This document shows positions 1 through 36,068 of a DNA stretch of 36,068 nt, piece after piece (the first letter of the stretch is position 1; each line of letters begins with the position of its first letter). Position numbers and translations under genes: made by a program. The DNA comes from Mollicutes bacterium. Lineage in GTDB: Bacteria > Bacillota_I > Bacilli_A > Izemoplasmatales > Izemoplasmataceae. The notes below the pieces were generated by a model. It worked only from the letters and a program-made list of their open reading frames with translations, was not told the DNA's origin and searched no databases. Location: positions 1-36,068 of the forward strand of contig PULR01000026.1 in the NCBI GenBank assembly GCA_003551005.1. The letters are read 5' to 3'.

Positions 1-747
1 GAAGGCCGCATGATGGTGAGAAGAGCGATTGACACGTTCGATGCTGAGAACATCGGCCTGCTTTACACCGTCACAGATGATGTCGGACGAGAGATTCAGA
101 CCGGTATGCTGGAAGAAGCCGACATGCATGAGGATGTCAACATCGTCAGCCAGCAGGTGGCTGGTGGAGACTTTGACACAGCCGCACAGCTCCTTGTCGA
201 TGAAGAAGATCTGGATATGATCGCCATCGGCAGCAATCAGTTCGAAGCGACACCTGCCATCCTCGCGCTGGAAGATCAGGGCAACGACCTGCCGGTCCTC
301 ACTAGCTACGTATGCGCCAACCAGCAAGTGGCCGAGCAAGTCGCCGGCGTCTATGACGCCTTCGACGTATATGCCAATGCCTGGGTCGACACCGTCGACG
401 AGGACGGCGAGTTCACCGAGCCTTATCAAGACTACAGGGATGTCATGGCCGACGTTGAAGAAGCGTACCTCGATGATACATTCGGCATCGCCGGATGGAT
501 CGCTGCCATGGTCTTTGTGGAAGGCCTGGAGCTCATGGATGAGGATGAGGCGATCACTTGGGAGAACTACGCTGATGCAATGGAAGAAGAAGAATTCGAC
601 TATGAATTCGGCAACCCCATTGATTATACCGACGGTCAGCGCCTCGGTACGGAAATCATGGCGCTTCTGCAGATGGGCATGGAAGACGAAGTCCCCTATC
701 TGGAAGTTGTTGAAGAGATGGAGCACATCGACGACGTACTCGATTAA
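1..747 (+). CDS. ABC transporter substrate-binding protein, branched-chain amino acid (LIV) type, 5'-truncated by the window edge
   Basis: The open frame runs from base 1 (Glu-Gly-Arg) before the first ATG at 10, so the gene starts upstream of the window and only its C-terminal 248 residues are seen. LIV-type binding proteins are usually about 350-400 residues, so roughly the N-terminal third and the signal peptide are missing. The visible part has the periplasmic-binding-protein type I pattern. A strand reads ENIGLLYTVTDDVGREIQTG, a later segment (QVAGGDFDTAAQLL) leads into a strand IAIGSNQFEATPAI, and a hinge helix region (GIAGWIAAMVFVEGLELM) is followed by a Leu/Glu-rich end. It would capture an amino acid or another small organic ligand outside the membrane for an ABC importer whose permeases are not in view. 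The ligand cannot be told from the sequence. The protein is very acidic. It precedes a CoA-transferase operon, which may hint at an organic-acid or amino-acid substrate (inference). Confidence 0.8.
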   Translation, partial: EGRMMVRRAIDTFDAENIGLLYTVTDDVGREIQTGMLEEADMHEDVNIVSQQVAGGDFDTAAQLLVDEEDLDMIAIGSNQFEATPAILALEDQGNDLPVLTSYVCANQQVAEQVAGVYDAFDVYANAWVDTVDEDGEFTEPYQDYRDVMADVEEAYLDDTFGIAGWIAAMVFVEGLELMDEDEAITWENYADAMEEEEFDYEFGNPIDYTDGQRLGTEIMALLQMGMEDEVPYLEVVEEMEHIDDVLD

Positions 748-760
748 GAATCTAAATGTT

Positions 761-785
761 TCGGGCGGCGCTTTGCGCCGCCCGA
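761..785 (+). terminator. GC hairpin between the binding-protein gene and the CoA-transferase gene; weak terminator or attenuator
   Basis: A perfect inverted repeat CGGGCGGCG (762-770) / CGCCGCCCG (776-784), closed outside by T761-A785, sits 14 bases after the stop codon. It is followed by GCCCCATCTCATTTC rather than a clean T-run, so termination would be leaky. The hairpin lies only 16 bases before the AAGGAGG ribosome site of the next gene. It could equally stabilise the upstream mRNA or separate expression levels. Confidence 0.45.
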
Positions 786-812
786 GCCCCATCTCATTTC
801 AAGGAGGCTAGC

Positions 813-2114
813 ATGGCACAAAAAATCACACTTGATGAAGCATTGAAACTTGTCAAGGAAGGCGATCATATCGTAAGCGGCATGGCTGCTTCCGAAGGCC
901 GCGCTTTCTTTCAAAGACTACACGAGGTCGCGGACCGCGTCTCCAGCGTGAGCGTGGACAACTGTCTGCCGCTCTATCCTTATCCCTACATGCTGGAAGA
1001 GAAATATGCGGACACCTTCACCGTCAACAGCTGGTTCTTTTCGCCGGATCTTCGCAAGGCGTATAAGAACGGCAACATCACCTTCATTCCCAATCACCTG
1101 CATTTCGCCGGTGTCCGGCGCACCTTCCACAAGCATGTCAACCTCTATGTCGGCAATGCGACCCCGCCTGATAAGCACGGATATGTCTCGCTCTCGCTTT
1201 CGAACGTGTACGAAAAGCACGTCATCGAGCAGGCGGACACGGTGATTCTCGAAATCAATCCCAACCTGCCTCGCACCCACGGGGATCTTGAGGTGCACGA
1301 GAGCGATATCGACTACATGATCGATGTCGATTACGATGCGCCGGAACTTCCCGATACGAAACCGACGGAGAAAGACGAGGCGATTGGCGAACATATCGCC
1401 GAGCTCATCCATGACGGCGACACTATCCAGCTCGGTATCGGCGGCGTCCCGAACGCGGTCGCTGAAGCACTTACGAAAAAGAAAAACCTCGGTGTGCATA
1501 CCGAGATGCTCACAACCGGCTTTCTGCGTCTACACAAGGCCGGCGCCATCAGCAACAAGCAGAAGTCTCTGCACAAAGGCAAGATGGTCTGCGCGTTCGC
1601 GCTCGGTACAAAGGAGCTCTACGATTTCATCGATGACAACCCCGCCGTCATGATGATGGATGGAAACTATGTCAACGACCCCAGCGTCATCGGCCACAAC
1701 GACAACCAGGTCTCGATCAATACCACGCTGGAAGTGGATCTGACCGGTCAGTGTGCGAGCGAGTCGGTCGGCACCCGTCAGATCAGCGGCACCGGCGGTC
1801 AGACCGATACCGCGGTCGGGGCGCAGCGTGCGAAGAACGGCCGGAGCTTCATCACGCTCTATTCCACGGCGAACATCAGAAACAAGGAGACGGGCGAGCG
1901 CGAACGCGTCAGCAAGATCGTCCCCACGCTCAAGCCCGGCGCCGCCGTGACGCTCTCACGCAACGACGTGGATTATGTCGTCACCGAGTATGGCGCGGTG
2001 CGTCTGCGCGGGACGAACATCAAAGAGCGTGTCGAGAAGCTGATCTCCATCGCCCATCCCGATTTCCGCGAGGAATTGCGCGAGGAAGCCAAAGCGATGG
2101 GGTACATCCGATGA
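813..2114 (+). CDS. CoA-transferase of the acetyl-CoA hydrolase/transferase family (4-hydroxybutyrate/butyryl-CoA:acetate type)
   Basis: The 433-residue product should move CoA between an acyl-CoA and acetate or another short carboxylate in the cytoplasm. The family length is about 430-450 residues. It shows the glycine-rich GIGGVPNAV near residues 207-215, then HTEM around residues 229-232, where Glu-231 is likely the catalytic glutamate that forms the glutamyl-CoA thioester. The family's GGQ-T-D loop is near residue 328, and the end resembles C-termini of AbfT/Cat1-type enzymes. The open frame extends upstream to 756, but the ATG at 813 has AAGGAGG at 801-807, so I start there. The stop overlaps the next start (ATGA at 2111-2114), showing translational coupling with two alpha/beta hydrolases. 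With a PHA-depolymerase-like protein in the operon, hydroxybutyrate or butyrate activation is an attractive role, but the acyl substrate is inferred. Confidence 0.82.
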   Translation: MAQKITLDEALKLVKEGDHIVSGMAASEGRAFFQRLHEVADRVSSVSVDNCLPLYPYPYMLEEKYADTFTVNSWFFSPDLRKAYKNGNITFIPNHLHFAGVRRTFHKHVNLYVGNATPPDKHGYVSLSLSNVYEKHVIEQADTVILEINPNLPRTHGDLEVHESDIDYMIDVDYDAPELPDTKPTEKDEAIGEHIAELIHDGDTIQLGIGGVPNAVAEALTKKKNLGVHTEMLTTGFLRLHKAGAISNKQKSLHKGKMVCAFALGTKELYDFIDDNPAVMMMDGNYVNDPSVIGHNDNQVSINTTLEVDLTGQCASESVGTRQISGTGGQTDTAVGAQRAKNGRSFITLYSTANIRNKETGERERVSKIVPTLKPGAAVTLSRNDVDYVVTEYGAVRLRGTNIKERVEKLISIAHPDFREELREEAKAMGYIR

Positions 2115-2941
2115 GCACGTTCCGCTACAAAGGAAAAGAAGTCTTCTATACTGTGGATGGCGAGGCGGACAAGCCGACGCTCATCATTCTCAACGGCATC
2201 ATGATGTCGCACAAGAGCTGGGAGGCGTTTGTTCCGTCCTTTACACGGCTTTTCCGGGTCGTGCGCTTCGACATGCTCGATCAAGGCCTTTCCTCGAAAC
2301 TCGAAGGGGAGACCTACACGCAGGCGCTGCAGGTCGATGTGCTCCGGGCGCTTCTGGATCATCTTGAGCTGGAAAAGGCGCACCTTGTGGGCATCAGCTA
2401 CGGCGGAAGCGTCGCCCTACAGTTCGCCATCCAGCACCCGGCGCGCGTCGCGCGCATGGTGCTGTTCAACGCCGCCGCTTATACGACGCCCTGGCTGCGG
2501 GACGTGGGTCGCGGCTGGAACCGCGTGGCCGGCTCCCGCGACGGCGAGGCGTATTATCACGTGACGATCCCCTATATTTATTCGCACGGTTTCTACAGCC
2601 GCGAAAACGACTGGATGGAAGCGAGAAAAGAGAAGCTGCTGCCGATTTTCAAGGACGAAGGATTCCAGGATGCGATGATCCGGCTCACCAACAGCGCCGA
2701 ATCGCACGACGTCCGGGGTCGGATGGACGCCATCGAAGCGCCGACGCTCGTGGTGGCCGCCGAGGATGATCTGCTCACGCCCCCCAGGGAGCAGCAGACG
2801 TTGCTTGAAGGCATTCCGAACGCGGAGCTGATGACCTTCACCGACTGCGGGCACGCGAGCATGTATGAAAGACCGGCGCTCTTTACGGCATCGGTCATGG
2901 GGTTCCTCTCCGATGACCGCAACGAATACCAGATCTCCTGA
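2111..2941 (+). CDS. Alpha/beta hydrolase
   Basis: The 276-residue product is a single-domain alpha/beta hydrolase, probably cytoplasmic since no signal peptide is seen. The nucleophile elbow is GISYGGS with Ser-96. The acid is probably Asp-220 in EDDLLTPP and the base His-248 in DCGHAS, giving the expected order Ser-Asp-His. The segment LNGIMMSHKSWEAF near residue 30 fits the oxyanion-hole strand, although the usual HG dipeptide is replaced by NG. The ATG at 2111 overlaps the upstream stop, and the frame upstream of it is only an open shadow of the CoA-transferase. The gene is followed after 14 bases by a second hydrolase. An esterase, thioesterase or PHA-oligomer hydrolase is plausible from the company it keeps, but the substrate is unknown. 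Confidence 0.8.
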   Translation: MSTFRYKGKEVFYTVDGEADKPTLIILNGIMMSHKSWEAFVPSFTRLFRVVRFDMLDQGLSSKLEGETYTQALQVDVLRALLDHLELEKAHLVGISYGGSVALQFAIQHPARVARMVLFNAAAYTTPWLRDVGRGWNRVAGSRDGEAYYHVTIPYIYSHGFYSRENDWMEARKEKLLPIFKDEGFQDAMIRLTNSAESHDVRGRMDAIEAPTLVVAAEDDLLTPPREQQTLLEGIPNAELMTFTDCGHASMYERPALFTASVMGFLSDDRNEYQIS

Positions 2942-2955
2942 AGGAGGATTGACGC

Positions 2956-3837
2956 ATGGAAAAGCATTCTCTCACCCTGAGCAACGGCGAGAAGCTGGGC
3001 TACCAAGAACGTGGAAAACCGGGCGGGCGTCCGCTTGTGCTGATTCATGGGAACATGAGCAGTTCACTGCATTATGAGCCGCTCATTCAGCAACTCGAAA
3101 CGGATCATCACATTCTCGCGCCGGATCTGCGAGGCTTTGGCGATTCGACGTATCATCAGCCGATAGACTCACTTGCGGATTTCGCCGAGGACGTTGCGGA
3201 ATTCCTCGATAAAAAAGGAATTGAAAACGCCACAATCGCCGGCTGGAGTACCGGTGGGGGCGTGGCCATGGCGCTCGCTGCCAAAGGCGGCCGGCGGGTC
3301 GGGCGGCTGGTGCTGATTGAATCGTGCGCACCGGAAGGGCTTCCCATCTATGAAAAGGATGCCTCCTTGCAGCCGACCGACAAGCTTTATCAGGACAAGG
3401 AAGCTCTTGCTCAAGACCCGGTGCAGGTTGCTCCTATACTTCAGGCCCTCGAGAAGAACGACGCCGATTTCATGCGGCAGGTCTGGGAGGCCACCATCTA
3501 TACCGTCAAAAAACCGGATGAAGCCTATCTGGAACGAACGATTGAAGAAACGCTTAAGCAGCGGAACCTGGTCGATGTCGACTGGGCGCTCTTGACGTTC
3601 AACATGACGGATGACCACAACGGCGTTACCCAGGGGGATGGTTCGATACAACACGTCGATGTCCCCACCCTCGCCATCTATGGCAAGGCCGACGCCGTTA
3701 TCAGCGAAGCCATGTTCGAACGGACGGTGGCTGCCTTGCCGCAGGCGGAGACAGTCGTCTATGAGAAAAGCGGCCATTCCCCCATCGTCGATGTTCCCGA
3801 CGACCTCGCTGAACGCATTCGAAACTTTCATAGCTGA
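2956..3837 (+). CDS. phaZ: Alpha/beta hydrolase resembling intracellular short-chain-length polyhydroxyalkanoate depolymerase (PhaZ)
   Basis: The 293-residue protein fits the alpha/beta hydrolase fold: HGNMSSS at the oxyanion strand (His-31), the nucleophile box GWSTGGG with Ser-98, Asp-246 in IYGKADAVI and His-274 in KSGHSP. Several stretches match what I remember of the Bacillus intracellular PhaZ (poly-3-hydroxybutyrate depolymerase): WSTGGGVAMALA, AQDPVQVAPILQA, QRNLVDVDWALLTFNMT and HNGVTQGDG. That enzyme releases 3-hydroxybutyrate from storage granules. Translation should start at ATG 2956 behind AAGGAGG (2941-2947). It is the last gene of the CoA-transferase operon and is followed at once by a strong terminator. 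No PHA synthase or phasin is in this window, so the polymer link rests on similarity. A related esterase of unknown substrate is the alternative. Confidence 0.72.
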   Translation: MEKHSLTLSNGEKLGYQERGKPGGRPLVLIHGNMSSSLHYEPLIQQLETDHHILAPDLRGFGDSTYHQPIDSLADFAEDVAEFLDKKGIENATIAGWSTGGGVAMALAAKGGRRVGRLVLIESCAPEGLPIYEKDASLQPTDKLYQDKEALAQDPVQVAPILQALEKNDADFMRQVWEATIYTVKKPDEAYLERTIEETLKQRNLVDVDWALLTFNMTDDHNGVTQGDGSIQHVDVPTLAIYGKADAVISEAMFERTVAALPQAETVVYEKSGHSPIVDVPDDLAERIRNFHS

Positions 3838-3861
3838 ACCGGTGGATTCCGCCGGTTTTTT
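3837..3861 (+). terminator. Rho-independent terminator after the hydrolase operon
   Basis: A nine-pair stem (AACCGGTGG / CCGCCGGTT, one G-U pair, loop ATT) starts on the last base of the stop codon and runs into TTTTTTCT. It closes the CoA-transferase/hydrolase operon. Confidence 0.85.
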
Positions 3862-3909
3862 CTAGCAATCCCCCGCCTTGATGTGTATCATTACGGCGAG
3901 GTGATGCAG

Positions 3910-5718
3910 ATGAAAAGACTCGCGACACTGGTTGCCGTGGTGATGTGCCTCAGCTTGTTCGCACTTCACGACGCAGCCGCACTCGAAGCACCGGAAGGGA
4001 AAAACCTGATGAATCCCGATGATTTTGTTGGATGCTCGAGTGAGAACGCCTTCTACAATGAGGAGCCCATCCTGGTTGAAAGCGGCGGGACCTACACGTT
4101 CTCGATGTACAGCCAGAGCTTCAACTGGCTCATCCGGATCACGGATGGGAATGATGAGCCCTACATCGAGGAGCATGCTTTCGAACTAAAGACATGCATC
4201 GCAGCATCCCATCAGAAAATCGCCTGTACGTTCGAAGCGTCTGATGAGGAGCTTTACATGCATTTCTCCGAGGATTATGCCAGCATGGCCTTCAGTCACT
4301 ACGGGCTGGAAGGCATGATGCTCGAGGAAGGCCCCGAGAAGACGGCCTATGAACCGTATCCGACCCCCTCGCCGCCGGTCTTTGACGGGTCCGGGCTGTT
4401 GGTTGCTTCCTATCAGGAAGGGCGGTCCATCGAGGAGATCATTGACGCGCACATCAGTGCCTATGATGAGATCGACGGCGATGTGAGCGAGGACATCGTC
4501 GTGGTCGAGGATGCCTACACGGGGAACGAAAGCTCTGTGGGGGAGTATGATGTCACGCTGGAAGTCAGTGATTCGGCGGGCAACACCGCATCATTCGTGC
4601 TGACGATCCAGGTCAAGGACGAAATCCCGCCTGTGATTGAAGGGCCGACGACGCTGAAGGTCGACGTCGATGCCCCCGTGGACGTTGAAGCGATGATCGC
4701 GGAGCATTTCAGCTTCTATGACGAACACGACGGTTCGCTCGAGGCGTTCACGATTAGCCGTGATGAGTACACGGGAGTGGAGAACGACCTTGGGGAGGCG
4801 ACGGTGGAATTCGAAGTCGCCGACAGCAGCGGCAACGTCGCTGAGTGGAGTATGACGCTTGAGGTGGAAGACAAGGTCGCTCCTGAAATCCATGGTCCAA
4901 AAGAGACGACCATCAAACTCTCGGACCCTGACGACCTGCAGACGATTCTTGGGCGTTTCCATGCGACGGACAACCACACCCCGGCCGATTCGATTACGCT
5001 CGAGGTGCTCGAGGCGACCTTCGACGGCGAGGACCGGGTGGGTGAATACGCCCTTGTCCTCGAAGCTACGGACCTTTCGGGCAATGCGTCGACAAAGACG
5101 TTCACGGTTTACATCGTCGATGATGTCGCGCCCACTTTAGAAGGGCCTTCCAATCTTGAACGTTCCTATACGATGCCGTTCGACGTTTCCGAGGTGTTCA
5201 GCCTGTTCACGCCTAGCGACAACCACTGTGACCTCTCAAGCGATGATTTTTACATCATCAGCAACGAAGTCGTCGCCGATGTTCCGGGGTCCTACGAGTT
5301 GATCCTGGGTGTGGCCGACAGCTCAGGCAACACCGCCGAACACACCGTGACCGTCCATGTCATCGATGACGTCCCGCCAGTCTTCCATGTCGACGAGCGG
5401 ATTATCCTCACAGGCGGCACCACCCTCTCTTCGGGTGAGATTCTTGCCCGTCTGGAGGGGGACCCTGAAGTGAAAGCCTTCAATCCCATCGCCCATGAGG
5501 TCGTGCATGATGAGTACACGGGCGCCGGCAGCGAAGCTGGAAGCTATCGCTACGAAGTCGAGTTTCTGAATCGTGACGGCGAACGCATGCTGCACGGCGT
5601 GGACATTGAAATCGCCGAGGAGGAACCCGAAACAGCGGAAGGCGGCTTCCGTGCCATCTACCTCCTACTACCTCTCGCGGGTCTGTCGACCCTGATCTTC
5701 CTCAAGAGACGCTCCTGA
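3910..5718 (+). CDS. Secreted, membrane-anchored protein with a jelly-roll-like N-terminus and five Ig-like (DUF5011/HYR-type) repeats
   Basis: The 602-residue product begins with a signal peptide (MKRLATLVAVVMCLSL..., likely cut after Ala-24). Residues about 30-152 end in the motif MLEEGPEKTAYEPYP, which resembles the tail of carbohydrate-binding-like jelly-roll domains in cell-wall and phage proteins. Five repeats of roughly 80-85 residues follow (about 156-240, 241-322, 323-405, 406-487, 488-570). Most carry a YTG turn, an (A/S)D(S/L)SGN(T/A/V) hairpin and a DD(V/I)(A/P)P junction. A hydrophobic helix near 583-599 and the basic end LKRRS anchor it. The ATG at 3910 is preceded by GAGGTGAT (3898-3905); ATG 3904 or GTG 3883 are possible but lie on or before that site. 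It stands alone between terminators. An adhesin or surface-layer-associated role is inferred. It contains several Cys, unusual for an exported protein of this type. Confidence 0.75.
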   Translation: MKRLATLVAVVMCLSLFALHDAAALEAPEGKNLMNPDDFVGCSSENAFYNEEPILVESGGTYTFSMYSQSFNWLIRITDGNDEPYIEEHAFELKTCIAASHQKIACTFEASDEELYMHFSEDYASMAFSHYGLEGMMLEEGPEKTAYEPYPTPSPPVFDGSGLLVASYQEGRSIEEIIDAHISAYDEIDGDVSEDIVVVEDAYTGNESSVGEYDVTLEVSDSAGNTASFVLTIQVKDEIPPVIEGPTTLKVDVDAPVDVEAMIAEHFSFYDEHDGSLEAFTISRDEYTGVENDLGEATVEFEVADSSGNVAEWSMTLEVEDKVAPEIHGPKETTIKLSDPDDLQTILGRFHATDNHTPADSITLEVLEATFDGEDRVGEYALVLEATDLSGNASTKTFTVYIVDDVAPTLEGPSNLERSYTMPFDVSEVFSLFTPSDNHCDLSSDDFYIISNEVVADVPGSYELILGVADSSGNTAEHTVTVHVIDDVPPVFHVDERIILTGGTTLSSGEILARLEGDPEVKAFNPIAHEVVHDEYTGAGSEAGSYRYEVEFLNRDGERMLHGVDIEIAEEEPETAEGGFRAIYLLLPLAGLSTLIFLKRRS

Positions 5719-5723
5719 TACAG

Positions 5724-5748
5724 GGGGCCGCTTCGGCGGCCCCTTTTT
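5724..5748 (+). terminator. Rho-independent terminator after the Ig-repeat protein gene
   Basis: The stem GGGGCCGC / GCGGCCCC closes on a TTCG tetraloop and is followed by TTTTT. It is a textbook terminator six bases after the stop codon. Confidence 0.92.
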
Positions 5749-5768
5749 CATTTTTTTCGGTAAACATA

Positions 5769-5796
5769 TTGACATGCCGCACAAGAACCGTATAAT
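5769..5796 (+). promoter_or_regulatory. SigA-type promoter of the MarR/ABC exporter operon
   Basis: Perfect -35 TTGACA (5769-5774) and perfect -10 TATAAT (5791-5796) are separated by 16 bp. With both boxes at consensus, the promoter should be strong unless repressed. A palindrome begins three bases after the -10 box. Confidence 0.88.
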
Positions 5797-5798
5797 AA

Positions 5799-5813
5799 TT
5801 AGGTAAAGCCTAA
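5799..5813 (+). promoter_or_regulatory. Palindromic candidate MarR operator over the transcription start
   Basis: The inverted repeat TTAGG-TAAAG-CCTAA lies immediately downstream of the -10 box, where the transcription start is expected. Bound regulator there would block a consensus promoter. The first gene it drives encodes a MarR protein, so autorepression that also controls the ABC exporter is the simplest reading (inference). Confidence 0.65.
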
Positions 5814-5845
5814 CTAACTATCGACGGCGCATAGGGGGTCCTTTC

Positions 5846-6271
5846 ATGGACAAGGAACGGGTCAGAAAGTCGTTCAACGCCTTTCTCAGGATGTATTTTC
5901 GAAGCTGCCGGGAGGTCTACGAAGAGTTGGACCTGGAAGGCATGACGGAACGGCAGTTCAAATATTTAAAAGAGATCGACCGCCACGGTGAGCTGACGAT
6001 GAGCGACCTCGCCGAGGCGTTTTCACTCTCGAAACCCACCGTCACCGAAGTGGTACGAAAATTTTCCGAGGCGGGACTCATCCGCAAGACGCGCTGCGCG
6101 GAAGATGCCCGCGTGTTCAAGATCACGTTGACCGAGAGAGGCAAACTGCTCGCGAAAACCAACGTGCTGGAAAGCGACCGCGCGCTTGAAAAGATTTTCG
6201 ACCGCCTTGAGGATGATGACCTCGCGACGCTGATCAAGCTGTTCGACAAGATAGGAGAAGATGCATCATGA
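5846..6271 (+). CDS. MarR family winged-helix transcriptional regulator
   Basis: The 141-residue protein has the MarR layout: a dimerising N-terminal helix, then a winged helix. GELTMSDLAEAFSLSKPTVTEVVRKFSEAG (about residues 49-78) forms the helix-turn-helix, with KPTVTEVV as the recognition helix. The wing carries the family Asp-x-Arg signature in AEDARVFKITLTERG. It starts at ATG 5846 behind AGGGGG. Its stop overlaps the start of the first ABC subunit (ATGA), so regulator and exporter are translationally coupled. As in other MarR/exporter pairs, it probably represses the operon until it binds a toxic ligand. The likely operator is the palindrome at 5799-5813. The ligand is unknown. Confidence 0.88.
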   Translation: MDKERVRKSFNAFLRMYFRSCREVYEELDLEGMTERQFKYLKEIDRHGELTMSDLAEAFSLSKPTVTEVVRKFSEAGLIRKTRCAEDARVFKITLTERGKLLAKTNVLESDRALEKIFDRLEDDDLATLIKLFDKIGEDAS

Positions 6272-8061
6272 TGTTTTCAAAAGCCATTAACCGCTACTAC
6301 ATCAAGTTCCTCCCGCTGTTTCTGCTCGGGATTGTCAGCCTGCTCGTCGTCGACCTCGCCCAGCTGGAAATTCCGGTGATTATCGGCGACCTCGTCGACA
6401 GCCTCGAAGAATTCCGTGCCGGTGAACGTAGCGCCGCCGAAGCTCGGGAGGCCGTGACCAATATCCTCCTGACGCTCGTGCTGATCACGGTGCTGATCAT
6501 CGTCGGTCGTTTTCTGTGGCGCATCGGCATCATGGGCGGTTCGCGCCGCATGACCTATGAGCTGCGGGATGACATGTTCGACCATGCCCTCAAGCTGTCT
6601 GCGCGTTTTTATTCCGAGCGCAAGGTCGGCGGTCTCATGGCGCTTTTCATCAACGACATTGAAGCCATCCGCCGGGCGATCGGACCGGGAATGATTATGA
6701 CCATCGACGCCATCTTCCTCGGCGTGCTGGTGCTTGGCAGGATGTTCATGCTGGATTTCCGGATGACGGCTGTGCTCGTCGTGCCGGCCACAATCGTGGC
6801 GATCATCGGCATCGTCATCGGCAACAAGATGCGCCAGCGCTTCCGCGAAGCGCAGAAGGCCTTTGAAGATCTCAGTGACGTCGTGCAAGAAAGCTTTTCC
6901 GGAATTGCCGTCATCAAGGCGTTCGTGAAAGAGAACCACGAGATCAAGAATTTCTTGAAATACAACCAGAACGCCAAGGACAAGAACATCCGCTTCGTCC
7001 GCATGATGATGTTCATGCGGGCTTCGGTCCGCGCGATCGTCTCGCTGTCGTTTGTGCTCATCATCGCCTTCGGGGCCCAGCTGGTCGACCTCACACGGGG
7101 AACCGCCGATCCGTTCACGCTCGGGGACCTCGTGGCGTTCATCGCCTATTTCAATATGTTGATCTGGCCGATGATGGCCATCTCGATGATCATCAACGTC
7201 CGCAGCCGCGGAAAGGCCTCCCTGCAGCGTGTGGAGGAGTTCCTTGACGAGCCCGTCGAAATCCAAGACCCTGACGATGTCATCCAGATCGACGGCTTGG
7301 AGGGCAACATCGAATTCAACCATCTGTATTTCAAATACCCGGATGAACAGGCCGAGGACGAAGTGCTCAAGGACATCACCTTCAACGTCGAGGCCGGCGA
7401 GATGGTCGGCATCCTCGGTCGCACCGGTAGCGGCAAGACCAGCATCGTGGATTTGCTGCTGCGGCTGTACAACCTGGAAGAGGGCATGCTCTATCTTGAT
7501 GGCTACGACATCATGAAACTCCCCATCAAGAGGGTCCGCGAGGACATCGGCTACGTTCCGCAGGACGGGTTCCTCTTCTCTGATACCATCAAGAACAACA
7601 TCGCGCTCGGCCTCGATGCGGACGAGACCCCGCTCGACCATGTCCAGCAGGTCGCCGAACTCTCCGATGTGCACCACAACATCGCCGAATTCAAGCACGG
7701 CTACGACACCATCATCGGTGAACGCGGCGTCACGCTCTCCGGCGGACAGAAGCAGCGTGTCTCCATCGCACGGGCGCTCGCGAAGAACCCGCCGATTCTC
7801 ATCATGGATGATTCGGTCTCCGCTGTCGATACCAGCACCGAAGAGAAAATCCTTCGCAATCTGCGCACGGTCCGCAAAGGGAAGACGACCATCATCATCG
7901 CCCACCGGGTCTCGACCGTCAAGAGCGCCGACAAGATCGTCGTCATCGATGAAGGCCGCGTGCTTGATGTGGGGACGCACGAAGAACTCTACGAACGGTG
8001 CGCGTTCTACCGCGAACTCGTCGACCGTCAGCAGCTTGAAGAAGAAGCGGAGGTGTCCTGA
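6268..8061 (+). CDS. Heterodimeric ABC exporter, subunit with degenerate ATP site (BmrC/YheI-like)
   Basis: The 597-residue protein has an N-terminal exporter membrane domain of six helices (about 15-320) and a C-terminal nucleotide-binding domain. Walker A is GRTGSGKT (about 384-391) and the signature LSGGQ is canonical. The Walker B ends MDDSVSAVD with Asp-515 where a catalytic Glu is expected; the switch His-546 (AHRVST) is kept. An Asp at this position marks the non-catalytic site of heterodimeric exporters such as Bacillus BmrCD. The following gene supplies the partner with a normal Glu and a variant signature, which fits. It overlaps the MarR stop (ATG 6268; a second ATG at 6271 is possible) and abuts the partner without a gap. 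Drug or lipid efflux at the membrane is the expected role; the substrate is unknown. Confidence 0.88.
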   Translation: MMFSKAINRYYIKFLPLFLLGIVSLLVVDLAQLEIPVIIGDLVDSLEEFRAGERSAAEAREAVTNILLTLVLITVLIIVGRFLWRIGIMGGSRRMTYELRDDMFDHALKLSARFYSERKVGGLMALFINDIEAIRRAIGPGMIMTIDAIFLGVLVLGRMFMLDFRMTAVLVVPATIVAIIGIVIGNKMRQRFREAQKAFEDLSDVVQESFSGIAVIKAFVKENHEIKNFLKYNQNAKDKNIRFVRMMMFMRASVRAIVSLSFVLIIAFGAQLVDLTRGTADPFTLGDLVAFIAYFNMLIWPMMAISMIINVRSRGKASLQRVEEFLDEPVEIQDPDDVIQIDGLEGNIEFNHLYFKYPDEQAEDEVLKDITFNVEAGEMVGILGRTGSGKTSIVDLLLRLYNLEEGMLYLDGYDIMKLPIKRVREDIGYVPQDGFLFSDTIKNNIALGLDADETPLDHVQQVAELSDVHHNIAEFKHGYDTIIGERGVTLSGGQKQRVSIARALAKNPPILIMDDSVSAVDTSTEEKILRNLRTVRKGKTTIIIAHRVSTVKSADKIVVIDEGRVLDVGTHEELYERCAFYRELVDRQQLEEEAEVS

Positions 8062-9846
8062 ATGTACGACATCGATACAGACCAACGACAATACACCTAC
8101 AGCGACAAGGACATCATCAAGCGGCTGCTTTCCTACGCAAACCCCTACGTGGGCGCCTTCGTCCTGACGTTCACCCTGATGATCTTCGCCGTCGGCTTTC
8201 AACTGCTGGAGCCGTTCCTCATCGGCCGAAGCGTCGATGTGATCAGCGAAGCGCCGGCGGATTTCGGCGAAGTCATCTCCCGGTTGTCGATCATCCTGAC
8301 CGTCTTCGTCCTTTCGGTGATCGCCGCGGCCGTCCTTGAATACCTGCAGACCATGATTCTGCAGAAAGCGGGCCAGTCGATCATCTACAACATGCGGGAA
8401 GTCGCCTTCACCCACGTGGAGCGTCAGGACATCGAATACTTCAACAAGGTCCCCACGGGGAAACTCGTGACGCGGGTCGCGAACGATACGAATAAGCTCA
8501 ACGAGATGTATACGGATGTGCTTGTCAACGTGTTCCGCAACTTGTTCATGGTGGTCGGCATCGCGAGCGCGATGTTCATCCTCAACGCCCGGCTGGCGGG
8601 GATGGTCATGATCATCATGCCGTTCATCGTGCTGTTCAGCTTCATCTTCCGCCGCTTCGCCCGCATCGCTTATCGCCGGGTCCGGGCGAACACCTCCTGG
8701 ATCAACGGTTTCCTCTCCGAGCATCTCTCGGGCATGAAGGTTGTGCAGATCTTCAACAAGGAACAAGACAAGCACGAAGAGTTCGATGAGCGCAACACCG
8801 CCCTCAAGCGTAGCGAACTCCGGCAGCTGCTCGTCTTCGCCATCTACCGCCCGACGATGTATATGCTCTTCATGACGGCGACGATCATCATCTTCTATTT
8901 CGGCGGCATGCAAGTCATCGCGGGCACGCTGACGGTCGGGACGCTCGTCGCCTTCTACAACTACCTGCGGCGGTTCTTCGAGCCGATCCAGCAGCTTGCG
9001 GAACAGTTCAACGTCATTCAGGAGGCCTTCGCCTCCAGTGAAAGAATTTTCGCCATTCTCGATGAACAGCCGACGGTGCTCGATCAGCCTGGAGCGATTG
9101 AACTTGAGGACGTCAAGGGCGAGATTGAGTTCCGTAACGTGTGGTTCGCCTACAAAGAGGATGAATGGGTGCTCAAGGATGTCAGCTTCAAGGTCGAGGC
9201 CGGCGAATCCGTTGCGCTCGTGGGTGCGACCGGGGCCGGCAAGACGACCATTCTGCGGCTGCTTACACGCGATTATGACATCCAGCACGGCGAGATTCTG
9301 CTTGACGGCATCAACATCCGCCAGATCAAGATCGCGAACCTACGCTCATTCATCGGGCAGATGATGCAGGATGTCTTCATGTTCAGCGGGACAATCCTCT
9401 CCAACATTACGCTGCGGGAGGACAGCCTGACAGAAGAAGACGTCCGACAGGCCGCCCGCTACGTCAACGCCCACCGCTTCATTGAAAAGGAGCCCAACGG
9501 CTATTACGAACCGGTGCGCGAGCGCGGCAACAACTTTTCAGCCGGGCAGCGGCAGCTGATCAGCTTCGCCCGGACGCTGGTTCACAATCCCCGCATCATG
9601 ATTCTCGATGAAGCGACTGCGAACATCGATACGGAAACGGAAGAAATCATCCAGGAATCCCTCAAGAAGATGATGAACATCGGTACGATGCTCATTGTCG
9701 CCCACCGCCTCTCCACAATCCAGCATGTCGACAACATCATTGTCATGCAGCATGGTGAGATCATCGAACAGGGCGACCACCAGGAGCTCTTGAGACAGCG
9801 CGGACATTACTACACGCTGTACAAGCTCCAATACGAGGACCAGTAA
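8062..9846 (+). CDS. Heterodimeric ABC exporter, catalytic subunit (BmrD/YheH-like)
   Basis: The 594-residue protein has a six-helix exporter domain followed by a nucleotide-binding domain with Walker A GATGAGKT, Walker B IMILDEAT (catalytic Glu-517) and switch His-548 (AHRLST). Its signature is FSAGQ (492-496) in place of LSGGQ, so it completes the partner's degenerate site poorly while its own site can hydrolyse ATP. That is the standard division of labour in BmrCD-type heterodimers. The start directly follows the partner's stop, and a terminator follows the gene. The two subunits should form one efflux pump in the cytoplasmic membrane, under the MarR regulator. Confidence 0.88.
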   Translation: MYDIDTDQRQYTYSDKDIIKRLLSYANPYVGAFVLTFTLMIFAVGFQLLEPFLIGRSVDVISEAPADFGEVISRLSIILTVFVLSVIAAAVLEYLQTMILQKAGQSIIYNMREVAFTHVERQDIEYFNKVPTGKLVTRVANDTNKLNEMYTDVLVNVFRNLFMVVGIASAMFILNARLAGMVMIIMPFIVLFSFIFRRFARIAYRRVRANTSWINGFLSEHLSGMKVVQIFNKEQDKHEEFDERNTALKRSELRQLLVFAIYRPTMYMLFMTATIIIFYFGGMQVIAGTLTVGTLVAFYNYLRRFFEPIQQLAEQFNVIQEAFASSERIFAILDEQPTVLDQPGAIELEDVKGEIEFRNVWFAYKEDEWVLKDVSFKVEAGESVALVGATGAGKTTILRLLTRDYDIQHGEILLDGINIRQIKIANLRSFIGQMMQDVFMFSGTILSNITLREDSLTEEDVRQAARYVNAHRFIEKEPNGYYEPVRERGNNFSAGQRQLISFARTLVHNPRIMILDEATANIDTETEEIIQESLKKMMNIGTMLIVAHRLSTIQHVDNIIVMQHGEIIEQGDHQELLRQRGHYYTLYKLQYEDQ

Positions 9847-9850
9847 GCCG

Positions 9851-9884
9851 ACGCCCCTGTGCAACGCGCAGGGGCGTTATTTTC
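9851..9884 (+). terminator. Rho-independent terminator after the MarR/ABC operon
   Basis: A long stem ACGCCCCTG / CAGGGGCGT, extended inward by TGC / GCG, is followed by TATTTT. It ends the exporter operon four bases after the stop. Confidence 0.88.
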
Positions 9885-9886
9885 GT

Positions 9887-9915
9887 TTGCGCCCCGTTGG
9901 TGCGTGTTGTATAAT
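9887..9915 (+). promoter_or_regulatory. SigA-type promoter of the glycosyltransferase/tocopherol-cyclase-like operon
   Basis: -35 TTGCGC (9887-9892), 17 bp, -10 TATAAT (9910-9915). The -35 box keeps only the TTG of consensus. The -10 box is embedded in a perfect palindrome. Confidence 0.65.
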
Positions 9916-9920
9916 ACAAC
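9906..9920 (+). promoter_or_regulatory. Palindrome GTTGTAT-A-ATACAAC centred on the -10 box; candidate operator
   Basis: Seven-base arms around a single A form a perfect inverted repeat covering the whole -10 box. TTGTAT/ATACAA arms resemble operators known for FadR-subfamily GntR regulators such as Bacillus GntR. The GntR-type gene at 21550 has an 11-base match to this site (TATAATACAAC, on the minus strand at 21480-21490) in its own upstream region. Which protein binds here is inference. Confidence 0.5.
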
Positions 9921-9941
9921 TAAGCATTGGAGGGGGTCCTG

Positions 9942-10955
9942 ATGTATCTGTTGGTGTTCATCCTGGTGATGCTCGTCCTCATCGACCACGCTATGCGCTA
10001 TCGCTCGCAGGCGCTTGTTTTCTATAAGAACGACCATCGCCTGAGCGTCATCGTGGCCATTACCAGGCTGGATGCTTCCATCGACAACCTCCTCGAACTC
10101 GCGAAACACTCCAAGCATGAATTCATTTTTGTCGGTGTCAACGGCGCCATTGACGCCCGCTACGACCCGGACGTCACGATTCTCGAGACGACGGCTGAGA
10201 GCAGGAACGGTCCGGATGATATCAGCGCCTTGAACGTCGCCTATCGGAAGGGATACCGCGAAGCGACCCAGGAGTATCTCTTATTCATGGCCGTCGATCG
10301 GTATTTCGAGAGTGCGAAGCTGCTGGACCACATCGCGAACAACCTCGTCGAACATCAGGTCTACACGCTCAAGGAGACCTATCCGTTCCGCCCGCCAAAG
10401 GAAGGGTACAAATTCTTCTTCGATATCTTTCGCGAGATGAACATCGACAGCGACAGTCTCAACTATTCCTTCTTCGCCATCAAACGGGAGACCTTCGAAC
10501 TCGCGGATTTCCACCAGACTCCCTACGATGCCGTCGACGCCTTTGAAGAGCGGCTCGCGAAAAAGAACATCAACCTGATTCACATCCACCACGAGGGCGC
10601 CCTTCGCAAGCACGACAGGGATACGCGCATGCGCCCCTTCCTCACGCGATGGCTGCATGATTTCGTCCGTCGCCGTCGAAACAGCGGCATCCGGAGGATG
10701 TTGCTGCTGCTGTTGTCGCTGCATCTGTTCTATGTGTTCATCGTGCTCGATTTTACGTGGTTGAACCTGGGGCTGCTGGTGGTGGTTCATGTTGCCTTCT
10801 GGTGGGTCTTCCACCCATACATGCGCCAGCATCTGCTGCAGTATGTGCTGATTCCGTTTTATCTTCTGTTCTTCGATGCGTTGTTTCTTGTGGGTATCGG
10901 CAATCGTGCAGCCTATCGGCTGAAAGAATGGTGGAGAGGCCGTCATGAAGAATAA
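9942..10955 (+). CDS. Membrane protein with a degenerate family 2 glycosyltransferase-like domain
   Basis: The 337-residue protein has an N-terminal helix (MYLLVFILVMLVLIDHAM), a GT-A-like middle and hydrophobic helices near 245-262, 265-285 and 295-320. The middle follows the GT2 order. A first strand LSVIVAIT is followed by EFIFVGVN, then by a helix with Ala-rich ends and the strand YLLFMAVDR. The usual DxD metal motif is reduced to VDR, so catalysis is uncertain. The true start is ATG 9942 behind GGAGGGGG (9929-9936); TTG 9927 would place the start ahead of the ribosome site. It overlaps the next gene by 11 bases, which ties it to the tocopherol-cyclase-like protein. Sugar transfer to a membrane lipid or isoprenoid is the best guess. 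A non-catalytic scaffold is possible. Confidence 0.6.
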   Translation: MYLLVFILVMLVLIDHAMRYRSQALVFYKNDHRLSVIVAITRLDASIDNLLELAKHSKHEFIFVGVNGAIDARYDPDVTILETTAESRNGPDDISALNVAYRKGYREATQEYLLFMAVDRYFESAKLLDHIANNLVEHQVYTLKETYPFRPPKEGYKFFFDIFREMNIDSDSLNYSFFAIKRETFELADFHQTPYDAVDAFEERLAKKNINLIHIHHEGALRKHDRDTRMRPFLTRWLHDFVRRRRNSGIRRMLLLLLSLHLFYVFIVLDFTWLNLGLLVVVHVAFWWVFHPYMRQHLLQYVLIPFYLLFFDALFLVGIGNRAAYRLKEWWRGRHEE

Positions 10956-11802
10956 GGGTTTCCCCTTTGCGCGGAAACGCAAACGCAACTACTTCGAAGG
11001 CTGGTATGTGCGGATTCACAACGAGAAGCGGAATCTCGCCGCCATCTTCGCCCTCACGTATGATCAATCGGACCCGCATGCCTTTTTGCATTTCTTCGAT
11101 GGCGAGGCCGGATGGGTGAAATACCGCCGTTTTCCGCTGGAAGCGTTCAAAGCCGGTGCGGACTACGTACGTATCGGGCCGAACATCCTGACCCCGTTCT
11201 CCCTCGCGATAGAGGATTCCGCCCTGTCGGCGCGGGTCGCCTTCAGCGCCCGCACGGATCCCGGAAAGTCCGCGATGGGTCCGCTTCATTATCTGCCCCT
11301 GCAGTGTTATCAGGATGTGCTCATGCTTGATGCGACGGCGACCGGTACTGTGGACGCCCGGCCGTTCGAGGGGGCTGCCTATCTTGAAAAGACCTACGGA
11401 CGGGCGTTCCCGCGTCGGTGGTTCTGGCTGCAGGCGAATGCTTTCCCGGAAGGGGCCGCGCTGTCGACCGCCGGCGGGACGATGCCGTTTCTCTCCTATG
11501 AACCGTTCGGTTTCTTCGCACTTTTCACCCACAATGGCCGCCATTATCGCTTCAGCACCTATAACCGCGCCAGGTTTTCATCCGGCGAGGGGTGGATGGA
11601 ATGCTCCCGCGGCGGGTTGTCGTTAGCACTTTCGCTGCAAAGCGGTCGGAGGGTGACGCTCAGAGGACCCGCCGCCGGTGGGAAGATGAACCGTGATGTC
11701 GAGGAGAGTCTGGAAGCTGTCGTGCAGGCTGTTTTGAAGAAAGACGGCCGTGTGCTCTATCGCGGCGCTTCCCCGCGAGGCGGTCTGGAATGGATGCTTT
11801 GA
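10945..11802 (+). CDS. Tocopherol-cyclase-like family protein
   Basis: The 285-residue protein has the recurring features of the tocopherol cyclase-like family. They are an N-terminal YFEGWYVRI motif (residues 16-24) and a central EKTYGRAFPRRWFWLQAN segment (about 148-165), the equivalent of the family's W-G-x-x-FP-x-x-W-x-W-x-Q-x-N. Beta-rich sequence fills the rest. In plants and cyanobacteria the family closes the chromanol ring of vitamin E. Homologues in non-photosynthetic bacteria are uncharacterised and may bind or modify other prenyl or aromatic lipids. There is no signal peptide. ATG 10945 with GGAG eight bases upstream overlaps the stop of the glycosyltransferase-like gene, and an aldo/keto reductase follows, suggesting a small lipid-modifying pathway. 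The family call is good; the reaction is unknown. Confidence 0.68.
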   Translation: MKNKGFPFARKRKRNYFEGWYVRIHNEKRNLAAIFALTYDQSDPHAFLHFFDGEAGWVKYRRFPLEAFKAGADYVRIGPNILTPFSLAIEDSALSARVAFSARTDPGKSAMGPLHYLPLQCYQDVLMLDATATGTVDARPFEGAAYLEKTYGRAFPRRWFWLQANAFPEGAALSTAGGTMPFLSYEPFGFFALFTHNGRHYRFSTYNRARFSSGEGWMECSRGGLSLALSLQSGRRVTLRGPAAGGKMNRDVEESLEAVVQAVLKKDGRVLYRGASPRGGLEWML

Positions 11803-11841
11803 AGAGCAGCTATCACCGGAAATTATAGAAAGGATGAGAAC

Positions 11842-12672
11842 ATGAAGACTATCACCCTGAACAACGGTGTGGAGATGCCCGTGATCGGCTTCGGGACTTT
11901 CCGCACGAAAGATGAAGAGGCGTATGAATCCGTCCGGCACGCGATTGACGCCGGCTACCGCTTGATCGACACCGCCGAGGCGTACGGCAACGAGGAAGCC
12001 GTCGGACGGGCGGTTCGCGACAGCGGCGTTCCGCGCGAGGAGCTGTTCGTCGCCACCAAGCTCTGGAAAGGGAACCTGGGATATATGTCCGGGCGCCGGG
12101 CGCTGCACGCTTCGCTCAAGCGGCTGGGTCTGGATTATGTGGATCTCTACATCATCCATTGGCCTGCGGAGGATGAGCGCAACTTGCGGGCCTATCGGGC
12201 GCTTGAGAGTCTTTATTTCGAAGGCCGGACCCGGACGATCGGGGTGTCGAACTTTTCGTTCCACCATCTCGAACATCTGCTTGAACACGCCGAGATCGCC
12301 CCTCAGGTCAATCAGGTCGAGACGCACCTTCGGCTGCAGAATGAACGCCTGCAGGAATTCTGCATGATGAACGATATCTATCTGGAGGCTTATGCCCCGT
12401 TGATGAGCAGCCGTGTCAAGGAGCTTCTTGAAGACGAGACCTTGCTCGAGACGGCGAAGAAGCACGGAAAGACCCCTGCTCAAGTCGCGCTGCGTTATCT
12501 GCTCGAGCGGGAGATCGTCCCCATCCCCAAATCCGCTACGAAGCAACGAATTGAAGAGAACATCGACATCTTCGATTTCGCGCTCGATGAAACGGACCGC
12601 AAGGCACTCCGCGAGATGAACAAGGGGCTCAAGACCTTCCCCGACCCGGACAATTTCCTGATCGACTTGTGA
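11842..12672 (+). CDS. Aldo/keto reductase (AKR, 2,5-diketo-D-gluconate reductase/YvgN-like clade)
   Basis: The 276-residue NADPH-dependent oxidoreductase has the full AKR tetrad: Asp-43 and Tyr-48 in LIDTAEAYGNEE, Lys-73 in VATKLW and His-106 in YIIHWP. GVSNF (about 134-138) and the cofactor-binding end IPKSATKQRIEEN are also typical. Length and sequence fit the short AKR5-like group that reduces aldehydes such as methylglyoxal and other small carbonyls. It begins at ATG 11842 behind AAAGGATGAG, 39 bases after the tocopherol-cyclase-like gene. No terminator lies between, so it probably belongs to the same transcript. A detoxifying or pathway-specific role cannot be separated from the sequence. 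Confidence 0.87.
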   Translation: MKTITLNNGVEMPVIGFGTFRTKDEEAYESVRHAIDAGYRLIDTAEAYGNEEAVGRAVRDSGVPREELFVATKLWKGNLGYMSGRRALHASLKRLGLDYVDLYIIHWPAEDERNLRAYRALESLYFEGRTRTIGVSNFSFHHLEHLLEHAEIAPQVNQVETHLRLQNERLQEFCMMNDIYLEAYAPLMSSRVKELLEDETLLETAKKHGKTPAQVALRYLLEREIVPIPKSATKQRIEENIDIFDFALDETDRKALREMNKGLKTFPDPDNFLIDL

Positions 12673-12690
12673 ACATGAAGGAGGACCGCC

Positions 12691-14079
12691 ATGCCTGGGA
12701 TGCCTGATCTATATTTGTTGATACTTGCGGCTATTCTCGCTGTGGCGTTGTTGCTGCACATCGGCGTGAGCCTGTATCGTCAGCGGTTAATCCGCCGCTA
12801 TCGACGGTTGCTTTATGAAGACGACCTGACGGGACTGCGCAAGACGACGTATCTCGAACGATATTTCCATGACATCCTCGTTTCGTTCGATCGGGATGTG
12901 TCGCTGTATTACGTGAACATCGACAATTTCAAGAACTACAACGACCTTTTCGGTCACCGCATCGCCAACGAACTGCTCAAACGCGCGGCGGCGAGGCTGC
13001 ATGCCGTGTGCAAGCAGCACGGGCATGTGTACCGCGTCCATTCGGACCGTTTTTTGATCTTGAACCCGACAGAAGAGGACCAGGAGGAAGCATTCAGCAG
13101 GCGCTTGCAGCATGCGTTCCGCGATCCTGTAAGCATAAACGGCCACGAGATACGTCTGACGGTGTCGGTGGGGCGCTACGATGTCGCCGACGACCAGAGC
13201 CGTTTCTACGATGTCTTGCTTAGAAGCGAGCTGGCCTCCCACGAGGCCAAGCGTCGCGGCAAGGATCGCGTCGCCCGCTATTCTTCGGAGCTCAAGCATG
13301 TTTCGCAGGATTCGTTCGAGATGTTTCAGGCGATTCGGGAAGCGATCGAGAAGCAACGGTTCCACCTCGAATTCCAGCCGACCGTCTCCTGGGCGGATGG
13401 AAAGATGCGCGGCTTCGAGGCGTTGATCCGCATCCATGATAAGCATCGTCTGCATTTCCCGCAGGACATCATCGGCTACGCCGAGCGCTACAACATGATG
13501 GAGGAGATCGACCGCTACGTTGTTGAACGCGCATGCAAGGCGCTCGCCCATATGAAATCAAAAGGGGTCCCGGTGGATTTTCTCTCGATCAACATCTCGA
13601 GCAAGGAAATCCACAACCCGGAGTTTCTCTCCACCATCGAAGCCGCACTCAAGGCCAACGGCCTCGAAGCCGGCGAACTCATCATCGAGTTCACCGAGAC
13701 CAACGACCCCGAAGGACTCGAGGCGGAGGCGACGTTCATCTCCAATCTTCGTGCGCTCGGCCTCAAGGTCGCCATTGACGATTTCGGGACTGGTTATTCC
13801 TCGATGGTGCGCCTCTCCCGCAACGTCATCGACCATATCAAGGTGGATCAGACCTTCATTCGCGACATCGCGAACAACAAGACCAATCAACGGCTGGTCA
13901 CGTCCATGGTCAAGCTCGCCGAGAGCTTCGAGCTCAGCCTTGTCATCGAAGGTGTCGAGAAACGCGCGGACTACGAGGCGCTTTCCGATCTCCCGATTGA
14001 TTACGCACAGGGATATTACTTCTACAAGCCCCTGACCATGCAGAAAGTCATTGAAACGTTCGCAGACGAAACATCTTGA
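12691..14079 (+). CDS. Membrane GGDEF-EAL protein; probable c-di-GMP phosphodiesterase with inactive cyclase domain
   Basis: The 462-residue protein has one N-terminal helix (about 5-26), a GGDEF-fold domain (about 40-200) and an EAL domain (about 215-455). The cyclase motif is HSDRF (117-121), so synthesis of c-di-GMP should be lost; the domain may bind GTP as a regulator. The EAL residues are intact: EAL at 243-245, NIS-S, EFTE, Asp-363/Asp-364 in DDFGTGYSS, Lys-384 (IKVD), Glu-420/423 in EGVE and Gln-440. Hydrolysis of c-di-GMP to pGpG is therefore expected. ATG 12691 sits behind AAGGAGG, 18 bases after the reductase gene, with no terminator between. It may be the last gene of the operon beginning at 9942. 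It would oppose the cyclases at 18914 and 22398 (inference). Confidence 0.88.
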   Translation: MPGMPDLYLLILAAILAVALLLHIGVSLYRQRLIRRYRRLLYEDDLTGLRKTTYLERYFHDILVSFDRDVSLYYVNIDNFKNYNDLFGHRIANELLKRAAARLHAVCKQHGHVYRVHSDRFLILNPTEEDQEEAFSRRLQHAFRDPVSINGHEIRLTVSVGRYDVADDQSRFYDVLLRSELASHEAKRRGKDRVARYSSELKHVSQDSFEMFQAIREAIEKQRFHLEFQPTVSWADGKMRGFEALIRIHDKHRLHFPQDIIGYAERYNMMEEIDRYVVERACKALAHMKSKGVPVDFLSINISSKEIHNPEFLSTIEAALKANGLEAGELIIEFTETNDPEGLEAEATFISNLRALGLKVAIDDFGTGYSSMVRLSRNVIDHIKVDQTFIRDIANNKTNQRLVTSMVKLAESFELSLVIEGVEKRADYEALSDLPIDYAQGYYFYKPLTMQKVIETFADETS

Positions 14080-14093
14080 CGACGCCACAGGAA

Positions 14094-14122
14094 TTGCCTT
14101 CGGACGTTCATCATGGTACAAT
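14094..14122 (+). promoter_or_regulatory. SigA-type promoter of the DUF2188-like gene
   Basis: -35 TTGCCT (14094-14099), 17 bp, -10 TACAAT (14117-14122), 40 bases ahead of the start codon. Confidence 0.6.
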
Positions 14123-14162
14123 TAAGTAAAGGTTTTAAAATGAATCTGGAAGGAGCGATGTC

Positions 14163-14579
14163 ATGGGGTTCTTGAAACGGCTTTTCAAGAAGAAGCCGCA
14201 GCAGAAGAAGCAGTCCGCTCAGCAGCGTGAGAGACAGCCGAAAGAAGAAGTGACGCTGGAGGATGTCGAACGTGAGCTGGAGGGAATCGACTCGATGGAA
14301 GAGACGGAAGCGGAGGAGACTTTCGAATCCGAGGTCGAACGCGATCAGGCAGCGGAAGCTGCGGCCGAAGCGTCTGAAGATGAACCTTCGGAAGAAGCAT
14401 CCGCACAGCCGACGACGTATCATATCCAGAAGCACGACGAAGGCTGGCAGGTGCTTGCCGATGGTGCGGACGAACCGGAGAAAATCTTCAAGTATCAGAA
14501 AGAAGCGATTGACTACGCAAAAGAAAAGCAATATGAATATCTGGTGTACAAGGCCGATGGCACGTTAAGGAAGAAATAA
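14163..14579 (+). CDS. Small charged protein with C-terminal DUF2188-like domain
   Basis: The 138-residue protein has three parts: a basic head (MGFLKRLFKKKPQQKK), a very acidic middle (about 25-82) and a compact end. The end (about 85-138) reads YHIQKHDEGWQVLADGADEP, then a helix with KEAIDYAKEKQ and a final VYKADGTLRKK. This strand-Gly-Trp-strand-helix-DG pattern is that of DUF2188, a small domain of unknown function common in bacteria. The basic, amphipathic head could touch the membrane or nucleic acid. It has its own promoter, an AAGGAG site seven bases before ATG 14163, and a terminator overlapping its stop, so it is a single-gene unit. The function is unknown. Confidence 0.75.
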   Translation: MGFLKRLFKKKPQQKKQSAQQRERQPKEEVTLEDVERELEGIDSMEETEAEETFESEVERDQAAEAAAEASEDEPSEEASAQPTTYHIQKHDEGWQVLADGADEPEKIFKYQKEAIDYAKEKQYEYLVYKADGTLRKK

Positions 14580-14605
14580 AACCTACGGCGGTAGGTTTTA
14601 TTTTT
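14577..14605 (+). terminator. Rho-independent terminator overlapping the stop codon of the DUF2188-like gene
   Basis: A perfect ten-pair stem TAAAACCTAC / GTAGGTTTTA closes on GGCG and is followed by TTTTT. The TAA stop codon forms its first three bases. Confidence 0.88.
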
Positions 14606-14616
14606 GCCCATCCAGG

Positions 14617-14629
14617 TGACAAATTGTCA
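14617..14629 (+). promoter_or_regulatory. Perfect palindrome TGACAA-A-TTGTCA; candidate TetR operator
   Basis: The 13-base inverted repeat lies just upstream of the ribosome site (AAGGAG 14635-14640) of the TetR gene and downstream of the preceding terminator. This is the usual place for an autoregulatory TetR operator. I see no consensus -10 box beside it; TTGCCC at 14604-14609 is a possible -35. Confidence 0.6.
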
Positions 14630-14648
14630 TGAACAAGGAGCGGATACC

Positions 14649-15263
14649 ATGCCGAGTGAAACGTTCAAGAAGCTTTCCACTGCCAAACAACGACGCGTTC
14701 TGGAAGCCGCGAAGGAGGTTTTCCTAGAAAAACCCTACGAGAAAATCACCATCACGGGAATCGTGCGTCGCGCGAAGATTCCCCGGGGCAGTTTCTATCA
14801 GTACTTCGAGGGGCTGGACGATCTGTACCGGCACCTCTTCGATACCTTGCTTGAAGATTATGAACGGCATGTCCTCGCCAGTATCGACACGCCGCCGCCC
14901 GGTGTGTTCGCATTCTTCAAGGACAGTTTCGAGAGGGATTATCGGCACATGCGGGATTCCGACCACTTCGCCTTCATGCAGAAGTTTTTTAAAGAGCGCA
15001 GTGCCTTCTCGCTCGGTCACGATTACTTCCATCAGCGCCGGGACAGCTTTCATCGCAAGATTCTAACAGCGCTCGATACTTGCGTGATCGCGCATCACGA
15101 CGAGGATTCACGCCTCAAGCTGTTTCGGTTGCTGACGCACATCAAGATGAAGCTCATCAACAAGATCGTGCGTGAAGATGCGACCTACGAAGAGGCCAGA
15201 CGGGATTATCTTTTCTATGTAGGGATTATTGAAAAAGGCAGCCGGGCCACCGAGCATGAGTAG
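14649..15263 (+). CDS. TetR/AcrR family transcriptional regulator
   Basis: The 204-residue protein has a TetR DNA-binding head. A first helix (KQRRVLEAAKEVFLEKPYEK) is followed by ITITGIVRRAKIPRGSFYQY (about 33-52), which holds the helix-turn-helix with the typical G-S-F-Y-x-Y-F recognition helix. The rest is a helical ligand and dimerisation domain of unknown ligand. ATG 14649 follows AAGGAG by eight bases; the upstream TTG at 14604 lies inside the preceding terminator and is not the start. Its stop overlaps the start of the first subunit of a heterodimeric ABC exporter, so it very likely represses that exporter through the palindrome at 14617-14629. Confidence 0.88.
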   Translation: MPSETFKKLSTAKQRRVLEAAKEVFLEKPYEKITITGIVRRAKIPRGSFYQYFEGLDDLYRHLFDTLLEDYERHVLASIDTPPPGVFAFFKDSFERDYRHMRDSDHFAFMQKFFKERSAFSLGHDYFHQRRDSFHRKILTALDTCVIAHHDEDSRLKLFRLLTHIKMKLINKIVREDATYEEARRDYLFYVGIIEKGSRATEHE

Positions 15264-17022
15264 TATCCTCCGCTTGATGCGCTACATCGCGCCCTTCCGC
15301 AAATACGTCATGATTGCAGTTGCGACCATGGTCGTGCAGGTGTTCGTGAGTTTCTTCATCCCGTTCTTGATGATTGAAATCATCGACGAGGCGCTCCCGG
15401 CTAGGGATTTCGACACCGTGCTGCGTATTTCGCTCATGATGCTGGCGCTGGCGTTTCTCGGCATCGCCGCGGGCGTGGCCAATGCGTACACCTCGCAGTA
15501 TATCTCCCAGTATGCGACCGCCGATCTCAGACTCGAATTGTTCAACCGCATCCAGGAACTCTCGTTCAAGAACGTCGACGATTTCAAGCAGAGCCGCCTG
15601 ATCACCAACGCCACCAATGACGTGCTGCGTGTGCAGATGTTCTTCACGATGATGCTGAGGATTGTCATCCGGGCCCCGTTGATGATCATCATCGGGCTGA
15701 TGCTGGCGCTGAGCACGAGTCTTCGACTGAGCCAGGTCTTCTATATCACCATTCCCTTGCTCATCCTCGCCGTGGGTCTGATCATGTACCATGCCTACCC
15801 GCGCTTCAAGAAGGTCCAGCATGCGCTGGATGATCTGAACAATGTCGTGCTTGAAAACGCCAACGCCCCGCAGGTCATCAAGTCCTTCGTCTCGCAGCCC
15901 CATGAGGCGCAACGGTTCGAAGGGCGCAACGAGAACTACCGGCAGGCCAATACCGCCGCCGAGACCGTCATGGCCTTCGCCGACCCCGCCATCAACCTCA
16001 TCTTCAACGTCGGCGTGGCGATGATTCTCGTCTTCGGCAGCTACTACATGCAGCAGGGCGATTTCATCAGCGCCGCCGGCATCCCCCAGGTGGGCGTCCT
16101 CATGGCCTTCAACCAATACAGCCAGCAGATTCTGATCGGGTTGATGATGTTCGCCATGGTCATGGTGTTCTTGAGCCGGGCCAACGTCAGTGCTGCGCGG
16201 ATCAACGAAATCTTCGATGCGAAGATCGAGCTGAGAAATCCCGATGACGGCATCGTACGTGACATCGAGGGGCGGATCCGCTTCGACGATGTGGATTTCG
16301 GCTACGGGGACGATGGCAATCTGGCCTTGCGCGGTGTCAGTCTGGATATCGCTCCGGGAGAGCGCATCGGCATTATCGGCAGTACCGGCAGCGGAAAATC
16401 GAGCCTGGTGCAGCTCATCCCGAGGCTCTATGATGTCAAACGGGGCCGTGTCGAAATCGACGGCATTTCCGTGACGCGCTATGACCTGCCCGCGCTGCGA
16501 AGGCAGATCGGTTTCGTGACGCAGAACGCGATTGTCTTCAGCGGCTCGCTAGCGACCAATATCCGCCAGGGTCGGGAGGAGGCCGACTTTGACGCCATTG
16601 ACGAAGCGTCGGAAGGGGCCCTGCTCAAGGATTTCTCGGAAGAGATCGAGGAAGGCTACAACCACCTCGTGCAGGCGAAGGGCGTCAACCTCTCAGGCGG
16701 ACAGAAGCAACGCCTCTCGATCGCCCGCGCCCTTATCCGCAAGCCGCCGATTCTCATCCTCGATGACGCCACCAGCGCCGTCGACGCCGAGAGCGAGCGC
16801 CGGCTGCTTGCAAACCTGGACGCGTTCGAACACGCCCCGACGCTTTTGATGGTTTCTCAGAAAGTCGCCACGGTCCGGCGCATGGACCGCATCCTCGTCC
16901 TCTCCGATGAAGGACGCCCCGATGGGGTGGGCACCCACCAGGAGCTGCTTGAGATCAGCCCGGTCTATCAGGAGATCGTCAAGAGCCAGATCGGCTTCGA
17001 AGGAGGCGGTCTCGATGGCTGA
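15256..17022 (+). CDS. Heterodimeric ABC exporter, subunit with degenerate ATP site (LmrC/TM287-like)
   Basis: The 588-residue protein has a six-helix exporter domain (about 12-305) and a nucleotide-binding domain. Walker A is GSTGSGKS and the signature LSGGQ is canonical. Walker B is LILDDATSAVD with Asp-504 for the catalytic Glu, and the switch His is replaced by Gln-535 (VSQKVAT). Both changes mark the non-hydrolysing site of exporters such as LmrCD and TM287/288. ATG 15256 overlaps the TetR stop but has no good ribosome site, so translation is probably coupled to the regulator. A TTG at 15229 would add nine residues and lies behind AGGGAT. The partner overlaps its 3' end. The transported compound is unknown. 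Confidence 0.88.
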   Translation: MSSILRLMRYIAPFRKYVMIAVATMVVQVFVSFFIPFLMIEIIDEALPARDFDTVLRISLMMLALAFLGIAAGVANAYTSQYISQYATADLRLELFNRIQELSFKNVDDFKQSRLITNATNDVLRVQMFFTMMLRIVIRAPLMIIIGLMLALSTSLRLSQVFYITIPLLILAVGLIMYHAYPRFKKVQHALDDLNNVVLENANAPQVIKSFVSQPHEAQRFEGRNENYRQANTAAETVMAFADPAINLIFNVGVAMILVFGSYYMQQGDFISAAGIPQVGVLMAFNQYSQQILIGLMMFAMVMVFLSRANVSAARINEIFDAKIELRNPDDGIVRDIEGRIRFDDVDFGYGDDGNLALRGVSLDIAPGERIGIIGSTGSGKSSLVQLIPRLYDVKRGRVEIDGISVTRYDLPALRRQIGFVTQNAIVFSGSLATNIRQGREEADFDAIDEASEGALLKDFSEEIEEGYNHLVQAKGVNLSGGQKQRLSIARALIRKPPILILDDATSAVDAESERRLLANLDAFEHAPTLLMVSQKVATVRRMDRILVLSDEGRPDGVGTHQELLEISPVYQEIVKSQIGFEGGGLDG

Positions 17023-18862
17023 GCGACGACGACTTTATACCAAGAGCGAACTGAAATCGAAGCTGCGGAAGAAACCGGACCCTTCGCAGATGAGCCGGGG
17101 CGCACGTTCACACGTCGCAGCGAAGCCGAAGCAGATCCGAAAGACCATCTTCCGGCTGCTTTCCTACATGGGGGTCTACCGTTTCGCCCTGCTTTTCATC
17201 ACCCTGACGCTGATGCTGGCGACTTTCGCGCAGCTGCTGGTTCCGGTGCTCTTCAGCATCGCGCTCGACGAATATATCCTGGTTGACGATTTCGAGGGCG
17301 TCTACCGCATCGGCGTGCTCATCATCATACTCGCACTCACCGGCAGCGTCGTGCGGTTCGTCTCCCGCTTCGTGATGGTCCGCATCTCGCAGCGCGTAGT
17401 GAAATCCCTGCGGAAGGACGCCTTCGGCAAGCTGCTTCGAGCACCGGTCAGCTATTTCGATGAAAAAGGTTCGGGTGACATCGTCAGTCGTCTCTCGAAC
17501 GATGTCGAGCTGATCAGCAACTCGCTGGGGCAGACGGTGCTGGAGACCATCAACTCCTCGATCGTCCTCCTCGGGGCGCTGGGGTTGATGTTCTATCTCA
17601 ACTGGGCGCTCGGGCTGGTCGTCATTCTTTTCCTCCCGCTGATGGTCCTCTTCACGGTGAAGATCTCCAAGAAGACCCGCAAAGGTTTCAAGCAGCAGCA
17701 GACCCACCTGGCGGGGCTCAACGGCATCGTCGAAGAGAATATCTCCGGCATGAAAGCCGTCAAGCTCTACACCCAGGAAGCCGCCTTCACCGAAGAATTC
17801 CGCGAAGAGAACGACCAGCTGAAGAAGGCGGGCTTCATGGCCCAGTTCTATGCGGGCTTGATCTGGCCGTTCATTCATTTCATGAACAACGTCATCTTCC
17901 TCGCCGTCATCGGCATCGGCGCGTTTTTGCACCTTGCGGTCTCGGCGTCGTTCGTCACCATCGGCGAGATCGCCGGTGTCAGCCAGTATTCACGGCAGTT
18001 CATCATCCCCATCAGCAACCTCGCCCAGCTTTTCAACCAGCTGATGCAGGGCGTAGCCGGCGCCGAGCGGGTCTTCGAGCTCATCGACGCCCCGGATGAG
18101 TATCAAGCGGACGGCAATGGAACCCTTGAGACCTTCCAGGGGGCGATCGACTTCGAGAGTGTGACTTTCGGCTATACCGAGGAGCCGGTGCTTGAAGGCA
18201 TCGATTTCGAAGCCGACCCCGGCCAGCTGATCGCCATCGTCGGTCCCACCGGCGGGGGCAAGACGACCACCATCAAGCTGCTCAACCGCTTCTACGACCT
18301 CGATGCGGGCACCATCCGCATAGACGGCACAGACATCCGCTCGCTCAAGAAGGACGAGCTCCGCCGCCGGATCGGCATCGTGCTGCAGGATACGCACCTC
18401 TTCAAGGGCACGGTGTTCGAAAACATCCATTACGGAGATTTCACCGCGTCACGGGAGGCGGTCGAACACGCCGCGAAGCTCGCCAATGCGCATGACTTCA
18501 TCGTCAAGCTGCCCGAAGGCTACGAGACGCTCGTCTACGAAGGCGGGCAGAACCTCTCGCAGGGTGAACGGCAGCTGATCAGCATCGCGCGGACGATGCT
18601 TTCACAGCCGGATCTGCTCATCCTTGATGAAGCCACCTCCAACGTCGACACCCGCACCGAGCAGAAGATCCAGGAAAGCACCGACCTGCTCATGGAAGGG
18701 CGGACCAGCGTGGTCATCGCCCACCGGCTGCAGACCATCCAGCGGGCGGACAAGATTCTGGTCATTCGCCAGGGAAGGCTCGTCGAGACCGGTACGCACG
18801 AGAGCCTCATGGCCCGGGGCGGTTTCTACCGCAAACTGCACCGCGCCCAGTTCGGCTCTTGA
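17015..18862 (+). CDS. Heterodimeric ABC exporter, catalytic subunit (LmrD/TM288-like)
   Basis: The 615-residue protein begins with a basic extension of about 45 residues (MAERRRLYTKSELKSKLRKK...), then a six-helix exporter domain and a nucleotide-binding domain. Walker A is GPTGGGKT, the signature is LSQGE (514-518), Walker B is LLILDEAT with Glu-539, and the switch His is 570 (AHRLQT). The variant signature faces the partner's degenerate site, while this subunit's own site is intact. It starts at ATG 17015 behind AAGGAGG (17000-17006) and overlaps the partner by eight bases. No terminator follows, so transcription may run into the diguanylate cyclase gene. Confidence 0.88.
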   Translation: MAERRRLYTKSELKSKLRKKPDPSQMSRGARSHVAAKPKQIRKTIFRLLSYMGVYRFALLFITLTLMLATFAQLLVPVLFSIALDEYILVDDFEGVYRIGVLIIILALTGSVVRFVSRFVMVRISQRVVKSLRKDAFGKLLRAPVSYFDEKGSGDIVSRLSNDVELISNSLGQTVLETINSSIVLLGALGLMFYLNWALGLVVILFLPLMVLFTVKISKKTRKGFKQQQTHLAGLNGIVEENISGMKAVKLYTQEAAFTEEFREENDQLKKAGFMAQFYAGLIWPFIHFMNNVIFLAVIGIGAFLHLAVSASFVTIGEIAGVSQYSRQFIIPISNLAQLFNQLMQGVAGAERVFELIDAPDEYQADGNGTLETFQGAIDFESVTFGYTEEPVLEGIDFEADPGQLIAIVGPTGGGKTTTIKLLNRFYDLDAGTIRIDGTDIRSLKKDELRRRIGIVLQDTHLFKGTVFENIHYGDFTASREAVEHAAKLANAHDFIVKLPEGYETLVYEGGQNLSQGERQLISIARTMLSQPDLLILDEATSNVDTRTEQKIQESTDLLMEGRTSVVIAHRLQTIQRADKILVIRQGRLVETGTHESLMARGGFYRKLHRAQFGS

Positions 18863-18887
18863 TTTGTGATGGATCAGGTTGTATCAT
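18859..18887 (+). promoter_or_regulatory. Possible promoter of the diguanylate cyclase gene
   Basis: TTGATT (18859-18864), 17 bp, TATCAT (18882-18887). The -35 box overlaps the stop codon of the ABC gene. Both boxes are imperfect, so this could be chance. Confidence 0.4.
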
Positions 18888-18913
18888 GGAGTTATTGTCA
18901 CAGGAGGGTCGCT

Positions 18914-19792
18914 ATGCAGCATCTGATCGAGCGATTCAGACATCAACGCCCCCATCCGGACGGAGAGCTCCGATTTCTCATCGAGCGCTCGCCGTCCGAT
19001 TTCCGCGTGCATCTCCTTGTCGGCGACCCGACCCGCCTCGGATTTCCCGCGGACGATTCCTTCGACATGCGGACGATTGTCTCCGCCATCGCCTTCGACA
19101 ACGGCTTCTCCCGCATCACGGGCAAGCCGCACTATCGGCGTTTTCTTTGGGACAAGCTTGAAGCCGACCGCACGCAGGTCTTCCTCGTCCCCTTCCGGCA
19201 TGAGACCGTCCGCTGGGCGCTTCTGCGCACCCAGCCGCTCGAAGCGGAACCTTCCGTGCTGCACGGGGAGCTCCTGCACCTGAGCGAATCCGAGCCTTAT
19301 CCCCTGAAACTCTTCCGTCTCGCCCACCTTGACGACCCGACGGGGCTCTTCAACCGACAAGCCCTCCGCCTGCACCTCGAGCAGATCGACACCCGCGCCG
19401 ATTACCATGCCTTGTTCATCGACCTCGATGGTTTCAAGCGCATCAACGATACCCACGGACATCTCGCCGGCGATGCGGTGATGCAGAGCATCGCCCGCCG
19501 TTTCCGCTCGCTTGATGATGAAGCAGCCACCTTCTACCGCATCGGCGGCGATGAATTCGTGGTGCTGCTCAAGGGGTGCAAGGATGAGGGGGTTCTGGAC
19601 TATACCAGGCGTTTGAACCGCAGTCTGCGCGACCTGCCCGTCCCGGGCGGCACGATGAGCCTCACCGCTTCCATCGGCGTGTTGAACCTTGCGCATGTCA
19701 CGGATGGCTTCGATGCGTTGATCCGGCGCTCGGATGAAGCGATGTACGCCGCCAAGACCCAAGGCGGCGACAGCGTCCACATACTTGAATAG
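18914..19792 (+). CDS. GGDEF diguanylate cyclase without obvious membrane segment
   Basis: The 292-residue protein makes c-di-GMP from two GTP if active. The C-terminal GGDEF domain (about 135-290) keeps the metal and GTP residues: DPTGLFNR, FIDLDGFKRIND, GHLAGDAV and an intact GGDEF at 211-215. I see no RxxD inhibitory site just ahead of it, so product inhibition may be absent. The N-terminal 130 residues are a compact mixed domain of no family I recognise, and there is no signal peptide or membrane helix, suggesting a cytoplasmic sensor. ATG 18914 follows CAGGAGGG by six bases; the in-frame ATG at 18866 lacks such a site. A terminator follows. The adjacent exporter operon need not be related. 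Confidence 0.87.
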   Translation: MQHLIERFRHQRPHPDGELRFLIERSPSDFRVHLLVGDPTRLGFPADDSFDMRTIVSAIAFDNGFSRITGKPHYRRFLWDKLEADRTQVFLVPFRHETVRWALLRTQPLEAEPSVLHGELLHLSESEPYPLKLFRLAHLDDPTGLFNRQALRLHLEQIDTRADYHALFIDLDGFKRINDTHGHLAGDAVMQSIARRFRSLDDEAATFYRIGGDEFVVLLKGCKDEGVLDYTRRLNRSLRDLPVPGGTMSLTASIGVLNLAHVTDGFDALIRRSDEAMYAAKTQGGDSVHILE

Positions 19793-19817
19793 AGCGTCCC
19801 GTGGACGCTTTTTCTTT
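19793..19817 (+). terminator. Rho-independent terminator after the diguanylate cyclase gene
   Basis: Stem AGCGTCC / GGACGCT with loop CGT, followed by TTTTTCTTT, directly after the stop codon. Confidence 0.88.
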
Positions 19818-19844
19818 GCCTCTGGCGGGTGTTTGCCCTATAAT
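19816..19844 (+). promoter_or_regulatory. SigA-type promoter of the CoA-disulfide-reductase-like operon
   Basis: -35 TTGCCT (19816-19821), 17 bp, -10 TATAAT (19839-19844), 29 bases before the start codon. It uses the tail of the preceding terminator's T-run. Confidence 0.65.
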
Positions 19845-19873
19845 AGAGATAGATAACGACAGGAGGGATCACC

Positions 19874-21202
19874 ATGCGCGTCCTCGTCATCGGCGGCGTC
19901 GCCGCCGGCATGAGTGCGGCCAGCAAGCTCAAACGACTGAAACCAAAGACGGAGGTCGTGGTTTTTGAAAGCGGCGTCGATGTCAGCTACGGCGCCTGCG
20001 GCATGCCGTATTATCTCAAAGGAGAGATCGACAGGGAAAGCAAGCTGGTCGCCCGCACGGCTGAGAAGTTCCGCAAGCGGGGCGTGGATGTGCGTCTTGA
20101 ACACGAGGCCATCGACCTCGACAGCGAAGCCCGAAAGGTCGAGATCCGCGACCGCAGAAACGGCACCACCGAGTGGTGGACATACGACAAGCTGCTCGTC
20201 GCGAGCGGCGCCTCCCCCATCCGGCTCGATGTCGCGGGCCGTGGCGACGAGCGGGTGCTCGCCCTCGGCGATCTGGCCGACATGCGGCGGATGGAGCCCT
20301 GGGTGGAACGCGCTTCGAAAGCGGTCGTCGTCGGCGGCGGCTACATCGGCGTGGAGATCGCCGAGGCGCTGCGCGGGCGTGGACTGGAAGTGGTGATGCT
20401 CGAGAAGCAAGCCAGCGTTCTACCCGCTTTCGATGCCGAGATCGCGTCGACGGTCGAGGCGCATCTGATTCATCAGGGCGTCGACGTCCGCACCGGTGAA
20501 GGGCTGAAAAGCTACGGAAACGACCCCTTCATTGTCCACAGCGACCTTGGGAACGGCTATGAAGCGGACTTCGCCGTCGAGGCGCTCGGCGTACGGCCCA
20601 ACACCGCCTTCCTGGAAGGCACGGGGATCGATCGGCTGTCGAACGGGGCCATCCGGATCGACGCCTCGATGCGGACTTCGCTCGAGGACGTCTATGCGGC
20701 CGGGGACTGCGCGAGCGTGCGGCATCGCCTCACCGGCGAGGACGTGCACCTCCCCCTCGGCACGCACGCGAACAAGACCGGCCGATTGGCGGGACGGATT
20801 CTCGCCGGCGAGGACGTCACTTTCGACGGCGTCATCGGCTCGAGCGTCCTCAAGGCGTTCGACCTCGAGGTCGCGCGCACGGGGCTCAGCGAATCCGCCG
20901 CCCGTGATGCGGGCTTTGATGCGGGGAGCGTGAGCATCGAGGCGCCTTCGCACGCGGGCTACTACCCGGGGGCAAAAAAGGTGCGGCTCAAGATGGTCTA
21001 TGACAAGCAGGACTGCCGCATCCTCGGTGTGGACATGGTCGGCGCCGCCGGCGTCGCCCACCGCATCAACATCGCCGCGACCTTCATCACGGCGGGCATG
21101 GACGCCGAGACCGTCGCCAAGCTGGATCTGGCGTACGCCCCGCCCTTCTCGCCGGTGTGGGACCCGTTGCAGACCGCGGCGAACCAAATCCGTTGTCCGT
21201 AA
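19874..21202 (+). CDS. FAD-dependent CoA-disulfide reductase-like pyridine nucleotide-disulfide oxidoreductase
   Basis: The 442-residue flavoprotein has the expected order. An FAD dinucleotide fold GGVAAGMSAA (8-17) is followed by a single redox Cys-42 in SYGACGMPYY, then a second, NAD(P)H-binding fold VVVGGGYIGVEIAE (about 153-166). Next come an FAD-closing motif VYAAGDCASV (about 275) and a C-terminal dimerisation domain. One Cys in that context marks the CoA-disulfide reductase/NADH oxidase/NADH peroxidase group. These enzymes reduce CoA disulfides, persulfides or oxygen species. The C-terminal pair Tyr-Tyr (GYYPGAKK) agrees with CoADR-type enzymes more than with NADH oxidase, but the exact substrate is not fixed. 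ATG 19874 follows AGGAGG. The small DUF2892 gene 33 bases downstream fits a sulfur-handling role. Confidence 0.8.
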   Translation: MRVLVIGGVAAGMSAASKLKRLKPKTEVVVFESGVDVSYGACGMPYYLKGEIDRESKLVARTAEKFRKRGVDVRLEHEAIDLDSEARKVEIRDRRNGTTEWWTYDKLLVASGASPIRLDVAGRGDERVLALGDLADMRRMEPWVERASKAVVVGGGYIGVEIAEALRGRGLEVVMLEKQASVLPAFDAEIASTVEAHLIHQGVDVRTGEGLKSYGNDPFIVHSDLGNGYEADFAVEALGVRPNTAFLEGTGIDRLSNGAIRIDASMRTSLEDVYAAGDCASVRHRLTGEDVHLPLGTHANKTGRLAGRILAGEDVTFDGVIGSSVLKAFDLEVARTGLSESAARDAGFDAGSVSIEAPSHAGYYPGAKKVRLKMVYDKQDCRILGVDMVGAAGVAHRINIAATFITAGMDAETVAKLDLAYAPPFSPVWDPLQTAANQIRCP

Positions 21203-21235
21203 GCTGAAAGAGAAAACCAAGAAAGGAGTGACCTG

Positions 21236-21439
21236 ATGGAACGCAACGTAGGCAAGGTCGACCAGGCCGTCCGCTACATCCTCGCGATCGTGCTGATCGT
21301 CATCGCGGCGATTCTGCAGGGCGCGTGGCTTTGGTTGCTGCTGCCGGCGATCATTCTAGGCTTCACCGCGGCGGTGTCGTGGTGCGGGCTGTATCGCCTG
21401 ATCGGTGTCAACACGTGCAAGTTCGACCGTAAAGAATGA
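21236..21439 (+). CDS. DUF2892 (YgaP-like) small membrane protein
   Basis: The 67-residue protein has a short N-terminal stretch (MERNVGKVDQAVR), two hydrophobic helices (about 14-30 and 32-48) and the ending CGLYRLIGVNTCKF. This matches DUF2892, the membrane-hairpin domain found alone or fused to rhodanese in YgaP-like proteins; two cysteines flank the last turn. DUF2892 genes often travel with rhodanese, CoA-disulfide reductase and other persulfide enzymes. Here it follows a CoADR-like gene in the same transcript, with AAAGGAG six to ten bases before ATG 21236 and a terminator after it. A role in membrane handling of sulfane sulfur is inferred. Confidence 0.82.
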   Translation: MERNVGKVDQAVRYILAIVLIVIAAILQGAWLWLLLPAIILGFTAAVSWCGLYRLIGVNTCKFDRKE

Positions 21440-21442
21440 AGG

Positions 21443-21467
21443 AGCCCCCGCTCGGGGGCTTTCTTTT
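21443..21467 (+). terminator. Rho-independent terminator after the DUF2892 gene
   Basis: Stem AGCCCCC / GGGGGCT, loop GCTC, followed by TTTCTTTT, three bases after the stop codon. Confidence 0.9.
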
Positions 21468-21495
21468 GGGCGGGGTAAAGTTGTATTATAAGTTG

Positions 21496-21524
21496 TTTAT
21501 CTTTCCTTCACTCTGTGCTATAAT
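21496..21524 (+). promoter_or_regulatory. Promoter of the GntR-family regulator gene
   Basis: The -10 box TATAAT (21519-21524) is at consensus. The best -35 at 17 bp is a poor TTTATC (21496-21501). Immediately upstream, 21480-21490 repeats an 11-base sequence seen in the palindrome at 9906-9920. The weak -35 suggests modest or activator-dependent expression. Confidence 0.5.
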
Positions 21525-21549
21525 GCGTCATGAAAAGGAGGCGCCTCCC

Positions 21550-22302
21550 ATGAAAAAGTCAAAAAGCCAAAAAGTCTACGACTACATCGAAGGACTCATC
21601 ATCAGCGGCGAGATACAGCCAGGCGAGCGTCTGCCGAGCGAAGCGAGGCTGGGTGAGATCCTCGATGTCAGCCGTGTCAGCGTCCGCGCCGGCATCGAGA
21701 AACTGAGCGCGATCGGCCTCGTCCGCAAGAAGAAGGGCGGCGGCACCTATGTGCACAAGCCGAAGAATGACAATTACCTCTCCGTCTTCACCCCGACGCT
21801 GCTGCACAACACCGATTATCTCGAACTGATGGAGATCCGCCGCGCGCTTGATTCGCTGAGCGTGCAGCTCTGCGCGCAGCACATCGATGAAAAGGGTCTC
21901 AGACGCCTGTGGAAGATTGTCGAGCGCATGGCGCATTCCGAAGATGCCGACGACTTTTTCGAGCTGGACAAGAAATTCCACCTGATCATCGCCAAATATA
22001 GCGAGAACCGTTTCCTCTACAATATCCACCTGATTATCTGGGATGTCCTTGAGAAGCGGCTGCGCACGACGTATGACGAGGTCGCCACCGACGAGCGCAT
22101 CAACGAACACCGTCGAATCTATCACGCCATCGCCAATCAGGATGAAGACCTGGCGAGAGTGTATACGGTGCACCACCTGGAGAAAATCATCAATACCTTC
22201 GAGTGCAAGTATAACGAGGCCTATCGTCAGGCGCTGGAAGAAAAGCAGCAGTCTGAAAGCCCGCACAGCCGTGAAGCGGACGAAACCAATCAAGACCAGT
22301 AA
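21550..22302 (+). CDS. GntR family regulator, FadR subfamily (wHTH plus FCD domain)
   Basis: The 250-residue protein has a GntR winged helix (about 1-72): KVYDYIEGLIISGEIQPGER, LPSEARLGEILDVSRVSVR as the helix-turn-helix, and the wing GLVRKKKGGGTYV. An all-helical FCD ligand domain follows (about 85-220). The FCD metal and ligand pattern is visible in MEIRRALDSLSVQL, DKKFHLIIAKYSENRF and EHRRIYHAI...VHHLEKI. Such proteins sense small organic acids, amino-acid derivatives or fatty acyl groups. ATG 21550 lies behind AAAAGGAGG (21533-21541); in-frame codons further upstream precede that site. It is a single-gene unit between a terminator and a tRNA. Possible targets are itself and the operon at 9942, from the shared TTGTAT half-sites. 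A gcv role cannot be excluded. Confidence 0.88.
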   Translation: MKKSKSQKVYDYIEGLIISGEIQPGERLPSEARLGEILDVSRVSVRAGIEKLSAIGLVRKKKGGGTYVHKPKNDNYLSVFTPTLLHNTDYLELMEIRRALDSLSVQLCAQHIDEKGLRRLWKIVERMAHSEDADDFFELDKKFHLIIAKYSENRFLYNIHLIIWDVLEKRLRTTYDEVATDERINEHRRIYHAIANQDEDLARVYTVHHLEKIINTFECKYNEAYRQALEEKQQSESPHSREADETNQDQ

Positions 22303-22305
22303 AAA

Positions 22306-22335
22306 CGGGTTCTCCTGTGGAAAACCCGGCATTTT
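22306..22335 (+). terminator. Hairpin and T-run after the GntR gene; likely terminator
   Basis: CGGGTT...AACCCG with an inner TCC-TGT-GGA extension is followed by GGCATTTT. The stem is imperfect and two bases separate it from the T-run, so termination may be partial. Confidence 0.6.
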
Positions 22336-22339
22336 CTGA

Positions 22340-22345
22340 TATAAT
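22340..22345 (+). promoter_or_regulatory. -10 box (TATAAT) for tRNA-Leu
   Basis: A consensus -10 lies 12 bases before the first base of the tRNA, so initiation could give a very short leader. I see no convincing -35 at 16-18 bp. Confidence 0.5.
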
Positions 22346-22357
22346 GGTCACAGACAG

Positions 22358-22442
22358 GCCAGCATGGCGGAATTGGTAGACGCGCTAGACTCAAAATCTA
22401 GTGGCCGCTGAGGCCGTGTCGGTTCGAGCCCGACTGCTGGCA
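22358..22442 (+). tRNA. tRNA-Leu(CAA)
   Basis: An 85-base class II tRNA. The acceptor stem is GCCAGCA / TGCTGGC with discriminator A at 22442. The anticodon stem CTAGA / TCTAG encloses CTCAAAA, giving anticodon CAA, which reads UUG. A long variable arm (TGGCCGCTGAGGCCG) as expected for leucine and a T-arm GTCGG-TTCGAGC-CCGAC complete it. The 3' CCA is not encoded (TGAA follows), so it must be added by a nucleotidyltransferase. Its 3' half is overlapped on the other strand by the end of the GGDEF-HD gene. Confidence 0.97.
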
Positions 22443-24077
22443 TGAATCCGTAAGCAGGGCGTCCACGAACGCGTCGGTGAAACGCGCGTCGTAGTGGACG
22501 CCTTTGTATTTTCTGAGGTGTGCGATGGCCGCTTCGCGGGAGAATTCCTGTTTCTGCGTGAGGGCGTCGTAGTCGTCGATCAAACGGAAGATTCTGGCCG
22601 TCTTGGGGATCTGCGTCCCCTTCAGTCCGAAGGGGAAGCCGCTGCCATCGACGTGTTCATGGTGCGTGAGGATGGCGTAGGCGACGTTCTTGAGCTTCGG
22701 AAAGGAGCTGACGATGCGGTGACCGATCTCCGGATGCTGGCGGTGGGACTCCTGAGTATCCCTCTCAGCATGGTTCCGGCCGAAGGAGATGCTGCCGATC
22801 TCGTGCAGGCGGACCAGCCCGAGCAGCTCGCTCATCTCGCCGGTCGCGAGACGCAGGGGTTCGTGGAAGCAAAGCGCAAGGTCCCGCAGGCGTTCAAGCC
22901 GCGCTTCGGTTTCGGACTGACGCTCGAAGAGCCTTTCAAGAAGGGCGCGCACCATGATACCCGTGTGTTTGTGGTGCTGGTGGATCTTGTCTTCGTAGAG
23001 TATGTTCTCCGCAGCCGCGAACGTATCCTGAAGGTCCGCGGCCGTGTTTTTTTGAAAGCCGAAGGCGACGGATTGAAAAGGAGAGAATTCGCGGTCCGTC
23101 TCGAAGTCCGTGCGGATGGATTCGATGAGTTGTTGAACTTCCTGCGTGTTGAAACGGGGGAGGACGGCGACGAATTCATCGCCGCCGATGCGTGCGAGCG
23201 TCGCGCTGCGCGGGAGCTGCTCCTTCAGCCGTCTCGCGAAGCGTATCAGCAGCCGGTCTCCGGCCTGGTGGCCGAAGACGTCGTTGATCAGCTTCAGATT
23301 GTTGATGTCGGCGAGGATGATGCCGGCCTGCTTGCGGTGTCGATGCTGGTTGAAGGACAGGTTGTAATAACGGCGGTTGAAGAGTTCGGTGAGGTCGTCG
23401 TGATAGCTCAGATGCTTGAGGTCCTTTTCCTTGAGCTTCTGGTCGGTGACATCGATAGCGAGGGTGGTGACAATCTGCAGACCCTGCTCGTCGCGGCCGA
23501 CGCCGAAACTGTAGAAATCCCACAGCAGCTCGGTATGGTCTTTCGTGGTCAGCTTGAAGTTGCCGTCGTAGGTTCGTTCATCGGTTCGGTAGCTGTGGGA
23601 GAAATGCTGGAAGACATCCTGGGCTCTTCGGGGGAAGAGCCGTTCGGCGAACGCCTTGAGCGACGGCAGATCGTGGAGATTGTAGCCCGTGCTGTTAATG
23701 AACGAGTCACTCAGCTTCAGGACTTGATGATTCTCCGCATGCAGCATCACCGGCATGGGGGAGTGCTCGATGAAGCGGAAGAGGAGGCTGTTGTGGCTTT
23801 TCACCCGCTCTTCGTAGTAGCTGAGCTCCTTCAGTTTTTGCTGGTAATCGTCAATAAACGCGCGGCGTTTCTGCCCTCGTGAATAAGAGAAACCGAAGAT
23901 GACGAACATGGATCCGATAATCAAAATGGCGCCGTTGGCGGTATGATAGGAAAGCGACGTCAAAAGCTCCGGGTTCATGCTGAGCGTGATGAGGTTCGCG
24001 CCTATCCAGATTCCGCCGTAGACACCTAACGCGATCAGCTGTATGAGCGTGTCACGGGTCCAGTCCATCGACTTCAT
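22398..24077 (-). CDS. Membrane PAS-GGDEF-HD protein (diguanylate cyclase with HD-GYP-like C-terminus)
   Basis: The 559-residue protein has two N-terminal helices (about 9-31 and 42-62), a coiled stretch, a PAS-like domain (about 95-215), a GGDEF domain (about 222-375) with intact GGDEF at 298-302, and an HD-GYP-like domain (about 390-545). The HD domain has HEIGS (425-429) instead of HD-I-G-K, then HPEIGHRI, HHEHVDGSGFP (472-482, GFP for GYP) and DDYDAL. The Asp-to-Glu change in the HD pair makes phosphodiesterase activity doubtful, so cyclase activity may dominate. Translation starts at the ATG complementary to 24075-24077 behind GGAGGG. The final 15 or so codons read the antisense strand of tRNA-Leu, and the TAG stop (complement of 22398-22400) lies in the anticodon stem. 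It diverges from the gcv operon. Confidence 0.87.
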   Translation of the reverse strand: MKSMDWTRDTLIQLIALGVYGGIWIGANLITLSMNPELLTSLSYHTANGAILIIGSMFVIFGFSYSRGQKRRAFIDDYQQKLKELSYYEERVKSHNSLLFRFIEHSPMPVMLHAENHQVLKLSDSFINSTGYNLHDLPSLKAFAERLFPRRAQDVFQHFSHSYRTDERTYDGNFKLTTKDHTELLWDFYSFGVGRDEQGLQIVTTLAIDVTDQKLKEKDLKHLSYHDDLTELFNRRYYNLSFNQHRHRKQAGIILADINNLKLINDVFGHQAGDRLLIRFARRLKEQLPRSATLARIGGDEFVAVLPRFNTQEVQQLIESIRTDFETDREFSPFQSVAFGFQKNTAADLQDTFAAAENILYEDKIHQHHKHTGIMVRALLERLFERQSETEARLERLRDLALCFHEPLRLATGEMSELLGLVRLHEIGSISFGRNHAERDTQESHRQHPEIGHRIVSSFPKLKNVAYAILTHHEHVDGSGFPFGLKGTQIPKTARIFRLIDDYDALTQKQEFSREAAIAHLRKYKGVHYDARFTDAFVDALLTDSCQQSGSNRHGLSGH

Positions 24078-24175
24078 TCCTGTCCCTCCGTTCGCTACAT
24101 TCATTCTATCACACACGTTATGGGGTGTATAGGCGCAACACCTCCGTGAAAAACCTTGAAACCCCTCCGTGTGTC

Positions 24176-24204
24176 TTGCGAAATGGCATGCTATGGTCTA
24201 TAAT
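24176..24204 (+). promoter_or_regulatory. SigA-type promoter of the glycine cleavage operon
   Basis: -35 TTGCGA (24176-24181), 17 bp, -10 TATAAT (24199-24204). The leader to gcvT is about 65 bases. Just after the -10 box two TTAGG copies occur ten bases apart (24204-24208 and 24214-24218), which could be a regulator site. The leader is too short for a tandem glycine riboswitch. Confidence 0.72.
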
Positions 24205-24224
24205 TAGGAATTGTTAGGGCTTTC

Positions 24225-24246
24225 AGCACGCCGCTCGCCGCGTGCT
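24225..24246 (+). promoter_or_regulatory. Hairpin in the gcvT leader
   Basis: Seven-pair stem AGCACGC / GCGTGCT with an eight-base loop, followed by CGAAGCATTGAGG and not by a T-run. It may stabilise the leader; no switching partner is apparent. Confidence 0.4.
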
Positions 24247-24274
24247 CGAAGCATTGAGGAAAGGATGACCCGCC

Positions 24275-25357
24275 ATGAAGAAAACAGCCCTCCACCCTGA
24301 ACATGTCCGCCTGCAGGCGAAGCTGGTCGAGTTTGCAGGTTACGAAATGCCCATCCAGTATACATCGATCAAGGAAGAACACCACGCGGTCCGGCAAAAG
24401 GCCGGTGTCTTCGACGTCTCGCACATGGGTGAACTCCATGTCTATGGCAAGGAAGCGACGGAGTTCCTCGATCATGTCTACACCAACAACATCCAATCAA
24501 TGACCGCCAAGCAGATTGTCTACGGCTTCCTCTGCATGGAAAGCGGCGGCGTGGTCGACGATCTGCTCATCTACAAGGTCAACGACCAGTCCTATCTGCT
24601 CGTGGTCAACGCAGCCAACAAGGATAAGGATTTCGAGTGGCTAAACAAACAGAACACCTTTGATGCCGCCGTCGTGGATGCGAGCGACGACTACAGCGAG
24701 GTCGCGCTGCAAGGCCCGCAGGCGGAAGCCGTGCTTCAGACCCGCATTCAAGCGGACCTTTCCGCCCTCAGGCCGTTCACCTTCGATTATTTCGACGTCG
24801 AGGGCGAAGAGTTCCTGATTTCGCGGACCGGATACACCGGCGAGGATGGATTCGAAATCTACGGCGATCATAAACCCGTTCGCAGACTCTTCGCCGGACT
24901 CATCGAGCGGGACGGCGTCACGCCCTGCGGCCTCGGCGCGCGCGACACGCTGCGCTTTGAAGCTGCCCTGCCGCTTTATGGGCACGAAATATCCGAGGAA
25001 ATCACCCCCATCGAGGCCGGATACGGCTTCGCCGTCGATTTCAAGAAACCGTCCTTCAAGGGCCGCGAGGCCCTGCTTGCGCAGAAGGAAGGTGGTCTCA
25101 CCCGGCGCATGGTCGGCCTCGAGCTTGAGGGCAAGGGCATCCCCCGCGAAGGATACCCTGTTGAAAAAGACGGTGAGACCATCGGCCATATCACGAGCGG
25201 GTACCTATCCCCGACCCTCGGCAGACCGATCGCCTTAGCGCTCATCCAGCGCCCCTTCACCAAGAGAAAAACAGAAGTGTCCGTCCGCATCCGCAGACGG
25301 ACCGTTCCCGCGACCGTCCGCAACAAGAAGTTCTTGTCACATAGAAAGACCAACTAA
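24275..25357 (+). CDS. gcvT: Glycine cleavage system T protein (aminomethyltransferase)
   Basis: The 360-residue cytoplasmic enzyme takes the aminomethyl group from lipoylated GcvH and, with tetrahydrofolate, yields 5,10-methylene-THF and ammonia. The length is standard (about 365). Visible family marks are [10 protein letters not shown], the [10 protein letters not shown] motif, and [11 protein letters not shown], with Asp-95/Asp-96 matching the catalytic aspartate region. Also present are [33 protein letters not shown] and the GCV_T C-terminal barrel with [19 protein letters not shown] 24275 lies behind AGGAAAGGATG. It is the first gene of gcvT-gcvH-gcvPA-gcvPB. Confidence 0.97.
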
Positions 25358-25374
25358 TTGAAGGAGTGGTAAGC

Positions 25375-25752
25375 ATGAAAGTACCGAAGAATCTCTACTA
25401 TACGGAGACGCACGAATGGGTGCGCGTCGAGAACAGCCACGCATACATCGGCATCACCGATTACGCGCAGGATTCCCTCGGCGAGATTGTCTTCGTCGAA
25501 CTTCCCGAAGAGAGCGACCAGCTTTCCAAGGGCAGCGAGTTCGGTGCGATCGAATCGGTGAAGGCCGCCTCGGATCTGCTCAGCCCGGTCTCGGGCGTTG
25601 TTGTCGCGATTAACGAGGACCTCGAGGACGCGCCGGAAAGCTTGAACGAGGATCCCTACGAGAACTGGATTGTCAAAGTCGAGCTCGAAGACGAAAGCGA
25701 ACTCGAAGACCTCAAGAGCGCGGGCGAATACGAATCGCTGATTGAAGAATAG
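25375..25752 (+). CDS. gcvH: Glycine cleavage system H protein (lipoyl carrier)
   Basis: The 125-residue carrier shuttles the aminomethyl group between GcvP and GcvT on a lipoyl arm. The lipoylation site is Lys-63 in [12 protein letters not shown], at the usual place. The opening [12 protein letters not shown], the [19 protein letters not shown] stretch and [10 protein letters not shown] near the end are characteristic. ATG 25375 lies behind AAGGAGTGG, 17 bases after gcvT; a GTG at 25366 overlaps that ribosome site. The lipoate ligase or synthase and the L protein are not in the window. Confidence 0.97.
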
Positions 25753-25762
25753 GGGGAGCGAC

Positions 25763-27091
25763 ATGTTCAAGTACTTGCCGCACACATCAGCGGACATAGA
25801 CGCCATGCTGAAGCGCATCGGCGTCGATTCTATCGACGAACTGTTCGCGGAGATTCCCTCCGAACTCAAGGATTTCGAGCTGAATCTGCCGGAGGCGTTC
25901 TCCGAGATTGAACTGCGTCGGCATTTCCAGGACCTCGCCGAACAGAACGAACCGCTTATTCCGTTCATGGGGGCCGGTGCGTACGACCACTACACGCCGA
26001 GCATCATCCCCTATCTGATTGAACGGCAGGAGTTCATGACCGCCTATACGCCCTATCAGCCGGAAGTCTCGCAGGGCACGTTGCAGTACGTGTTCGAATA
26101 TCAAAGCATGATCTGTGAACTCACCGGCATGGATGTCTCGAACGCCTCGATGTACGACGGGGCGACGGCGACGGCCGAAGCGATGTTCATGGCCAACGCC
26201 GTGCGCCGCAAGCAGGACCGCGTGCTCTATGCCGACACGCTCAATCCCAACATCGTCAGGGTCCTCGAGACTTACGCACACGTGCAGAACATCACCCTCG
26301 AAGCCATCCCGTCGAAAGCCGGCGCGGTTGACGCCGATGCGCTCAAGGAAGCGCTCGATACGGACGTCGCGGCCGTCATTGTCCAGACGCCCAATGTCTA
26401 TGGCGTGCTCGAGGAGCTCGACGTAGTCGGAGAGATGCTCGCCGATATGAAGGCGCTTTTTGTTGTCAACCAGGACCCGAGCACCCTCTCCCATCTCAAG
26501 CCGCCCAGCGTCTACGGGGCGGATATCGTCGTGGGCGAGGCGCAGTCGCTTGGCGTCCCGCTTTATTTCGGCGGACCCTACGTCGGCTACATGGCGACGA
26601 CGAAGAAACTGATGCGCAAGATGCCCGGACGCATCTGCGGCGTCACCGAGGATGTCGATGGCAAACGGGCGTTCGTGCTGACGCTGCAGGCGCGCGAACA
26701 GCACATCCGCCGCGAGAAGGCGACCAGCAACATCTGTTCGAATCAGAGCCTGATGGCGCTCTTTGTGACAATCTATCTGGCTGTCATGGGCAAGCAGGGC
26801 CTCTTTGAAGCGCAGCAGCAATCCTTCAACCACGCCCACTACCTGCAGGAGATGCTCACCAGCCTGCCGCATTTCGAGGTCGCGTTCGAGAAACCCTTCT
26901 TCAAGGAGTTCACGCTGCGCACGACGCTCGATGTCGAAGCGATGAACCAAAAACTGCGCGAGCATGGCTATCTCGGCCCGCTCTCGCACGGCAGGGACGA
27001 AACGGGCAAGACGCTCGTGACGTTCGCGGCGACCGAGAAGCGCACCAAAGCTGAAATGGACGACGTTGTCCGCATACTGGGGGAATTGTGA
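25763..27091 (+). CDS. gcvPA: Glycine dehydrogenase (decarboxylating) subunit 1
   Basis: The 442-residue alpha subunit of the split P protein, which with GcvPB decarboxylates glycine using pyridoxal phosphate. Length and sequence fit: MFKYLPHTSADIDAMLKRIG at the N-terminus, FMGAGAYDHYTPSII, TAYTPYQPEVSQGTLQ, the N-terminal P-protein motif NASMYDGATATAEAMFMA and REQHIRREKATSNICSNQSL near residue 320. The split form is common in Bacillota, Thermotogae and archaea, whereas many other bacteria have one fused protein. ATG 25763 lies behind AGGGGGAG, just after gcvH; gcvPB starts one base after its stop. Confidence 0.96.
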   Translation: MFKYLPHTSADIDAMLKRIGVDSIDELFAEIPSELKDFELNLPEAFSEIELRRHFQDLAEQNEPLIPFMGAGAYDHYTPSIIPYLIERQEFMTAYTPYQPEVSQGTLQYVFEYQSMICELTGMDVSNASMYDGATATAEAMFMANAVRRKQDRVLYADTLNPNIVRVLETYAHVQNITLEAIPSKAGAVDADALKEALDTDVAAVIVQTPNVYGVLEELDVVGEMLADMKALFVVNQDPSTLSHLKPPSVYGADIVVGEAQSLGVPLYFGGPYVGYMATTKKLMRKMPGRICGVTEDVDGKRAFVLTLQAREQHIRREKATSNICSNQSLMALFVTIYLAVMGKQGLFEAQQQSFNHAHYLQEMLTSLPHFEVAFEKPFFKEFTLRTTLDVEAMNQKLREHGYLGPLSHGRDETGKTLVTFAATEKRTKAEMDDVVRILGEL

Positions 27092-27092
27092 C

Positions 27093-28553
27093 ATGGCATA
27101 CTATGGCGACTTGATTTTCGAAAAGTCGGTAGCGGGCCGCAAAGGCTACTCGCTTCCGACAAGCGAAGTCGAAGAATACACGCTGGATTCGCGCTTTGCG
27201 CGCGAGGATGCGCCCGAGCTCCCCGAAGTCAGTGAATTCGACGTCGTGCGGCACTACACCAACGTCAGCTTCAAGAACCACGGCATCGAGACGGGGTTCT
27301 ATCCGCTCGGCAGCTGCACGATGAAATACAACCCGAAAATCAACCTCGAACTGTCTTCGAGCGAGAAGTTCACCGCCTTGCATCCCTATCAGCCCGTCGA
27401 GACGGTGCAGGGCATCCTCAAGATCTACTACGAGACCCAGCGGATGCTCTCCGAGATCAGCGGGATGGACACCTATTCGCTCAACCCCTTCGCCGGTGCG
27501 CACGGCGAGCTGGTGGGGCTGATGATCATGAAGGCCTTCCACGAACACAACAACGAGTCCAACCGCACGAAGGTCATCGTCCCCGACAGCGCGCACGGCA
27601 CCAACCCCGCCAGCGCGAAAGTGGCCGGCTTCGATGTCGTCGAGGTCCGCTCGAACTGCGAAGGCGATTCCTGCGACGGCACGATCAACCTCGAGCATCT
27701 CAAGGAGGTCCTCGATGAGGATGTCGCCGGCATCATGCTCACCAACCCGAACACGCTGGGCATGTTCGAAAAGGACATCCTCGAAGTCGCACGGCTCGTG
27801 CACGAGGCCGGCGGCCTGCTCTACTACGACGGCGCGAACCTCAACCCGATCATGAACGTCGCGCGGCCCGGCGATATGGGCTTCGACATCACCCACATCA
27901 ATCTGCACAAGACCTTCTCCACGCCGCATGGCGGCGGTGGCCCCGGCAGCGGCCCCGTCGGCGTCTCCAAGCGGCTCAAGCCCTTCCTGCCCGCGCCGAT
28001 CGTCCGCAAGGCCGGCGATCTGTATCTGATCGACGGCGGTGCGGAGGAGTCCATCGGGCAGATCAGCCACTTCCTCGGCAACATGAACGTGATCGTCAAG
28101 GCCTACGCCTATCTGCTCAGCACCGGCCGCAGACACCTCGCCGAGATCTCCAGGCTCTCGACGCTGAATGCGAACTACGTCAAGGAATCGCTCAAGGACG
28201 ACTACGAACTGCCCGTCAAGGAGAACTGCAAGCACGAGTTTGTCTTTGACGGCCTCAAGGACAACGACGAGGTGCGCGCGATCGATGTGGCGAAACGGCT
28301 GCTGGATTTCGACATGCACCCGCCGACGGTCTATTTCCCCTTGCTGTATGGGGAGTCGATGATGGTCGAGCCCGTCGAGAACGAATCCAAGCAGACCCTC
28401 GATGCCTTCATCGAGACCATGAAACACATCGCGAAAGAAGCGAGGGAGAACCCCGAGACCTTGAAGCAGGCGCCCTATCACACCCCTGTGCGCAGGCTCG
28501 ATGAAGCCGGGGCGGCGCGCAACCCGCGCGTGAAGTTCAAGGACCTGCTGTAG
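27093..28553 (+). CDS. gcvPB: Glycine dehydrogenase (decarboxylating) subunit 2
   Basis: The 486-residue beta subunit carries the pyridoxal phosphate lysine, Lys-273 in INLHKTFSTPHGGGGPGSG. Other family marks are HYTNVSFKNHGIETGFYPLG, CTMKYNPKIN, LNPFAGAHGE, PDSAHGTNPASA and YYDGANLNPIM. It forms the P complex with GcvPA. ATG 27093 sits one base after the upstream stop, with GGGGGA about ten bases ahead. It is the last gene of the operon, closed by a two-way terminator. Confidence 0.97.
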   Translation: MAYYGDLIFEKSVAGRKGYSLPTSEVEEYTLDSRFAREDAPELPEVSEFDVVRHYTNVSFKNHGIETGFYPLGSCTMKYNPKINLELSSSEKFTALHPYQPVETVQGILKIYYETQRMLSEISGMDTYSLNPFAGAHGELVGLMIMKAFHEHNNESNRTKVIVPDSAHGTNPASAKVAGFDVVEVRSNCEGDSCDGTINLEHLKEVLDEDVAGIMLTNPNTLGMFEKDILEVARLVHEAGGLLYYDGANLNPIMNVARPGDMGFDITHINLHKTFSTPHGGGGPGSGPVGVSKRLKPFLPAPIVRKAGDLYLIDGGAEESIGQISHFLGNMNVIVKAYAYLLSTGRRHLAEISRLSTLNANYVKESLKDDYELPVKENCKHEFVFDGLKDNDEVRAIDVAKRLLDFDMHPPTVYFPLLYGESMMVEPVENESKQTLDAFIETMKHIAKEARENPETLKQAPYHTPVRRLDEAGAARNPRVKFKDLL

Positions 28554-28576
28554 GGCTCGTCTGGAAAGAGACACAA

Positions 28577-28615
28577 AAAAGCGCCGAAAGCGGATGCATC
28601 CGCTTCGGCGCTTTT
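28577..28615. terminator. Two-way terminator between gcvPB and the convergent pilin operon
   Basis: A long inverted repeat AAAAGCGCCGAA(A)GCGGATG / CATCCGCTTCGGCGCTTTT with one bulged A has an A-run on its left and CTTTTCTTTT on its right. Both converging transcripts end with a hairpin followed by U-rich sequence. Confidence 0.9.
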
Positions 28616-28627
28616 CTTTTCGCTTGC

Positions 28628-30532
28628 CTAATCGTCGCGTGCGTAGAAATAGGTGCTGCGCTGGCTGAAGAGTTTGGAGTTGTCGATCTCGAGGACCATC
28701 GGTTCGAGGACGGGGATGTCATCGAACGATTCCTCGACCGCACTGCTTTGACCGCCGGGGTGGATGTTGCGGATGTGGTTGATCGAAAAGCTGTGTCCGC
28801 TGTCATCTACCGCGGAGTGGACCGTGCGGATGAATCCTCCGGGGTCGTCGCTGTCGGGATCGGTGCCGGGACCGGACCACGGCGGCGGTCCGTTACCTCC
28901 CCATGGAGGTCCGCCACCGCCGCCACCGCCGTTATTGTTGGGGTCGTATGTCTCGGACCAGGCGAAGGGGGCGCCATCGGCGATAGGGCCATCGTTCTTG
29001 AGGGAATGGATGACGATGCCGCTGAGGGCTTCTAGTTCGCCTTCGTCGTTGCGCACGTAGTGATTGTCAAGCGGATCGCCCTGGGCGAGGGCGAAGACGG
29101 TGCCGCCGAAATGGGTCTTGTCGGTGGCGTGGATGAGGACGGACTGTTGTGAGAGGATGAAGAGCGGGACCCGGGTGCTGGTGCCTCCGTGTTCGTCTTT
29201 AGCGCTGTACGAATTGAGGATGCGGATGTGGCCGTCGGCGATGAGCGCGCCGCCTTCGCTCTTCGGACCGGGGCCGGGGTTTTCAAATCCGGTTTCTCCT
29301 TCGAAGTCGACGACGATCTCGCCGAGCGCGTATAGGTTTCCGAACAGCCGCATGTTATGTGACTTTTCGATGTGGATGTCGCCGGTCACGAAAATCTCGG
29401 TTTCCTGCGACAGTTCGTCCATGCGTTCGATGGTGAGGTCGCCGTGGATGATGAGCGTGTTGCCGTTGAAATCGATGGGATTTTCGAAATCGAATCGGGC
29501 GTCCCCGTCGACGAGCGTGTCGAACGGCAGAATCGGCATGCTGTCGACCTGGAGTTCATCGTCTACTGTCTCGTAATCTTCATCTTCACTGAGGTCGTAA
29601 AAGACGCCTTCGTCGAGTCCATCCGAGAGCACGGCGTCGTAGTTGTTCCTGCTGATGCCGGAAAGGTCGTCGATCTTGCTGTCGAAGGTTGTGAAGAAAT
29701 AGTTGTCGAAGTCGAAGCCGCCGAAGATGTTGTCGTAGTACTGGCGGTATTCAAAATCATCACTGAAGTCTTCGTGGTCCCGGATGTCCTGGTAGTTTTC
29801 AAAGACGAACTTGTCGTCGGTATCCTCCTTGAACTGCAGGCATTCCTCCCCTTCCGGGCAGTAGCGGAGGTCGCGCGTCGAGAAGTAGGAATCTTCGGCG
29901 CCGCCGGGCAGGTTTCCTTTGTCGGGTCTGTCGATGTCGTAGCTGCCATCGGCGTTGCGGATGACGGTGTCGTGTCCGGCGAGGATGGTCTGGCCGTAGA
30001 TGTTATCCGACCCGGCATAGTTTCCGCCATTGATGGCAAGCGTGCCATCGGTGCCCACAGAGAAGAGGAAGGCATCCTCGTTGTCACGCAGGAAGACGGT
30101 ATGGTTTGAAAGGTAGAGTTCGCGGACCATGTCGCGTCCGTCCTCGCGCGGATAGATGATGAGGAACTTACGGACGATGAATTCATCCGTCGAGTAGCGG
30201 GATTCCTCATCCTCTTCGATGACGACGCCCGTGTCCGCTTCGATTTCGTTGATCAGTTCTAGATCCTGCCAGTCGTCCTCGCCGAGGCCCTTGAAATATT
30301 CCATCCCTTCTTCCTCAAGAATATCGCGCATGCCGAACTCCAGGTCGTTCATGGCCTGGTCGATCGAGCGTTTGGCGACGTTTTCAGAGAAATTTCTCTC
30401 CACGCTCCGGCTGGTGTTCTCGGCGGTGCGAAGCGTATAGGCCGAGAGGGAAGTCAGCGAGAAGGTGAGGATGGCGACCATGACGATGGCGACCGTCAGG
30501 ACGCTGCCGCGTTGGTTTGTCAAGGTGCGCAT
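28628..30532 (-). CDS. Large PilX-like minor pilin/pilus assembly protein with a beta-helix-like body and a Gly/Pro-rich linker
   Basis: The 634-residue protein begins MRTLTNQRGSVLTVAIVMVA, a short basic leader, a glycine and a long hydrophobic helix without the usual Glu-5. That is the start seen in PilX-type minor pilins. The body is very acidic. Residues about 330-470 contain short repeated strands (LIIHGDLTIE, IFVTGDIHIE, LFGNLYALGEIVVD, ALIADGHIRIL) that look like a right-handed beta-helix or bactofilin-like stack. Residues about 545-580 are a low-complexity linker of Asn, Gly, Pro and Trp (NNNGGGGGGGPPWGG). It starts behind AGGAGGTG, 11 bases after the upstream pilin gene, and is the last of three. 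An exposed tip or adhesive subunit is a reasonable inference. Confidence 0.7.
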   Translation of the reverse strand: MRTLTNQRGSVLTVAIVMVAILTFSLTSLSAYTLRTAENTSRSVERNFSENVAKRSIDQAMNDLEFGMRDILEEEGMEYFKGLGEDDWQDLELINEIEADTGVVIEEDEESRYSTDEFIVRKFLIIYPREDGRDMVRELYLSNHTVFLRDNEDAFLFSVGTDGTLAINGGNYAGSDNIYGQTILAGHDTVIRNADGSYDIDRPDKGNLPGGAEDSYFSTRDLRYCPEGEECLQFKEDTDDKFVFENYQDIRDHEDFSDDFEYRQYYDNIFGGFDFDNYFFTTFDSKIDDLSGISRNNYDAVLSDGLDEGVFYDLSEDEDYETVDDELQVDSMPILPFDTLVDGDARFDFENPIDFNGNTLIIHGDLTIERMDELSQETEIFVTGDIHIEKSHNMRLFGNLYALGEIVVDFEGETGFENPGPGPKSEGGALIADGHIRILNSYSAKDEHGGTSTRVPLFILSQQSVLIHATDKTHFGGTVFALAQGDPLDNHYVRNDEGELEALSGIVIHSLKNDGPIADGAPFAWSETYDPNNNGGGGGGGPPWGGNGPPPWSGPGTDPDSDDPGGFIRTVHSAVDDSGHSFSINHIRNIHPGGQSSAVEESFDDIPVLEPMVLEIDNSKLFSQRSTYFYARDD

Positions 30533-30543
30533 AGGGGCACCTC

Positions 30544-31170
30544 CTAGAAGACGAGAGTGGTGGTGAACTGTTTCGCGTTGAACAGGGGTTTATCCTGGAT
30601 GATGTAGTTGAGTTCGAGATCCAGGCGGATGATGGCGCTGTAGCACTTCATCTCCCCTTGGAAGCGGTCCTGCGCGATGCAATCAAGCCGGATGTCGCTG
30701 TTTGGCTCGATGCGGACGTCGTCGGTGTTGAGCTGCGTGCCCTGTCTATCTTCGAATTGCGGGTTCTGATAATCATAGATGAAATTGTCGCTGTTTCCGT
30801 AGTGTATGGTTCCCTCGGTGAAGTCAAGGTGCAGGATATAGGAGTCGCTGGTCGAGTAATCCCGCCTCACAGAACCGGTCTCAGGATCGACGACGATGTC
30901 GTATTCATGGTTGAGCTGAAGGATCTGGTGTTCGTCTTCGTCTTCGACTTCAAGTTTCTCCGCGGTGCGCACACCGAGGTCGAAGATCTCGGCCTGCAGA
31001 TATTCGGAGATGTTGTAGGACTCCTGGAGGAGGCGGTTCTCATGATCCATGAAATTCTTGCTGACGAGGGTGGTCGAAAGGATGCTCATGAGCATCGCGA
31101 TGACGACGCTGCCCACGGAGATGGTCACAAGCAGCTCGAAGAGCGTGACGCCTTTCTCGTTTCTAATCAC
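30544..31170 (-). CDS. PilW/GspJ-like minor pilin (prepilin)
   Basis: The 208-residue product has a class III leader: VIRNEKG followed by VTLFELLVTISVGSVVIAML. Prepilin peptidase would cut after Gly, leaving Glu-5 in the mature helix (VTLFE). I start at GTG, complement of 31168-31170, because the GAGGGGG ribosome site lies nine bases ahead and this overlaps the upstream stop by eight bases. The ATG at 31209 would place the leader 13 residues too deep. The rest is an acidic pilin head with Cys pairs (LDCIAQ, MKCYS). With its neighbours it likely forms the priming tip of a type IV pilus. Confidence 0.82.
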   Translation of the reverse strand: MIRNEKGVTLFELLVTISVGSVVIAMLMSILSTTLVSKNFMDHENRLLQESYNISEYLQAEIFDLGVRTAEKLEVEDEDEHQILQLNHEYDIVVDPETGSVRRDYSTSDSYILHLDFTEGTIHYGNSDNFIYDYQNPQFEDRQGTQLNTDDVRIEPNSDIRLDCIAQDRFQGEMKCYSAIIRLDLELNYIIQDKPLFNAKQFTTTLVF

Positions 31171-31786
31171 GGCTGATGTCCCCCTCGACGAGCAGGCTCT
31201 GGTTGACATCCGGTGCGTAATCGATCCAGATGTAGGCTCTTAGGAAATTCGGGGTTGCGGGCATCTGCTCGGGGTCGGTCTGCAGGATGGCTTGTCGGAC
31301 GTCTTCGGGTAGTTCTTCCATTTCCTCGATATCCGCGAGCGCATCCTCATCGTCCCAGATGAGATAGGAGACGTAATAGATATGGAAATCGGCTTCGGCG
31401 AAGGTGATGCCGCTCCATTGCTGATCGAAGACGATTCCGCAGACATCCTGGCTGGATTTTTCCACAACGACCTCGTCGTCTTCATTTTCTTCGCCGTTTT
31501 CGTCGCCGACTTCGCCGGTGTCGTCGGTGAAACCGTCACAATCATCCTCGATGAGCCGGACAGCGGGGTCTCCCGAATCGTTCAAGTGGTCGACCAGGTC
31601 TGCGTAGTCGACTTTATTCAGCATCTCGATGGTAGCATCCCCGAGGCTGGAGGCCGCCCGACGGTCATGCATGCGTTCGTTCACGGAGAAGTTGCCGATG
31701 AACGCGCTGAGCAGGGGCAGCACGATAGCCGTGGCGATGACGATGACCGCCAGCAGTTCGACGAGTGTGAAGCCTTTTTTGTCCAT
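31163..31786 (-). CDS. PilV/GspI-like minor pilin (prepilin)
   Basis: The 207-residue product starts MDKKGFTLVELLAVIVIATA, a canonical prepilin: a short basic leader, Gly, then Phe at +1 and Glu at +5. The head contains an acidic stretch (about 95-120) rich in Asp, Glu and Gly, and two cysteines. I choose the ATG complementary to 31784-31786, since the open frame upstream would bury the leader. It is the first gene of the minus-strand pilin operon, whose promoter lies about 40 bases upstream. It should be processed by a prepilin peptidase (not in this window) and assembled with PilB and PilC. Confidence 0.86.
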   Translation of the reverse strand: MDKKGFTLVELLAVIVIATAIVLPLLSAFIGNFSVNERMHDRRAASSLGDATIEMLNKVDYADLVDHLNDSGDPAVRLIEDDCDGFTDDTGEVGDENGEENEDDEVVVEKSSQDVCGIVFDQQWSGITFAEADFHIYYVSYLIWDDEDALADIEEMEELPEDVRQAILQTDPEQMPATPNFLRAYIWIDYAPDVNQSLLVEGDISRD

Positions 31787-31823
31787 GTCGCATCCACCGC
31801 CTCGCTTGTCCGGATTACAAAAT

Positions 31824-31852
31824 ATTATATCATAGAACCGTGACTTTTTCCA
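31824..31852 (-). promoter_or_regulatory. Promoter of the minor pilin operon
   Basis: On the minus strand the -10 is TATAAT (complement of 31824-31829), with a 17 bp spacer and -35 TGGAAA (complement of 31847-31852). It diverges from the plus-strand pil promoter 43 bases away, so the two pilus operons could be co-regulated from this gap. Confidence 0.6.
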
Positions 31853-31894
31853 CATTCTGACGCTCAGCGAACGCCGCTCCTCTGCCCTCTCCCT

Positions 31895-31923
31895 TTGTCA
31901 AATGCAGGGGAGTGTAGTATAAT
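31895..31923 (+). promoter_or_regulatory. SigA-type promoter of the VanW-like/pilB/pilC operon
   Basis: -35 TTGTCA (31895-31900), 17 bp, -10 TATAAT (31918-31923). It is close to consensus and 26 bases before the start codon. Confidence 0.8.
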
Positions 31924-31949
31924 GAAGGAAACTCACTCGGGATGGGCTG

Positions 31950-33125
31950 ATGCGCATGTTCACGAGGCTTCGCAACAGCAACGTCGGATATTATCTGTAT
32001 ACCGGGCTCGTCATCGCCGCCGGCGCGGCGAGTTTGGTGTTTTTTTATTTCATGGTGACCGGTTTCAACATCGGAGTCTATGAAGAAAACACCCTCATCG
32101 GCAGCATCTACGTCGGCGGCCTGAGCGAGGAGGAAGCCGAGGAGAAGGTCCGCGAGAAGGTCGATGCCTGGCTGGATGATGAGGAAGTGACCTTCGAGGT
32201 CGGCTATCAGGGGTATTATTATACGCTCGACCGCGACATGATGGATTTCGAGATCTCCGAGACCATGGACAATGTCAGCGACGGTTCGTCGAATGAATTG
32301 ATCGTCCGCTACAGCGAGGGTGCTCGCGACCAGATCACCTTCGAGATCAACCAGACGCAGGACTTCATGGAAGGGCTCGAAGGCGAGTTCGACCTCGATG
32401 CGATGCTGGATGATGTCCTCCTCGATGCGGCGGAGCTCAAGGAATGGTCGCGCCACGAGCTCTCCGATTACATCATCGACGAAGCGCAGCTCCGCGAGGT
32501 TGTCCACGAGACGATCCTCCCGACCCCGCCGGGTGTTGATGCAGCCGCGGTGTTCGAAGGCATCGCGGCCTCCCTCGATGACGAGACGAGCTTCACCGTG
32601 GAGAGCGACGGCACCCTGAGCGTCATCGACACCTTCGGCGGCGAGCTCAACTCCTCACAGCTCAACGTCGTCGGCTCGCTACTGCAGGACCTCATCGCCC
32701 CCACCTGCATGCAGATCGTCGAGTCCCACTACAACCCGAGCATCAACTTCGACCATTTCACGGTCGATGATTATCCCTATTACGGACGCAACGTACGGGT
32801 CAGCCCGCACATCGACAACGACTTCAGCTTCCAGAACACCTGCCGGCTGCCCTACGATTTCGAATTCTTCCTAGAGGGCGGCACCCTCGGCGCCCGCATC
32901 GAAGGCCTCCCCTATCTGAACAGCGTCTCCGTCGAGGAGACGCGGATCCGCATCCCCCACGGTACGATCACGGTCGACGACCCCGATGATGCGCGGGGCG
33001 GGCATGATGGCAAGATCGTCATCCTGACCCGCACCGTCGAGGATATCTACGGCGCCGTCGTCGACGAACAGGAGATCGTCTTCGAATACTACCCGCCCGT
33101 TGAAGAAGCAGTCTACCCTGATTAA
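31950..33125 (+). CDS. Membrane-anchored VanW-like/peptidoglycan-binding-like protein upstream of pilB
   Basis: The 391-residue protein has one N-terminal helix (about 15-38) and an outside domain. The segment IGSIYVGGLSEEEAEEKVRE (about 51-70) is the YoaR-type peptidoglycan-binding-like repeat (PG_binding_4), with a second possible copy later. Residues about 235-330 resemble the end of a VanW domain: LLQDLIAPTCMQIVESHYNP, then DDYPYYGRNVRVS and FSFQNTCRLPYDFEFFLEGG. The central GGGICQ-S-T core of VanW proteins is absent, so this is a divergent copy of doubtful activity. The ribosome site of ATG 31950 is weak (GGGATGG); ATG 31956 is an alternative. It lies 17 bases before pilB in the same transcript, suggesting a pilus-to-cell-wall role (inference). 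Confidence 0.62.
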   Translation: MRMFTRLRNSNVGYYLYTGLVIAAGAASLVFFYFMVTGFNIGVYEENTLIGSIYVGGLSEEEAEEKVREKVDAWLDDEEVTFEVGYQGYYYTLDRDMMDFEISETMDNVSDGSSNELIVRYSEGARDQITFEINQTQDFMEGLEGEFDLDAMLDDVLLDAAELKEWSRHELSDYIIDEAQLREVVHETILPTPPGVDAAAVFEGIAASLDDETSFTVESDGTLSVIDTFGGELNSSQLNVVGSLLQDLIAPTCMQIVESHYNPSINFDHFTVDDYPYYGRNVRVSPHIDNDFSFQNTCRLPYDFEFFLEGGTLGARIEGLPYLNSVSVEETRIRIPHGTITVDDPDDARGGHDGKIVILTRTVEDIYGAVVDEQEIVFEYYPPVEEAVYPD

Positions 33126-33142
33126 CGCAAGGAAGTGTTTTC

Positions 33143-34831
33143 ATGGCCAAGAAATCCCCCAAACGCCTCGGTGATGTGCTTGTCGAAGAGGGCGTCGTCA
33201 CCGAGGAGGAGATCAACGAGGCGCTACGCAAGCGCGACCGCGGCGAAAAGCTAGGCGAAGCGCTGGTCCGTTTCGGCTATTGCACGGATTCGCAGATTGT
33301 CGATGCGCTTTCGGAGAGCCTCGGCATCAAGCGTGTCAACCTGGGCATGATCTTCGTTGACGACCAGGTTCTCAAGCTGCTCGATGAGGAGTTCGTGACC
33401 AAGGCCAAGATCATGCCGATCAACATCACCGGCCGCCGCCTCGTCATCGCCACCAACGACCCGCTCGACTTCCCGACCATCGAGAACGTCCGGCTGAAGA
33501 CGGGCATGAACGTCGAGACCGTGCTCGCCACCAAGAACGACATCGAGACGGCCATCGCCCGCTACTATGGGTTCACGAAGACGCTCAAGAGCCTCGGCAT
33601 CGAGGCCGAGAAGGAGAAGCAGGAACACGAGAAGTTCTACGAAGAGCTCGTCAAGGAACCCGAGCAGGACGCGAGCGAAAGCCCCATCATCCAGCTCGTC
33701 AATCAGATTCTGCTCACCGCCGTCAAGGCGGAGGCCTCCGACATCCACATCGACCCCACGGAGATCGAGTTCAAGATCCGCTACCGCATCGACGGCGTGC
33801 TCACGACCGAGCGGCTGCTCCCCAAGGTCATCCTGCCCAAGCTCATCAGCCGCATCAAGGTCATGGGGCACATGGACATCACCGACACGCGCAACCCGCA
33901 GGACGGCCGCATCAAGACCGTCATCGAAGGACGTCCGGTGGATCTGAGGATCTCGACGCTACCGACCGTCCGCGGCGAGAAGTGCGTCATGCGCGTGCTC
34001 GACCTCACGAGGGATTCGAAGGGCATCGACCGCCTCGGCTTCACCGAGACCGAGAAGCAGCGCTTCATGAAGCTTATCAGCCGTCCCAACGGCATCGTCC
34101 TCGTCAGCGGGCCCACCGGGTCCGGTAAGACGACCTCGCTCTATGCGGCGCTTGATCAGCTCAACGACCCCGAGGATAACATCATCACCGTCGAGGACCC
34201 CGTCGAGATCGAGCTCGAGGGCATCAACCAGGTCAACGTCAACCCCGACATCGACTTCACCTTCGCCAACGCCCTGCGTTCGATCCTCCGGCAGGACCCC
34301 GACATCATGATGATCGGTGAGATCCGCGACGTCGACACCGCGCAGATCAGCGTCAAGGCGGCCCTCACGGGCCACTTGGTGCTCTCGACGATCCACACCA
34401 ACAGCGCCGTCAAGACCATCGGCCGCCTTGTCGACATGGGGATTGACCCCTTCCTCGTGGCCTCCTCGCTCTCGGGCATCGTCGCCCAGCGCCTGGTGCG
34501 GAAGGTCTGCCCGGTGTGCGGCAAGACCGAACGCCCCACGGAGAACGAACAGGAGATCTTCAAGAAGCACGGCTATGAGATCAACAAGGTCCGCCGCGCC
34601 GTGGGTTGCTCAAGCTGCAACAACAAAGGCTACAAGGGGCGCACGGCGGTCTTCGAGATTCTGGATGTGAACGACCGCATCGCCCGCATGATCTCCAACA
34701 ACGAAAAAGAATACGACATCCTCGACGCCGCGAGAGAAGACGGCACCCGCCTCCTCGTCGAGGCCGGACTGGAGAAAGTCAAGGCCGGCACCACGAGCGT
34801 CGAGGAGATCTTGAAGCTCGGACTCGACTAG
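33143..34831 (+). CDS. pilB: Type IV pilus assembly ATPase PilB (GspE/PulE family)
   Basis: The 562-residue cytoplasmic ATPase powers pilus extension through PilC. Walker A is SGPTGSGKTTS (322-332), with an Asp box near 350, Walker B IMMIGEIRD (about 389-397) and a His box near TGHLVLSTIHTN. The zinc-binding cysteines are Cys-456/459 (CPVC) and Cys-489/492 (CSSC), which mark PilB/GspE and not PilT. The N-terminal domain carries two RLG/KLG repeats (KRLGDVLVEEG... and EKLGEALVRFG..., residues 7-60) of the MshEN type that binds c-di-GMP in MshE. ATG 33143 lies behind AAGGAAGTG. It is followed after 10 bases by pilC. Confidence 0.95.
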   Translation: MAKKSPKRLGDVLVEEGVVTEEEINEALRKRDRGEKLGEALVRFGYCTDSQIVDALSESLGIKRVNLGMIFVDDQVLKLLDEEFVTKAKIMPINITGRRLVIATNDPLDFPTIENVRLKTGMNVETVLATKNDIETAIARYYGFTKTLKSLGIEAEKEKQEHEKFYEELVKEPEQDASESPIIQLVNQILLTAVKAEASDIHIDPTEIEFKIRYRIDGVLTTERLLPKVILPKLISRIKVMGHMDITDTRNPQDGRIKTVIEGRPVDLRISTLPTVRGEKCVMRVLDLTRDSKGIDRLGFTETEKQRFMKLISRPNGIVLVSGPTGSGKTTSLYAALDQLNDPEDNIITVEDPVEIELEGINQVNVNPDIDFTFANALRSILRQDPDIMMIGEIRDVDTAQISVKAALTGHLVLSTIHTNSAVKTIGRLVDMGIDPFLVASSLSGIVAQRLVRKVCPVCGKTERPTENEQEIFKKHGYEINKVRRAVGCSSCNNKGYKGRTAVFEILDVNDRIARMISNNEKEYDILDAAREDGTRLLVEAGLEKVKAGTTSVEEILKLGLD

Positions 34832-34841
34832 GAGGTCCAGC

Positions 34842-36065
34842 ATGAAAATATTCGACTACAAATACAAAGCCAAGCGCATGCGTGACGGCAAGATCGTGCG
34901 CGGCCGCACGGAAGGGCCTTCGAAAGTGATTGTCGATCAGTTCCTCTTCGAGAACGGCCTGCGCGCGCTCGAGATCGAGCGCTACAAGAGCATCTACGGC
35001 GCCCTCAACCGCATCACCTTGAGCAAGGTGATCAAGGAGAAGGATTTGATCTTTTACCTCAAACAGCTCGCGAGCCTCCTGCGCTCGGGGGTGAAGATCA
35101 ACGAGGCCTGTGAGATCCTCGCCGCGCAGCAGACGAACAAGAACGTCCGCCGCATCCTCTTCGGCGTCTACTACGCCGTCAACAGCGGCCAGTCCTTCTC
35201 CGACGCCCTCAAGGAGCACCCCCGGGAGTTCCCGAAGATCCTCGTCTCGATGATCGAGGTCGGCGAGGCGACCGGGGACCTCGATGAGGTGCTCAACGAG
35301 GCCGTCGAATATTTCGAGAAGCAGTACCGGCTGAAGATGTCGATCCGCTCGACGTTGATGCTGCCGGTGATCTATCTCGTCGTCGCCGTCGGTGTGGCGA
35401 TCTTCCTCATGGTCGGCGTCATGCCGCAGTTCGAGGGGATGTACGACACGCTCGGCGGGGACCTGCCGGGGGTGACGATCCTCTTCATGAACGTGGGGGA
35501 CTTCATCCGTACGAACGCGCTTTTCATCCTGCTGGGCCTGCTGGTACTCATCGCTATCGGCATCCTCGTCTATCGGCGTTTCTACAAGGTGCAATACACC
35601 CTGAGCAAGCTCGCGATCAAGATGCCCATCTTCGGCGAGCTCGTCAAGCTCAACAACCTCTCGCGCATCGCCTCGACCATCGCGGAGATGCTCAAGAACC
35701 ACGTGCCCCTGCAGGAGAGCATCAAGAACACCTACGAGCTCATCGACAACCGCGTCTATCAGGAACTTCTGATCCGCGCGCAGAAGAACGTCACCTCGGG
35801 TGAGTACATGTCGCGCGCGTTTGAACACCATTACGCGAGCGAAGTCGTCTTCAACCGCATGATGGGCGTGGGCGAACGCACGGGCGAGCTCGGCAAGATG
35901 ATGAACAACCTCTCGGATTTCTACGACGAGGACAGCGACATCAAGATCGAGCAGATGAAGGCGGCGCTGCAGCCGATTCTCCTCATCTTCATCTACATCC
36001 TGATCATCATCATGATCCTCGCGGTCATGCTGCCCTCACTCGCCTTGTCCGATCAGCTGATGTAA
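34842..36065 (+). CDS. pilC: Type IV pilus inner-membrane platform protein PilC (GspF family)
   Basis: The 407-residue protein is complete, ending three bases before the window edge. It has two GspF repeats: a first cytoplasmic domain with FYLKQLASLLRSGVKINEAC and a second with RIASTIAEMLKNHVPLQESI. Membrane helices lie near 172-195, 226-247 and 377-400. Motifs typical of PilC are MIEVGEATGDLDEVL in repeat 1 and MGVGERTGELGKMM in repeat 2. It forms the rotor that PilB drives and hands pilins to the growing fibre. ATG 34842 lies behind TAGGAGGTCC. The operon probably continues beyond the window, with prepilin peptidase, PilM-O or the major pilin as candidates. Confidence 0.95.
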   Translation: MKIFDYKYKAKRMRDGKIVRGRTEGPSKVIVDQFLFENGLRALEIERYKSIYGALNRITLSKVIKEKDLIFYLKQLASLLRSGVKINEACEILAAQQTNKNVRRILFGVYYAVNSGQSFSDALKEHPREFPKILVSMIEVGEATGDLDEVLNEAVEYFEKQYRLKMSIRSTLMLPVIYLVVAVGVAIFLMVGVMPQFEGMYDTLGGDLPGVTILFMNVGDFIRTNALFILLGLLVLIAIGILVYRRFYKVQYTLSKLAIKMPIFGELVKLNNLSRIASTIAEMLKNHVPLQESIKNTYELIDNRVYQELLIRAQKNVTSGEYMSRAFEHHYASEVVFNRMMGVGERTGELGKMMNNLSDFYDEDSDIKIEQMKAALQPILLIFIYILIIIMILAVMLPSLALSDQLM

Positions 36066-36068
36066 GAC

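Follow-up and report, generated by a model that had tools for sequence, protein, structure and literature searches.

The window analysed here, that is, the whole stretch of 36,068 nucleotides from a Mollicutes bacterium of the Izemoplasmatales (contig PULR01000026.1), contains a set of type IV pilus genes, one of which encodes a giant pilin of 634 amino acids. This locus raises the question of what function such an oversized protein could perform in a pilus. The observations described below indicate that it is probably a modular minor pilin which caps the tip of a type IV pilus and carries a solenoid receptor head. The features of the gene and its neighbours are collected in Table 1.

Table 1. 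Features of the giant pilin and of the adjacent pilus genes, with the basis of each assignment.
Feature	Position	Strand	Basis
Giant minor pilin, putative tip (K-type) subunit, 634 aa	28628..30532	-	ORF, homologues, third gene of pilin triad
Predicted leader peptide MRTLTNQRG, residues 1-9	30506..30532	-	Sequence; segment conserved; prepilin peptidase gene in same genome
Predicted hydrophobic N-terminal helix, residues 10-40	30413..30505	-	Predicted model, low pLDDT
Predicted pilin domain, residues 41-145, helix and three strands	30098..30412	-	Predicted model; aligned across family
Insert lead-in, residues 156-320	29573..30067	-	Model mostly of low confidence; much found only in long forms
Conserved Cys pair CPEGEEC, residues 225 and 231	29840..29860	-	Invariant in 13 long-form alignment rows
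Predicted beta-solenoid, residues 321-510	29003..29572	-	Predicted model, block pLDDT 47-90; structural alignment
Gly/Pro/Trp linker, residues 532-566	28835..28939	-	Sequence
CCGCCACCG x 2.3 repeat within linker codons, 9 bp unit	28911..28931	.	Sequence
Conserved C-terminal segment, residues 595-634	28631..28750	-	F603 and P607 invariant in family alignment; model pLDDT <50
Minor pilin B, GVTLFELL, Glu5 present, J position	30544..31209	-	PF07963 E 9.3e-6
Minor pilin A, GFTLVELL, Glu5 present, I position	31163..31855	-	PF07963 E 1.6e-5; gspI E 4.8e-4, below its cut-off
Conserved 391-aa protein, N-terminal hydrophobic segment	31950..33125	+	Conservation
PilB-type assembly ATPase with MshEN c-di-GMP-binding domain	33143..34831	+	PF00437 E 3.5e-135; PF05157 E 4.5e-18; NF053729 above cut-off
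PilC/GspF platform protein	34842..36065	+	PF00482 E 3.2e-51

The giant pilin and its locus

The open reading frame, which starts with ATG, is exactly as stated in the preliminary description of this DNA, and it is not a chance frame because its homologues in related genomes (21-40% identity) conserve the start, the blocks and the C-terminus. The N-terminus resembles that of class III prepilins (NQRG/SVLTVAIVMVAILTFSLTSL, also given as NQRG/SVLTVAIVMVAILTF), where a short leader of basic character leads up to the Gly of the cleavage site and a hydrophobic helix comes next, in prepilin fashion (MRTLTNQRG/SVLTVAIVMVAILTFSLTSLSAYT), and the protein would be cleaved after Gly9 by an enzyme of the prepilin peptidase type. 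This layout, including the hydrophobic helix, is kept in all 17 family members that have an N-terminus. The same 17 proteins lack the glutamate at mature position 5 (Glu5), which is replaced by Val in the window protein, and the N_methyl family (PF07963) gave no match to it. Further downstream, Cys225 and Cys231 could possibly form a disulphide.

The gene is the last of a pilin triad in which pilin A precedes pilin B and pilin B ends eleven bases upstream of the giant-pilin gene; the genes for the 391-aa protein, PilB and PilC run divergently from this triad. The window contig stops three bases past PilC, and the pilus operon resumes on another contig of the same genome (C5) with genes for prepilin peptidase, PilM and PilN. 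In those loci of relatives that have enough sequence, PilB and PilC are followed by genes for a pilin, for prepilin peptidase and for PilM, PilN and PilO, in this order. The retraction ATPase PilT was not found in the window genome (assembly 96.66% complete), where the sole strong T2SSE match is PilB.

Of the 24 loci examined, 20 have sequence upstream of the giant-pilin gene. In each of these, pilin B comes immediately before it, and in 18 the contig also carries pilin A, ahead of pilin B; the other four loci are truncated by a contig end at or within the giant-pilin gene. The preliminary description had anticipated that other genomes, too, would have the protein together with pilin genes, and the small-small-large order is indeed kept in every informative locus. 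Being third in the triad and devoid of Glu5, next to two pilins that have it, the giant protein is, by these sequence features, a capping pilin of the GspK/ComZ type. The earlier identification of a giant minor pilin is borne out; the accompanying label 'PilX-like', for which the window protein gave no family match, is replaced here by GspK/ComZ-type, on account of gene position and absent Glu5.

The machinery has parts in common with the type II secretion system (T2SS), and the giant protein could be imagined as a surface or secreted protein that leaves the cell through the pilus machine in a T2SS-like manner, not as a pilus subunit. This is very improbable given the prepilin-type N-terminus with its hydrophobic helix and the fixed place of the gene in the pilin triad in every informative locus. 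The preliminary description offered a tip adhesin or a separate surface fibre; the former is near to the capping pilin that we favour, whereas the latter has found no support.

Several features of the surrounding genes are also of note. The 391-aa putative membrane protein is encoded in almost all relatives, mostly divergently from the triad, and has no family match in Pfam or NCBIfam; 'VanW' serves as a label for this gene and not as a family assignment. In many relatives, the glycine cleavage operon (gcvT, H, PA, PB; 24275-28553) adjoins the operon of the tip pilins, a long-range synteny for which no functional reason is apparent. Three c-di-GMP-type genes are located within 22 kb of the MshEN-type PilB gene (12691-14079, GGDEF-EAL; 18866-19792, GGDEF; 22398-24116, PAS-GGDEF-HD). 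Together with a PilB whose MshEN domain scores above the c-di-GMP-motif cut-off, these GGDEF/EAL/HD genes suggest that the pilus is under c-di-GMP control. In two relatives, the large-pilin gene differs in place or orientation with respect to PilB-PilC (L048 5169-6973 in G019 and L052 1-759 in G028).

Family and distribution

A search with the single giant-pilin sequence yielded matches in 22 of 61 related genomes, 21 of which are real; the remaining one, in G040, reads as an unrelated protein. A profile built from 19 rows matched 27 of the 61 related genomes; in a sample of 198 genomes of the class, it matched 22. No match for the giant pilin was found in Pfam or NCBIfam, the GspK families included, or among PDB sequences by single-sequence search. 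Among PDB sequences, the profile matched only a leucine-rich repeat protein, with E 0.0048, and, with E 0.36, a phage spike; both matches are short, fall on the repeated strands and were rejected. Sequence homology to ComZ was not found either by phmmer or by profile search of PDB sequences. The PilX_N family (PF14341) gave no match in the giant pilin and a single one among the 19 family members (E 0.69). Four pattern matches in viral contigs proved to be unrelated. Searches of the literature on pili in Izemoplasma, Izemoplasmatales and Izimaplasma, in Tenericutes and Mollicutes, and on ice-binding minor pilins retrieved no description of the family, which is no proof of absence.

In genomes of the sister family (f3), the third gene of the same triad encodes a pilin of 375-398 aa, and the profile of these pilins matches the giant-pilin profile over the solenoid (probability 97.9 and E 3.8e-13 in hhalign). 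Among the 27 genomes with a giant-pilin profile match, 22 have T2SSE over the cut-off; the other five (G003, G005, G006, G025 and G032) are each at most 88% complete. The 34 genomes without a profile match include 12 with T2SSE over the cut-off: in six of these, the corresponding third gene encodes a pilin of 375-398 aa, four end on contigs of 3.2-5 kb, in G020 the sequence is cut at the pilins, and G037 carries a different cluster. The latter (L098 8162-16873) is pilus-like, with proteins of 611 and 738 aa among small pilins. Genomes from other families within the class encode pilins of 583-673 aa in the triad (L106 7197-10020, L107 5065-7086 and L108 6211-8217), and in G074 the large pilin gene comes first, followed by two small ones.

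Predicted structure and known counterparts

The giant pilin was modelled with AlphaFold2 using six sequences. The mean pLDDT is 51.8, and blocks of 10 residues score 48-76 for residues 51-140 and 47-90 for residues 271-510; the N-terminal helix, most of residues 142-270 and residues 511-634 are unreliable. Residues 321-510 are modelled as stacked strands. Foldseek returned nothing at E <= 0.001, its best match (E 0.41) and the others being unrelated folds, and the candidates were realigned structurally and ranked by Z. The first twelve ranks are all occupied by ice-binding or antifreeze proteins (Z 9.8-10.6, 162-179 residues, rmsd 3.3-4.0), with 6eio at the top (Z 10.6, 171 aligned residues, rmsd 3.4), and these alignments begin at residue 156. 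ComZ (6qvi_C) follows in thirteenth place and is aligned over both of its domains (Z 9.2, 272 residues, model residues 46-633, rmsd 12.4). The next unrelated beta-helix has a Z of 8.8, so that scores of 9-10.6 are modest. The model of a distant homologue (L033) is poorer (pLDDT 42.3); acyltransferase-type helices are mixed with pectate lyases and ice-binding proteins in its best rows, the first ice-binding protein is ninth (Z 8.1), and ComZ is not among the matches listed. Tapirin C-terminal domains are cellulose binders encoded beside pilus genes; their likeness to the giant pilin (Z 7.0) is not above background.

Judging by the model, a beta-solenoid is likely, and the ice-binding/ComZ subtype is favoured. 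The structure prediction thus agrees, with modest confidence, with the beta-helix-like body that the preliminary description had expected. It had also suggested a resemblance to bactofilin; the predicted fold is nearest to the solenoids of ice-binding proteins and ComZ, the giant pilin has no match to bactofilin (PF04519), and likeness to the Pfam families DUF7305 and bactofilin is limited to sub-cut-off matches in remote third-gene pilins (three and two of eight, respectively). The best match of the solenoid is to ice-binding proteins with the DUF3494 fold (6EIO, 4NU2), but sequence identity is 8-13% and no claim of ice binding is made.

The closest known counterpart is ComZ of Thermus thermophilus (PDB 6QVI), which in its published account is likewise a large pilin without Glu5 encoded beside small pilin genes (PMC6561018), with Gly at position 5 where the giant pilin has Val. 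The same account finds the solenoid of ComZ to be most similar to an ice-binding protein, describes the ComZ pilin domain as GspK-like and places the solenoid between the penultimate and the last pilin strands (PMC6561018). The predicted fold of the giant pilin aligns over both ComZ domains, although the two proteins share no detected sequence similarity and the MshEN-type PilB, the Gly/Pro/Trp linker ahead of the C-terminus and the strong acidity set the present system apart. Because the last segment is conserved and ComZ provides a precedent, we infer that the C-terminus returns into the pilin domain; the model has pLDDT <50 in this segment, so that both the return strand and the insertion point are putative.

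GspK, in the GspI-J-K tip of T2SS, is similarly a third gene product after two pilins with Glu5, lacks Glu5 itself, has an extra domain and is presumed to form a cap, whereas its insert is described as alpha-helical (PMC6561018) in contrast to the beta-solenoid predicted here. PilB and PilC of Streptococcus sanguinis also combine a pilin with a bulky functional module, are compatible with a tip location and act with other minor pilins, but their modules are reported as vWA or lectin domains attached at the end (PMC8179133, PMC9934059), and not apparently inserted as the solenoid is here. Pilins of the ComZ or modular kind are thus already known, and what is new is probably the linker layout and the hint of cassette exchange discussed below. 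The description of ComZ was that of an unusual structure in a single Thermus species, and the presence of ComZ-like tip pilins across a lineage of small-genome Mollicutes relatives would make solenoid-headed tips a more general solution.

Linker and acidity

The Gly/Pro/Trp linker noted in the preliminary description is present just ahead of the conserved last segment, and its stretch GGGGGGGPPWGGNGPPPWSGPG begins at residue 535. Comparable Gly/Pro stretches are found at this site in L002, L003 and L005 and in none of the more distant long forms. Counted from the last solenoid motif, the C-terminal part is 130 aa long in the window protein and 114, 123 and 114 aa long in L002, L003 and L005, respectively (genus g1), compared with 68-82 aa in the nine other proteins in which the motif was found. 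In L004, the linker site is occupied by other sequence with a weak match to CBM5/12 (E 0.038 and 14.5 bits for the whole protein, E 0.016 and 15.7 bits for the piece, against a cut-off of 26.2 bits), and a second piece of L004 has no CBM match; this sub-cut-off carbohydrate-binding module is a lead and no evidence. The CCGCCA/CCGCCG repeat in the linker codons reported earlier does exist as a short 9-bp repeat. It is trivial, however, and since the codons are mixed (GGC/GGT/GGA), CCGCCACCG is no obvious slippage tract.

The giant pilin is acidic (pI 4.16, 20.0% D+E, 6.8% K+R, net charge -84), as the preliminary description emphasized, and so are all of its full-length relatives (pI 4.05-4.32). 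This property is not peculiar to the family: the pI is 4.05 and 4.47 in the two adjoining pilins, 4.05 in the protein of 391 aa and 4.05-4.07 in two putative exported proteins from other parts of the window. A 611-aa protein of pI 4.07 encoded at 3883-5718 contains Ig-like repeats and is likely a surface protein.

Proposed function

Type 4 filaments are reported to start from a minor-pilin tip complex that is capped by a subunit without Glu5 (PMC10191384). By analogy, one operon would yield the giant pilin together with the ordinary minor pilins A and B, all three would be cut by the prepilin peptidase, and the resulting tip complex would start filament assembly by PilB and PilC. Having no Glu5 and being too large to fit into the shaft, the giant pilin would end up as a single cap at the pilus tip. 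Its pilin stem would carry the inserted solenoid head, tied back by the flexible Gly/Pro/Trp linker, and the solenoid would be displayed to the environment as a receptor or adhesin. The MshEN domain of PilB might gate pilus extension by c-di-GMP. For the head itself, attachment to surfaces or polysaccharides appears somewhat more likely than DNA capture, considering the c-di-GMP-type PilB, the precedents among modular pilins and the weak hint of a carbohydrate module in one relative.

A tip receptor for DNA, which like ComZ of Thermus would catch extracellular DNA and pass it on to ComEC, to be used in transformation or as a nutrient, is a rather doubtful alternative. It draws on the overall architecture, which is predicted to be that of ComZ, on the DNA binding described for ComZ (PMC6561018) and on the ComEC family, which is found in 57 of the 61 relatives and in the window genome. 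However, ComEC is present with or without the giant pilin (31 of 31 good genomes) and hence does not discriminate. DNA binding by ComZ is described as dependent on lysines (PMC6561018), whereas K+R make up the small share of the giant pilin given above and its net charge is strongly negative, although such acidity is general among the exported proteins here.

Long and short forms of the tip pilin

Short forms of the giant pilin, of 376-429 aa, are encoded in G003, G012, G019, G022, G026 and probably G028. The K position and the triad are kept even in these proteins, so that priming of assembly would need no large head, and the protein could be an assembly initiator and cap only, with the solenoid as a scaffold that has no ligand of its own. 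We consider this unlikely: within the family, giant pilins are 21-40% identical to that of the window, compared with 74-93% for PilB, a divergence that fits a ligand-binding part.

The genomes with short forms group together in the tree of the giant pilin on shared columns (96/98, five rows) and likewise in those of pilin B (100/100, five rows) and of pilin A (86/90, four rows). Such agreement would be expected if the three proteins work as a complex. In the flanking genes, by contrast, the short-form genomes are not one clade (gcvPB, four rows, p-AU 5.6e-10; the 391-aa gene, six rows, p-AU 0.0055); in the PilB tree, which has no row for G003, a single clade was not rejected (p-AU 0.42). The giant-pilin trees exclude L005 and L014, which have no N-terminus, and alignment A1 does not contain G010, G025, G027, G028 and G033. 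G019 is represented by a 272-aa fragment in the gcvPB tree and was dropped as a fragment from the gcvPA tree, in which a gcvPB sequence collected by mistake stands for G032 (branch 5.45); G032 was scored as long from a C-terminal fragment only.

The main case is G003, a genome of the window's genus (69% complete) in which the tip genes and both flanks are on one 30-kb contig. It groups with its genus in gcvPB (98/98) and gcvPA (89/91); the 391-aa gene groups it there too, but with weak support (62/63). Constraining G003 to its genus was rejected for pilin B (p-AU 3.6e-5) and for the solenoid core (0.0028). The rejection is less clear for the pilin domain of the giant protein alone (0.025), where G003 is placed beside the long g1/g2 group with weak support, and pilin A does not reject the constraint (0.085). 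Because G003 has short-type tip pilins between flanks that group with its genus, it is tentatively conceivable, mainly from this one genome, that A, B and the solenoid cap form an exchangeable cassette by which related species swap the whole tip, of the long-head or the short-head type, between otherwise inherited pilus loci. Ancient duplication with loss might also explain the pattern of short and long forms. If the cassette is real, a swap would change the grip of the pilus and leave the machine untouched, and the long and short alleles would offer a natural experiment on the function of the head. A history shared by pilins against that of their flanking genes would, moreover, be a way to tell which minor pilins form one complex. 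Beside the short tip pilin of G022, we also observe a 457-aa frame with a pilin-like match (L047 12756-14129, minus strand), perhaps another oversized pilin.
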